From positions 62,001 to 126,000 of the forward strand of contig JAVXUO010001184.1 of NCBI GenBank assembly GCA_033065855.1: DNA of 64,000 nt, in the 5' to 3' direction. The position numbers and the translations under genes were made by a program. The notes below the pieces were generated by a model that worked only from the letters and a program-made list of their open reading frames with translations, was not told the origin of the DNA and made no database searches. This DNA comes from Escallonia rubra (taxonomy: Eukaryota > Streptophyta > Magnoliopsida > Escalloniales > Escalloniaceae). This document shows, piece by piece, positions 1 to 64,000 of the stretch. Position 1 is the stretch's first letter. Every line of letters begins with the position of its first letter.

Positions 1-117
1 CCAAGATTACATTGGGAAATGAGAATCCTAGCCATCCTCCAATTCCTTGCTAAACTGCGTCAAGTGTTACCAAAGATGGGTTGGAAAGATCCTTACTCCA
101 ACCTTAGATGTGGATGG

Positions 118-120
<3 letters not shown>

Positions 121-168
<48 letters not shown>

Positions 169-177
169 ATATATATA
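121..177. repeat. (AT)n microsatellite
   Basis: An uninterrupted AT run of about 36 bases passes into GTAT and AT repeats. It is simple sequence with no coding content. Confidence 0.95.
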
Positions 178-275
178 ACTGGAAGATTCTTATCAGATTA
201 GAGAGCCTTAGCTCTCCAACGCTTCAATGGCCACATAACTAGGTAAAATGGACATCTAAAACGCCACTAATATGA

Positions 276-386
276 AAGCATATCACGCCCTCTGCAGACT
301 CTACCACTAAATGTAGTGGATAAAAGGAGCAAAAGCATATCTCGCCCTCTGCAGACTCTAAATGTAGAGGATAAAAGGAGCAATAA
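276..386. repeat. 57-bp tandem duplication
   Basis: Two adjacent copies share the segments AAGCATAT, CGCCCTCTGCAGACTCTA and GGATAAAAGGAGCAA at a spacing of 57 bp. The second copy is slightly shorter. No function is evident. Confidence 0.75.
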
Positions 387-387
387 A

Positions 388-1946
388 CTAGTTTTAGTGG
401 CGGGGGTGTCCTCTATTAAAAGTAGTGGACATACTGAAACGCGATTGAAACACAAAATCAAGCTGTCCGCTTTGCCTTCGTAGGCAGACTCCAAATTGCT
501 GAAGAAATCCTTATGTTTCAAGCATAAATGATCAGCCCCGTATGTTGTGCAAATTTTTGTACTTATATATGTGCATCTACGCATACATAGATATCTACTT
601 ATATCTAAAGTACAGCCAAAGCAGAGAGAACGTTTCCAACTCATCACCTACTCAGACACTCACTTTTTGCCATGTGCATTAAAAACATATAATTTGCTTT
701 CAGTCGTATTTATCTTTTTGCTACCTCACATGTTTGTCGTTATTTTTTCTCTCTCTCACAAGGCTGTCCACTTCCTCTCTAAAATTTTGATATTATAGTC
801 AGATCCTCATTCTTCCCTTTTTCAGTTCTATTAAATGTCCACTATAAAAAAATCTCTTTACAATCCAAAATTATCTCAGTTTTCCCACTTTACAGGAATT
901 ATCACAACTTACATAGAGTTGATCCACTCCGACGGATTTCTCAGAAGTATTAGTAAGGTAATATAGATACACCAGCTAACAAGCTCTTTCAAATTTTGAA
1001 ATTATAGTCGGATCCATATTTTTCCCTTTTATGAAGTCTTTCATATGTCCAATAAAAAAAAATTATTTCAAGTCGTCTGTAAACAAACTTTTAAAATTTT
1101 ATATTTTTATATTATCACTTATATGATACATTACATACAATTATCTTTCTTTTTTGGAATGTGAGATGATAATTAGACGGAAGCTAAGAAACTTAAGCCA
1201 CAAAAAGAGCTTCGCTCAAACCCAGATAACGAAATTGCATCCCCTTCTCTCAGTCTCTCATAAATTTTCCTCCTCTGATCAGGTCAGTTTTTTCTTTTCA
1301 TGTATAGGGGTTAAACTCTAACTTGCTACTCTCGGACTTTATCCCACTTTTACAACAAGTTAGTTGTTTTCATATAATTTTCTGGCAATGTTTTTTGACT
1401 TCACTTTGTGATGTTTATTGATTTTACAAGCTTTGGGATTTGTGGCTGCTTCTCCGAGGTTTTCCAAGAACGAATTTTTATTGGCATTAACCAGTTGACA
1501 CCAGTGAGTCCATCAAATTTACACATGCTTTTACATTTATTTTTATTTTGCACGACTTTAAGGAAAAACATTACGCTTCATGCATTTAAGTAATGATCTG
1601 TTTTGTTATTATGCAGATTAAAGTAGTTGAACATGACGTATGGCTATTAAAAGGTTCAGTCTAAATAGTTTCTACCATGTAGTTTTTCAGCTTACTATTG
1701 CATCATTCTTTCTTTATGTTTTGTTTTTGTCAACTCAAGCATTTTACCATCAAAACTTCCCTATGATCATGTCTGATTCTTAGTGTTAGGATTGTACTAA
1801 TAACTTGATATAATCGGCTTCTTAGATTTCCGATGTAGTCATCATTCTTCCTCCTTCTCATAGCCATATATATAGCCATATACACTGTCGAATTCAAGTA
1901 GATCTTATTGTTCATCTTTACTTCTTGCAAAACTTGACAACTGAGG
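388..1946. other. AT-rich spacer with no gene recognised
   Basis: I see only short open frames without family resemblance. Two loosely similar blocks occur at about 783-835 and 983-1045 (each has AAATTTTGA..ATTATAGTC.GATCC and a pyrimidine run), suggesting an old local duplication. A CT-rich stretch near 1230-1280 resembles a plant leader, but no coding exon could be attached to it. Confidence 0.5.
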
Positions 1947-3041
1947 TGTGTTTGAAACCCATTTCAGTTTTTAGTTTTTGTTTTTAGAAAAAAGAAAATC
2001 AAAGCATCTTTAAGTTTTCTTTTTTTACAAAACTAATGGGTTGTTTGATACAGTTTTGCATGATTGGTTTTTACATTTTCTTTTTCCTATATTTTCTACT
2101 CTTCTCTTTTCTATTTTTTCTCTCTTCTCTTTTCTTTCATTTTCCAATATTTGAGAGCTTCTTCTAAGCTCCTATGTTCAACAACTAGTAGCGCCCCCAC
2201 CACGACCAACACATCTCCTCTACCATCGTCCAACTACTGCTATAGTAGTAACACACTAGCTTGCGAACTAGGGTTTCATTGGTTTGATTGAGTGAATGAT
2301 TTGATTGGTTTGGAATTTACCTGCACAAATCAAGATACTAGGACTAATCGATGGATGAAATCTTTTGTTGGTGTTTGTTGTAGAAACAATGGTGGTCGCT
2401 ATGATGGTGATTTGGATTTAGAGGAGTGGTGGTGCCGTGGTGGTGACCGATGTTAGAGAGTCTGGTGTTCGGCACTATTGGGCAGTGATGGTGGTAATGG
2501 TGGTGTTGGTTATCAGTGGCTATGGTGGTTGGCGTTGTTCGTGGGTGTTGGTCGCTGGTGGTGGTGGCGACGATCAGCAGCTATGGTGGTTAACCGTGTT
2601 GGTAAGTTTGGTGTTCGGGTGTCTTAATCAGTGGTGGTGGCAGATCAGCGGTCAATGGCTGTGGTGGTTAGCAGTGTTTATAGTTTGGTGTTCGGGGGTG
2701 TTGGTCATTGTTCGTGGTGGTGGTGGCGGCAGCAGCGGTCAATGCGTATGGTGATTGGCAATGTTGGTGGTTTGATATTCTTGGGTCATAGGTGTTGGCA
2801 ATGAAGATTGAAGGGAAGAAAAGACATAAAATGCTTCCAACAAAAGTTGAAAGGTGGCTCTCCAAAAAACAAAAAAACATGAAAACTCCACATTGGAGTT
2901 TTCAAAAATAGCCCTATTTTGAAAACTAGTTTATAAAATTGAAGGAAAAAAAACTAAAAACTGTCTGTCAAACGGCAATTTTTTTTTTTCGGTACTCAAA
3001 ACTAAACAAAAAACTGAAAAAATTGTTTCAAACTCTACCTG
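1947..3041. mobile_element. Possible 1.1-kb non-autonomous TIR DNA element
   Basis: The left border begins GTGTGTTTGAAAC followed by a TTTCAGTTTTTAGTTTTTG-like tract. The right border, read on the opposite strand, begins GTAGAGTTTGAAAC followed by a similar tract, so the ends form imperfect terminal inverted repeats. The interior has no transposase; it carries a (GTGGTG)n-like tract at about 2390-2760 that creates glycine/valine/tryptophan-rich shadow frames. No clean target duplication was found, so the exact ends and superfamily are uncertain. Confidence 0.4.
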
Positions 3042-3929
3042 GATTTTTTGTTTCTTCTTTTGTTCTTATTTATGTTTACTTTCTCAGTCAAATTGACCAT
3101 AAAGATTTGTTTCTCTTATTGCATTTTCCGTTGTGACAATGCCCGTGAGGAGCGATTTTGCATAAAGTAATTGACGTCAACTAAGGCGCAAAAAGACTTT
3201 TTGCCCACATATTTGTTTTCTTCATATGACTTTTGCCATTGATATTTTTTATGGCTTCTTGATGCAATTGCGGGCACATACTTATATTACAAAGGCTGAA
3301 ATCCTAGAAAATAAAAAAGTACTCCACTTTACTGTCTAGCATCAAGAAAAATCGTTAATTTCTTAAAAACTTTGAGAAAGTACCTTTAAACAAAGTGTTC
3401 TAAATCGGAGCAGCAGAGAATAGCACAAGAAACAGTGGCTTTAAGCTGGTTTCTCGCGCGTAAGGTAGTGGCAGAGGGATTGGAAGGTGCCACGGAGTTG
3501 ATACCTCAAAACCTAGGCGTCCAAGGCTTGTGAACACTAGTTTGGGTGGAGTGAAGCTCAATCTTAATGTTCTTCTTTTCTGTCTTCTTCCAAAATTCCT
3601 AGAGAAGGCAGAATTGATTTCTTTTATGCTAACTCCAATGTTTTCCAAAGAAGTCAAAACTTTGCGCACAAACCCCTCCCAGCGATATCAGACTTCTCTA
3701 ACTCCCCAAACACACAAGTGCTTTATAATTTCAGAGCTGACTTAGATTAGAGACCAAACTGAAAAGATACTACTACCCCCAACAAAAAGTAAGATAGAAA
3801 AAAATTGAAAATAAAATAGAAGCTAGACATATTTACACGAGTTTGCATCATTCCCCCCTTGTTAGAAAGAACTCACCTCTGTGCGTTGCCATTTTTTGCG
3901 ACTTAGCACATCTCAGGTTAAATTTCCAT
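3042..3929. other. Spacer with no gene recognised
   Basis: An 89-codon open frame on the minus strand (about 3400-3669) is the longest in this stretch. It is rich in serine, arginine and leucine and matches no family I recognise. I see no splice pattern or neighbouring exon to support it. Confidence 0.4.
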
Positions 3930-5790
3930 AAACTTCTCCTCGCTTAACCATGAGTTCTCATAGTCAGGCTGCCCGTCCACTTCACGAGAAATTTTAAATA
4001 TGACCCCGCTCTTGTCTTCATTTCTTCGACGTCGATCACTCTTTCACCCTTGTCCTTTTGTTTTGTCGAAACCTCACCTGACGTTTCAACACTAGCATCA
4101 CCCACCTTATCATATGTATTACCATGAAATGTGTAAATGCCTGCCACATTGAAGATATATGACAAGACCATGAGGGAGTTCTACTACATAGGCATTATCA
4201 CCAATTTTGCCCCATATCTTGCATGGGCCAACCTTTTTGCTTTTTATTTGTGGTAAATAACTGTTGTAAGCCTTTCTTTTGGAGGAAGACCATAACCCAA
4301 TCCCCAACCTTGAACTCTTTGAACTTCCGCTGGCGATCAGTAGCTTCTTTGTAGCGTTGATCCATTTCAGCCAATTTCTCTTTACCTTCTTCTTCAACCT
4401 CCTTCAGGTTTTCACCGTAGGTGATAGCATCTTCATTAGCTCGTGGCTGATCAGACACATCCATAAGGTCAACAACCTGGATTGGGTTTCACCCGTAGGC
4501 AGATTGGAAAAGGCTCTTTCCAGTAAACCTATTCACGATGCTATTATGTGCAAATTCAGCTTGAGGCAAGATCAAATCCCATTGCTTAATATTGTCCTTA
4601 GCTACACACCTCAACTAATTTTCCAAACTACAGTTTATTATTTCTGTTTGCCCATCTGTTTGCCCATCTGTTTGAGGGTGATATCCGCTTTTATATCGCA
4701 ATTTAGTGGCCAATAATTTCCACAAGGTCGTCCAAAACTGGCTAAGAAACTTGGTGTCTTGATCAGACGTGATGGTTTTGCGAAAACCATGTAATTTAAC
4801 CACTTCTTGAAAGAAAAGAGTCGACATACAGGTTGCATCTAAAATCTTCTTACATGCACTGAATGAGCCATCTTTGAAAACCAATCAACGACGAAAATGG
4901 AATCCACTGCTCTTGTTGTCCGTCGTAGCCCCAAAGAACAATAACTCCAACCCATGGAATCATAAAAGCGTATAAACATGCATTTTGTTGTTGTCCTTTA
5001 GATACTTGGTACGTATAACACCTACGGACATACCGATACAATCTCTCTGTTTTGTCGGCCAAAAGTATCTTCCAGGCACCAAATTCAGCAATCAAACTCA
5101 ACGAACCTTGGGAAAGCCAGCTTGTAGTTGCTTGAAACTTTACCGGATCAACCTCTACACCTTTGACTGACGTAACAAATCCCAAGAACTCCAATCAGCC
5201 TACCGTAAATCTACATTTTTTGAAGTTGGGTAAAGCTGATTTTGCCTCAAAAGCTGTAGAGCCCTTAAGTTTCGTGCATGGGTTGCACGACCTTTGCTAC
5301 AAATCAAGATATCATCGAAGTACACAACTAGAAACTTCCCAATAAAAGGTTTGAGTACTTGATGCATGAATCTCGTGAATGTAATTGGAGCATTTAATAG
5401 CCCAAACAGCATGACCAACCATTCTTAGAGACCCTCTTTGGTATTGAATATAGTTTTCCATTCATCTCCTTCTCGGATTCATATTTGGTGATAATCACTC
5501 TTGTAAAAACTTTTCAACTCGACGATATACCAAGCGTATCATCCAATCTTGGTATTCGGAACCGGTAATTGATGGTTATCTTATTTAGCCACGCTGTGCA
5601 CGCAAATTCTCCAAATCCCATCGTTCTTCAGTGTAAGTAAAGCTCGCACAGCACAGGGACTTGAACTTTCTTGGATGAACCCCTTCTTGAGTATATCTGA
5701 AACTTGCTTTTGCAGCTCCCCGTGCTCCTTCGGACAGATCCTATAGTGCGATAGGTTTGCTAGGACAGCTCCAGGCACAAAAAATCAATG
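3930..5790 (-). mobile_element. Broken Ty3/Gypsy chromovirus fragment (RT, integrase, chromodomain)
   Basis: Read right to left on the minus strand, the recognisable pieces come in canonical Gypsy order. First is the approach to reverse transcriptase (KKGFIQESSSPCAV), then the RT core with FGLLNAP and the catalytic VVYFDDIL motif, then integrase with ITSDQDTKFLSQFW and YHPQTDGQT, and last a chromodomain-like segment with FLVKWTGS, which points to a chromovirus. No LTRs are recognisable at either side. The copy is a fossil: incomplete at both ends and interrupted many times, so it is old. Confidence 0.85.
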
Positions 5791-5806
5791 TGGCATTGTA
5801 TGTCTC

Positions 5807-6235
5807 TAATTGGGAGTGTTTGCCTACAGTTGTGTGAAGGTGACTGTGTGGTCTATGTGTACTAGAACGCAGCAGCCATGGTGGTGTGTGCCAGGCTGTG
5901 TGCAGGTGGATGTACGTGTGTGTGTAACTGTGTGCAAGAGAGGGAGGGGGGCAAAGGAGAGGGGCTGCCGTGATGGCAGTGTGTGCGCTTGTATGTTTGT
6001 GTGTTTTGTGTGTGTCGTGAGTGTATGCTCATATGTGTGCGTATTGTGTGTTTTGTGTGTACATGTGTGTGCCTGTGTGTGTGAGAGAGAGAGGCTGCCG
6101 TGATGGCAGTCTCTGTATATGTGTGTGTGTGTGTGCGCGCGCGAGTGTGTGTGTATTGTATGTAGTGCTTGTATGTTGGTGTGTATAGTGTCTGTAACGT
6201 GTGCGTGTTCAGGTATATGGTGGGTGTATGTGCAG
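5807..6235. repeat. GT/TG-rich low-complexity tract
   Basis: The tract consists of extended TGTG/GTGT runs broken by AGAGAG and short GC-rich words, including the repeated phrase GCTGCCGTGATGGCAGT near 5965 and 6092. All open frames through it are simple-sequence artefacts rich in Val/Cys or His/Thr. Confidence 0.85.
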
Positions 6236-6319
6236 AGAGGATAGGAAGAAGAAGGGAGTTTATGTGGGTCTGTGTAGTGCAGTGGTACCCTGCGCTTGCA
6301 CAGGTGTACCACATGCACG

Positions 6320-8069
6320 AGTCTGTGTTTAGAGAAATCTCGAGATCTGGACGCAAAATAAAGAGAGTTGATTCATTATAAAAGTCATTGGAATTGCTTA
6401 TTCTTCTGAAGGGAACCACCCGTCACATGTAAACTTTCCAATCCAATGTGAGCTTATGTGAACATTAGACACCATATGGACAAACACCCAAAAATTCCAC
6501 CTCCAAGTAGTTAAACACTCTCTCTTATCTACTTGATCAATCCTCTTCCGGCATACAGTAGTCTAGCATGCAAGCCAGAAACCATAGCCTTCTCCTACTT
6601 GGTATACCACAAAGTAGCTTTAAACTTCTCTAACAAACGTCAAAACCTTATTTAGCCACATTACGTCCAATCTGAAAGGTCCTTCTCTTCTCAACCCACG
6701 GCACTGAAATATCCACATTATCAGAATTGATTTGTATCACAGATCAAACCACATCCCATACTTTTTATCTTCAAAGTGAAAGTTTATGAGATAAAAGAAA
6801 CCGCCAGAGAAGGCGAAGACGCTAATTAGACAACAGAAGGAATCTGAACCTACAGTGGTTTTTTCCAGGTCGTTCGTAGTCCCAGCAAAGATCCAAAGAA
6901 TAAACAAAAGATCATTCTTCAAAGGAATCATGGAGTAGAACATAAGATGGGCCCACTACAGATAACGAAATAGCATGACATTACAATCAGCTCCAGAGCA
7001 CAACGGATGTATTCCACATCTCCTAGCTCCTCTCACAATTCCTTCGTCTGCATATCAAAATATACCAAATAAACATCTGGGTCTCTTCCTACCAAGGGCA
7101 GCAAGAAAGAGACTTGAGGTTATTGCCAACAAACACCTATTTGTACAAGCACAACACTATCCAACATACCCACGACTAGCTTCCAGGCACACCTGCTGCA
7201 TGTGCAACTTAAATCTGGCATTTATTCTAAGCAAGTTATATTTTGATCACATACCACTTTTTAAGATAAGTTATATAAAATGTGAATAGCATATCGTTTA
7301 TGATGCTTAATGTCAGAGAAGTTGATAACCTGGGAAACAATTGGAAGTTTAAAGTTGCGGGGGTTGGATTGAAAACCATAGACCTTGTTGTTTTTATCTT
7401 TTTCCAACTTCTACTTTTTCCAAGTGACAATCATTCAACGAGGAACATGTGCAACACCAAATGTGGTGTTAGACCAACTAACTACTATAGTATAGATACG
7501 AACTGTTATTCCAGTAGCACCTAAAGTCAACTTTGCGTGAGGTAGCTGTGGCAACTAAATTTCTACAAGGCGCAATATGCCCACTATAGTCAAGTTTGCA
7601 CTTTCCATTGTTGCGAGGACTTCAAATCCAGCAAAAGTGAGAACTTACATAGTTATTTCGATAGCCGCGAGAGAGTCCATTACCACGTCCTTGCCCCTTC
7701 TTCCACCCGACATCCCATCACGCCCACCCCACGTCCGCCAAAAATCAGCAATGGGATAGCCATTTTCACTTCTCCTCCATCACCATTTTCAACCTTGACA
7801 CACTCCCCAGGCTCACCAAACCCTTAGGAGACTCAGTCTCTTCGATATCCCCCAAAATGAAAGCTTTCTCCTCGTCCTAGATGTGATAAACTTAACCAAA
7901 GATGCTCTAACTACCCAATATCTAAGACTAACCACTTTAAAAACTAAGAAAAACTCGATACAGCAAGAATGATCAACGCAAAACAAGGTAATCAGCAAAT
8001 GGACTGGTTAACAAAGGGCCAAGGAATGCATGATAAAATTAGGAGTTGTGGCCTATTCAAGTCACTCAC
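6320..8069. other. Non-coding stretch left of SNF5/BSH exon 3
   Basis: If the SNF5/BSH gene continues to the left, this is intron. I searched the minus strand for the expected next exon (the QLxxFRxYEGQDM and KDQFLWDLNNFESDP motifs of the family) and did not find it. Several short frames exist but none is recognisable. Confidence 0.45.
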
Positions 8070-10356
8070 TTGGATGGATTGAACAATTTGTGTGACGAAT
8101 GCCGGAGGAAGCTTTAAGTCTTTCACTGTTCTTTTTGCAAATACCACCACCTCTGAATCTGGATCTATCTCATCATCGATAAAGAAAATTCGTGAATTTC
8201 GATATACAATGAGCAAGAATATATATGCATTTTGTATGATAGCAGCATGTATATAGCAGCATGTATATAGCAGAAATTCGTGAATTTCTGACTACTAGAC
8301 ACTACTATATAGCAGCATGTATGAATCATTTTGTATGATAGCATTGCTTCGAAGCAGTATTTCAAGAAACGCAGAGGTTATCCTGGCTATGGACTCTTCA
8401 AAATGCGTGAAGTACCCGTGTCGGACACTAGACACTTGGACATGCGTACGGTCCGACACATCCCGTAGGATACACCCCTAAGAACAGTATATTATAGTGT
8501 TTCTTTTAGTTCGTTATTACTTTAAGATGATCTCAGTTTAAATTAAAACGATTTGCGTAACTTAAAACGCCATGTAGACTAAGGAATAAGTAAAATGCAA
8601 GATAGATAGGAATAGTTTGTCGTGTCCCTGTATCCTGGGTTTTGAAAAATAGACAAATCCGACACTTGGACACGTATCTGACTCAGACACTCGTACCTAA
8701 TCCATGTAACATAGTATGCTACCTAAGACAAGAATATCTTGGCCTTACACGTTCTTTTTCAATTGCTAAACTTTATAAGTTCATCATCATCGTCGTCGTC
8801 ATCGTCATCATTGTCACCGTCACCCCACACACACACACACATACATGCACCATACACTAGTAGCAATATCATGATCTTGAGTACATCAGCATTTTACTAA
8901 CAAATACTCTCTGTTTTTCATAAAATTTGTCCCCTTTGACTTTTTACGAGTTTCTCGGATAAAATTCGAGCATCTTACCATTTAATTGAATTCCATCAGG
9001 AACCACCAAATCAAAAATTGGATACTCTATGAGTCGAACTTGGGGGAAAGAGCAGCTGAATCTAAAGTCATTGCTTGAATGTTCACATCTTATTCTGTTT
9101 GCAAATGCAAACTTTCAATGAAATGTAGGCAATGCTACACCCAATATAACTATGGAGACTTCTTTAAAGCGTTCGGAAGATTGGAAATTGTGATCGAAAT
9201 TGTAGATTGTAAGTGCAACTAAACATGAAAGCATCTAACATTTAAGAAGGCATTGATAAACTAATCTATGAAGGATTTTGACGTGAAGAGAAAGACTACA
9301 TTATTCTTCCTAATAAGGAAGAAGAAAAAGGATTTGAAAATCAATGAAGATTGTTGTGTTCATACATTGAGTCTTGCATCTAATATTTAAACTACAAACT
9401 AAGGGTCCGTTTGGAACCAATTCTTTTAGGATTTGGATTTCAGATTTGGAATTGGATTTGGAATTCAATTCACTTTTTTTTGTTTGGAACGAAAGGGAAT
9501 TCAAATCACGGAATTCCAATTTTGTGTTTGGAGAACAGAGGAAATGGAAAGGTAATAAATTTTTAGACAATTATATCCCACATAAAAAATAAACTACCAA
9601 ATAGAAAATAACTACCACTTAGAATGTAACTTCTCCTCGTAAATAACTTCACCTAACAAATGAATAACTACCCGTTAGGAACACAGTTCACATAACATAG
9701 TTTCTTCACGTGAGAAAATAAATTCCAAACTTACACCCATCATCATCTCCTTTCCACAAGTAATAATTAAAAACCTTAGAGCCATATAGTGGCAATTTAT
9801 TTAAAGCCAAGTCTTGAACTTTTTAGATGTTTATGGCTTATAAATTCACTGAGGCTTTTTGCAGCCTTGCAATACCAATTCAAACCTTTGTATCGATTAA
9901 ACACCCACCGATATTAAAATCATTTTCTGGTGCCAACATACTCTAAGAATTAGCAAAAAAGCAGAAGGAGACGAAACGTCTGGAACTGAAAGAGTGTAAA
10001 CTTTTTAGCAGCAAATTTTTCATGAAGTAGATTATTTTCGCAAAATGAAAAATACAATAATGTACGTTAAAAATCAAGAAAGTAAAAATGGAAAAATATT
10101 GGAGAAGATTACCAGCAGGGTTCCAAGTAAATGCATCTCTGAACCTCTGGCCGTCAATTTCTATGTCAAGACGGATTGGAACCAGATTTTCTGAAGTTGG
10201 GCTGCGTTCCAGTCGCCCCGAAAAGATGCCCCATTAAGTTAAGTTTTACCAAAAGACTGAATACACAAAGAAAGAGAAAACTGGAGTTCTGGGAATGACT
10301 TACATCCTGAACTTCACTGGGTTCTTGGAAAAACCCCATAAATGCTGCGATTTCAT
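8070..10356 (-). CDS. BSH: SNF5/INI1-type SWI/SNF subunit (BSH-like), first three coding exons
   Basis: SNF5/BSH is a core subunit of SWI/SNF chromatin-remodelling complexes in the nucleus. Exon 1 (10356-10304) gives [17 protein letters not shown] plus two bases. Exon 2 (10201-10113) continues [18 protein letters not shown] and then [12 protein letters not shown]. Exon 3 (8164-8070) gives [17 protein letters not shown], then [15 protein letters not shown]. The donors are GTAAGT, GTAATC and GTGAGT, the acceptors end in AG, and all three junctions keep phase. Together they cover about the first 80 residues, including the start of the SNF5 domain, of a family about 240 aa long in Arabidopsis. 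The second SNF5 repeat (EGQDM..KDQFLWDLNNF) was not found to the left, so either a long transposon-filled intron continues beyond the window or the copy is truncated. The reading frames seen are intact. The start codon was chosen because it gives the family N-terminus directly before PVKFR. Confidence 0.85.
8216..8345. repeat. Short interspersed repeats and palindrome in BSH intron 2
   Basis: TATAGCAGCATGTAT-like words occur four times, and AGAAATTC-GT-GAATTTCT is an 8-bp-arm palindrome. The same palindrome core (AAATTCGTGAATTT) recurs at about 8187-8201, just upstream of the acceptor of SNF5/BSH exon 3. Confidence 0.6.
8410..8700. mobile_element. Small TIR element (MITE) with GTGTCGGACAC-type ends
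   Basis: The left end reads GTACCCGTGTCGGACAC then CACTTGGACA. The right end on the opposite strand reads GGTACGAGTGTCTGAG then ACGTGTCCAAGTGTCGG. These imperfect inverted ends lie about 290 bp apart with no coding sequence between them. It lies in intron 2 of the SNF5/BSH gene. The superfamily is not determined. Confidence 0.55.
8755..8860. repeat. Trinucleotide and CA simple repeats
   Basis: A (CATCGT)n-like run of TCATCATCGTCGTCGTCATCG is followed by ACACACACACAC. Simple sequence inside the same intron. Confidence 0.8.
9402..9480. repeat. Tourist-like terminal repeat arm (left)
   Basis: GGGTCCGTTTGGAACCAATT then CTTTTAGGATTTGG begins right after a TAA trinucleotide. It is the inverted counterpart of the arm ending at about 10867, which is followed by TAA. 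Ends of this kind with a 3-bp TAA duplication are typical of PIF/Harbinger (Tourist) MITEs. The two arms may be ends of one element or of two separate copies, because SNF5/BSH exons 1 and 2 lie between them. Confidence 0.55.
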
Positions 10357-10451
10357 GCTTTTCTGCTTTTTCTCTCTTCGAATTTCTTCAAATCCGACGG
10401 TTAATCAGTTTCAGCCATATACGGGGTTCTTGGAAAAACCAGTAATTTCAA

Positions 10452-11406
10452 TGGGCCGGCTTGGGCCGGCCCAGCCCGGACCTAGCGGGCCAAAAGGGGG
10501 CCCGGGCCAGATCGGGCTTCGGACCTTGCGAACAGGGCCAGCCTAATGGGGTTATCCTGGCCCGGTCCAAACCCTAGACCCTAACTTTAGGACAGGGCTT
10601 GGGCCAGGCCAAAGCTGAATAAAAAATTATTTTTTTAAACTCTTTTTATTTATGTTTTATGTTATGAAAAAATTAAATTTAAGAAAAATTTGTTCATAGG
10701 CCATCACTCTTTTTATCTGGGCTTAGAATCGGCTGCTAGATATATATTAAGGATTAATTTGAAATAAGCTTGTAAATAAGCTTATTACAAAAGAAAGTGA
10801 AATGATTTTAAATTCAATTCTGAATTTGAAATTCAAATCCTAAAAGAATTGGTTTCAAACAGACCGTAACTTATGCGATTTAGAACAAAAAAAAGAATCT
10901 AACTAATGATTTAAATAGGGATAGAGGCTTTATTTTTGAATTAATTTTACAGGAATAACGAGGGTTATATTCGTAAGTCAAATGCAACCTAAAAACTAAA
11001 TTTAGTTAGCTTCGCACGACAGTGAGGGTTATATTCGTAAGCCTTATGTAATTTTAAAAAAATACTTCCAATTATTATAAATTCAACCTAATAGATATAC
11101 CAATTTATTAGGACTTAATTTTTTACTATTTGTTTCTTAAAACCACTCCTCAATAGAAATATCAAGTTTAATTACCTAAATAACAAAAATAACAAAAAAA
11201 ATTAACAAATCAGGGCCCGACCGGCCCGGGCCGAATACGGGTATGTTCCGGGCCGGGCCAGTCCTGAGGTTTTTCCTCCAATTCTTCGGCCTGGCCCTGG
11301 CCCTTGGCCCCAAGACCAGGGTCGCACTGTTCATCCTTTAGGGCCGGGCCAGCCCGGGCCATTTTAGGGCATGCTCTGGCCGGCCCAGCCTTTTTAACAC
11401 CTCTAG
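10452..11406. mobile_element. GGGCCGG-rich non-autonomous element, copy 1 (hAT-like)
   Basis: The left module (ATGGGCCGGCTTGGGCCGG, then CCCTAACTTTAGG and GCTTGGGCCAGG, then a TTTTTATTTATGTTTTATGTT tail) and the right module (CCTTTAGGGCC..GCCC and terminal AACACCTCTAG) both recur in the adjacent copy 2. The right terminus read inward is CTAGAGGTGTTAA, a common hAT-type end. The element begins about 100 bp upstream of the SNF5/BSH start codon. It has no transposase. The interior also contains a Tourist-like arm at about 10800-10867. Confidence 0.55.
10800..10867. repeat. Tourist-like terminal repeat arm (right)
   Basis: Read on the minus strand it begins CGGTCTGTTTGAAACCAATT then CTTTTAGGATTTG, matching the arm at 9402 over most of about 65 bases. 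A TAA follows directly on the plus strand, as expected for a Tourist-type 3-bp duplication. Confidence 0.55.
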
Positions 11407-11419
11407 AAAAAAAAAACCA

Positions 11420-12434
11420 TAGATGGGCCGAGCTTGGGCCGGCCCAGCGGGCCAGAATAGAAAACAACCAGTCCGGGCTTCTGGCCACGGGGAACCGGGC
11501 CGGGAAGGGCTGGGCCCACTGGGGATATCAGGGCCCGGTCCAAGCCCAAGCCCTAAGCCCTAACTTTAGGGCTAGGCTTAGGCCAGGTCCGAGTCTGAAT
11601 AAATTTTTTTAAATCTTTTTATTCATGTTTTATGTTGCAGAAAAAAGTACCCATTATATTATGCTATCAACTCCTTTGCTCCAACTTGATTACATATTTT
11701 CAGGACGAATGTAAAACTAGAAAATAATTGCTAAAAAGTTGCTCCTATTAAGAAAAATGTAATCTACTTATATCCAGTTATATTTATCAAAGCCACTTGA
11801 CACCATATGTGCCTTGTTGCATTAACTACATTCAAATTATTCCCAAAAACAGTATGAAAAGTAAATTACTACAAGAAAATCATAATTTTTCATATATGTG
11901 GAAAGTGCTCAAAATGGTAACACATAAATAGTCTTAACCAAAAAATAAACTGGGGAAGCAATAAATATACAATTGAAGCCACAACAAGCTAGCATTAAGA
12001 GAAACAAAAACAAAACCATAGATGACAAAGCAAATTCTGTAACAAAAACACTAAATGAAAGCCCACTTAGAAACCATCAAAAACACGTCTCTGTCACCAC
12101 ACACCTACATATTCACTCGTGTGTTAAAAAAAACATTGATCATATGAACTCGATAAAATCTCCAAAACTATTAATTTAACCAAAAAGATGAAAATGTAAT
12201 AAGATGGAACTTCAGAAAAAGAAAAGGAAAAAAAATTATAAGGGGGCGACACCCGGGCCAGGCTAGGCCAAACCTGGGCCTTTTTAGGGTCGGGCTGGGG
12301 CCGTTTCCCAAATCCTTTGGCCTGGTCTTGGCCCCGTCCCTTGGCCCTATGGACCAAGGTCGTACTGTTCACCCTTTAGGGCCAGGCCAGGTCAGGCTGG
12401 CCCGCTAGCAACCCGACCCTTTTGACACCTCTAG
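11420..12434. mobile_element. GGGCCGG-rich non-autonomous element, copy 2 (hAT-like)
   Basis: It has the same order of modules as copy 1: left ATGGGCCGAGCTTGGGCCGG with CCCTAACTTTAGG and a TTTTTATTCATGTTTTATGTT tail, and right CTTTAGGGCCAGGCC with terminal GACACCTCTAG. The middle differs from copy 1. No reading frame of interest is present. The two copies abut, only about 15 bases apart. Confidence 0.55.
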
Positions 12435-13439
12435 CTCAATGGTTTCTGGTTGACGGTCAGGTCAGGTCGGGTCGGGCGGGGTGGGGTCATTGTGGTTTGG
12501 AACTTTTGTGCATTAAATGACGGATGGATTCGCATTTTACCTTATTGTTTCAATTGGGTACAAGTTTCAGTTTTTAAAAAAAAATTAATCTTTGAACCGT
12601 TAGGGATGGGGATAGTTTGATGGCACAATTTATCTTACTGTCTCCAAATTTTTGCGCAATTCACCAATTTGAACTTCAATATTTTTTGGACATCTGTCAA
12701 TCTTTCATGAGTAAAAATGTAAGTTCAACCCATAATCCATGTCGGCAACCACATAAGCCTCCATATCCGTTGAATGCCTTTTGGAGTCACCAAAACCATC
12801 GTACACACTTTATTTTCAAATTCCCAAACCCGAAAAATGGATGAACGTATCTATCATCGGACATCACCATTTTGCTGGCACATCGAGAAAACGAATCCAG
12901 AAGTGAGATCGAAGCATTAGAAGGGGGATGAACAGGGGTTTGCGATGGGTTGCTTTGAGATCAGGGATCTCGCGTACAAGGACGATCAACATACTTGCTT
13001 ATGGTACTTAACATGTAGATTGGTGCTACATGCTTATTTTTAGGGTTAGAGAATTAGTGTTTTTGAATAGTTAATTATTTTAAGGAGTTTTAGGGTTCGT
13101 GAATGCCATGCCATTTAGGAGGGTAGCGATGCATGCTTGTTGATTTTAATCTTCATGTGTACGAACTCTGAATATTATTGTCTGATGTTGTGAGTAATTC
13201 TTTTATTCTGCTCAATGAGATTAAACAATGACTGTTTATGCACATTTTGTTTCGTTTATTCTGCTGCTTGAGTTGGGTTGCTTTGTTTAGTTAGGGATTA
13301 ATTAGTTTGCTCTGTGTTATATATTTGTCAAGTGAAACTTTTTGTACTATTGCAGATCTTGCAGACAATTTATTGGTTGTGAAATTATACACATGCATCA
13401 TTTAAATACTTTTCAAAGAGTATAAACTTGTCGAGGAGT
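12435..13439. other. AT-rich spacer with no gene recognised
   Basis: No coding exon is recognised. A short CG-rich remnant (GGTCAGGTCAGGTCGGGTCGG) at about 12456-12480 resembles the end of the neighbouring GGGCCGG element. Confidence 0.4.
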
Positions 13440-13527
13440 AACCCCTGCTTCGGCAATGCGATCATTTGTTAGAACAACTAAGGAGGACTTTGTAGTTGAT
13501 GTTTCAAGGTGGCAAGCATATAGGCTA
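13440..13527 (+). pseudogene. MULE transposase fragment, part 1 (split by CACTA)
   Basis: The plus-strand frame RTTKEDFVVDVSRWQAYR matches the conserved region just N-terminal of the MULE catalytic domain (the DVSxxQAYRAK.. motif). It is cut at 13527 by the CACTA element and resumes at 17308. No start codon or upstream zinc-finger region was seen. It is a decayed plant Mutator-like transposase. Confidence 0.65.
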
Positions 13528-14616
13528 CACTACAAGAAAATAGGATTTTTTGACGAACTTTTAGCGATGGATCTATCCGTCGCTAAAGGTCACTTTTAGC
13601 AACAGACTATTACTAATGGAAAAATCCGTCACTAATCATTTTAAAATTTTCAATTTTTTGGTGGATTTTTTGGCCCGAATATTTTTTTTATTTTTTTAGC
13701 GACAGGTAATCAACGACGCACCATCGCTAAAAAATTTTTTTTATGACTTTTAGTGACGGCCAAAATTCGTTGCTAAAAGTCATTAAAACTAGAGAAACCC
13801 TACCATTCTTTATGTTCTCCCTCTCTCTCTGCCTCTCAATTTCTCACACCCTTTTACCTCCGTCGCCCACCTCCCACGGCACCCACCTTTAAAGCCACCC
13901 ACCTCCCACGGCACCCACCTTTAAAGCCACCCACCCCCACCCGTTGTCGTCGCTAGGGGCCGAACCACACTGGGTCTCTACAACTTCAGAACCCAAGTCT
14001 CTGCGACTTGCAACACTCACTCTATCCAGTCCGGACTCCACCGGCCAACGGCAATGGCCACTCCTAAACCCGATATCTCGAGTCTCACAGACGGTAAGTT
14101 CTCATCTCCTTCTCAACCTCGTTCTCTCTCTCAAATATCTCATCCTTCTTCTATTGATGCCTTTTCTATTCTTCAATAGTTCAATTCTTGTTCTTTTTCT
14201 ATAATAAATTTGTTAGATTTTTGTTTTCTTGTTCTTCTAATTGACTAATTGATTGTATAATTTGTTTTAAATTAGGGTTTTAACGTTTAGGAAATTTAAT
14301 TAAGGTGTGAATTAGGGATTTTTTTTTTAAAATGACTTTAATTATGGCATTTGGGCATGGAGCCAGATGGCAAAATATGCTGGTAGGTAATGACTCTACA
14401 AATAATGATTATCATGTTATGGCCCTTAAAAGCCATAATCTTTCTATAGTGCCTTCCTATATGGTTCATGTGCTTACACCATTCTGCTATCCTTGTTTTT
14501 CAGGTTTGTCAAGATTAAGGAAGAGCTGTAGACTTCGTTTGGTGAATTACTTAAACCCTCGCGTTAAGCATGGGAACATCACCATGGAGGAAGAGAAAAT
14601 CATCTCCACCACGCAT

Positions 14617-15346
14617 GGGCAAAACTACATTAGGACTGGGGGGGAGGGGCGCTAGTGCACCCCCTGAAATTTTAAAAAAAATAAAAAAATATATATTTTT
14701 ATATTTCGGGAATTGCACCGCCGTCCACGAGACCCCGTTCCCTGAGACCTTGTCCTTCGAGACAGTCACCTCTCTCTCTCTCTCTCTCCCCTTCCCTCCG
14801 TGACCGTGAGGATCGTGACCGGTGAGGATTGAGGCTCAGGTCGTGACCGCCGACCGGTGACTCACACTTACTCCGAGTCTCTGACCGATGACCGCGACGG
14901 TGAGCCTGTGGGCTGTGATCAGATCTGGACCGTGACCGGCGTGACGATGATCGACTCATTCCGACGGCGACTGCGATTTTGACGACGGTGACGGACTGAA
15001 GGACAAAGATGACCTCATCGAGCACCGGCCACTGAGACGCCGTGACGCCGACCGACGAGGCAATGACCATGAGTTCGTGACTCACTCTGACGGTCCAACC
15101 AGATCTAGAATTGGAAGAACGAACTGAGGCTACTCAGTACTCACTACTGCTTCTCTGTGCTACTGAATGTGAGGTAAGTTCTTAAATTATAGTTTAATTT
15201 CAGTGATTATATAGAGATTTAAAAAATATGTTTGGTTAATTTGCTTGCTAATCTTAATTTACTATTATTTTACTAATAAATTGTTTTGGTAAATTCGATA
15301 TAATTTTTGCACCCCTTGAAAAAAAATCCTGGTCCCGCCTTTGCCA
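14617..15346. mobile_element. hAT-like element nested in the CACTA element
   Basis: The left end reads GGGCAAAACTACATTAGG and is followed by GCTAGTGCACCCCCTGAAA. The right end on the other strand reads TGGCAAAGGCGGGACCAGG followed by AAGGGGTGCAAAAA. Flanking 8-mers are CCACGCAT (14609-14616) and CCATGCAT (15347-15354), one mismatch apart, as expected for an old hAT target duplication. The interior is rich in CTCTCT and in GTGACCG-type words and has no transposase. Confidence 0.65.
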
Positions 15347-15599
15347 CCATGCATAAAATGTTAGGAAATAGATACCAGGTACTGCTGCCCACATGTTCCA
15401 GATGAGATACTTCTTTCTGTGGCAATTCTTCAGTTTATAACATAGGGCTTGATATAACAATTCGCTTTTGCATAATCATTTGTTCAAAAATATGTGCAGC
15501 ATATGAGAAAGAAATCTTTCTTTTCCTAACTGACCACCAATCATTCAATGGTTACTAATATGCATGATTGGATCAACTTAAAACTCTTTAATTCTTTGT

Positions 15600-15889
15600 A
15601 ATGTTTGGGAAGTCTACTCCATAAAGAAGTTTATTGATCTTGTTAAAACCGTATGTTGTTTGCTTAGTTAGGCAAACTATGTGCCGCATGTCTACGTGTA
15701 TGGTTGGATTTCATATAACATAATTAATGTCCTAAGAAAAAAATAATGTTTGGGAATTCTACTCCATAAAGAAGTTTATTGATCTTGTTAAAACCGTATG
15801 TTGTCTGCTTAGTTAGGCAAACTATGTGCCGCATGTCTACGTGTATGGTTGGATTTCATATAACATAATTAATGTCCTAAGAAAAAAAA
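15600..15889. repeat. 145-bp tandem duplication
   Basis: Two adjacent units (15600-15744 and 15745-15889) are nearly identical, from AATGTTTGGGAA to CCTAAGAAAAAAA. It lies inside the CACTA element and is probably recent. Confidence 0.9.
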
Positions 15890-17307
15890 TAGCTCGACCT
15901 TTGCTTATTTTGGAAATGAGAAAATAATTTTCAGCACGCTTTAAATCTTTTAGATTATGATCTATGTAATAATGAGCTGGAGAAGGCCAGCTATTACATG
16001 ATATGCCATTCTCGTGTTTAAGCACTTCTCTCTCTGGCTATTACATGATATAACATTCACATGTTTAAGGCACTTTTTTCCAATTAATGATGAAGATGCA
16101 TCTATCTTAATTTAAACTGAAACAGTTGATGTTGTGATCATTGGATCATCTGTATTCTCAATCTCATCATCTTCAGGAGCATAAAACTCCAGCAAAAGGA
16201 CATTCATGCAAACATCTTTGGAAGTTTGAATTCCTTTTCAACATGTTGAATGATCCCAAATCTGCTATGTTTTCTTGGTAGGCATAGGAAGCCTTTGGAG
16301 AAGTTGAGGCCACCTTTGGCTACTGAGCTCTTGTTGTCAAGTGATAGAGATCGAATCCTTGAAGGTTGTTTGACAAAAAAATTTGTCGTTTGTCTCGAGG
16401 TGAGATGTCAACAATGGCAATGTGTTTATGCTTGCTGCTATTTCCAGAAGTTAACAACACTTATCATGGTAGTAGAATTCTTCACACTTGTTTGCATAAT
16501 TTTTTACAGCTGATTTTGACTGGATATTTGGTTGAAATTTTACGAGTAGTCTTCTTTTATTCATTTTGTTCACTATAAACGAATTTGTACAAATGATGCT
16601 CCTTTTCAAATTGTGATTGATATAGAGAAATAGATAATAAATGTGGACAAATAGATGTTGTGCAGGCTTCAGAGCAAGCTCGTGGGTAATATTCTTTTAG
16701 TTTCAATGAAACTTGTATTTTATTTTGGGATTTGTACGATGTGATCTATTGTATTTTTTTTTATAGAGAAATCTAATGTATTTAGTGAACATCTAATTTG
16801 TTGTATTGAGTGTTAGTTATTGGTGTATATGATTTAAATCTTTTTTGTACTACTTGAATATTGGCAAAGGATAAATCCTAGTTTAAAGAAGTTGTTGGAT
16901 TGGTTGATTATGATTAATTGTTTGAAACAGGTTTGAATTTATAAAAAATAATGAAAATAAAAGAACAACTTTTTTTAACATTTACAGATGGACTTTTAGC
17001 GACGAAATTCTATCGCTAAAAGTCCTTTCACAGATCGGTAAACATTTTTTGAAATAAACTTTTAGTGCCAAAATTAATGTTGTAGTTCCATCGCTAAAAG
17101 ATTTTTATTTTTTTTCCAAAAAATTCAGAAATTAAAAAATATATGAAAAATTACTTTTAGCGATGGAATTTTTCGTCGCTAAAAGTATCATTTTTTTCCC
17201 GACCGATCACATAATATTGTCGCTAAAAGATTAGCGATGAGGTTATTCCCAATGGACTTTTAGCGACAATCAACTTGTTGCTAAAAGTCCTTTTTCTTGT
17301 AGTGCTA

Positions 17308-17500
17308 GGAAGAAGGTTCTAGAATTGATTAAAGGGGGAAGTGAGGAAGCGATATGCCAGGTTATGGAACTATTCTGAGGTGTTGAAAGGAACCAACCGT
17401 GGTACCACTATGGAGATACACGTAGACAATATTGGAGTACAACAAGTGTTTAAGAGGATACATATATATCTCCAACGATCTAGTCCACGGCGCCACCACA
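17308..17500 (+). pseudogene. MULE transposase fragment, part 2
   Basis: After the CACTA element the MULE frame resumes with KKVLELIKGGSEE, then, one frame over, RYARLWNYSEVLKGTNRGTT and MEIHVD..VFKRIHIYLQ. This fits the MULE pattern QYxxLWDYxxELxxxNPGSTV..FxRxYVC. At least one frameshift separates the two segments, and similarity fades after about 17480, before the catalytic domain. Continuity with the 13440-13527 piece is what identifies the CACTA insertion site as lying within a transposase gene. Confidence 0.65.
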
Positions 17501-19922
17501 AGGCAATGCCTCCTTCAAAAGAGACTAACCAAGTAGGTACTTTTTAAGATCATGGGCATGGTCTTATAAGGGCAATCTCATGCTATCCCACATCTGATGT
17601 GAGATATCACAATCTCTCCTTCTTATGCCTTAATGTTCTTGCTAATAATTGATCATACATAACTCAAAATCTTCCTCTCTGGCCAATGTGGGATATACGC
17701 TACTCACCCTTTGTTGCCCAACCATCCTCTTAATGTGGGATATCCCTGGATTTCCTTCGTTTCTCTTAACCATCAAAAACCTGACTGGATAACCCAGTCT
17801 GAGATTTTAATAATCGGCTATGTTACCATATAGAATGACCCAGTCTCCAGCCCCACCACAGGGTAATGTGTCGGGAGTCGTGGGCCTGTGAGGGTTGGGA
17901 AGCTTGGTCACCATTTAGAAGGAGTTGTAGTATTACAAGCGGATTGGGAAGCTTGGTCACCATTTAGAAGGAGTTGTAACGTGAACGCGAGGTCTAGAGT
18001 ACTAGTTAAGCAGGCGAGTCCATTGTCGTGGATGGAGTTAAACTAGAAGGCCTCTATGAGGGAGAAATAGCTACGCAAACAAAGTTGGACCAGTCACAGC
18101 AGATAAAACAACTTGTTAAAGCTGCTTAATTTAAACCCAAGCTAAGATTGAGATGTTGTAGGTTAATTTTTCTTTTTCAAGCAAAGTTAGAGAGTCGAAG
18201 AGTATTGATTATGGGATTAGAGAAATGGTTGCAGACCTCTTAATGAGAGCTAGATTTTTGGACTATTGAAGATACTTCTAAGGATTCCACCAAGAGGACA
18301 ATTATAAAATATGCAAGGATAGATCTCTCTGTTAGTGATATAGTTGCTAAGGCTATTAGTAAGGAGGATGCAGTGCTTCCCACTCGTTCAAATATTGAGC
18401 AGGTTTTTATTAGTGACGAGGAGAGGTTGTAAACTTCTTAACAAGAACATGATTCATTGATTGCTGATGATAATGAGGACTTCGACAAAGGGGACCACTG
18501 ATTTGTCCCAGATGCTGCTTATAAGGATTAGGCAGAAGTATAATTATGTACCAATTATGTAGGTTCAGAGGCTGCTTACGAGGAGGATACATTGTTTCTC
18601 GCATAATTAGAATTGAGCCGGACTCTATTGATGGTGAGAAGAGATTGCAGACGTTATAGTAAGAGCATGTCCATTGACGGTTGATGATATCAGTAAGGGC
18701 CTGATTGATAGGCATGTTGTTGATTCTCATTTTCTTATTTGTATTTTTCAGGTTTGTTTTCTTTAGAGAAACGATGTTATGTTGGTCTTAGACTTTAACA
18801 CGATGGATCTTGCCATGGTTGATAATGCATACTGGGACATAAGGAAAAATAATTGCATGAAAAGTTATCTTGAATTTGTGTTACGCTACGTGTAACATTC
18901 TTTGATCCTTTATGTAGCATTTCAGAAAGCTTAGTAGTTGAGAGAGACATTCATGCAACATATGAATCAAGAGGCGACTCCTCGCAAAGATTAGGGCTTT
19001 TGCCTTGGGCTGTTGTGCCCGTTCTCTTTGTCCTTTATAGAGTGATGATTTGCAGCTAATGTTTTCATTCTTCCAAATTGCTTCTTCATCTTTTGCTTGA
19101 TCATCTTCTTTTTATAAATTCTTTTAAATTCTTTGTCCTTTTATAGAGTGATGATTTAAGCCTCTTTTGGGATAGTGCCACTCCTTCGTTTGTGTGGGCA
19201 ATGGATCACAAGACAATGCTGCAAGTGAAAATTCATGAAATTTTGTTAAATCGTGACATCCTTTACCGATATCAACTGCCATTGTAACCCTTTTTACTTT
19301 ATATGTTCTTGGATCGAGTTTCCAAATGGATTTAATCAAGACTTCATAACTTTATATACTACTTGAGTCTCTTAGACTAGTTTATTTAGCAACACTCAGG
19401 ACCTTGGCTTCTTTTGCAGGCCTATGCGGTGTTACTCTATTATATATCACTTTAAAAGTCTTGCGACACTTTGGTCAAATTCAAGGTATTCTTATAGCAA
19501 ATGGCATGAACTAGAGACATACGACAAATTTTGGCTCTTTCTTACCAATGAAACATGCTAAGTTGTAGGCCTATGCATGCATTGTGGATGAGGCTATAGG
19601 CGTGGGCATTGGTTTAAGGTGCATCGTTGATCAATAAGGGCTTATTTATTTGACAGAGGGCTTGATGATTCATGACCGGTCTAGTTACAGAGAATGGGTG
19701 ATGGGGGAATAATCCCTACTCCAAATGCAAACGGATGCCACGATTGAGGAATAAAGAAATGGAAGGCTTCTAAAAAAAATAAGGGTGAAAATGTTGTGGG
19801 ATGCGGACAGAGATTTTGACTTTTTAAGTGGCCAAGAAGCTTACGAAGTTTGGATGTAGGGCCTGAAGGAAATGGTTCGTGTATTTTCTAAAGAATAAGA
19901 CCAGTTGAGGGGAATGTCGGTG
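17501..19922. other. Spacer with decayed repeats, no gene recognised
   Basis: A 38-bp direct repeat (GGATTGGGAAGCTTGGTCAC..) occurs at about 17896 and 17941. Between 18183 and 18760 a coding-like unit recurs with drift at a period of roughly 230 bp (phrases such as GTTGCAGACCTCTTAATGAG, GTTGTAAACTTCTTAACAAG and TTGCAGACGTTATAGTAAGAG). GTCC-TTTATAGAGTGATGATTT occurs twice, near 19028 and 19136. None of these could be assigned to a family. Confidence 0.45.
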
Positions 19923-19927
19923 ACGCC
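19923..19927. repeat. Target-site duplication ACGCC (left)
   Basis: ACGCC directly precedes the TG of the left LTR. The identical ACGCC follows the right LTR at 30635-30639. Confidence 0.95.
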
Positions 19928-20372
19928 TGTTGCAGCTAAAAACTGGATCGGGAACAGCACCAGAAATCAGGCCTGCAAAAGAGAACACGGAGTTACCGCC
20001 GGGTGGGGTTCCGGCGGGGGAACGCTCCAATGCTTAAGTCAGAGAAGGCTAACGATGTAGAACTCTGAAGAAGCAGTAAAGACACAATGTGTATATGTGT
20101 GAGCTTAGGTTTACCTGAGGGGCATGACCCCTTTATATAGTGGTAGAAGGAGGAATCCTAGTAAGACTGGGCTTTGACTAACTCCAATCAGAATCCAATT
20201 AGGATCTTAGAAGATCCTTATGTCAATCTGAGCTGATGGAGTCAGAGTATTTTTAGGATTCTGTCTGATGACCGATATGGTAAGTGCCATATCAGTAGCG
20301 AGTCAATACGGGTTACGTGTCATGACCGCCACGTGTCGTCCGTAGATAGGAAGGATATTTTTAGCTATATCA
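19928..20372 (-). repeat. 3' LTR of the Tat element
   Basis: 445 bp, TGTTGCAGC..CTATATCA on the plus strand. A TATA-like CTATATAAAG lies on the minus strand at 20131-20140. It is followed on the right by the purine tract (20373-20390), which marks this as the 3' LTR for minus-strand transcription. Confidence 0.95.
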
Positions 20373-20390
20373 TATGCCCCCTGCTTTTAC
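20373..20390 (-). promoter_or_regulatory. Polypurine tract of the Tat element
   Basis: Minus-strand AAAAGCAGGGGGCATA lies directly before the 3' LTR. It is the expected primer for plus-strand DNA synthesis. Confidence 0.75.
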
Positions 20391-20496
20391 CAGCGCTAAT
20401 GAAGCGGGTGGAAGCACACTTTTTCCACTGGTGATAGCGGAATACGCCAAAAACAGAATTGAATCCGTTTGTCAATATTTCCAAATTTCAAAGAGT

Positions 20497-21310
20497 ATTC
20501 TGCTCGGACGAGATTCTGTTCGGACATGAATCTGTTCGGACGATTTTCTGCTCGGACGAGATTCTGCTCGGACATAAATCTGCTCGGACGGAATTCTGCT
20601 CGGCCGTAAATCTGCTCGGACGGAATTCTGCTTGGCCGTTGACGTTCTGTTCGGGCAGAGTGCTCGGACGAGATTCTGCTCGGACAGAATTCTGCTCGGA
20701 CGAGATTTTGCTCGGACGGAATTCTGCTCGGACGAGATTCTGCTCGGCCGTTTGACGTTCTGTTCGGGCAGAGTGCTCGGACGAGATTCTGCTTGGACAG
20801 AATTCTGCTCGGACGAGATTCTGCTCGGCCGTAAATCTGCTCGGACGGAATTCTGCTTGGCCGTTGACGTTCTGTTCGGGCAGAGTGTTCGGACGAGATT
20901 CTGCTCGGATAGAATTTTGCTCGAACGAGATTCTGCTCGGACGGAATTCTGCTCGGACGAGATTCTGCTCGGCCGTTTGACGTTCTGTTCGGACAAAGTG
21001 CTCGGACGAGATTCTGCTCGGACAGAATTCTGCTCGGACGAGATTCTGCTTGGCCATTGCCACTCTGCTCGGGCAGAGTGTTCGGGCGAGATTCTGCTCG
21101 GGCGGAATTCTGCTCGGCCGTTGGCACTCTGCTCGGGCAGAGTGTTCGGGCGAGATTCTGCTCGGGCGGAATTCTGCTCGGGCAGAATGTTCGGGCGAGA
21201 TTCTGCTCGGCCGTTGGCACTCTGCTCGGGCAGAGTGTTCGGGCGAGATTCTGCTCGGCCGTTGGTACTCTGCTCGGGCAGAGTGTTCGGGCGAGATTCT
21301 GCTCGGGCAG
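20497..21310. repeat. Palindromic CTCGG repeat array 1
   Basis: About 800 bp consist almost entirely of variants of ATTCTGCTCGGACAGAAT, CGAGATTCTGCTCGG and CTCTGCTCGGGCAGAG. Basic units are 17-37 bp, with a higher-order period of about 111-114 bp marked by GACGTTCTGTTCGGGCAGAG at about 20641, 20755, 20866 and 20979. Later units switch to GGCACTCTGCTCGGGCAGAG. Many units are perfect short palindromes around a TCGG centre. Long open frames on both strands here are artefacts of the repeat. The array lies between the 3' LTR and the antisense gene promoter. Confidence 0.95.
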
Positions 21311-21460
21311 AACTTTTGGTGTTCCCAACGTGTCACGTGCGAGAATTTGAGCGGGAATTCTTTTGAAATTTTTTTTAAGCTTCTGCGCTCTTCAGCTTGT
21401 GACACGTTGCAGGTACATGAACCGTTGCGTTTCCCAAGAGACGGTTACTTGGCGTTTCTC

Positions 21461-21467
21461 TATAAAA
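21461..21467 (+). promoter_or_regulatory. TATA box of the Tat antisense gene
   Basis: TATAAAA on the plus strand, about 140 bp before the ATG at 21604, follows the palindromic array and precedes a pyrimidine-rich leader (CTTCATTTTTCCTCCACTC). Position and context fit a plant core promoter for antisense transcription. Confidence 0.7.
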
Positions 21468-21603
21468 GAGAACTTCCACTTCATTTTTCCTCCACTCTTT
21501 TTTTTGGGAGCTCATTACTCTGCAAGTAAGTCTTTTCCTCTACCATTTCTGTTCAGCACTTCAAGTTTGTTGTAGTCTCATGTTTGCAGTAGAAGTAGAA
21601 AAC

Positions 21604-22653
21604 ATGTCTGATAGTTCGTCTACGAGTAGTAGTTCGTCTTCGAGTTCAGAACGAGTTGCAACTTCAGGAAGTGAAGTTGGGACTTCAAATCCACAACCTC
21701 CACTACCTTCGACTTCTCAACCTTTCCAACCTTCATCCTCTCGACGATTCCAGCCTTCATCCTCACAACGATTCCAGCCTTCATCCTCACAACCATTACC
21801 ACCTTCATCTTCACAGCCTTCACAATATTTATCTGGGGGGAATCCTTTAGGAGAAGTAAAGGATCAAGCCGAAGAAAAGGCTAATCCAAAGCCTTGGTAT
21901 ACTGCTGACGAAAAGTCTAGTAAGATGTCGACTGAAGATTTGCAGGATTTAATTCGGGAATATCCTCTTCCCGAAGGTTGGTATGCTCGTCTTCCCGGTT
22001 TGGGTGAACCAGCTAACTACGGCACAAAGTTTGAAACATGTGTCTACGAAGAGCAGGTGAAGTCTGGATATAGACTTCCTCTTCACCCTTTCGCTCTTCG
22101 TTTCTTTGAGCATTATCGTATGGCTCCTGGGCAGCTTGTTCCAAATGGTTGGAGGAAGCTTGCTGGTCTCATATATTTGGTTCAGACTTCAGGTTACAAA
22201 CCAGATGTAACTGATTTTATGAGAGTCTTCTTTGAAGTCTGTTTTGTGAAAGGAGTTGCCAACTGTCCCGGATGGTACTATATTCACAGTAGGCAACGAC
22301 TTCTGAAGGGAGGCCCAAAGTCGAATAAAGGTTGGCACTCCAGATATTTCTTCGTTGGCCGACTGGACAAGGGGGACCTTCCTTTTGACAGAGTGTGGAA
22401 CCCTTATTGTAAGGATTTCGAAAATCCTGGCAAGCCTACTCCCAATAGTCAGACTAAGCACATACTTAGTCATATCAAACTTCGAGGCGGTCTTTGTATA
22501 AATGAGCCCCTTTCGGAGGAACAATTAGAGTGGGCGAAGATGATACCTCCCAAGCCCATTCCAGCTGGTCTTCTGATTCCCCCTCTTCCTGCTATTCCTA
22601 GCGTGTCATCTGCTGAGACTGTTCCTCTAGGTGTGTTTTGCATGACATATTGA
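21604..22653 (+). CDS. Tat antisense ORF, block 1: 'putative gypsy-type transposon' domain protein
   Basis: This is the first of three plus-strand blocks, antisense to gag-pol. I prefer the ATG at 21604 ([19 protein letters not shown]) over the in-frame ATG at 21580; both are in the same open frame. The N-terminal 70 residues are low-complexity Ser/Pro/Gln with repeated FQPSSSQ units. The following region (EYPLPEGWYARLPGLGEP, YRLPLHPFALRFFEHYRMAP, GQLVPNGWRKLAGLIYL, FMRVFFEVCF) matches the plant-only domain that Pfam calls a putative gypsy-type transposon protein, found in additional ORFs of Tat elements. Function is unknown in the family; the name does not imply a demonstrated transposase. 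The frame is open, and the spacer after it has intron-like GT..AG ends. Confidence 0.8.
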   Translation: MSDSSSTSSSSSSSSERVATSGSEVGTSNPQPPLPSTSQPFQPSSSRRFQPSSSQRFQPSSSQPLPPSSSQPSQYLSGGNPLGEVKDQAEEKANPKPWYTADEKSSKMSTEDLQDLIREYPLPEGWYARLPGLGEPANYGTKFETCVYEEQVKSGYRLPLHPFALRFFEHYRMAPGQLVPNGWRKLAGLIYLVQTSGYKPDVTDFMRVFFEVCFVKGVANCPGWYYIHSRQRLLKGGPKSNKGWHSRYFFVGRLDKGDLPFDRVWNPYCKDFENPGKPTPNSQTKHILSHIKLRGGLCINEPLSEEQLEWAKMIPPKPIPAGLLIPPLPAIPSVSSAETVPLGVFCMTY

Positions 22654-22708
22654 ATTAAATTTGACTTCAATATTAACTCCCGTATTGACTTATATCTTCA
22701 TTGCAGAA

Positions 22709-23055
22709 ATGGCTAGTGGTAGTGGAAAGTCGCAGCAAGGAGCATTCCTCGGCGTTCTTCAGAAGGCTAAGGGGAAGCGAAAGGAGAAGCAGCCAAGTGT
22801 GGAGTTGCCTCCTGTTCCTAAGAGGACTAGAGTCACTCCTGCAGAACACTCTCCCCAGATACTTGATCAAGTTTCTATTGAGGATGATCCCATCTTTCGC
22901 CCGAGGTGGGCACTTAGGCGCGATGACCTTGGGATGCCGGACAGTCAGATCTCGGAGCAGTATCTTCGTCATGGGATCCTTCCTCGAGACAAGGAAGTTT
23001 TCCAGAATCAGACCCATGAGACTTTTGCCTGCTCATTTGCCCAGGCCGTCTATAC
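22709..23055 (+). CDS. Tat antisense ORF, block 2: basic linker
   Basis: MASGSGKSQQGAFLGVLQKA is followed by a lysine/arginine-rich stretch (KGKRKEKQ, PVPKRTRVTP) that could be a nuclear localisation signal, then an acidic/aromatic region ending FACSFAQAVYT. It follows an AT-rich spacer ending in TTCATTGCAG and is followed by another spacer starting GTAACG and ending TTTATTTCAG, consistent with the introns reported in such antisense ORFs. Splicing is inferred, not shown. Confidence 0.6.
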
Positions 23056-23136
23056 GGTAACGTCTTTTGCTTCAACTAGGTTTTATGTTCTTGTTTCCCA
23101 GTTTCGTTCAGCTGCTGATCTTCATCTTTATTTCAG

Positions 23137-23634
23137 ATGTACGCCAGTGGATCTGAGATGTTTTCTCGCTTTGAGATGGCAAGGCAGGTGGCGGCCGAGG
23201 AGGCCCAGCTGACAAGGGAAGCAGTTAAGGAAGCACATGATGCTACCCATCGTGCTGAAGAGCTGAGCAAGCGTGAGGAAGATCATCTGGATCGGATTGC
23301 ATCTCTGGAGAAGAAGCTGGATCGTGTTAAGAAGAGGGCTGCAGAAGAGGTGGTCAAAGCTCGAGACCAAGGCATTTGTGATTTCTTAGAGGGAAATGCG
23401 GGGGATGAATGGCTGAAGAAGCGGACGGAAGATGGCCTGGAGATTTATGAGCTCGGCTTTGTGAAGGCCAAGGAGATGTTCGCTGAGCGCTTTCCTGATA
23501 TTCCCTTGGATGGTTTCGTTTTGCCTGCGGTTGGGTCACCATCTGGGGAGACTGTTATGCCTCCAGAGGCAGGAGATGCTGCAGCTTCTGATCTTCCAGG
23601 TGAAGGTCCTTCTGGTGATGCCCCCGAGGCTTAG
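23137..23634 (+). CDS. Tat antisense ORF, block 3: coiled-coil C-terminal part
   Basis: The frame begins MYASGSEMFSRFEMARQVAA and continues as a long charged heptad region (EEAQLTREAVKEAHDATHRA, EELSKREEDHLDRIASLEKK, LDRVKKRAAEEVVKA), a probable coiled coil of about 70 residues. A globular-looking segment follows (WLKKRTEDGLEIYELGFVKA, RFPDIPLDGFVLP) and then an acidic/proline tail. A C-terminal coiled coil is typical of plant 'gypsy-type transposon' proteins. The end is TAG at 23632-23634. Confidence 0.65.
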   Translation: MYASGSEMFSRFEMARQVAAEEAQLTREAVKEAHDATHRAEELSKREEDHLDRIASLEKKLDRVKKRAAEEVVKARDQGICDFLEGNAGDEWLKKRTEDGLEIYELGFVKAKEMFAERFPDIPLDGFVLPAVGSPSGETVMPPEAGDAAASDLPGEGPSGDAPEA

Positions 23635-24060
23635 ACTTGTAGCTAGCCTCTTTATTTTGTTAAGACAAGTGTTCAATGCCCTCTTAAGGGCTTATATGTA
23701 AAACTCTTATCTTTAATGTTTTAGCAATTTAGCCTTTACTATGTGTCTCTCATGGTTTCGTGTTTTACCATTCACACAGTATTATTCATTTTTACTTTGA
23801 CTCAAACTCTTTAATCGTCGCTTAAAGAGTCGGCAAAGAGGTCAAGCACCCTCGCTTGGCTTATATTTCGAAGATGCAAAAGTTTTGGTGGAGTGACGAT
23901 GCCCCCATTAACTTTTGTTTCTTCACGGAGTTAGATCTGTAGCTAATCCGCCTGGCTTCTCTTGTATTTTGAAAACTCAAGAGTTATACACTCTGTTCGG
24001 GCAGACTGCTTGGCCATCACTCTGTTTTAAACAGAATGTTTTGTTTTAAATTTCTCACTC
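23635..24060. other. Spacer between the antisense gene and array 2
   Basis: No gene. It probably contains the antisense 3' end. A decayed CTCTGTTCGGGCAGA-type unit appears from about 23990, leading into array 2. Confidence 0.5.
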
Positions 24061-24416
24061 TATTCGAGCAGAGTGTTTTGGCTATGCTTGTCACTCTGTT
24101 CGGGCAGAGTGTTCGGCCGTCATTCTGTTCGGACAGAATGTTTTGGCCATGCTTGTCACTCTGCTCGGACAGAGTGTTCGGCCGTCACTCTGTTCGGACA
24201 GAATGTTTTGTCTATGCTTGTCACTCTGTTCGGGCAGAGTGTTCGGCCGTCATTCTGTTCGGACAGAATGTTTTGGCCATGCTTGTCACTCTGCTCGGGC
24301 AGAGTGTTCGGCCGTCATTCTGTTCGGACAGAATGTTTTGGCTATGCTTGTCACTCTGTTCGGGCAGAGTGTTCGGCCGTCACTCTGTTCGGACAGAATG
24401 TTTTGGCTATGCTTCT
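24061..24416. repeat. Palindromic repeat array 2 (65-bp units)
   Basis: Five full 65-bp units start at 24076, 24141, 24206, 24271 and 24336, plus partial ends. Each unit has a TTTTGGCYATGCTTGT spacer, palindrome A (CACTCTGTTCGGGCAGAGTG type), the spacer TTCGGCCGT, and palindrome B (CATTCTGTTCGGACAGAATG type). Both palindromes have 8-bp arms around TCGG. The array sits between the antisense gene and the 3' end of pol, so arrays 1 and 2 bracket the antisense gene. Confidence 0.95.
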
Positions 24417-24602
24417 ATTACAACAATGCTGAGAAAGAATAACTTTATTGATAGAGTAGAAATAAAGTTTACATTGGATTGCTTAACAACCCATTTATTC
24501 GAAACAATCTGCTGAAGATTATTTTTAAGATGTTGGAGTTCCGATAAGGTCTGTGCCCCTTATCCCCCAAAAAAGGAAGTGTTTTTGGCTTGTGCCGAGA
24601 CA

Positions 24603-27600
24603 CTACTGGTAATATCTGCGCAAGTTCTCAGCATTCCAAGTACGAGGGATGGGTTCTCCAGAAAGTTTCCCTAGTGCGTAGGCGCCCGGTTTGAGCACCT
24701 TTATAACACGGTAGGGTCCTTCCCAGTTTGGAGATAACTTTCCCGTCGCCGCCTTCGGATCGGAAACTTCTAGTTTGCGAAGGACCAAATCTCCTTCGTT
24801 GAACTGTTTGGATCGGACTCTTTGATTGTAATATCGTGCCACTCGTTGTTTTATGACGACAGATCGTGCATGGGCTTGAGTTCGAGCTTCATCTACCAAA
24901 TCAAGATTTGCTCGGAGTCCATCTTCGTTGTTTAATTCGTTGAAGTGTAAGGCCCGTATCGTTGGAATTCCAATTTCGACTGGCAACATTGCTTCCGTTC
25001 CGTAGCAGAGTAAGAAAGGTGTTTCCCCTGTAACTGAATGTGGAGTTATTCGATAAGCCCACAATACTTTGGGGAGTTCGTCCACCCATGCGCCTTTAGC
25101 TTCATCTAGCTTCTTCTTCAATCCTTGTAGGATGCTTCGATTCATGTTTTCGGTCTGTCCGTTGGATTGTGGATGAGCTACAGAAGTGAATCTCAAATCG
25201 ATCGATAGATTCATACAAAAGGTTCGAAAGTTGTTGTTGTCAAATTGCTTTCCGTTATCAACGATCAAGGCCCTTGGTATTCCGAAGCGGCAGACGACAT
25301 TTTTCCAGAAGAACTCTTCACACTTGGCTGAAGTAATGGTAGCCAAAGATTCTGCTTCAGTCCATTTGGTGAAGTAGTCTATTGTCACGATTACGAATCG
25401 TCGTTGTCCTGTCGCCATGGGAAAAGGTCCCAAAAGATCCATTCCCCAAACAGCAAAAGGAATTGGAGAAACAATTGAGGTTAAAGGAACCACCGGTGTA
25501 TGGGAAACGGGCGCGAATTTCTGACATCTATCGCATCTTCGAGTAAAGTCAATCGCGTCTTTCTGCATCGTAGGCCAGTAGTATCCTTGCCTTAGGATTT
25601 TCTGTGCCAATGTTCTCCCTCCAAGATGTTGGCCGCATATCCCTTCATGTACTTCTTGTAATGCGTAAAGGGATTCTGATGGACGTAGACATCTGAGGTA
25701 AGGAAGGCTGAACGATTTTTTGTATAAAGTCCCTTCTACTAAAGCATACCGTGCAGCTTTGACACGAAGATTTCTGGCTTCGTGTCTTGTATCTGGTAAT
25801 TCGCCCGTGGATAGGTATGTGATGATTGTGTCCATCCAACAGGGTTCTTGATCTATTACTCCAACATTAGCTTGTGAAGTAATACTGCGGTCCTTGAGGA
25901 ACTCAAGGTATATCGGTCGTCGGACATCAATTTCTTCAATGGAGGCGAGCCTTGATAATGCATCTGCCTGAGTATTCTGGTCCCGGGGAATCTGGCGGAT
26001 GGTGAAATTTTGAAACTTCACCGCTGAAGTTTTAACTAAGTCGAGATATTGAGCCATTCTATCATCTCTGGCTTCATAATCTCCCAGGACGTGATTGACC
26101 ACCAGTTGTGAATCACTTTGAACTGATAAAGAGTTCACTTTTAAGGCGTGTGCTAACCTTATCCCCGCAAGAAGGGCCTCATACTCTGCTTCGTTATTCG
26201 AGGCTTGAAAGCCGAAGCGAAGTGCGTATTCGATGGTAAATCCTTCTGGACTTATAAGAATAATCCCTGCTCCGCTACTGCCAATAGCTGAAGAACCGTC
26301 TACATAAAGATTCCAAGGATCCGGAACCTCTGAAATTACTAATTGAGGAGGGTCTTCAGGTAGTGTACACTCTACAATGAAGTCTGCCAAGGCTTGCGCT
26401 TTGATTGCCGTGCGAGGCTTGTATTGGATGTCGAATTCCCCCAACTCTACGGACCAATTGACTAGTCTTCCTGAAGCCTCTGGGCTCAGCAAAACTTTTC
26501 TAAGTGGTTGGTCCGTCAGTATAATAATAGTATGAGATTGGAAGTATGGTCGAAGACGCCTGGCCGATATGATAAGGGCTAGTGCGATCTTGTCGATCTT
26601 TGGGTATCTAGTCTCTACATCTTGCAAGACTTTACTAATGTAGTAGATGAGTTTCTGAACTCCATCTTCTTCTTTAATTAAAACAGTACTGACTGCGACG
26701 TCTGTGACTGAGAGGTATAGGAATAAGTCTTCACCTGAAAGTGGTTTTGAAAGTAGGGGTGGAGAACTTAAATAAGTCTTGAGTTCTTCAAACGACTCCT
26801 GGCAGTCATCTGTCCAAGTGAAACTTTTTGCTTTTCTGATGGCTTTGAAGAATGGCAAGCACCGTTCAGCTGATCGGGCCATGAACCTTCCCAAGGCTGC
26901 AACCCTTCCCGTCAACTCTTGTACTTGCTTGACTGTTTTTGGGGACGTCATGCTTTGGATAGCTTTGATCTTCTCTGGGTTCGCTTCGATCCCTCGTTGA
27001 GAAACTATAAATCCCAAAAACTTTCCTGATGCGACTCCGAAAGCGCACTTGAGTGGATTTAGCTTCATTCTATACTTTCGAAGGATGTCAAAAGTTTCTT
27101 TCAAGTCTTTGGCATGGAATTCAGACTTTATGCTTTTGACGAGCATATCGTCGACATAAACTTCCATGTTCTTCCCAATCAAGTCTCGAAATATCATGTT
27201 CACCAGACGCTGGTACGTTGCTCCGGCATTCTTGAGTCCAAAGGGCATCACTTTGTAGCAGTACAACCCTCTCTCTGTGATGAACGAAGTTTTGGAGACG
27301 TCGTCTTTGTGCATCATAATCTGGTTATAACCAGAATATGCGTCCATGAAACTAAGCAGTTCATGGCCCGACGTAGAGTCGATAAGAAGATCTATTCTTG
27401 GGAGTGAGTAGCTGTCCTTCGGGCATGCTTTGTTGAGATCCGTGTAATCGATACATATCCGCCATCTGTCGCCTGATTTAGGAACCATGACTACATTGGC
27501 GATCCATTCTGGGTAGTGGACCTCTTCAATGAAGTTAGCCGTTAGGAGTTTATCTACTTCTTCTTCAATCTTCTCCTGTCTCTCTGGCGCAAAAGTCCTT

Positions 27601-28535
27601 TTCTTCTGCTTGACAGGTTTTTTGGATGGATCAACATTCAGCCTATGGGTAATGACTTCAGGATCAATTCCAGGCATGTCTGCGGCTGTCCATGCAAAAA
27701 TATCCGCATAGGTTCTTAATAGGTTCACCAGCTCAAGTTTGGTGTCTTCCTTAAGATTTGATCCTATTCGAACCGTCTTGCTTTCTTCCCCGGGATATAC
27801 TTCAATGCTGATAAGGTCTTCAACTGGTTCTCTCCTTTGTATCCTTGTATCTTCCCGGAGGTCGTCTATAATGAGTGCTTCCTTGCTTTTTGATCGGCAT
27901 GAAGTTACGTAGCACTGGCGAGCTGTAGTTTGGTCGCCTTTCACCTCTCCAATCCCGTGCTCTGTGGGGAATTTCATTTTGAGGTGATAAGTTGACACTA
28001 CAGCCTGAAACTGATTGAGCGCTGGTCGTCCCAATATTGCGTTGTATGGTGAGGGGACCTTTACCACCACAAAATCAAGCATGAAGTTGGCTTGTGTTGG
28101 AGGTGTGCCAATCGCAACCGGGAGCGCGATAATACCTTCGACTGCAACTGGATGATTGGAGAATCCATACAACGGTGTATCCATCTTTCGGAGACGGTCC
28201 GTTGGAATGTTCATCTTCTTGAATGCATCGTAAAATAAGACTTCCGCAGAACTTCCGTTATCGATCAGGACGCGTTTCATGTCGAAGTTCCCAGCCTTTA
28301 TGGTGATGACTAATGGATCATCATGAGGAGTTTTTACGTCCTGCGAATCTTCATCAGAGAAGGTGATCGTTGCTGCGGGTGTTGCCTTCTGCTTTTTACT
28401 TGGGGGTTGACTCGTTATGCACACTTCTCTGGCGTATGCTTTTCGAGCTTGTCCAGATGATCCTCCTGCTGCCAATCCCCCAGATATAGTGTTGATTATA
28501 CCTGCATTCTCTTCTCGATCTTCTCTTTCTTCCAT
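24603..28535 (-). CDS. pol: Tat pol polyprotein (protease, RT, RNase H, archaeal-type RNase H, integrase)
   Basis: A 1310-codon open frame. In order: protease with VLIDNGSSAEVLFYDAF near residue 90; reverse transcriptase with WRICIDYTDLNKACPKDSY, FMDAYSGYNQI and the catalytic MEVYVDDMLVKS; the connecting RNase H (LSVTDVAVSTVLI..YISKVL); a second, archaeal-type RNase H (WNLYVDGSSAIGSSGAGI, ASNNEAEYEALLAG, QSDSQLVVNHV, ADALSRLAS); and integrase with the zinc-binding H..H..CDRCQK, then WGMDLLGPFP, ALIVDNGKQFD and SNGQTENMNRSI. The dual RNase H is characteristic of Tat elements. The protein would replicate the element in cytoplasmic particles and integrate the cDNA in the nucleus. The frame looks intact. 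Confidence 0.95.
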   Translation of the reverse strand: MEEREDREENAGIINTISGGLAAGGSSGQARKAYAREVCITSQPPSKKQKATPAATITFSDEDSQDVKTPHDDPLVITIKAGNFDMKRVLIDNGSSAEVLFYDAFKKMNIPTDRLRKMDTPLYGFSNHPVAVEGIIALPVAIGTPPTQANFMLDFVVVKVPSPYNAILGRPALNQFQAVVSTYHLKMKFPTEHGIGEVKGDQTTARQCYVTSCRSKSKEALIIDDLREDTRIQRREPVEDLISIEVYPGEESKTVRIGSNLKEDTKLELVNLLRTYADIFAWTAADMPGIDPEVITHRLNVDPSKKPVKQKKRTFAPERQEKIEEEVDKLLTANFIEEVHYPEWIANVVMVPKSGDRWRICIDYTDLNKACPKDSYSLPRIDLLIDSTSGHELLSFMDAYSGYNQIMMHKDDVSKTSFITERGLYCYKVMPFGLKNAGATYQRLVNMIFRDLIGKNMEVYVDDMLVKSIKSEFHAKDLKETFDILRKYRMKLNPLKCAFGVASGKFLGFIVSQRGIEANPEKIKAIQSMTSPKTVKQVQELTGRVAALGRFMARSAERCLPFFKAIRKAKSFTWTDDCQESFEELKTYLSSPPLLSKPLSGEDLFLYLSVTDVAVSTVLIKEEDGVQKLIYYISKVLQDVETRYPKIDKIALALIISARRLRPYFQSHTIIILTDQPLRKVLLSPEASGRLVNWSVELGEFDIQYKPRTAIKAQALADFIVECTLPEDPPQLVISEVPDPWNLYVDGSSAIGSSGAGIILISPEGFTIEYALRFGFQASNNEAEYEALLAGIRLAHALKVNSLSVQSDSQLVVNHVLGDYEARDDRMAQYLDLVKTSAVKFQNFTIRQIPRDQNTQADALSRLASIEEIDVRRPIYLEFLKDRSITSQANVGVIDQEPCWMDTIITYLSTGELPDTRHEARNLRVKAARYALVEGTLYKKSFSLPYLRCLRPSESLYALQEVHEGICGQHLGGRTLAQKILRQGYYWPTMQKDAIDFTRRCDRCQKFAPVSHTPVVPLTSIVSPIPFAVWGMDLLGPFPMATGQRRFVIVTIDYFTKWTEAESLATITSAKCEEFFWKNVVCRFGIPRALIVDNGKQFDNNNFRTFCMNLSIDLRFTSVAHPQSNGQTENMNRSILQGLKKKLDEAKGAWVDELPKVLWAYRITPHSVTGETPFLLCYGTEAMLPVEIGIPTIRALHFNELNNEDGLRANLDLVDEARTQAHARSVVIKQRVARYYNQRVRSKQFNEGDLVLRKLEVSDPKAATGKLSPNWEGPYRVIKVLKPGAYALGKLSGEPIPRTWNAENLRRYYQ

Positions 28536-28724
28536 GGCCGGGGGTGTCTATTGTCGTCCTTCCCTTGGAGCAACAAACTTTCTCAACTGACCACGCTTGA
28601 TAAGGGCCTCAATTGCTGCTTTAAGCGTTCCGCAGTTATCAGTTGCATGGCCATGATCTTTGTGGAAGTGACACCATAAATCTTTGTTCCTCTTATTTAG
28701 CCGGGATCTCATCTTATCTGGCCA

Positions 28725-30155
28725 CTAGAGAGCTTGATTGTCCTTGATCTCGTGGAGAATCTGAGATGGCTTGGCGTTAAGGGGTGTCAGATCTTTCGGA
28801 GCAAACGGGTCTTTGGGACGTCGTTCGTCCGGTTTAGATCGTTTTACTGACTTTCCCCCTTGGGGAGTTATTTCTCGAGATCGTTTCTTCGTGTTTTCCT
28901 TTTCTTCTCCATGTCGCCCTCTGTGTGTCTCCAGGTATTCTTCAGCTTGAATATATTTGTTTGCCTTCTCAAGTAGGGCTCTCATATTGCCTGGTGGACT
29001 TTTGTTCACAGAGAAGGCAAACTTGGATGTCGGACGGAGAGCGCGGAGAAAGGCAGTGTATTTCACAGACTCGTCTAGATTGTCAACCTCCAAAGTCGCT
29101 GCGTTGAACCGTCCAAGGAAACAAGCCAGAGATTCGTTTTTCTCCTGCACAATGTTAAGCAGGCTCGCCGAATTCTTTCTTCGGGAGCGACTACTTACAA
29201 AGTGCTTTTGGAAGAGATCCGACAATTGGCTGAAAGAAAAGATTGATCTTGGTTTGAGAGATTTGAACCACGCATGTGTAGCTTTTCTGAGAGTAATGGG
29301 GAAGGCTCTACACATGACAGCATCCGAAACTTGGAGGAGTAACATGTTGGTTTCAAATTGATAAACATGTTCTCCAGGATCTCCCGTCCCGTCATAATGG
29401 TCGCACTGAGGCATTCGGAAGTTGGGCGGTAGCTTTGCTTTCTCAATAGTTTTGGATAACGGATATCCAGATTCTTCCCTTGGGAGAGATCGTTCTGGAG
29501 AACGATATCTAGGTACTATCTTCCAAGAGTTTCGCTCTTGGGAACGAAACTCAGGTGTCGTCTTCCTGTGGACAGATCTTCGAGGAGTTTCAGCTTTCGC
29601 GACTCGCCGGGGAGATGAGTTGGTACTGCCTTCGACTGATGGATCCCGTCGATAGCACGATCCGCTTCTGGTCATGTGACTTCCGCTTTTAACTCTGGGA
29701 TCATAAGTTGGATCGGTCGTTGATTGATACTTGCGGCCGTAGCTTGATCTGGAGGTGAGACGAAGACGAAGGTCGCTAGGATCAAGATGGGAATGGTGAG
29801 TGGACTGTGGAGCTGCCACCCTGTCAAGCTTTTGTTGAAGAGTGTTTACAACATCCTTCAGTTCGTGGATTTCCTTGGTAAGGTTATCATGTGGTGTTTT
29901 GAATAGCTGACGGTTCAGGCGATGGCGAAGGTCACCGTTTTTCAGAGTAGACGTTGGAGATTTGTTTCTCCGAGGTCTAGTTTCTGATTCGGGAGTAGCA
30001 GATGTTATGTTGACGTAATTATCTTCGGAAGAACTGGTGTGACGACGACGCAGAGGGGTCGAGCGCTGATCATGAGAATGACCTGGTCGATGAGAGTCGT
30101 TAGTTCTCGCATGATGATTCTGTGAAGAGTCATCGGAAGAAGAGTGGTTAGCCAT
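28725..30155 (-). CDS. gag: Tat gag
   Basis: A 476-codon open frame starts MANHSSSDDSSQNHHARTND, 35 bp inside the 5' LTR on the minus strand. A Ser/Arg-rich N-terminal third with a short coiled-coil-like stretch (ELKDVVNTLQQKLDRVA) is followed by the retrotransposon gag domain (LPPNFRMPQCDHYDGTGDPG, ATHAWFKSLKPRSIFSF, LFQKHFVSSRSRRK, ESLACFLGRFNAATLEV). A basic C-terminal region follows. Gag forms the cytoplasmic particle. A separate stretch of about 190 bp lies between this frame and pol and has a Cys/His-rich look. Confidence 0.9.
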   Translation of the reverse strand: MANHSSSDDSSQNHHARTNDSHRPGHSHDQRSTPLRRRHTSSSEDNYVNITSATPESETRPRRNKSPTSTLKNGDLRHRLNRQLFKTPHDNLTKEIHELKDVVNTLQQKLDRVAAPQSTHHSHLDPSDLRLRLTSRSSYGRKYQSTTDPTYDPRVKSGSHMTRSGSCYRRDPSVEGSTNSSPRRVAKAETPRRSVHRKTTPEFRSQERNSWKIVPRYRSPERSLPREESGYPLSKTIEKAKLPPNFRMPQCDHYDGTGDPGEHVYQFETNMLLLQVSDAVMCRAFPITLRKATHAWFKSLKPRSIFSFSQLSDLFQKHFVSSRSRRKNSASLLNIVQEKNESLACFLGRFNAATLEVDNLDESVKYTAFLRALRPTSKFAFSVNKSPPGNMRALLEKANKYIQAEEYLETHRGRHGEEKENTKKRSREITPQGGKSVKRSKPDERRPKDPFAPKDLTPLNAKPSQILHEIKDNQAL

Positions 30156-30189
30156 GTTCCCTGTAGGGGTCCCACGGATGGCGCCAATC
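30155..30189 (-). promoter_or_regulatory. Primer-binding site region of the Tat element
   Basis: Directly inside the 5' LTR the minus strand reads GATTGGCGCCATCCGTGGGA. The TGGCGCC core matches the 3' end of plant tRNA-Asp, but the remainder matches only partly, so the primer tRNA is a tentative assignment. Confidence 0.6.
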
Positions 30190-30634
30190 TGTTGCAGCTA
30201 AAAACTGGATCGGGAACAGCACCAGAAATCAGGCCTGCAAAAGATAACACGGAGTTACCGCCGGGTGGGGTTCCGGCGGGGGAACGCTCCGATGCTTAAG
30301 TCAGAGAAGGCTAACGATGTAGAACTCTGAAGAAGCAGTAAAGACACAATGTGTATATGTGTGAGCTTAGGTTTACCTGAGGGGCATGACCCCTTTATAT
30401 AGTGGTAGAAGGAGGAATCCTAGTAAGACTGGGCTTTGACTAACTCCAATCAGAATCCAATTAGGATCTTAGAAGATCCTTATGTCAATCTGAGCTGATG
30501 GAGTCAGAGTATTTTTAGGATTCTGTCTGATGACCGATATGGTAAGTGCCATATCAGTAGCGAGTCAATACGGGTTACGTGTCATGACCGCCACGTGTCG
30601 TCCGTAGATAGGAAGGATATTTTTAGCTATATCA
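30190..30634 (-). repeat. 5' LTR of the Tat element
   Basis: 445 bp, identical to the left LTR except for two substitutions by eye. TATA-like CTATATAAAG lies on the minus strand near 30393-30402 and would start gag-pol transcription. The duplicated target ACGCC follows at 30635-30639. Confidence 0.95.
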
Positions 30635-31122
30635 ACGCCCAACATCAAGAGAACTTGAAAGTATAAGGATCCAAGTGAACATAATGTATAGCCGGAATAT
30701 GTAGTTCAAAGATATCAGGAGGGAGAAAGATGCTCTTTGGGTACCAAGAATCGGAGAGAACAATTAAGTGTCAGAGAGTACTAAAATATTTACATATAAA
30801 GATACAATTGATCTCTAACTATGAGCTAGGGCAAATATTTTGTAGACAAAAGCTTTGTTGTTCTAACCAATCTACCCACTGTCTTCTGGAAAGAACTTGG
30901 ACAAATAAGATGGAGCAAAGATTCAACTAAGGGCTGTGCAGTATTTTTGGAGATAATCCTTGAAAGCAGAAGTTTATGCTACAAATGTGACAATCTTTGA
31001 AGTCTTGTCAAAGCCATGTCATTAGTAATGTCTAGGGACAATCCTTGACAACAAATAGTTATACACTTTAGGCTAAAAGGTGAAGTTCGTTGCTTCAAAT
31101 TTCTTTCGTATTCATAATAAAT
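30635..31122. other. Spacer with no gene recognised
   Basis: The Tat empty-site flank continues here from 19927. No coding exon or RNA gene was recognised. Confidence 0.4.
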
Positions 31123-32196
31123 GTCAAATACACGTAGGTACCCTGTAACTACCACAAAGTCTCAATTAAGGGTCCCAAAGTTTAATTTTTACACATAAGG
31201 GCCTGTAACTCCAAATTTGCAACAAGTAAGGGCATCCGTCCACTTTCTTAACGATCCAAGCTTTTCCGTTATGGGCATTTTTGGGTTTCCATATTTGGGT
31301 GTTTCAAAAGCTGCCCACTCACGACCAACACCACCGGCAACACCATCCGGCTACCATGCCGGCAACTGTCCCTGCCATCGCTCCCCCATCACCACGATCC
31401 ACCGCCGACCAACGCTGTTCGGCGACCAACACCGCTCCCCCATCACCACGATCCACCCACGACCAATACCGCTCCCCCATCACCACGATCCACCGTTGAC
31501 CAAAACAGTCTGGGGACCCCGCCGGTAGTGGCCCTGCCACCCCATTACCACAACCAACCGCCGGCCACAACCACAGCGGCACACTTCCGGCCGCCGGCCA
31601 CCACCAATCATGCCAACCCACCAACAGCCACCGCCGACGAACTAAATCAATCCAGATCCCGGCAAACCGACGACCACCAATCGCCACAGATCCTTACCGG
31701 CAAACCCATGACCACCCAAAACCTTACCTGCAAACCCACGACCAGGACCATCAAAACCTTACCTGCAATCTGGTTCTTTATTGTTCTACCCCCGGCGAGA
31801 CCCTCCGGCAACCACCACCTAACTGCTCAACACCCTCCTGCAAAGACCACCCACTGCTCGCCGCCGATTCGAATCCTACGCCAATTCCGTCCATTTTTTC
31901 GCTATCTGCTTTGGCCTCCATTTTTTACGATCTCCTTTGGCCAATCCAACTCATGTGTATTAAAGACCCACCTGAAACAAACTCACTCTCTCTCACAGTC
32001 TCTCTGTCTCACAATGAAACCCAAATATGGAAACCCAAAAGTGCCCCTGACGGAAAAGCTTGGATCGTTAAGAAAGTGGACGGATGCCCTTACTTGTTGC
32101 AAATTTGGAGTTACAGGCCCTTATGTGTAAAAATTAAACTTTGAGACCCTTAATTGAGACTTTGTGGTAGTTCCAGGGTACCTACGTGTATTTGAC
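31123..32196. mobile_element. Long-TIR DNA element (MULE-like) with proline/threonine-rich interior
   Basis: The first ~190 bp (GTCAAATACACGTAGGTACC.. to about 31312) recur inverted at 32013-32196 with only scattered differences, giving long terminal inverted repeats as in many MULEs. The interior (31313-31990) is GC-rich with repeated CCCCCATCACCACGATCCACC units at about 31384, 31438 and 31468 and other CCACC/ACCGCC words. It opens frames on both strands that look repetitive rather than conserved. No transposase was seen and no clear 9-bp target duplication was found at these borders. Confidence 0.7.
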
Positions 32197-32579
32197 CCCA
32201 AAAACTACTTTCCTTAAACAACATTTTTATGAGATGACACATAGAAAGCCAACAATATTGCTCCGAAATTACTACTGAGAAGAGCCTTCATCCAGTGTAT
32301 TACACACATCAATGACATGATGTAGCAAAGGTTCGGCCATTTATTATATGCATATTGTTACTCTTATCGCTTATTTATATGTTTCCACAAGAACCAGCTC
32401 GTCATATTTGTATGGCAACGCCCTTTTTAATTTTTATTGTTCCATCATCAAATCATGGTACTCATTTTTTGATGAACAGGGTCAATGCATAAATGGTACA
32501 AACCATTTGCACTTGTGCTCAAGAGTTGAGTGGGACAATTTATTCAAATCATAATATTTGAAGATTCGATGCTCAACAC

Positions 32580-33080
32580 AAATATTTTTCACGGAGTCTG
32601 TGTTGATTGGTCGAAGAAATTCATCTCCGTTAATTTCTTTTAAAAGATGAGGGGTTCATCCTATCATGACTTTATGGACAGGCAAACAACCTCCACATTT
32701 AGGGAAAATTTTGATTTTAGTTCATCCTAACATGGAATAGTGGTCATCCTTCTCTCATCTATAAGGTCGAGTTGGTGATGCCGAGCTCGAACCCATTTTG
32801 GTTCCTCCTGTTCTTTGCTCTAGAGCAATACGTAGTGATGGGAGCCCTGCTTTGATGGGTTGAGCAACCTCCATTCCATTTACAAGAGAGCAAGGAGTGG
32901 CTCCGATTAATTCTAATGATGGTATGATATGCCAGGAGGAAAAAAATTAGTAATTCAAGCCAACAAAATTAAATCTTGTAGCTTTCAGCCATTTTAGTAA
33001 CTATTGTCTTCATGTTCTTGTTGGCAGCTTCAATGTCTCCATTCATCTTAGGCCAATATAGTGCAAATCGGTGATGCTTA
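32580..33080 (-). mobile_element. Old Ty3/Gypsy integrase fragment (C-terminal side)
   Basis: Minus-strand pieces read ALYWPKMNGDIEAANKNMK, then GATPCSLVNGME and LPSLRIALEQ, then INGDEFLRPINTDSVK. These match the late integrase and C-terminal region of Gypsy pol (the YRPQMNGAVEAANKN, GATPFSLVYGMEAVLP and PINxDxVK patterns). The upstream part of the same integrase lies on the other side of the Copia element at 44652-45560. Fossil, incomplete, broken many times. Confidence 0.75.
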
Positions 33081-33084
33081 ACCT

Positions 33085-33895
33085 CAGATTATTTTAACAA
33101 AAAAAATTCTCTTTTCCATATTAAGAATGGTTTTGAGTCAAACCATGGATGTTTTAGTCCCACATTACTTGTAAGTAAAAAGTTGAAATTTTCTTACATA
33201 CTTAAGCTTTTGGAAGATACTTATTTGACATTAGCCACTATAAAGAACTTTAAGAAGTATATAAGAGGATACTTCTTGGACTCCTAGTAAGATGTGCTTG
33301 AGTCTTAGACTCGTACGCACAAGCGAGGAAGGACGAGTTGGGAAGATATGAATATTATAACACATGTTGGTAGCTATGTCAATGCACACTTATATAGATT
33401 TTGAAGTTTCAGAATGCACTACGACAACATTTTGGCTTCTCCCTAGAGCTGATATGAGACTATAGCATGCTATTTGGGCTATCTATGTTAATGCACACGT
33501 TTATTTTCACTAATATAGATTTTATTACCAACATTTATATTTTTGCTACAACCTTTTATTCTAAAATAAATTTCAGAATTTATCCTATAAGAGGAGTCTT
33601 CTTCCATACTTTTCTACACACAACTCAAGCTCCCTCTTACTCTCTTCTTATGATTTTTAGAGACTAAGATTTGTGGGTATTTTGATAAGGTATCGAGTGA
33701 AGCTTCTGCTTCATTCGCTTGTGCAAAAATACGAGTGAAGCAATAGTGAATGCTAGGCTGTTATATTCCAAAGGTGACGTGTGGATAATCTTGCTGCACC
33801 GGTGGTAATCTAAATGGGCGGGAATCATCTTAAGAGAACGACCCAGTTTGCACCTCAGCCAGCCGATTTTACTTTAATTTTTTGAAAATTTAAGA
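33085..33895 (+). repeat. 5' LTR of the Copia element (approximate ends)
   Basis: It shares with the right LTR the ordered blocks AAGAATGGTTTTGAG, TAGTAAGATGTGCTTGAGTC, CTATGTTAATGCACAC, CTACACACAACTCAAGCTC, GGTATCGAGTGAAGCTTCTG and CACCTCAGCCAGCC. An extra block of about 100 bp near 33320-33465 is absent from the right LTR. Ends were placed by alignment to the right LTR. Confidence 0.8.
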
Positions 33896-34010
33896 TGATT
33901 TCATGGCTGATTTTAGCATCTCTTCTACTACTCCTACTACCAACTCGAATGACTTAAATTAGGCATTTCATTTTGGTGGATAAAACTTCAAAAGGTGGGC
34001 TAGCAAGGTA

Positions 34011-35052
34011 TTGTTATATCTCAAGTTGATGAAGGTGGTATGCATTTTAACGGCCAAAAATCCAAAGAAGATGGACACAAAATATATGAACGAGGAAGAA
34101 TTGACGGAGCATTTGAAACATGTTTCGAAAAGGGAAAATGACGAAAAAGATTGTCATAATTATTTTCTTAATTGTCTTTTCGATGAGCTTTATGACCATT
34201 ATTCGCATACTTAAAATTTGGCCAAAAGAATGTCGAAAGCTTTGCAATAAAAATATGACATCGAAGAACTCAAGAAAAATAAGTATGCATGTAGTCGTTT
34301 CTTCAACTATAAGATGTCAAAAAATATGTCGGTTATAGCTCAGATGCACGACCTCCAGATGATTTCATGTACAATCAACTATAAGATGTCGGAAAATATG
34401 TTGGTTCTAGCTCAGATGCACGACCTCCAGATGATTGTACATGAAATCATCTCCGAAGGAATCCATGTAGATGAATAATGCAAGTGGCTGCCATCATAGA
34501 TAAATTCCCGAATTAATGGAAGGAGTTCCAAAAAGGCCTTCATCACAAGCAATTGGAATTGTCCATTGTCAACATTATGGCACGGGTTCAAATTGAGCAG
34601 GAAGTGAGAAACCAAGATAAGAAAAATGAAGTTCTTTCCAGCAACACATATGCCAACCATGCCAACATCCACCAAGGTAAAGGTAACGGTAACGATAATG
34701 GTAATAGTAACAGTGACGGCAATGGTGCTAAAGTTAACTTCCTAATGTTTGGTGATAGCGCTCCTAAGGGTCAAAATAATTTTCAAAGGCAGAATAATTT
34801 TTTGAATAGAGGCAAGCATATGAAAAACAAAGATTTAAAAAATCAACATTCTTCCTATGCCTAAAAAATGTGGAACCAAGGCCATCCTTCCAATCGTGTA
34901 CATAGAAACAAGAAAAACAAAAATCCAAACAACAATTCTGGCAACAAAAGTTTTACAAATGAAGGTTTTGTAAACGGTGCATATTTTATATGTGGAAAAC
35001 AAGGGCACCATGCTAAAAATTGTCGCCATAGAAAACTCGGTTCAGCTCCATA
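34011..35052 (+). pseudogene. Copia gag remnant
   Basis: Recognisable pieces are the Copia gag start region (FKRWASKVLLYLKLMKVVCI with LTAKNPK), the middle (HLKHVSKRENDEKDCHNYFL) and the zinc knuckle CGKQGHHAKNC at about 34990-35025. Fossil; not a working gene. Confidence 0.75.
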
Positions 35053-35099
35053 AGCAAATGTTATCGAGAAACCACTTGTTACTATGATTTCAGAAATAA

Positions 35100-36050
35100 A
35101 TCTGATTGGAGGTAAGAAAGGATGGTGGCCATTTCGGGGCATCAATACATGTCTGTCATGAGAAAATTTGTTTCAAAATTATGTCCCGGTCGAAAAAGAC
35201 AAGAAAGTTTTGCTTGGTGATTCTCACTCAACGAAAGTCTTCGTCATGGGAGATGTTGTTCTTAAGTTTATCTCTGGCAGAATTTTGACCCTTAAAGACG
35301 TGCTACGCACTCCAGATATTTGGAAGAACTTGGTGTCTTGTTATCTTCTCAACACTGTCAAAGAACGATATGTTTGTTGGTAAAGACTATGCGTGTAATG
35401 GTATGTTTAAGCTTAATGTTGAACTGAATAAAGCATCTACTTCCATTTATGCTGTGTCTTGTGTGAATATTCGGCATGCTCGTCGTTATCACATAAATGA
35501 CAAATATCTTAAAGATGTGAGTCGCATAAGGCTTTTGCCTAAGTTGCATAATAAACTTGAAAATTGTGAATTTTGATGCATGTCCACAATCACTATACAT
35601 TCAGATTTATGTGAATTTGAAGGCATTTTGACACGTGGTGGAAAAAGATACTTTATCCTTTTTATTGATAATTTTTCTAGATATTGTTATGTATATTTCA
35701 TCAAAAATAAAAATGATACCGAAATGCTTACTATTTTTATCAAGGAAGTAGAAAATTGTTTTGATAGAAAGGTAAAAAGATTGAGGATTGATAAAGGTAT
35801 GGAATATGACTTCTTAGGCCTTGTCACATATATTCAATCATTAGGGAGAGTTCATGAAACTATCGTGCCTTATTCGCCTGCCTCTAATGGTGTGGCTGAA
35901 AGGAAAAATAGTACCTTGATCAATTTGACTGATGCCATACTTGCTAGCTCTGGTGCACCTAAAAATCTTTGGGGTGAAACTCTCTTGACTGCAAATTATA
36001 TGCCCTTAATAGAACACATAGAAAAAAAAAATCCTCAAAACCCCTTATGA
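35100..36050 (+). pseudogene. Copia protease-integrase remnant
   Basis: A protease-flank segment (GDVVLKFISGRILTLKDVLR, TPDIWKNLVS) is followed by the GAG-pre-integrase stretch and then the integrase core (HSDLCEFEGILTRGGKRYFI, FIDNFSRYCYVYFIK, YSPASNGVAERKNSTL, LWGETLLTANY). The order and motifs are Copia type. Fossil. Confidence 0.8.
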
Positions 36051-36228
36051 GTTATGAAGAAATAGGAAACCGAATTTAGAACACCTTAGAGTTTGAGGAT
36101 GCTTAGCCTTTGTGAGGATTTTTGACCTTAAAATTCCCAAGTTAGGACTTAAAGCATCAAGTTGCATTTTTGTGGGATATGCTTTTAATAATAAAGCCTA
36201 TAGGTGTCTTGATCTTTAGAACAATGTT

Positions 36229-37130
36229 GTGGTTGAATATATAGATGTCATATTTCATGAAGAAAAGTTTATTTTCAAATCCAAAGATAGAGGAGGTGAG
36301 GAAATGAAAGCTATAGAATCATTCCAACCTAGTCAACTGGCAAGCTCCTCACAACCTCTTAACATAGAAGACCAAGAACATAAAAGGAGCAAAGGTGCAA
36401 GGGTAGTAAAAGGCTTTGGCCTTGACTACTTTGTACATAATGTTGAGGGAAGTCATATAACCTTAGTAAAAGCCTTATTCTCGCCAGACTCTGACCTTTG
36501 TAAAGAAGCCATAAATGATGAAATAAAGTCTCCAATGGCTAATCGAACATGGAAGTTAGTTTACTTACCTCCAGGTTGTAATTCCATAGGCTGTAAATTG
36601 ATTGTAAGGAAAAAGCTTAAACTTGATGGTACAGTTGACAAGTTTGAAGCGAGGTTGGTTGCAAGGAGGTTCAAACAACGAGAGGATATTGACTTTTCTG
36701 ATACCTTCTCGCCAATCACTAAAATGACATCTATTAGACTTTTAATTGCTATTGCAACAATTCATAATTTATAGATTCACCAAATAGATGTTAAAACTGC
36801 CTTCCTAAACAGAGACTTTGGAAAAAAAGATTTATATGGACAATCCAGAAGGTTACATACAACCTAGGCATGAGAGCAAGGTGTGTAAGTTGACTAAATC
36901 CTTATATGGATCGAAACAGGCTCCCAAGCAATGGCATGACAATTTTGATCAATGTGTTCTAGCTAATGGTTTTAGAGCAAATGAAAGTGATAAATGCATA
37001 AACTATCTGAAAATAGTGAACATGTTATCATTTACTTGCATGTGGATGATCTTTTGATTTTTGGTAGTAGTATGAAAATAATTTAAGTTACCAAATCCTA
37101 TTGAAAAAGAATTTTGAAATGAAAGATTTT
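36229..37130 (+). pseudogene. Copia reverse transcriptase remnant, first part
   Basis: The RT entry region reads MANRTWKLVYLPPGCNSIGC, KLIVRKKLKLDGTVDKFEAR and DFSDTFSPITKMTSIRLLIA. It is followed by KLTKSLYGSKQAPKQWHDNF. The catalytic-motif region just before 37130 and the rest continue past the inserted DNA element at 42550. Fossil. Confidence 0.8.
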
Positions 37131-37469
37131 GGTGAAGCCAGTGACGAACCACATTATAACCAGGGGGGGCTAATGCACCCCCCTAAACTTTAGAAAAAGA
37201 CAATTTTTTTAGGGCCTGCTCTATCTCTCTCTGCCATACTCTCATCTGATCTCCATCGCCTTTCTTTCTGCCCTACTCTCTCACTCTCACCTAGACACCC
37301 ACTCACTGCTGGGTGATGGCCAGGTAACGTTGCAGGCATGGGCTCTCTTTATGGCCTCAGCTCAGTCTCTCTCTCTCTCTCTCATGATTTTTGTGCATAT
37401 ACCACCGAAGCAGAGGAACCCACCTTTTGATGGGCCAAAATCGAGCTTGCCTTGCGAGTGGTTTCTTCC

Positions 37470-37595
37470 AGAAGAGGGAGCTGAATGTGGGCTTGAGAGT
37501 TCTCTTCTTACAACACACAGTTATGACCACTCCTCGGCTGGCGTTTTCATGATAGCAAGGTGTTCCCCGAATGATACTTGTTTATGCAGTGTGTG

Positions 37596-37626
<31 letters not shown>

Positions 37627-37978
37627 TTTACTTCTTGTTTATGCAGTGTGTGTGTGTGTCTCTCTCTCTCTCTCTCATTTACTTCAAGACAACATGATAA
37701 GGCTCTGCGGCCAGCTCTTCGACTTGTTCGTACAGCCGCTGGCCAGGCTCATGAGTGACCGGTGCATTAGTTGGTTCGGCCGTCGTCGGCCGTTCATTGT
37801 GGCCGGAATGTCGTCAATCGTGGTCGTGGTGCTCATGATCGGTCACTTCGCCGATATTAGGTGACAGGGGTGATTCCAAGGTATGGACCATGGCAGCGTT
37901 TGCCGTAGGGTTGGCTGCTCAACGTCATTAATAATATGACCCAGGGACCCTGCCGTGCCCTGCTTGCTGATCTCACCG
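37470..37978 (+). pseudogene. Captured sucrose transporter (SUT/SUC) exon fragment
   Basis: Three plus-strand pieces match the plant H+/sucrose symporter family in order. About 37476-37512: AECGLESSLLTT, compare FGWALQLSLLTPY. 37694-37860: IRLCGQLFDLFVQPL then RCISWFGRRRPFIVAGMSS and IGHFADI, compare LCGPLSGLFVQPLVGHMSDR and FGRRRPFIVAG. 37930-37978: NNMTQGPCRALLADLTG, the canonical SUT signature after TM4. They end at a GT donor (GTAAAAG), as expected for an exon edge. The pieces lie in different frames, parts of the transmembrane sequence are missing and a doubled GT/CT microsatellite block (37590-37680) interrupts them, so it cannot encode a transporter. The host-gene origin is clear; the timing of capture is not. 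Confidence 0.8.
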
Positions 37979-38689
37979 GTAAAAGTCTCCTTTTAATCGT
38001 ATATTGAATACTCCCTCCCTTCCATTAGAATTTTGGCTTCAACCTAGATTTGGTAACTTTCAATTGAAGTCAAGTTGTAATCAAAGGTCAAATAAGTTTC
38101 ATCCTAGAAATGTCTACATGCACCATGTGTATCGTAGAAATACGCAAAAAATAAGAAAATCATATCAAATGGAGGAAGTACATTTCATTTTGTGTGATTG
38201 AATTTACCATTGAATTTTGGTTTATCTGGAAAATGTTAAAACCCTAATTGAGCTTGTACTGTAGTCCGAATTTGTACTTTTAATAGGTGGCATCTTTTTT
38301 GGTAGAGGATTCAATGACTCATCTACTTGGGTAACAAAGGAAATGTGTAGCCATTTATGAGGACGAGCTATTTCTACATTATTTCATCTGCCTAGCATCT
38401 AATGTATTACTAATTATTGCATATTTTGCAAGAATATGTTGGATATCATGTTGAATATGCTATTTGATTTTTCTTGCTTTTTTTCTTGTCATAGTCAACT
38501 TGGAACGGCCAACCTACAATGAAAGAGTTGCACAATGCAGGTTTGTGTACATTTGAATTTGAAAGTTTTAACATATACTATAACATTAGATAATGAATTA
38601 CAACCTCCATTTCATTGGGTTGCCTCCCTTGACATTTTGCGAACTCTTAGGGTAGATTTAGCACATGTAAACATTGACTTTACTCATTT
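37979..38689. other. Intron-like sequence after the SUT fragment
   Basis: AT-rich sequence runs from the GT donor to CTTGTCATAG at about 38493, then a short possible exon (VNLERPTYNERVAQC) to a GCAG|GTTTGT donor near 38539. The product of that short exon is not recognised. Confidence 0.35.
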
Positions 38690-39654
38690 TTTTTATCCTA
38701 ACTTTACTTCTGTTCCCAACCGATCTTGGTCGGACCCAAGGGCCCACTGGCAGTCCCGCTTCACGCAAACACGTCGACAGATTCAACAGTCAACTTTTCA
38801 ATGCATCGAACCGGTCAGGCTCAAGTCACGTGTGTTTTTTGCTCCGCACGCCTTGTGTGCGACTTAGACATAATTTATTTCGCGGCAACGTGACTCATGG
38901 TAGCATGATCGTCACGCCGAGACCACCCAAACAACTTTTCATCAAAAATATCGACCGACGGCGCACATGGAGCAACGGGGTCAAGGGGCAAATGGCCTTA
39001 GCCAACCCCAAGGGTCGGCCTCGGCCTTCCTCATGCTTAGGGGGTCGACCTCGGCCCCATGGAAGGGTTGACCTCAGCCCCTTTTCGCACTTTTTTTGCT
39101 TCGTACGCTTCGTACCTGACTTTGGCACCTTCTTCGTCACATGGGTACGATTCACGTCGACACGCTCGTCATAATGCAACTTTCAGATTCGTCATTAACC
39201 ATCAAAACACCTACCGTCGGCATGCCCAAAATTCACCGAAAAGAGGAGTGGCCTTGGCCTCCCTTCATGGGAGTTGGCCATTGGCCTTGGCCACCCCCTA
39301 GGGTCGGCCTCGGCCTCCCCAGGGGTGGTCGCCTTGGCCTTCCCCCAATTTTTGGCCTATGGCATCCTCTCTCGCGTACTTGTTTTCTCGAGTCTTTGCA
39401 CCTCCGCAATGTTTACGGACGTTCGCACATCAACCTCACGACATCCATCGTACATCAACCTCACAACGTCCGTCGTCTGTCGCCCGTGACCAAGCACCGC
39501 TCCAGCGATGCCCGTCGCCCAAAGTCAAGCGCTACCGACGAATGACCCATCGCCCACGACCGCGTATCATCATTCCTGACTTTGTCATTACTAAACATCA
39601 CACTTATTATTTTGGTATAACATGGACACTTGGCTCACGCCCCATCTCCAGGAC

Positions 39655-39955
39655 AACGACGCGCGCCCGTGCACCGTCTCCGCGACGTTAGTCGCCGCGC
39701 CCATGTGCCACTTCCATGAGGTATTGTCTCCGCGACGTTCTTTGCCGCGCCCATGCGCCACTTCCGTGAGGTGGCATTTTTCACCGTGCCCATGCACCAC
39801 TTCCATGAGGTATTGTCTCCGCGACGTTTGTCGCCGCGCCCATGCGCCACTTCCATGAGGTATTGTCTCCGCGATGTTTGTCGCCTCGCCCATGCTCCAC
39901 TTCCATGAGGTATTGTCTCGGCGACCTTAGTCGCCGCGCCCTTGCGCCACTTACA
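39655..39955. repeat. Tandem array A, 50-bp units
   Basis: About six units built on CTTCCATGAGGTATTGTCTC, then CGCGACGTTTGTCGCC and GCGCCCATGCGCCA, with starts of CTTCCATGAG at 39711, 39800, 39850 and 39900. GC-rich, open in several frames purely because of the repeat. Confidence 0.9.
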
Positions 39956-39969
39956 TGATACGTGCCCCG

Positions 39970-40870
39970 ACACCATGTATTGTTACTGAGACATTCGTCG
40001 CCGCGCCCGTGCGCCATTTCCATCATATGTGTCCCCGGGCACCAGGTACTATCTCGCGACGGTCGTCGCCGCGCCCGGGCGTCACTTTCATAACATGTGC
40101 CTCGGGCACCAAGTATTGTCTCGCGACGGTCGTCGCCGCGCCCATGCGCCACTTTCACAACATGTGTCCCTGGCACCAAGTATTGTCTCGCGACGGTTAT
40201 CGCCGCGCCTGTGCGCCACTTTCACAACATGTGTCCCTGGCACCAAGTATTGTCTCTCGACGGTCGTCGCAGTGCCCGTGCGCCACTTTCATCACATGTG
40301 CCCCCGACACCAAGTATTGTCTCGCGACGGTCGTCGCCGCGCCCGTGCGCCACTTTCATCGCATGTGCCCCCGCACCAAGTATTGTCTCGCGGCGGTCGT
40401 CGCCGTGCCCGTGCGCCACTTTCATCACATGTGCCCCCGGCACCAAGTATTGTCTCGCGACGTTCGTCGCCGCGCCCGTGCGCCACTTTCATGACATGTG
40501 CCTCTGGCATTAAGTATTGTCTCGCGACGGTCGTCGTCGCCCCAGTGCGCTACTTTCATCACATGTGCCCCCGGCACCAAGTATTGTCTCGCGACGGCCG
40601 TCGTCGCGCCCGTGCGCCACTTTCATCAGATGTGCCTCTGGCTCCAAGTATTGTCTCCCGACGTTCGTCGCCGTGCCCGTGCGCCACTTTCATGACATGT
40701 GCCCCCGGCACCAAGTATTGTCTCGCGACATTCGTCGCAGCGCCCGTGCGTGACTTTCACAACATGTGCCCCCGGCACCAAGTATTGTCTCGCAACGTTC
40801 GTCGCGGCGCCCGTGCGTAACTTCCATGACATGTGCCCCCGGGCACCAGGTATTGTCTCGCGATGGTAGT
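39970..40870. repeat. Tandem array B, 67-bp units
   Basis: About 13 units of CACCAAGTATTGTCTCGCGA, CGGTCGTCGCCGCGCC and GTGCGCCACTTTCATCACAT with GTGCCCCCGG. Period 67 bp (AAGTATTG at 40111, 40178, 40245, 40312). It shares the TATTGTCTC and CGCGCCC words with array A, so one array probably grew out of the other. Long frames here are artefacts. Confidence 0.95.
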
Positions 40871-40944
40871 CACCGCGCCCATGCGGCACAATCATGTCTC
40901 GTGCTGTAGGCACCGCGCTCATGCGCCATAATCATATTACATGT

Positions 40945-41465
40945 TTCCGGGGGGCTCCATTCTTAGTGCTCCTGCACGAGGACCCTTCACAGCGGGATAG
41001 GCTCGTTAGCAAAAAGCTATCGCCGTCTTCATTCCAGGGGGCTCCACTCGTAGTGCTCCAGCACGAGGACCCTCCGCAGCGGGATGGGCTCGTTACCACC
41101 AAGCCATCGCCGCCACGGGATATGCTCGTTACCATAAAGCTATCGCCGTCTTCATTCTGGGGGGCTCCACTTGTAGTGCTCCGGCACGAGGACCCTCCGT
41201 AGCGGGATGGGCTCGTTACCACAAATCCATCGCCGCTACGGGATAGGCTCGTTACCATAAAGCTATAGCCGTCTTCATTGCGGGGGGCTCCGCTCGTAGT
41301 GCTTTGGCACGAGGACCCTCCAAAGGGGGATTGGCTCGTTACCACAAAGCCATCGTCGCTGCGGGATAGGCTCGTTACCATAAAGCTATCGCCATCTTCA
41401 TTTTGAGGGCTCCGCTCGTATTGCTCCGGCACGAGGACCTTTCGTAGCAAGATATGCTCATTACT
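40945..41465. repeat. Tandem array C, about 122-bp units
   Basis: Five units start with GGGGGCTCCA/GGGCTCCGCT at about 40950, 41038, 41161, 41285 and 41405 (spacing 88, 123, 124, 120). Each contains GTAGTGCTCCGGCACGAGGA, GGGATGGGCTCGTTACCA and AAAGCTATCGCCGTCTTCAT. Confidence 0.9.
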
Positions 41466-41469
41466 TATC

Positions 41470-42060
41470 GCCGCCTGGGGTAACTTGCGTGACACTAGGC
41501 ACTGAGGTGCGACTATGTCCTCGTATGTTACCGGTAATCATCGGCACCCCCAGGACAATGACCCGGGGTCACTCGGGGATGGAATCAGGTCTTTGGAGGG
41601 CATCACGCCTAGTCCGCCTGGCAGTTGGCTACAGGGGCAACCCTCACTGATGTCAGGTTATCTACGCTTCTCTTGACGCACCCTGTGGGATTTAGTAAGG
41701 TCTTGAACCGGTGGCTGGGGCAACGGGCTTACTCTGATCATGCTGTCATGGTGTGTTCAGTCTTCTCAGACAGGTAGAGCGACGCTGTGTGAGGTAGGTA
41801 ACTCAAATTTGGGAACCGGCAGTGCAACGGAGAACCGGTATTTTGGGACTCCCTGGTGACGTGTCACTCCCAGGGGACGACATGTGGCCCTTTATGACAT
41901 AGGCACACTGTTTCCTATAAATAGTGGACTTTATGACTCAAAAAGGGACCTCTTCTTCATTCTCACAAAATCACTTTCTCACTCTAGAATTTGAGAACTC
42001 TTAGATTCTATAGAGAGAAACACAAAATTGGACATAACTTTGGACCGTAACATTGGACCC
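41470..42060 (+). mobile_element. LTR-like promoter block (possible Tat/Ogre-type LTR remnant)
   Basis: A 550-bp block directly follows the three arrays. It has a well-placed CCTATAAATAG TATA box at 41915-41925 and a TCTTCTTCATTCTCACAAAA leader, followed by TTCTATAGAGAGAAACACAA. Long 3' tandem arrays followed by an LTR are typical of Tat/Ogre elements, so arrays plus this block may be the 3' end of another such element carried inside the hAT-like element. No second LTR was found to confirm it. Confidence 0.35.
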
Positions 42061-42549
42061 CGACTCGGACCCTGACTTGGACTGTCAACTGCCGGCCCTG
42101 TTCGTCTCAGCCTTGTCTTCGCAGCACTGCCACTCCTCACGGCTTGTCTTGGAAGCCTTGCTCTCTGCCCTTACTCCACCCTCACTGTCTCTCACTTTGC
42201 ATACTTGGAAGCTGACTCGGACTGCAGCCTTTGTGGCACCTCCACGTAGGTACGAACCCACTTTTCTTGGCATCAACTTCCTAAAGGATACCTATATTAA
42301 CTATGATTCATATTTTCTTTCATTTCATTGTTTAGATGTACAAAAATCTATCCAATGATACTGGGAAGTAACTGCTTAAGCTTTTATGAAATAATCTACA
42401 GTATAAGGACAATTTATTTTTCTTAAGGTTAGTGTAAGAAGTCATCGGTATTGTGGCAGAGAAGATTAGGTCAAAGATTATTGTTAGTGACTTCGATACA
42501 TTTTTCGCACCGCCTAAAGTAAAATTTTGTTTCCGCCGTTGGGTGAACT

Positions 42550-43515
42550 GATGTTATTCTAGGTATGAAACTTACTAGAACTCATGATGACATATTTCTT
42601 GATCAAGCTCATTATGTTGAGAAAACTTTGAAGAAATATAAGTATTTTGATTGCAAAACTGCATGCACTTCTTTTGATCCTCAAAATCATTTATATCCTA
42701 CTCAGCTTGATGTTGATGTTGTGAATCAACATGAATATGCAAGCATAAAGTGGTAGTCTTAGACTGATTGCACAAGGCCTAATATTGCATATGTTGATGG
42801 TGTCCTTAGTAGATTTACAAGTAAACCAAATCGTGTACAGTGGAATGCCATGTATTGTGTTATGAATTATTGTAAAAGAACAATTAACTACGGTTTGATG
42901 TATCAAAGCCAACCAGCTGTTCTTGAAGGTTTAAGTGATGCAGATTGGAATTCTCAATCTGAAGATTCCATGTCAACAACAGCGTATGTATTTACACTAG
43001 GTGGTGGAGCTATATGTTGGAGATCCAAGAAGTAACAAATCATTGCCAAATCCACCATGGAAGCTGAATTAATTGCCTTGGCTTCGACAAGTAAAGAAGC
43101 AGGTTGGCTATGTGTTCTATTGTTCGAGATGCTTACGTGGGAAAAACCAGTGCCAGCTATCTTGATTCATTGTGACATCATTGCAGCAATTGACAGAGTG
43201 CAAACTAAGTATTATAAAGAAAAATCCATATATGTTAGAAGAAAACATAGTATTGTGAGATCTTACCTTCGTAAAGGTGCGATCAATATTGATTATTTAA
43301 GATCAGGTGATAATCTTGCTAATCCACTGAGAAAAGCTATAGCTAGAGAAAATATATGGTATACGTCGAGAGGGATGAGACTTAGCCCAAAGTTGTATAA
43401 GTCACCTATAAAGATACAACCTCCTAGGGACTGGAGATCTCAAGAACTAGGTAAAGAGACCAACGAATTAGAGAATGATTGGTTTTATACATATACTACT
43501 TTTGTCTTATGACAA
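42550..43515 (+). pseudogene. Copia RT end and RNase H remnant
   Basis: The frame resumes after the insertion with VILGMKLTRTHDDIFLDQAH and YVEKTLKKYKYFDCKTACTS, then GLMYQSQPAVLEGLSDADW, then GGGAICWRSKK and TMEAELIALASTSKEAGWL, and a C-terminal stretch with YVRRKHSIVRSYL. These are the Copia RT thumb and RNase H. Fossil. Confidence 0.85.
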
Positions 43516-43962
43516 TGTGCCTCCTTATGGTGTAAGTACATGTTTCTCTTAAGGATATTGGAGGTTGAGATTCATTGCAATCTCTTAATAGTTCTATAGC
43601 CCATATAGATGGGATGTACTAGTTACGAGAGAATTCTTGATAGACTCACCTATATGGGTGTGGAAGTGGGGTCGCTCCCTATGAAATAATTCTTACTCAT
43701 GAAGGTTGGATAAAGCACACGGCCGTTATGCACTGGCTTATGAAACTTGGAATAGGATACCTTAAGTCTCATATGTGTGATATTCTTCTACGTATTCTAA
43801 AGTAGCCATCGTTTCAAGGCTGAGTCCACTTTGGCTCTAATGCGAGAAAACTGAAACACTAAGAAGGTTTCAAAGCAAAGCCACTTTAACAATGCATGAG
43901 ATCGATTTTCACCTTTGCCCACTGCCTAAGTTGTGAATATTTTATTAAAACAAGTGGGGGAT

Positions 43963-44650
43963 TGTTGGAGTATTTTAATAAATAATTCGCCTTTTTCATA
44001 TCAAGAATGGTTTTGAGAAAACATTAGAGTTTTGAGAAAAATCATAGATGCTTCAGTCTCATATTGCTTGTAAGTAAAAGTTGAGATTTTCTTACTACTT
44101 AAGCTTTTGAAAGATACTTGTCCAACATTGGCCATTGCAAAGAACTTTAAGGATTATATAAGAGAATATCCCTTAGCCTCTTAGTAAGATGTGCTTGAGT
44201 CTAAGACTCGCACGCGCAAAAAAGCTGTTCGGCTATCTACGTCAATGCACACTTTTATTCTCACTAAAACATATTTTATTACCAAAATGAATTTCATTAC
44301 AGCATTTTATTCTAAAATGAATTTCAGAATTAATCTTATGAAAGGAGTCTTCCTTCACTCTTTTTCTACACACAACTCAAGCTCTCTCTTACTCTCTTCT
44401 TCTGATTTTTCCACACTTAGCTTTGTAAGCATTTTGGTAAGGTATCGAGTGAAACTTCTGCTTCATTTGTGGGTGAAGAAATACGAGTGAAGCAACAGTG
44501 CAAGCTAGGCTGTTACATTCCAGAGGCGATGCGTCGATAACCTTACTGTACCGGTGGTTATTCGAAGGGGCACGAATCGTCTTAAGAGAGCAACCTAATC
44601 TGCACCTCAGTCAGCCAATTTTACTTTATTTTTTGAGAGTTGTTCTTGCA
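43963..44650 (+). repeat. 3' LTR of the Copia element
   Basis: Starts TGTTGGAGTATTTTAATAA directly after the purine tract GTGGGGGAT and ends near GTTCTTGCA. It matches the left LTR over its whole length with many differences. Confidence 0.8.
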
Positions 44651-44651
44651 T

Positions 44652-45560
44652 GTTTCGTGCGACACTTTCAATAGAAGATAGTGCAAATTTCATCTCATAG
44701 TGTCATTGTTGAGATCGAGGGCGTCCTAAGATATTATACAATTTGGTTATCCATATCGACAAAGTTGTACTCGAATCAAATTTTCCATCGGATTTTTTGA
44801 GACTATAGGAACAATGGCTATTTACTCCATTTGGTGAAATAGTAGATCACGACAAAGTTGAAGCGATGATAATATATGGAGGGTTTACGCGTGATTGGGC
44901 CAATAGCATAACATCCATACCCACACTTAAAAGGGCCAAGGTGCCACCGATTGGTGTAGCTCATTAGGCAAAGAATGGATTTGGTTATTTTTGGCAGATG
45001 CGACGTCTTCTCACGTACCCCACAGAATCTGCCTCTATGCTCAGCCAGAAAAGTATCCGGATCGACAATCGGCATTTGTCCACTCATGGCAGGTCCACAA
45101 AATCTCCTGCAGTGTGTGTCTCGTCCATCACCCTTTGGGCATCTGTGGCATCAACACATCCTAGGAGGCCCAAACCAAATTCAGGTAAAGAACCTCACAG
45201 CTGATAAACAAATAGCATGGCCAGATCGGACGACAATGGTTCATCAATGCACATGACTTCGTCTAGGTGGATATCCCTTGTTTTTTAGATATTGTTGAAT
45301 GCCATGATACCATGGCTTGCCATCTGTTTCTTTCTCGACACGGGAGCAATAAGCAAGTCACTTTTCTTCTCTTTTACTTCGTTGCATGAATTGTGGCAAA
45401 AAAATTTCTATAAAATTGTTTTCATTTCGTGGAATGTGGATCAACTCTTTTGGTTTAAGAAGTGGAACTGAACTCATTATTTGTTTGTGATAAGGGACCA
45501 ATTTTGGCTCTTTAGTAACACATCGTTCACGCTTGTTAAATTTCATTGCAAAAGGATGCA
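44652..45560 (-). mobile_element. Old Ty3/Gypsy RNase H-integrase fragment
   Basis: Minus-strand pieces include MKFNKRERCVTKEPKLVPYH (connecting region), KPWYH-type residues followed by a zinc-binding-region remnant, and NFVVIYYFTKW (start of the integrase core), then LCRYG and LNNDTM words near 44700. This is the upstream part of the integrase whose later part lies at 32580-33080. A diverged copy of 45285-45560 lies inverted at 62450-62730. Fossil, broken many times. Confidence 0.7.
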
Positions 45561-45629
45561 GTTATGAACTCAAGATACAATTTTACCAATCAAGTTGGAG
45601 TGCGTAGTATACAAGAGATTTCGATGTCA

Positions 45630-46576
45630 TAACAGTTTGATCTGTTGTTCGAAATATATACTTTGTGTATACTTGTGCAGAAAACAATTAAGTACGAAAA
45701 TACAGAAATGATGTAGTTTACTAAACAGAACAAATAGTCTTTCCAAGAACAATTAAAATGAACTCACAACAAGATTGCAGAACAGCAAAGGAAAAAGGGG
45801 CCGAGGCGTGAATTTGATTCACTGTCCTTAAGACTTATTCGTCCCGCAACGGTGCTGACGGCTCTCGACGATAGTCTCCCAGGATACAACGGCTACGTCT
45901 GAAAATAGTAGCACACCAAATTTCCAGACCCGGCGAACCAAACAATGGTAGAACTCTTTCTTCTTTTCGAAACACTAAAAACTGGACAGACTCTTGTACA
46001 GAAGAACTTCGGGATTAATTTAATGCATTAATTAACTTCTGTAAACTGACTCGTTTTTATACACAGATTATTCACTGGGGGGTGCAACTCTTCACAGCTG
46101 GTTGGTTGGAAAGGAAAGGTTACAACCTTTCGGAAAAGAAATTAAATAAATAAAATTTATTTGTCCCAAAAAGAATAAAGCCTGATTGGGCCTAGCCCAA
46201 GCCACGGCCACGGACCGGGACGGGCGGCGCGCGCGTGTGGTGGACCTTGGGTCAACCTAGGTCCTCCCTCCTTACAAAACATGGGTACCCCCAAGGGGCC
46301 CATCCCTTAGCTCAAGGCTAAGCCTTATAAGGAGACACCATTGGCTTTATCTCTTCAATGTGGGATACTTTTTTCCTTTCAAGGTGAACCACTAACTTTA
46401 GCTTCAATTTTCTCATTCACTTCTCATTCGTTTTAAACATGTGAATATACCACGATCATCTATTCCAATAGATGAACGTGAATTAAATTGTTCCTAACCA
46501 AGCTATGGTTTGGAACCCATTTGAAAATTGAGTCAAAGTTGCTTCTCTACAATGGGTTTAAAACCCAATTCCAACA
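45630..46576 (-). mobile_element. LTR fragment downstream of PHO1 (Copia-type, minus orientation)
   Basis: On the minus strand the purine tract GGGTGGGGGAAGATCA (46577-46595) is followed by TGTTGGAATTGGGTTT, a classic 3' LTR start. About 540 bp further on, GTATAAAAACGAGTCAG (46036-46052 on the plus strand) gives an LTR TATA box. AATAAA-type signals (AATAAATTTTATTTATTT) lie near 46150-46165. The LTR's far end is not defined, and only about 20-30 bp of internal sequence remains, so this is a truncated 3' end rather than a whole element. Confidence 0.5.
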
Positions 46577-46772
46577 TGATCTTCCCCCACCCATATCTGC
46601 AACCTTACGGCTTTCTTTTAGTTAAATCTTCAATGAATGGTGTTTGACATCCGACATCTTCACCAACAAATTGTTGAGCGATTCAGCTTTATGGCAGTGG
46701 AATGCAATGCATGCATGATCATGCACACCCGTCTGTCTTGGACATCGGTCAAGATATTCATGTGCCCTGGTT

Positions 46773-49700
46773 TCAGCCATCGGAATCTGTCTCGTGGAAT
46801 GGCAACGGAACTGTTTTAACAGCTCTATACTTGCCAACATTGTTCAAATGTTCATTCTCCAATCTGTTGATTATGCATGACATAATTGCAGAAGTTGTTA
46901 ACGTTTGTGTATACTGGGAAACAAGGAACACATAAAGAGAAGTGACTTGTTAAATTTGTGTATTTTAGATAAACAAATTTCAAATCAGCTAATTTTCTCT
47001 AATACATCCCTTTGGAATTTTAATTTCCATGATTTAAAGAATTACCAGGCCAAACAGGTTTAGTGTGATAATGCACACAAAAAAACTCAACAAGAACATC
47101 CTTTTCACTTAGACTTCCACACATATTCAACACAAGCATATGATCAATAAAGATAGCTGCAGACCTAAATTGTAAAACGAATGGTCAACCAAAGCTTCGA
47201 TTGGTTGACAAAAGAGGTTTATAAAAGTAGCCTTGATATATGAAAGCAAAAGTACCTGTAGAAATTCCAATGACCTCGTCGGATGACCTCCAATGAAGCG
47301 AGAAGAAATTCTAGAAGTCGCAACTCAACCACTCCAACATGTTTGAATCGTATCACAGTCTCCACCCAAGCAACTCTTAAAACGAAGTTCAAGGCCTGTA
47401 CGAGAAAATATCTTTTACGTTAAAAAGTTCTCAAGACAATAAATACACAAATAATGAAATGCAAACTCATCCTTTAGAGAAAAAGGGAGAAAGATAGCAC
47501 TCACGATGGACATGTAATAGATGCTTTTCTTCTTCAAGATTAAATTATCTCTAAGCCACGGGTTTTTGGACCTTGGGTTAAGAAGTCCCCAGTCCTTAAC
47601 AAAATCCCAGTACAGTTGATATACTGTGGCCACCAATGAAGTCACCAACACTATAATCATCCAGAAAGTTGTTGGCTGCCTGGCATATGTAATCCTTGCT
47701 CCGGCTGCGACCAATGCAGAAACGTACTTCCCCAAATTTGCCAAGTGATTCGGGTCACACTCATCAAACCATCTTCTTGCACACTAGTAGTTACATCAGA
47801 AAACAATATCCTTATTAGTACTCACCCTAATAGATTGGAAATTTCATGGAATTATTGAATAAAAGCAGATTGCTCTTCCGGATCAGTAAACATGGTTTCA
47901 AATGTATTGTTTTCCTACGTCCCTAATTAAGGGATTACGTTTTGCATATAGATTGCAAATACGCATAATTAGGTTTCCTCCTCGCCCTTAATAGATAGTG
48001 CACAGATGATGTAACGTTCATTCTCAATTGATTCTTGTTGACAAGTTGGATGCAAACATGTCATTATTCAGAGAACTGCTGATTTTTGTGAAACAATCTC
48101 TAAATTAAGGGGCAAAAGAGATAATCATATTGCAAAGATATTCAACTGATATTACCTGCATGGCACGCCAATAGTACGGTGCAAAAGAGATAACATAAGC
48201 AAGCTCCCTATATAGCTTTCCTGATTTGCAGGTTTCATATCGGTGTGTTCCAAAGCTCCCCGAGAAAAAGTAGCAGGCCGAGGACTCAAGGTGCCTCAAT
48301 AATGGAATCTGTAGGTACAAACATATATTGCCACTCTATAAGAAAATTAATTACAAATAATCTTTGGCAAATGGAAACTACGAAGAAACAATGAAAGAGA
48401 TAAAAGGTTTGAAGGTAGCATAAGTTTCTGCCAAAGGAGGATAAGTCTGAATGTCTGATACAATCAAGATTAGTTTGTAGCCTCGGAGAAATTGGGTGGT
48501 GATTCTCCACCTCGTCGTTATCGCTGACAGTCGACTGTAAGTGGAGATTGAGACAACTCTTTATATCTAGCAAGTTTCTCCTCCTAAGCATGCCTTTGTG
48601 TTAAACACCAGGCTTTAACAAAGTCTATTCTCTTATAGTGTGAGGCTCAAGTGCAGACTCATGATCAATGAAGGCTATTTTCAAGTTTTTCGTTGAGACT
48701 CGTAAAAGTTATCCGTAGTCGTAAAAGGCAATTAATGCTTAATTACCTGACTTGTAAGTTGGTCCGCCATAAAGAAGTCCACCATCAAAACCTGTACAAC
48801 CCGGTATTTCAATGCAAAAGTATCTTTAGTTACTAAATCGGGAAACATCGACTGCTTGTTATAAATGGTGAGATCAATGTCGCAACGAAGTACCTTATAA
48901 AATGGAGAGCAGACTATGTTGCGTATCACTCTAACGAAGCAATAGCGTGTTGAGCGATAGAAGATGTTCAATGGACATATGAGCAGGGTCAAGGAACACT
49001 GAAAAGAAAATTTGAGATGTTCAACATGACAAAAGTTTAGGTGATTTAGTTACTCGATACATCTAGCGGGTATGGACGTTTATTACATGGATGTTGCCTA
49101 AGAGTTTGCAAATATTACATGCATGGGTTTAGCACCATGAATTCTTATTGTGTAACAGCTTAAACTTTTAGAGTAGATTGTAACATGACTTGTAACTATC
49201 AAGAAGGTGATTCAACTACTAACCACAAGTAGAATCCCCGGGATAGCATCAACTTGGTGTGGTAAAAAACCTCTGGACAGTAACCAAAGGTGAATAACCA
49301 TGGCGCCAACCACTGTAGTCATCAAGCAGGTGCAGATGAGGAAGGCGTCTCTGTACTTGAGTGCAGTAGTGGGCTGGAATTCGAATATGAAGTTGCGGTT
49401 TATCCTCGTGCCCTTCCACATGAAGAGATTGCAGCCATACATAAATAAGTGCAAGCTTAGCAATGCAAACATGCTGCACATATACACAACTTGTATAAGT
49501 TTACCATACAAAATAAGTGTAAGCTTAGCAATGCAAACGACTACTCAATGTCATGCACGTTGAACGAACGTGTTATGTTCATCAAGACACTCTTCGCTTT
49601 CAGTTTCTCTCTGCATCTACTAAAGATATGACATAAGAGGTAAATGCCATTTCCAAATCACGATCTAAATATCGAGGTCATTTGTCTAGCAAATTACGTG

Positions 49701-52700
49701 TGTAGAGCATATAGCGTAGCTTGTCTTGCGCTGAAATACTGCTTAAAGGTAACTATGTAAAGTTTTGCGTCATTTACAGCAATGGGGAGAGAAAAATGTG
49801 AAGAAAAGTACCTGAAAATAGGGTAGACGGTCTCCATGTATGCTGCATCCGCTCTGGGGGTGAACATGCCACACATGTTTGCGAGGATCGAGTACACACT
49901 AAACAACGTCACAAAACTACCCGTGAACAATCCTGCAGCAACATCAACAACAAATGACCGAGAATTCTAAGTACTTTTGAATAAATCTCACAAATCTGTT
50001 TTGATTTCTAAGAAGACAATTGTTGTTAATATGTACGGTAAAAAGGAATAAAAACCTTAATAATGTCAACAAAGAGAAATGTACCAACAAGAAAAGTGAC
50101 CATGTGGGATTCTTTGCGCTGCTGGGGTCTTAGAAACTTCATTGCCTTTTTCCTGTCATCGTTGGCGAAGTGCTTTGTGAATAAGGACTCCATTTCGTCC
50201 ATTAGTCTAACCACCTTATCAGAACGACCACTTTATGAATTAGTATATTCATGCAGGGCAACCTATAAACCACACTATCTTAAATTAAGAAATCTGGCTA
50301 TTTCAAGCAAAACTTTTTGAATTTTGCAAAACTTTTTACAAATATTAAAGCTGAAAATATTGCTAGGTGTTGAATTTTGAAGTGCTTTCCTAGAGCATCG
50401 CATAAAGTTGACCTTAATGTTCTCTCCCATTGACGTTTAGAAAAGAAATTTAGAAAAGTTGGGAGGAGCTTATGCCCTGTGAGTTAAATGATTGCATCAA
50501 GTGCATCATGCATGTTGGGGAGATAGCACCAAGAGGGCCGCCATGTACACGATGCATCCAACTCGCTCTAAAGCTTCATCCCCTCGCGTCTTGCAAGGAC
50601 CAGGTCGTCATCAGGCGATACCATGTTAGAAAGATAGTAGGGAGCCAGGAGTCCAGGCCCACATATAAACGGTGAACTCAACTCGACTTAAAAGCTTAAG
50701 CCTATAAACCTTGATACATCAATGTATGTATGCCCAACTTATTTTTTAAACTTAGTAAAGTGACTAACATAATCCACACGTGCACCACAGTAGTCAAAAA
50801 GAAATTGCTCATCACAATTAAGCTCATACTTCGACAAAGTACAACAAGCGACAAATATATAACCAAGAGTCATCAAACCCAGGACATACATATGTACAAG
50901 GAAACAAAAATACCTTATCAGAGCTAATGAAGTGTGATCTTTTCACTGCATACAGGTAACCTGCTGATGCTTGCTGGTGTGATACCTGCTCAAATGAAGA
51001 AAAGATGACTATTTAGTAAAGCAGCTTGGTCACTCATACGCAGTAGCTGTGAATTTCTCCGTCTAACTTAACCATAATCTAGGGGATACTCGGAAATTTG
51101 GTTGATGACAGGAGGAGGGAAAGTGTTAAAAATAGATAAGAAAACTCTAGAGACGTAAAGTACTGTTTTTTGTTTTTTCTTTTCAAAACCTTTTAGCGTA
51201 ATATCAAGTTTCAGGAGTCCTACCTTGCCCATTTCTTGGTCAGGGAGAAGAAAGGGAAGGGTAGCAGGCCCAAATTGCTTCCAACAAACTAAAAAGTATA
51301 AGCAAATAAACAAATAAAGCGGCACTTGAACTCTTGAAGTATGTCATATGAAACACTTTGTGTGCATTCTCGAACTTGTTTTCAAGCACAGAGAAAGGAA
51401 AGACTATAACTGTCTTGGCTAATATCCTAGACTCTCCACACTCCTCATCGCAGAGTAACATAGTTATTATGTGTTTATGACAGATCACCTGAAAGATTGA
51501 GGCTTGTAGTTCAATTTTTTAAGGTCACTCATAGTCAGATATGATATGCTGTGCTTTCTCCGGTGCGGGAGAAAATCTTGAGCATAACGTCAATAAATAT
51601 GTCATGGAGTAACGGACGGATGAGATCTAACGAAATGGAGACATCCACAAATATTAGAGATCAATGATTTGACCTCTTCTCATCTTATCTATTGGCTGCA
51701 CCCTACTATATCTATCAACGTTGCATTCAAGCGTTTTTGTAGACTCACTGATTCTGGCCAGATAAGAGTCAACTAATTAGGTGACATAAAATCGTACATT
51801 ATGTCTTTACAAAGTGCATGGTCGACAAAATCTTAATATATAAGGCGTGAATTTACAGCCTACTTAATACGAACATGGATCAATCATGGGCAAACATCTT
51901 TCAAACATCTTTCTGTTCTCTATGTTCTAAGAAATTTTCATGTTCAGAATTTATTACCTTGTCAAATTTCTTAAGTATCTTCACGAAAGCCACCATATTC
52001 AGCGAGCTGCCAAAAGAAATGCATTAATTAGAACATGTAGGAAAAAGAGAGATATTCCAAAAGGAAGTCTAGAACCTAGAAGTTGTTATATTGCATCTAT
52101 CAACTTCCAATATTTGCCCTCGATCAAGAGGACGTGGAACTTCATGCTCTCAGTACGGGTACAATCAGCAGAAAATATGGTCGCAGAAATCCTTTTTGGC
52201 TTTGAGGTTATCACACCCTTCTTTCATTCAGGTTGCTGATCAGAAAGTATCAGATACTCAAAACTAATTGGTAATTACAGTAGAGAGTCACAAGGCTTAT
52301 ATGTTGAATTCTTGATGCTATTTTTCTAATGTGGGGTTATATCTCAACACGCCTCCTCACGCGTGACCGTCGACAAATTAATTGCTCTGATATCATGTGA
52401 AAGAATCCAACTCAAAACCAATTAATAATATAGGAATTAAGAAGCCCACGAGGCTTATATATTGAGTTCCTAATTGTTATTTCCTTAAGTGGAATTGTAT
52501 CTCAACACCTGAGGAAACATACTACAACTATGGCCCCTTGATCTAGAACAGAAGCCCAAGATTTTTTTGATTTTTCGGTCACGGGCAAATAGTCCTCTCC
52601 TCTTCTAAAACTCGTTTAGTTGTAGTGTATAATAAGAACATAGAGAGATGCTATTTGTACCCCTTTATACGCTTTTGTACCCTCTTTTCGTCTCTTAAAA

Positions 52701-55700
52701 TATGCTTTAGTGACAAGTATTGATCTTTTACTAACAACAAGGATGTAAATTGGCATATTTGGACCCTCCCACAAGAACATGTTGTCCTTTTGATGTGCAC
52801 CGCGAGCAGGTTTCGTATGATGACATACATATAGATGGATATATAAATAGATGCCCTGTACCTGTATGTTTTAACCAAACCAAGACCCCTATAAAGCTCC
52901 ACAAACGCCCCTCTGATCATCTTCTCCGCACATTGGATCTTCTTTCTGTTGATGAACTCTCCATGTCCTTCTTTTTTAGGGTTGTTCACTAAATCTTCCC
53001 AGAGCATCGCCATCACGGCTGATATTGAGCGTGCCGGTGCAACAGCTGGAATATCAACCCTCATGGCCATCTTGGGCTTCCCCTTCTTCGTCTTCGACCT
53101 TGTTGCTGAACCAATAAAATTTATACCATTCTTTTCAAGGGCTGCAATGACATCATCTGTCTGTGAGGTTTCCCTAGGGCTTCCACTGCTAAAACACTCA
53201 GTCGAGCTATCTGCATTAACAAACTGCATGTGATTAGATAAAAGTATTTTTATAGCCAGGGAACTACTCGTAATAAGTTAGCTAGTTGAGGAAAACATAT
53301 CTTTTCTTTTGTAAGGCTTGCAACATTGAACACTGAAAATTCCTTTCCTTATGGTTAAGGAGTGCAACGGATCGTTTACCGCTTTCATTCCCAGTTTTTG
53401 TAATAATGACCAAAAGATTTCTTTTATCGTGTATGTTTACCATTTTTTGTTTTTGTTTTAGAAAATCTAATCCAAACAATACTAAAATATGAAAACACCT
53501 ATTTTCATATAAGCTATTATCATCTTTTTTTCAGCCGCATCTCACCCATTATCTGAGAAAAGTAGCTAAATATATATTGACAAAATGATAAAAGTATACA
53601 ACCGTATTTTTTAACTGAATACGAAGATAATAAATATGAAAATACGAAATCGAAACAGAACATAAAAATGGTATATGAACGGTCCTAAGTTTCTTATGTT
53701 ATCAGCCCCCCTATCATTGAAAATAATGACCAGGTACTTTTTTGTTGCATGTACCATGACTAAAAATGAGCTTAAGACTTGGGACATTTAATGGGAAAAT
53801 TCGCATAGGCATTAGCAGCAATGTTTTATATATAGGATTCTCCAAGAAACCATTGTATGTAACTAAAGCATAGGGAGTGCAAAAATGTACTCAGTGATTT
53901 AACAAGAGACTTTCACATCAGTCACTAGGTTCTAATATAATCCACCAATTAATACTGTATATTCCACAGGTGCACTACTCGATATGATCAGAAGAATCCT
54001 GGGAATCCTCCGAGCCCAAAGCAAAAGCGATTTGTTTCATAGAAAAGAGTAGCTTGATGAACTAGATGAAGTCTAACAAAATAATTGTCAGACTGTCTAA
54101 GTGATGAAAAGTATGACAAGAGAATTATCAAGGCACTCGGCAAACATGAGCCCAAATCTGGACGCGATTCAATCATGGTCTCTACTCTTAGGAAAATGGT
54201 CTAGTTTCTAGGCTGCGCTTCGCCTCCATCCATTCGAGTTGGTCCAAATAGACTGATTGTGTCTATGAAAGTGTGATTCCCTTTGAAAAAATCATCGAAA
54301 ACAATCTACAAAGCAACAAGAAGTGAGTCTGATACATTTGAGAAGCAATCTGCGAACTTGTATCTATCTTTGTCAAGGCTTATAAAATGGAAAAGGTTTG
54401 ACTATATCCGCGATTCGTACTAAAAAAACGTCGCTAATTTTCGCCAGCTTTATAGTCGTAGTTTTTTTAGTATGCAAGTGCTACAAAAACCATACAGTGA
54501 CCATGTTTCACAGTTAGGGAGGGACAAATTATGGTATTTACAAAGGTAAAAAAACCTCTAAGTCCTGAGAACCACAGGTTCGAGGACTTCTCACGATATA
54601 CGTATGTTGGCATCGTTGGACTTTTTGAATTTGCAAAAAGACTGGATCAACGTACAAGTAGTATTTGAGATGCTATTTTCACTTTCTTTTTATACTATTT
54701 TACCCCCTTTGTCTCTTAGCTTGTATGTTACGCGAGAAGTGCTAATCCTTTAGCAACAAACAATGGATTGATTAGCAAATTAGTGGGTGGAAAGCCTCCC
54801 CCCTTTATCTATTAGTGGATTGGAACTTGGGCCAAATTAATAACACGTAACGATCCCCTTTCATTTACGGTAACGGATTTTTATGGTATTGATATTCGAA
54901 CTTCACTTTTAACAAGGGGATCCACAACATAAGTGTCGCTTAAATAATTATATATCAACACATGAAAGACATTTAGCGACAAAAATAAAGCTCAACTACT
55001 AATTTTCTATTTGTAACGATAAAAAAAAATTGTAAAACTTATTGGTTTCAGAAAATGATTTATATGTGCCGCCAAATTTACATTTTTGCCGCCGCTAGAA
55101 TGCTCTTGAACACCGCTCTACAGAAATAGTAGTAGATCTCGAGCAAACAACAGGCTGCTACTACTACTGTGGGTCCCAGTCCAAAGCAATGGCTGCACAG
55201 TTTTCGTGCCACCTTTTCATAATCTCAACTTTTCACTACGTTACATACTTCCGTTTTGCATATATATGGGACACCGGACAAGGAAGCTTACCGGAATAAT
55301 CAGAGTTCCGGCCAGACGGTGAGCGAGACCAAGGCAGAACTCCGGCGCCCACCTTCGACATCTGGCTTTTCTTCCGCCGGTCTACTAAAACTTGCTTGAG
55401 GTCTAATAGAATCTGTAGCTGCTTGGTCAAGATCTCTCCTCTCTCCAAGAACTCACTTTCTTTGGTCTTGTAAAACTGGTTCACTTTCTTCAGCTCCTCG
55501 TCCAAATCCTCAAAAAACGCCTTCACCTAGGACATGGACACATTGGTTCAATTTAATCGGTAAATGCTCATTGTTCATTCGTTTTTTATAGAAGCAAATA
55601 TTTACGCCGATAAGTTATCTCTGGTATAGCGTCCGAGATGTCATGGATGCCTTTAGACCAGCAAATTAATTAATCCAAACCACGTTGTTTTTGTGGTTTG

Positions 55701-56709
55701 TTTTTCAGAGATTCATCGATATATTAGCATATTTTTTTAAAACCGCTTGATTTTAATGATGGAGTTTCGGTTACCTCGTCTTCTTCCGAAGACAATTGAT
55801 CATCGTGCACTTCTTTTTCTTCTTCTTCTTCTTCTTCTTCTTCATGTTCATCTTCTCCTTTTGCAATTGGAGTGCCACTACTCACCTGCAATTAGAAGGA
55901 AACGAGAGGATAAATAGTGTGAATACTTTGGCCTACTCTTTTGGAGTTCTTTTTTGTCTACATATCTATTTTAGGTTGTTGGATGTCTTTCTGTTGGAGC
56001 TCACAATGGTTTCGTGATTTTGCAGCTAACATGAAACCGTTTCATAGCTTTTCCAACAACACGAAAGATACCCACATAAGAGAGCACAAGTTAATGCGAT
56101 CAAATCCGTTCGAACTCGATGTAAAATGACCAAAATCGGACTTCCGGCTACCTTAGACGTGCCCTTTCAGAAAATGAAATAAAGGGAAGAGAAGAAAACA
56201 AAAACGAAAGAACTTTGCCCCTTAATTATTGGATAGTTTAGACCTTTTGCCTGAAAGTGATGTCCACCTTTTGCTGTCTCCCTATGACAAGAAACTTAAA
56301 TGAACATCACACCCATTTGGTATTAGACCTGTACAAGTTTCACACGTTTGGCCAGCTCTGAACTTCCGATAACCAACGGAAAAACTGGCATACTTGCCGG
56401 AAAATCAAGAACGAACTTAAACCCACATGAACTGGTGTTTTCTCGTATTGCTTCTTACTTGCGCTTTACCTGGATAGTCTCGGGTTTTTCCGCAGCATTG
56501 CAGATACCGGAGGAGATTTTCTTAACAGCAGCGCGAATAGGATCGAAAATGGTAAAGCCGAAATCGGTGTGGGAGTCTTGGCTATGAAGATTAAGCTTTC
56601 TCGAGAGCTTAATCTTCTTTACATGTTTCTTGAGCTGCCAGTAATTAACGAAGGCATCCTTCCATTCTGGAATAAGCTGCGCTTCCAGCTCTTTTGAGAA
56701 CTTCACCAT
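46773..56709 (-). CDS. PHO1: PHO1 phosphate exporter (SPX-EXS), complete 15-exon gene
   Basis: PHO1 exports inorganic phosphate from root stelar cells into xylem; it resides in Golgi/endosomal and plasma membranes. Coding exons: 56709-56470, 55885-55775, 55526-55292, 53210-52862, 52006-51958, 50985-50914, 50214-50085, 49932-49812, 49473-49224, 48998-48894, 48791-48747, 48308-48156, 47783-47505, 47395-47256, 46863-46773. All junctions are GT-AG and in phase; total 2370 bp, 789 aa (AtPHO1: 782 aa, also 15 exons). SPX domain about 1-345: [32 protein letters not shown], and the basic helix VKILKKFDK (K324, K325, K328) that binds inositol pyrophosphates. Membrane segments follow in exons 8-11 ([32 protein letters not shown]). 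The EXS domain is about 569-770 (SAYFFSG-like [59 protein letters not shown]). The end is [14 protein letters not shown]. Exon 2 encodes a Glu tract. It appears functional. Confidence 0.97.
52232..52520 (-). mobile_element. TRIM-like mini LTR element in PHO1 intron 4
   Basis: Two related ~110-bp repeats (about 52235-52352 and 52398-52517; each has CTCAAAAC.AATT, AGGCTTATAT and ATCTCAACAC) flank about 45 bp. Next to the right repeat, the minus strand reads TGATATCAGAGCAATT, the tRNA-Met primer site. Next to the left one it has GTGAGGAGGCG, a purine-rich tract. This is the organisation of a plant TRIM, with LTR start TGTTGAGATA. The repeats differ at many positions, so it is old. It lies in the same orientation as PHO1, between exons 4 and 5. 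Confidence 0.75.
53211..55291 (-). other. PHO1 intron 3 (2.1 kb)
   Basis: The longest PHO1 intron, with donor GTAAGC and acceptor TTAATGCAG. I chose the acceptor at 53211 over the nearer upstream CATGCAG because only it keeps the frame (G|AT, Asp). AT-rich; no gene or clear element was recognised inside. Confidence 0.7.
55810..55848. repeat. (TTC/GAA)n microsatellite coding poly-Glu in PHO1 exon 2
   Basis: A run of TTC triplets on the plus strand (GAA on the coding strand) gives a stretch of at least eight glutamates in the variable acidic loop of the SPX domain. Confidence 0.9.
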
Positions 56710-56760
56710 GCTGGGAGAAGTTTGAAAGAAGAGTTTAGAGGTACGGGAGTTATGAAGAGG

Positions 56761-56772
56761 GGTTTATATATA
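56761..56772 (-). promoter_or_regulatory. PHO1 TATA box
   Basis: Minus-strand CTATATATAAAC lies about 55-60 bp upstream of the PHO1 start codon, in a compact leader ending TTCTCCCAGC-ATG. A second TATATA-like stretch (TTTTTATATACC) lies 25 bp further upstream. Confidence 0.7.
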
Positions 56773-57746
56773 GTTGAAGGGCGAGGTATATAAAAAGAAA
56801 GAGGCATGTGATAGCAAGTTTTAAAATAGTAGAAAATCCAAAATGATTGCTTCGCAAAGCTTTTTCTCGATGGCTAATGAAAATTTTGGATGGTCGTGGA
56901 TTGATGAACCAGATCATAGATAAATTTTATATTAAACGTTTAAAGCTCTAGTCAATTGAAACGATTCTGGATGGTTGAGGCCAATGATCCGTAATATCAA
57001 AGAATTTTTCATATAAATAGTAATTTTTTACCTGATGACAAGATTTAAAAAAAAAAAATTCATGTCATTTTGGAATGCGACATTGTGTCCTAAAACTCGA
57101 AGTCGCGATCATTAAAGCTAGAACATGCCTACTTTCAGCGCTGCGGTTACTGGAGCATCACAAAATGGAAGAAAGGTGGATCGCTCTCTCTACTTTTTTA
57201 TTTTTTTTTTCGTATTTATAAATGTCGAAAGCAAAATATTAATCGAGACCAAAGTATTAACTTCAGGTACACGTATCTGCCTCCTTAACAAGCTCAGTAG
57301 CTTGTATCCCATAACAGACATGATATCTCTGGTGAGAGTCCTGCAGTGAGAGTCTCATTTTGTCGCTAAAATATTTATTAAAAATAGAGTTCAAATGATA
57401 AAAAATGAAATTCAAATGTTACTTCCCAAACTCTTGTTTCCTTGTTTTATTTAGATTGCCTTCTCTTTAATATCATTTTTCTCAACACTCCTTTGGACTA
57501 CCAGCAACTATAAATTGTGCTTGTTATTTCCGGTTTTCCCTCATCCTTTTAATAAGGGACAAATGTTAGTGGACATAGCCTTTAGCACTAAGGTTGTAAT
57601 TTAAAAAAACAAATGAAGTATGGAGTTATAATGTTGGGCATTTCATATGTCTCTTCAAAGTTGTTTTTAAAGCAACATGACTCTTTGTCATTTCAACGCA
57701 CGTTAAAAAATAACTTTTGTAAAGGAATTGTTAATTTTTTTGCACG

Positions 57747-58210
57747 TAGGGCTGTAAATGAACTGAGCTATTCACGAACGGCTCATGGTTCGTTCTCCTT
57801 AGAACTCGTTTGTGTTCGTTCGTATAATATACGAACAGAACATGAACAAGTTTCTAGAGCTCGTTTATTAAACGAGACGAACATGAACACTCTAAAATAT
57901 TCGCGAATGTGTTCACGAATAACTTGTTTCAATAATAAATTAATTATAATATATTTTAAATATACCATTTACATAAATCATATATATTAAAGTTTAAACT
58001 TATAGGCCATAGAATCAATTAGCCCAAAACTAACTTCAAGCCCATTTAAACACAGCCCATGTGATATATATAATAAACCCCAAGTCCATCCCTAATTGTT
58101 AACCCATTTAAAAACCTTAACAAGAAAACCCTAACTTAGATTTCTCTCAATCAGCCGCCCCTCTCCACCTTTCTGCCTCTTTCTCTCTCTCGGCACACCC
58201 ACGTTTCTAG

Positions 58211-58244
<34 letters not shown>

Positions 58245-58756
58245 GCGTCACACACGGATACATAACAGAGACCTCTCACCATCTCTCACCCTCACATACA
58301 CGCACGCACACATTACATATTGACGGCGGAGTAATGACAACTTCCGATCTTATGCCAGAGCCATCAAAAACATCAGATCTGGAATCCGGCATCCTCTTCG
58401 TTCAAATGATCGTCAAGATTCATCTCCAAATCCACTCAATATTATCAAATTCGTCGAAGGAGGGTCTCAATCTGTGAGTCGTTTGTAGCACGGTGGTCGA
58501 AATTGGTAGTTCAGATTTGTAATTGCGATTCCATCTTGACTTCTTGAATGGAATTTGAAGCTTGAACTCGGTTCGCATGGTTAAACGAACGAGCCGAGTC
58601 GATCCTGAGTTATGTGGTGACGAACTCGAGCCGAGTTCAAACATCAAGATTTCTGCTCTTAACGAACACGAGCCGAGCCCAAACATGTATGAAAATATAC
58701 GAATCGAGTTCGAACACGCCCTTGTTCGGCTCGAACTCGGTTCCTACACACCCATA
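57747..58756. mobile_element. 1.0-kb hAT-like non-autonomous element, proximal copy
   Basis: Left end TAGGGCTGTAAATGAAC and right end (other strand) TATGGGTGTGTAGGAAC form terminal inverted repeats. They are flanked by a perfect 8-bp duplication TTTGCACG at 57739-57746 and 58757-58764. Subterminal zones are full of GAACGA/CGAACTCG and GAGCCGAG words in both orientations. The interior has a leader-like CT microsatellite (58195-58245) and an ATG (58334) followed by a short frame with no recognised product, possibly captured gene sequence. Confidence 0.85.
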
Positions 58757-59494
58757 TTTGCACGTAGCTCCAAATGCTTCCGTAGGGAGTTGGCTATTAC
58801 TTTTTCTTCTTTTACCAAAGCAATTGCAAATGAGGTAATAGCAATAGCAGCAACAACAATAGCGAAAAATAATATTTTTATTTGATTTTTTTTTATTATT
58901 ATTTTTTGTCGGAAAAGGAACTTTAGAAGCAATCGTTAGCTTTTTAGCTATATATGCAAAAATGAAATAGCATATAAAGTGATAGGAATAGTAAATTCTA
59001 AATAAAACTAATAATGACAATAACAACTCATGTGTATTAAGGTTTATATTAACAACAACAGCCACTAAAAAGAGAGTAAAAGATATATAAAAATGAGGGA
59101 TAAGACTATACTATACATCAAGGCCTACTTAGAGGTTTATATTAACAACAGCCAAACAATTTTGGATCGTTGAGGCCAATGATCCGTGACATTAAAGAAT
59201 TTTTTTATATATAAATAATTATTTTCCTAACGACAAGATTTAAAAAATATAAATTTTCATGTCATTTTGAAATGTGACATTGTTTGTCCTAAAACTTGAA
59301 GTCGATCATCAAAACCAGAACATTTTTCTCAAGTTTCAAGAATTTCACGACTTTGACCATTTTCAGTGCCACGGTTACGGGAGCATCACAAGATGGAAGA
59401 AAGGTGGATCGCTCTCTCAACTTTTTCATTTTTAATATTTATAAATGTCGAAAACAAAATACTAGTCAGAGACCAAAGTTACTAACTTGTGGTA

Positions 59495-59596
59495 CTTAAT
59501 CTTCTTTACATGTTTCTTGAGCTGCCAGTAATTAACGAAGGCATCCTTCCATTCTGGAATAAGCTGCGCTTCCAGCTCTTTTGAGAACTTCACCAT
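59495..59596 (-). pseudogene. Truncated PHO1 exon 1 (second copy)
   Basis: The minus-strand ATG at 59596 opens the first 34 codons of PHO1, [20 protein letters not shown] then [14 protein letters not shown], identical to the gene, and then breaks off at 59495 into unrelated sequence. It is preceded by a full duplicate of the PHO1 leader and TATA region. It cannot encode PHO1 because the rest of the SPX and the EXS domains are missing. Confidence 0.92.
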
Positions 59597-60634
59597 GCTG
59601 GGAGAAGTTTGAAAGAAGAGTTTAGAGGTACGGGAGTTATGAAGAGGGGTTTATATATAGTTGAAGGGCGAGGTATATAAAAAGAAAGAGGCATGTGATA
59701 GCAAGTTTTAAAATAGTAGAAAATCCAAAATGATTGCTTCGCAAAGCTTTTTCTCGATGGCTAATGAAAATTTTGGATGGTCGTGGATTGATGAACCAGA
59801 TCATAGATAAATTTTATATTAAACGTTTAAAGCTCTAGTCAATTGAAACGATTCTGGATGGTTGAGGCCAATGATCCGTAATATCAAAGAATTTTTCATA
59901 TAAATAGTATTTTTTTACCTGATGACAAGATTTAAAAAAAAAAAAATTCATGTCATTTTGGAATGCGACATTGTGTCCTAAAACTCGAAGTCGCGATCAT
60001 TAAAGCTAGAACATGCCTACTTTCAGCGCTGCGGTTACTAGAGCATCACAAAATGGAAGAAAGGTGGATCGCTCTCTCTACTTTTTTATTTTTTTTTTCG
60101 TATTTATAAATGTCGAAAGCAAAATATTAATCGAGACCAAAGTATTAACTTCAGGTACACGTATCTGCCTCCTTAACAAGCTCAGTAGCTTGTATCCCAT
60201 AACAGACATGATATCTCTGGTGAGAGTCCTGCAGTGAGAGTCTCATTTTGTCGCTAAAATATTTATTAAAAATAGAGTTCAAATGATAAAAAATGAAATT
60301 CAAATGTTACTTCCCAAACTCTTGTTTCCTTGTTTTATTTAGATTGCCTTCTCTTTAATATCATTTTTCTCAACACTCCTTTGGACTACCAGCAACTATA
60401 AATTGTGCTTGTTATTTCCGGTTTTCCCTCATCCTTTTAATAAGGGACAAATGTTAGTGGACATAGCCTTTAGCACTAAGGTTGTAATTTAAAAAAACAA
60501 ATGAAGTATGGAGTTATAATGTTGGGCATTTCATCTGTCTCTTCAAAGTTGTTTTTAAAGCAACATGACTCTTTGTCATTTCAACGCACGTTAAAAAATA
60601 ACTTTTGTAAAGGAATTGTTAATTTTTTTGCACG

Positions 60635-61642
60635 TAGGGCTGTAAATGAACTGAGCTATTCACGAACGGCTCATGGTTCGTTCTCCTTAGAACTCGTTCG
60701 TGTTCGTTCGAATAATATACGAACAGAACATGAACAAGTTTCTAGAGCTCATTTATTAAACGAGCCGAACATGAACACTCTAAAATATTCGCGAATGTGT
60801 TCACGAATAACTTGTTTCAATAATAAATTAATTATAATATATTTTAAATATACCATTTACATAAATCATATATATAAAAGTTTAAACTTATAGGCCATAG
60901 AATCAATTAGCCCAAAACTAACTTCAAGCCCATTTAAACACAGCCCATGTGATATATATAATAAACCCCAAGTTCATCCCTAATTGTTAACCCATTTAAA
61001 AACCTTAACAAGAAAACCCTAACTTAGATTTCTCTCAATCAGCCGCCCCTCTCCACCTTTCTGCCTCTTTCTCTCTCTCTCGGCACACCCACGTTTCTAG
61101 CTCTCTCTCTCTCTCTTTTCTCTCTCTCTCGCGTCACACACGTATACATAACAGAGACCTCTCACCATCTCTCACCCTCACATACACGCACGCACACATT
61201 ACATATTGACGGCGGAGTAATGACAACTTCCGATCTTATGCCAGAGCCATCAAAAACATCAGATCTGGAATCCGGCATCCTCTTCGTTCAAATGATCGTC
61301 AAGATTCATCTCCAAATCCACTCAATATTATCAAATTCGTCGAAGGAGGGTCTCAATCTGTGAGTCGTTTGTAGCACGGTGGTCGGAATTGGTAGTTCAG
61401 ATTTGTAATTGCGATTCCATCTTGACTTCTTGAACGGAATTTGAAGCTTGAACTCGGTTCGCATGGTTAAACGAACGAGCCGAGTCGATCCTGAGTTATG
61501 TGGTGACGAACTCGAGCCGAGTTCAAACATCAAGATTTCTGCTCTTAACGAACACGAGCCGAGCCCAAACATGTATGAAAATATACGAATCGAGTTCGAA
61601 CACGCCCTTGTTCGGCTCGAACTCGGTTCCTACACACCCATA
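60635..61642. mobile_element. 1.0-kb hAT-like non-autonomous element, distal copy
   Basis: The same element as at 57747-58756, with the same ends and the same TTTGCACG flanks. It was copied as passenger in the tandem duplication rather than by a second transposition. Confidence 0.85.
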
Positions 61643-61822
61643 TTTGCACGTAGCTCCAAATGCTTCCGTTGGGAGTTGGCTATTACTTTTTCTTCTTTTA
61701 CCAAAGCAATTACAAATGAGGTAATAGCAATAGCAGCAACAACAATAGCGAAAAATAATATTTTTATATGATTTTTTTTATTATTATTTTTTGTCGGAAA
61801 AGGAACTTTAGAAGCAATCGTT

Positions 61823-62026
61823 AGCTTTTTAGCTATATATGCAAAAATGAAATAGCATATAAAGTGATAGGAATAGTAAATTCTAAATAAAACTAATAAT
61901 GACAATAACAACTCATGTGTATTAAGCTTTTTAGCTATATATGCAAAAATGAAATAGCATATAAAGTGATAGGAATAGTAAATTCTAAATAAAACTAATA
62001 ATGACAATAACAACTCATGTGTATTA
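61823..62026. repeat. 102-bp tandem duplication
   Basis: Two adjacent, apparently identical units from AGCTTTTTAGCTATATATGC to CAACTCATGTGTATTA. Only one unit is present at the equivalent place in the proximal copy, so this arose after the larger duplication. Confidence 0.92.
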
Positions 62027-62339
62027 AGGTTTATATTAACAACAACAGCCACTAAAAAGAGAGTAAAAGATATATAAAAATGAGGGATAAGACTATACTA
62101 TACATCAAGGCCTACTTAGAGGTTTATATTAACAACAGCCAAACAATTTTGGATCGTTGAGGCCAATGATCCGTGACATTAAAGAATTTTTTTATATATA
62201 AATAGTTATTATTTTCCTAACGACAAGATTTAAAAAAAAATAAATTATCATGTCATTTTTGAATGTGACATTCTTTGTCCTAAAACTTGAAGTCGATCAT
62301 CAAAACCAGAACATTTTTCTCAAGTTTCGAGAATTTCAC

Positions 62340-63403
62340 AAGTGGTGTATATAAATACAGCTACATGTAAATGACAAAGATATATCCCAGAAATCAATAC
62401 CATTTTAACACACATTCTATCCTGATTGGTAAATTTGTATCTCGAGTTCGTACGTCCTTTTGCAATGAAATTTAACAAGCATGAACTATGTGTTACTAAA
62501 GAGCCAAGATTGGTTCCTTATCACAAACACATAATGAGTTATGTTCCACTTTTTAAACAAAAAGAGTCACATCCACATACCGTGAAATGAAAACAAATTT
62601 ATAGAAACTTTTGGGTACTCTCCATGCACAAAGTAAAGTGAAGAAAATTAAACTGCTTATTGCTTCCATGTCGAGAAAGAACGAGATGGCGAGCCATGGT
62701 ATCATGGCATTCAACAATATCTCAAAACCAATTGCAGGCTGCGTAGCCTCGTAAAGTCGCTCCCTAATTGCAAAAGCAATTGTAGGCTTAAAAGTCGAAG
62801 TTCAATCAATTTTTATTAAGGGACATCATATGCGGGAAATAAAAAAATTACATTACTTTAGAACGGAACACGGGGAGGGTTGATGAATCTGAGACCTGGA
62901 TGCTGAATGACAATTAAACACAATTTGCAAGAGTAAAAGATAGATCCAAAGAGGTGCCGCAGAGCATATCTGTAAGTACCAGTTGGCACTGAAGTCCAAA
63001 AGAGATCTAAGAGTTACCAATATCCTACTGAGGGACAAACTATTGGAGATAAGTGGAGGGGGAAATTTACAGAACAAACTACAATACCAAGCATTTTCTG
63101 TGGGATGAAATGTTGGAAAGGTTATCAACAAGATGCGGCTGAAATGTTTCATAAAACCAAAAAGGAATTGGATCAAAGCTATATAAACTTGGCAACTTCT
63201 AAGAAGGAATAAACTGGAGGACGGATCGATTCAGATGATCTAAAAACATAAAACATATACGCAAAAATGTTGCAGGAAGAGAGATATGATCAGTATTTTT
63301 TGCAAGTAATGCTGAAGTCAGAGGAAGACTAAATACTGCATGGGCAAGAATAACCATAATGGCCAACGGGGTTCATGTAGCCGAACCATGTTGGATAGGG
63401 CAT
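62340..63403. other. Spacer with a Gypsy remnant; no gene recognised
   Basis: 62450-62730 on the plus strand is a diverged Gypsy pol remnant (MKFNKHELCVTKEPRLVPYH, then MASHGIMAFNNI-type residues) homologous to the minus-strand fragment at 45285-45560. The remainder to 63403 shows no recognised feature; a 107-codon minus frame at 62853-63176 has no family resemblance. Confidence 0.5.
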
Positions 63404-64000
63404 TGCAGAGTGCCCGAGTAGAGTGCCCGTGCACAATCCGAGCAGAGTGCCCGTGCACAATCCGAGCAGACTGCCCGTGCACATTCCGAGCAGAGTACCC
63501 GAGCAGATTGCCCGAGCAGATTGCCCGAGCAGAGTGCCCGTGCAGAGTGCCTGAGCAGATTGCCCGTTCAGAGTGCCCGTGCAGAGTGCCCGTGCACAAT
63601 CCGAGCAGAGTGCCCGAGCAGAGTGCCCGTGCAGAGTGCCCGTGCACAATCCGAGCAGATTGCCCGTGCAGAGTGCTCGTGCAGAGTGCCCGAGCAGAGA
63701 GCCCGAGCAGAGTGCCCGAGCACAATCCGAGCAGAGTGCCCGAGCAGAATGCCCGAGCAGAGTCCCGTGCACAATCTGAGCAGAATGCCAGAGCACAATC
63801 CAAGCAGAGTGCCCGAGTAGTTAGCCCGAGCAGAGTGCCCGTGCACAATCCGAGCAGAGTGCCCAAGCACAATCCGAGCAGATTGCCCGAGCAGAGTGTA
63901 AGCACAATATGCTCGACCAGACATCCCGAGCAGGATTTCCGACCAGGATGCCCGACCATGTCTCCCGAGCAGGATCTCCGACCAGAGATCCCGACCAGGA
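63404..64000. repeat. GC-rich tandem array running off the window edge
   Basis: Direct repeats of GAGCAGAGTGCCCG, GTGCACAATCCGAGCAGA and CCCGAGCAGATTG words are spaced 13-30 bp, changing towards the end to GACCAGGATGCCCGACC. CCCGAGCAGAGTG is an exact 13-mer shared, in reverse complement, with the palindromic units of the Tat arrays at 21.1-21.3 and 24.1-24.4 kb. It is probably the 3' repeat region of another Tat-type element that continues to the right. Open frames on both strands here are repeat artefacts. Confidence 0.9.

Follow-up and report, generated by a model that had tools for sequence, protein, structure and literature searches.

An antisense TRP28 gene and its upstream word array, a candidate binding-site bank, in a Retand-type retrotransposon of Escallonia rubra

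In the Retand elements, antisense TRP28 ORFs were found in 97% of the clusters, and tandem arrays adjoining pol or the 3' LTR in about half of them (Vicient 2025, PMC11963269). The arrays were termed family-specific and of unknown function; the ORFs were called by ORF Finder, and the word "intron" occurs 0 times in that paper. As summarised in PMC7264820, gene23 of the maize element Grande was reported to be driven by a promoter of its own and to give a product that is located in the nucleus. The antisense promoter of HTLV is located within the 3' LTR (PMC7264820). For the VANC proteins, binding and hypomethylation are experimentally established, and their motifs vary between related families (PMC5735166, PMC10398659). 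The architecture which a preliminary description of the Escallonia locus had put forward as an undescribed system is already published (PMC11963269; for Grande gene23, PMC7264820). What the comparison below would add is the selection on the antisense gene, the retention of its splice sites, the exact absence of an intron in some loci and the presence of the array word in diverged loci.

We analysed a window of 64,000 nt from Escallonia rubra (GCA_033065855.1, JAVXUO010001184.1, positions 62,001-126,000 of the forward strand); all coordinates below are those of the window (Table 1). It contains a 10.7-kb Ty3/gypsy element with gag-pol on the minus strand, an RT domain in its pol (domain search) and the TSD ACGCC on both sides, a 5-bp TSD being expected of the Retand lineage within the Tat clade. 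The element is young, as had been proposed: its LTRs are 99.55% identical according to self-BLAST, with differences at 2 of 446 aligned sites. The LTR length of 445 bp, the internal region of 9817 bp and the POL-3'LTR region of 4230 bp lie inside the published Retand ranges (315-1194, 7380-12869 and 2933-6566 bp, respectively), and the antisense PF04195 ORF between pol and the 3' LTR, another Retand trait, is present.

Table 1. Features of the element and of its antisense gene in window coordinates
Feature	Positions	Strand	Basis or remark
3' LTR	19928..20372	-	self-BLAST pairing with the 5' LTR; ends and TSD read
Array 1, 46 TCGG words, upstream of the antisense promoter	20497..21310	+	TRF and word counts
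TATA box TATAAAA of the antisense gene	21461..21467	+	read directly; 150 bp past array 1
Putative leader intron GTAAG..TTTGCAG, 64 bp	21526..21589	+	pattern also in 28 of 40 copies
Exon 1, Ser/Pro-rich N-terminus, then TRP28 domain (PF04195)	21604..22630	+	Pfam; ATG at 21604
Intron 1, GT-AG, 76 bp	22631..22706	+	donor in 40 of 40, acceptor in 39 of 40 copies
Exon 2	22707..23056	+	dN/dS 0.12-0.14
Intron 2, GT-AG, 80 bp	23057..23136	+	both splice sites in 40 of 40 copies
Exon 3, charged helical C-terminus, coiled-coil-like (judged by eye)	23137..23634	+	dN/dS 0.11-0.13; stop ends at 23634
Array 2, in units of 65 bp, each with three TCGG words	24055..24416	+	TRF, 5.5 copies
pol (RT, RNase H, integrase), open	24603..28547	-	domain search
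gag, open	28725..30197	-	Retrotrans_gag, 4e-14
5' LTR	30190..30634	-	self-BLAST pairing with the 3' LTR

The plus-strand gene opposite to gag-pol has three exons and a predicted product of 624 aa with PF04195, "Transposase_28" (TRP28). The TATAAAA at 21461, the ATG at 21604 and the stop ending at 23634, which had been noted before, were all read directly, and the three open blocks with intron-like spacers correspond to three exons; the two GT-AG introns between them measure 76 and 80 bp, and the reading frame is preserved across both. The Pfam search with exon 1 returned PF04195 as the sole family (aa 148-212, E 8e-11, 42.5 bits at a cut-off of 26.2). For exon 1 alone, structure prediction yielded a pLDDT of 39.5 and no usable fold, which counts against the binding-site reading given below.

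The gene was compared with 39 further copies of the family, which are the best-scoring 39 of 350 first-look candidates and in which older copies are unrepresented. For the spliced gene in the 40 copies, pairwise dS is 0.128 and dN 0.019 (dN/dS 0.151); dN/dS is 0.133 among the 25 intact copies and 0.16-0.17 for exon 1, and in the remaining frames it is 1.3-2.7 in four and 0.22 in one antisense frame. As far as sequence comparison goes, this shows purifying selection on the antisense gene in its frame. The splice sites of the coding introns are intact in 40, 39, 40 and 40 of the 40 copies, and TATAAA lies 139-144 bp ahead of the start codon in every copy. The earlier view of an antisense gene with a TATA box of its own is supported by the box in all 40 copies, by the selection and by the assignment to PF04195; the gene is presumably transcribed on the plus strand. 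In 15 of the 40 copies the gene is broken and the arrays are retained, as expected of dead copies and equally of a useless gene.

Both arrays were confirmed by TRF, array 1 from 20497 (to 21210 with a 16-bp unit in 44.7 copies, with further rows up to 21306) and array 2 at 24055-24414; they are built of one word and match each other in a self-comparison. The words of array 1 are spaced mostly 16, 13 or 19 bp apart (across copies), and its CpG o/e is 1.33. The orientation in the window is uniform, YTCGGVC occurring 45 times in array 1, 15 times in array 2 and 0 times reversed, and it is nearly so across the copies, with five reversed words confined to three of them. The left half TCTGYTCGG is present in 36 of the 46 TCGG words of array 1, and the full dyad TCTGYTCGGRCAGA in only 10; in array 2, both are found in 10 of the 15 TCGG words and the dyads are better formed. 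The term "palindromic" is thus apt only in part. When all copies are considered, the arms of array 1 pair at about the frequency predicted by independent columns, while in array 2 pairing exceeds the expectation at offsets 4-6; strict palindrome selection in array 1 was rejected on these grounds. Since TCTGYTCGGRCAGA occurs 5243 times genome-wide against 2 occurrences of a reversed control, it is not a product of chance. The spaced dyad gave 4021 strand matches (perfect palindromes counted twice) against 4 for the reversed and 1 for the scrambled version. Array 1 is present in all 40 copies and array 2 in 39, with a remnant in the remaining one; their lengths are 598-1526 bp (38 copies) and 183-929 bp (39 copies), respectively.

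Fourteen other TRP28 loci of the same genome, here called group II, were hand-picked from 150 scored PF04195 places by score spread and open frame, with the arrays unseen at picking; some are close relatives (L048-L050; L053, L059 and L060). In this TRP28-first sampling an upstream array with TCTACTCGG was found in 14 of 14 loci, the word forms in the window element's family being TCTGCTCGG and TCTGTTCGG. The association of antisense gene and arrays thus extends to related elements, as array 1 accompanies the gene in 40 of 40 copies and an upstream array does so in all 14 other loci. L062, a locus reached from the array side through one dyad match, contained neither a TRP28 hit nor an array of this kind. 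A TATA-like box follows the array after 100-188 bp in 11 of the 14 loci, in one of them in degenerate form. At five of five loci read downstream of the gene, an equivalent of array 2 is absent. Thus, the bracketing of the gene by two arrays, which had been described for the window, is peculiar to the family of the window element (39 of 40 copies plus the remnant) and does not extend to group II.

For the comparison of array units, one TRF unit per locus was hand-picked at 13 of the 14 loci (L059 was omitted as near the type of L053) and rotated on TCTACTC, which all 13 had, so that none was dropped for its absence. Identity is 88% in the right arm, 44% in the linker and 98.5% in the left arm, the first seven columns of which are fixed by the rotation; the right-arm and linker figures are unaffected by it. 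Among the lineages L048-L050, L051 and L053, identity is 46-55% at third codon positions and 39-68% in intron 1. Judged by this comparison, the half-site in group II is held by selection while the linkers drift. Between the window family and group II, alignment of family pieces at E 1e-3 gave no match in arrays, promoter or introns; LTR pieces matched 3 of the 14 loci, and exon 1 also 3. When the word was compared between the groups, 7 of 15 unit comparisons had p <=0.05 (range 0.002-0.71, uncorrected), and a random 18-mer of similar composition has a 1.7% chance of an equally good match. That the word is common to both groups beyond chance is only suggested by these values. An intron in a place like that of intron 2 is exactly absent in L048-L050 and present in L051 and L053; such absence precisely at the splice sites is what would be predicted had the antisense mRNA been copied back after splicing. 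Searches of viral_contigs with the exon-1 frame and a 299-aa pol piece confirmed no relatives outside the genome.

Our main reading, to which we give a probability of about one half, is that of a TRP28 accessory gene of a Retand-type Ty3/gypsy element, with the upstream array as candidate site bank bound by TRP28. On this reading, the plus-strand unit is the accessory gene: selection maintains it, and its own TATA promoter would drive a transcript opposite to gag-pol which is then spliced and translated. Array 1, located 150 bp ahead of this promoter, would be a putative bank of binding sites with the half-site TCTRCTCGG/TCTGYTCGG, multiplied by tandem repetition, with selection holding the half-site and the linkers drifting. 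The TRP28 protein, dimerised via its C-terminal helices, may return to the arrays of sister copies, where it would boost or permit the transcription of its own gene; through this gene the element itself would be activated, much as VANC proteins undo VANDAL silencing via tandem motifs. The second array after the gene would be an addition in the family of the window element. The earlier suggestion of arrays as binding sites gains from the word being the constant part of diverged upstream arrays at 14 of 14 TRP28 loci, but identical traces would be expected from a host factor, which counts against TRP28 as the binder. The putative binder of the upstream array is most likely the TRP28 protein itself, acting in a VANC-like manner.

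If the arrays are instead enhancers for a host transcription factor, a multiplied host site would drive the antisense gene, and the role of TRP28 would lie elsewhere. This is unlikely, although it would fit the homotypic site cluster about 100-190 bp before the TATA box in two diverged groups and the conservation of the group II word beyond its surroundings: the first 100 matches listed per pattern, a small share of the total, are mostly clustered, with few single ones, which fits an element-borne target better. We consider it distinctly less probable that the arrays act as RNA hairpins, whether formed in genomic RNA, where they might serve packaging or dimerisation, or in RNA of the plus strand. 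Against 40 dinucleotide shuffles, the folding z is -15.8 (plus) and -7.4 (minus) for array 1 and -18.9 (plus) and -14.9 (minus) for array 2, as is, however, expected of any palindromic repeat. The excess pairing at offsets 4-6 also speaks for hairpins in array 2, whereas the columns of array 1 pair at roughly the rate that independence predicts at every offset. Among the distinct words of array 1, plus-strand G-U mispairs outnumber A-C at offsets 2, 3, 5, 6 and 8 and are rarer at 1, 4 and 7, but this wobble excess may mirror composition.

The arrays could also be functionless by-products, satellites arising from slippage in a permissive 3' region, which is an even less probable explanation. 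Their wide variation in length and the published view of such arrays as family-specific and of unknown function (PMC11963269) agree with it, but it is already weakened by the conservation of the arms, which neither the linkers within these units nor silent sites share; moreover, an array lies upstream of the gene at all 14 loci and array 1 is found in all 40 copies. The earlier idea of a boundary or terminator pair for convergent transcription, which accords, in the window family, with the gene lying between the arrays and with array 2 separating the 3' end of the antisense gene from that of pol, is very improbable and is not supported for these elements in general: an array beyond the gene is missing from five of five diverged loci read that far, and insulation from pol is thus no general need.

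If the arrays are the target of TRP28, one answer would serve for two puzzles, the antisense TRP28 genes and the Retand arrays, the function of both being given as unknown in the literature. That diverged sister elements keep the word while the surrounding DNA has changed suggests, at the level of sequence, a self-directed switch of the element. It is tempting to go further and to propose, tentatively and as something short of probable, that Retand elements possess a sequence-specific system directed at themselves, for activation or anti-silencing, in which the protein of the spliced antisense TRP28 gene recognises arrays of the long-kept half-site TCTRCTCGG ahead of its own promoter and the antisense mRNA is occasionally copied back into the element. 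If true, plant LTR retrotransposons, like DNA transposons, would be carriers of their own sequence-specific control, and from the exact absence of the intron it would follow that a retrotransposon's antisense mRNA was spliced and copied back.

Like the Retand elements (PMC11963269), the Escallonia element has an antisense PF04195 ORF between pol and the 3' LTR, arrays by pol and by the 3' LTR, and sizes within the published ranges; the introns, the selection, the exact intron absence and the word common to diverged loci go beyond that paper. With Grande gene23, as summarised in PMC7264820, it shares by description an antisense accessory gene with its own upstream promoter, but transcription and nuclear location are reported for gene23, whereas for the Escallonia gene they would be predictions. 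The HTLV HBZ-type antisense genes named in PMC11963269 also lie near the 3' LTR; the HTLV promoter is inside this LTR, whereas the Escallonia TATA box is in the internal region, and the likeness is one of placement, for which homology is not claimed. The proposed system would resemble the VANC/VANDAL system of Arabidopsis in combining a protein encoded by the element with short motifs that are tandemly repeated in the element's own noncoding DNA, although VANDALs are DNA transposons and the Escallonia element is an LTR retrotransposon. VANC motifs differ among related families, whereas the half-site at the TRP28 loci persists (TCTACTCGG at each of the 14 group II loci) and the linkers change. 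Because of this persistent half-site, the TRP28 system would work like VANC rather than be a VANC system.

The 10.7-kb Ty3/gypsy element with its gag-pol on the minus strand was found in an assembly of 566 Mb in 3222 contigs. In a self-comparison of the window, its LTRs (19927-20372 and 30189-30634) are 99.55% identical. The preliminary description had placed, on the plus strand between pol and the 3' LTR, array 1 followed by a TATA box, leader and three exons and then by array 2, and both direct reading and the tandem-repeat rows bear this out. The three exons of this antisense gene, which encodes a TRP28 (PF04195) protein, are indeed present; their ends had to be moved to 22630 and 23056, and splicing then yields 624 codons and a stop codon.

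Features of the window element and of other parts of the window
Feature	Position	Strand	Remarks
LTRs	19928-20372 and 30190-30634		bounds set by TG..CA ends and the 5-bp duplication ACGCC
Long open frames through array 1	20396-21529	both	up to 331 aa; not counted as a gene
Array 1	20497-21310		
Extra unit in the Ser/Pro-rich N-terminus	21718-21815		24 bp (8 aa) longer than in the majority of the other 39 copies (1026 vs 1002 bp)
Array 2	24055-24416		
pol	24603-28547	minus	open frame, expected Pfam domains
gag	28725-30197	minus	open frame, expected Pfam domains
GC-rich tandem arrays	39676-41448		units of 50, 67 and 123 bp; surrounding stretch 58-59% GC
Direct duplication	56608-59048 and 59495-61933		2.4 kb, 98.9% identity; unrelated to the antisense gene and the arrays
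Third array	63405-64000		extends beyond the window end

The antisense gene was compared in the window copy and 39 further copies, the top-scoring ones of the family (91-94% identity; n = 40). The splice sites of its coding introns are retained in 40, 39, 40 and 40 of the 40 copies, the frame after splicing is unbroken in 25, and a TATA box is present in all of them at 139-144 bp upstream of the start codon, with a putative leader-intron pattern in at least 28. Summed over all pairs, dS was 0.128 and dN 0.019, a ratio of 0.151, which falls to 0.133 when the 25 intact copies are taken alone. The ratio amounts to 0.10-0.17 for exon 1, for the TRP28 part and the middle of exon 1, and for exons 2 and 3, and to 0.30-0.34 for the Ser-rich N-terminus. 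The identical letters gave 1.3-2.7 in four other frames and 0.22 in one antisense frame, the degenerate positions of which are the third positions of the gene. Variable columns at codon positions 1, 2 and 3 number 146, 106 and 282, and the divergence of the intron interiors (0.095 and 0.143) is close to the silent-site value. At the sequence level this shows a spliced coding gene, useful to its lineage, whose transcription is predicted.

Both arrays consist of a short word with the half-site TCTGYTCGG, which forms a dyad when both halves are present. With both flanks located, array 1 measures 598-1526 bp in 38/40 copies, and array 2, measured likewise in 39/40, spans 183-929 bp; in the copy L010, array 2 is reduced to its first three words, followed by other sequence. 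The copies L033 and L043, the latter ending at its contig end, have 57 and 20 words, respectively, on the upstream side of the gene. Word orientation is almost uniform, with only 5 reversed words in three copies. In array 1 of the window the constant part TCTGYTCGG occurs in 36 of 46 words and the full dyad in 10; array 2 has the full dyad in 10 of 15. Across the copies, the right half in array 1 is variable, without covariation with the left half. The CpG observed/expected ratio is 1.33 in array 1 (mean over copies 1.24) and 0.90 in array 2. For comparison, gag has 0.96, pol 0.86, the antisense gene 0.58 and two stretches flanking array 1 have 0.57-0.59. The long open frames in array 1 are probably due to a word without stop codons. 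The third array has a similar word (TCTGCTCGGGCA.., drifting to CCTGGTCGG) in reversed orientation and continues into positions 1-267 of L063, the stretch behind the window end; it belongs to a related, rearranged element, since it is followed there by a stretch approximately 70% like the LTR of the window element and by 987 bp of gag with 67% identity.

Genome-wide, the dyad TCTGYTCGGRCAGA has 5243 matches versus 2 for the reversed control. The first 100 matches listed include nine same-strand cluster pairs with a spacing of 2669-2837 bp, approximately the length of the antisense gene; among the matches listed, contig C16 has one cluster, C68 is incomplete and one pair on C9 is 1565 bp apart. 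At G000:C9:496497-496822, a stretch of less than 330 bp holds dyad words in both orientations, whereas the arrays mostly run one way; an inverted copy or a nested one is a possible source. The first 100 matches listed for the spaced dyad comprise single and paired sites, seven groups of at least three sites within 2 kb and an incomplete eighth (C170). Among these matches, five of the eight groups have a scored TRP28 match on the expected side; the other three are not among the scored TRP28 places listed (at least 150).

Co-occurrence of the gene with arrays in related elements, proposed earlier as a check, was found in diverged TRP28 loci of the same genome (group II). Fourteen of the at least 150 scored PF04195 places, chosen before the arrays were known, were read with their upstream side. 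Tandem arrays precede the TRP28 gene in every one of the 14 and always contain TCTACTCGG, frequently arranged as the inverted pair TCTACTCGGC..GAGYAGA. Another type of unit carries TCTGCTCGGCAGAG, which is near TCTGCTCGGGCAGAG of the window family. The group II proteins are 62-91% identical among themselves (six loci compared) and 27-37% identical to the TRP28 of the window. A TATA-like box follows the array at 100-188 bp in 11 of the 14 loci, with a degenerate box in L048 and no match after the array in L054, L056 and L057. No word of this kind, as a counterpart of array 2, lies downstream of the gene in the five loci read to the pol end; three of these have small two-copy repeats alone.

The gene, its promoter box and the word ahead of the box are all conserved in the sequences compared. 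A protein would recognise the word. The obvious candidate is the encoded TRP28 protein, since word and gene occur together and the C-terminus of the protein resembles a dimerising coil, which would fit inverted half-sites. A DNA-binding prediction for TRP28 was reported by Vicient 2025 (PMC11963269). The main rival is that a host factor reads the word.

The group II loci also differ in an intron ahead of the last coding part. It is present in L051 and L053, at a position which by eye is like that of intron 2 of the window, and exactly missing in L048, L049 and L050, where the exon letters are fused as CAG|GC; in L052 the stretch is present with an acceptor altered, as judged by eye. The simplest account of these sequences would be replacement by a copy of the spliced antisense mRNA. 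Since the likeness in position was judged by eye, gain of the intron in the L051/L053 lineage is also possible, provided that intron 2 of the window is a different intron. A subfamily of 8 places of identical score (L049, 2677-4635) has a 653-aa frame continuing through intron 1 and is without intron 2.

Exon 1 shows 46-55% identity at third codon positions between the lineages L048-L050, L051 and L053, and intron 1 shows 39-68%. Across 13 unit types of group II, identity is 98.5% in the left arm (a value raised by rotating the units on its first seven letters), 81% in the centre, 88% in the right arm and 44% in the linker. This conservation is not easily accounted for by an exchange of arrays between families, because the arms persist while the linkers within the same units diverge.

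The arrangement had been put forward as the best candidate in the window for an undescribed system, but its architecture is already known: the antisense gene and arrays were described in PMC11963269, and an own promoter of the Grande antisense gene in PMC7264820. In these two texts 'intron' does not occur, and 'palindrom' is absent from PMC7264820 and confined to one reference in PMC11963269. No link between TRP28 and arrays was found in the titles and abstract openings of the literature searched, in which many subscription papers are not included, and no wider priority is claimed. New and testable is that a half-site has been retained in the arrays that precede an antisense gene which is spliced and under selection.

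Putative binding to the arrays might activate, insulate or de-silence, between which sequence alone does not discriminate. Among known cases, the best working model for an element protein that targets tandem motifs is the anti-silencing protein VANC of the Arabidopsis VANDAL transposons, the motifs of which vary between related families (PMC5735166, PMC10398659), unlike the word kept here.
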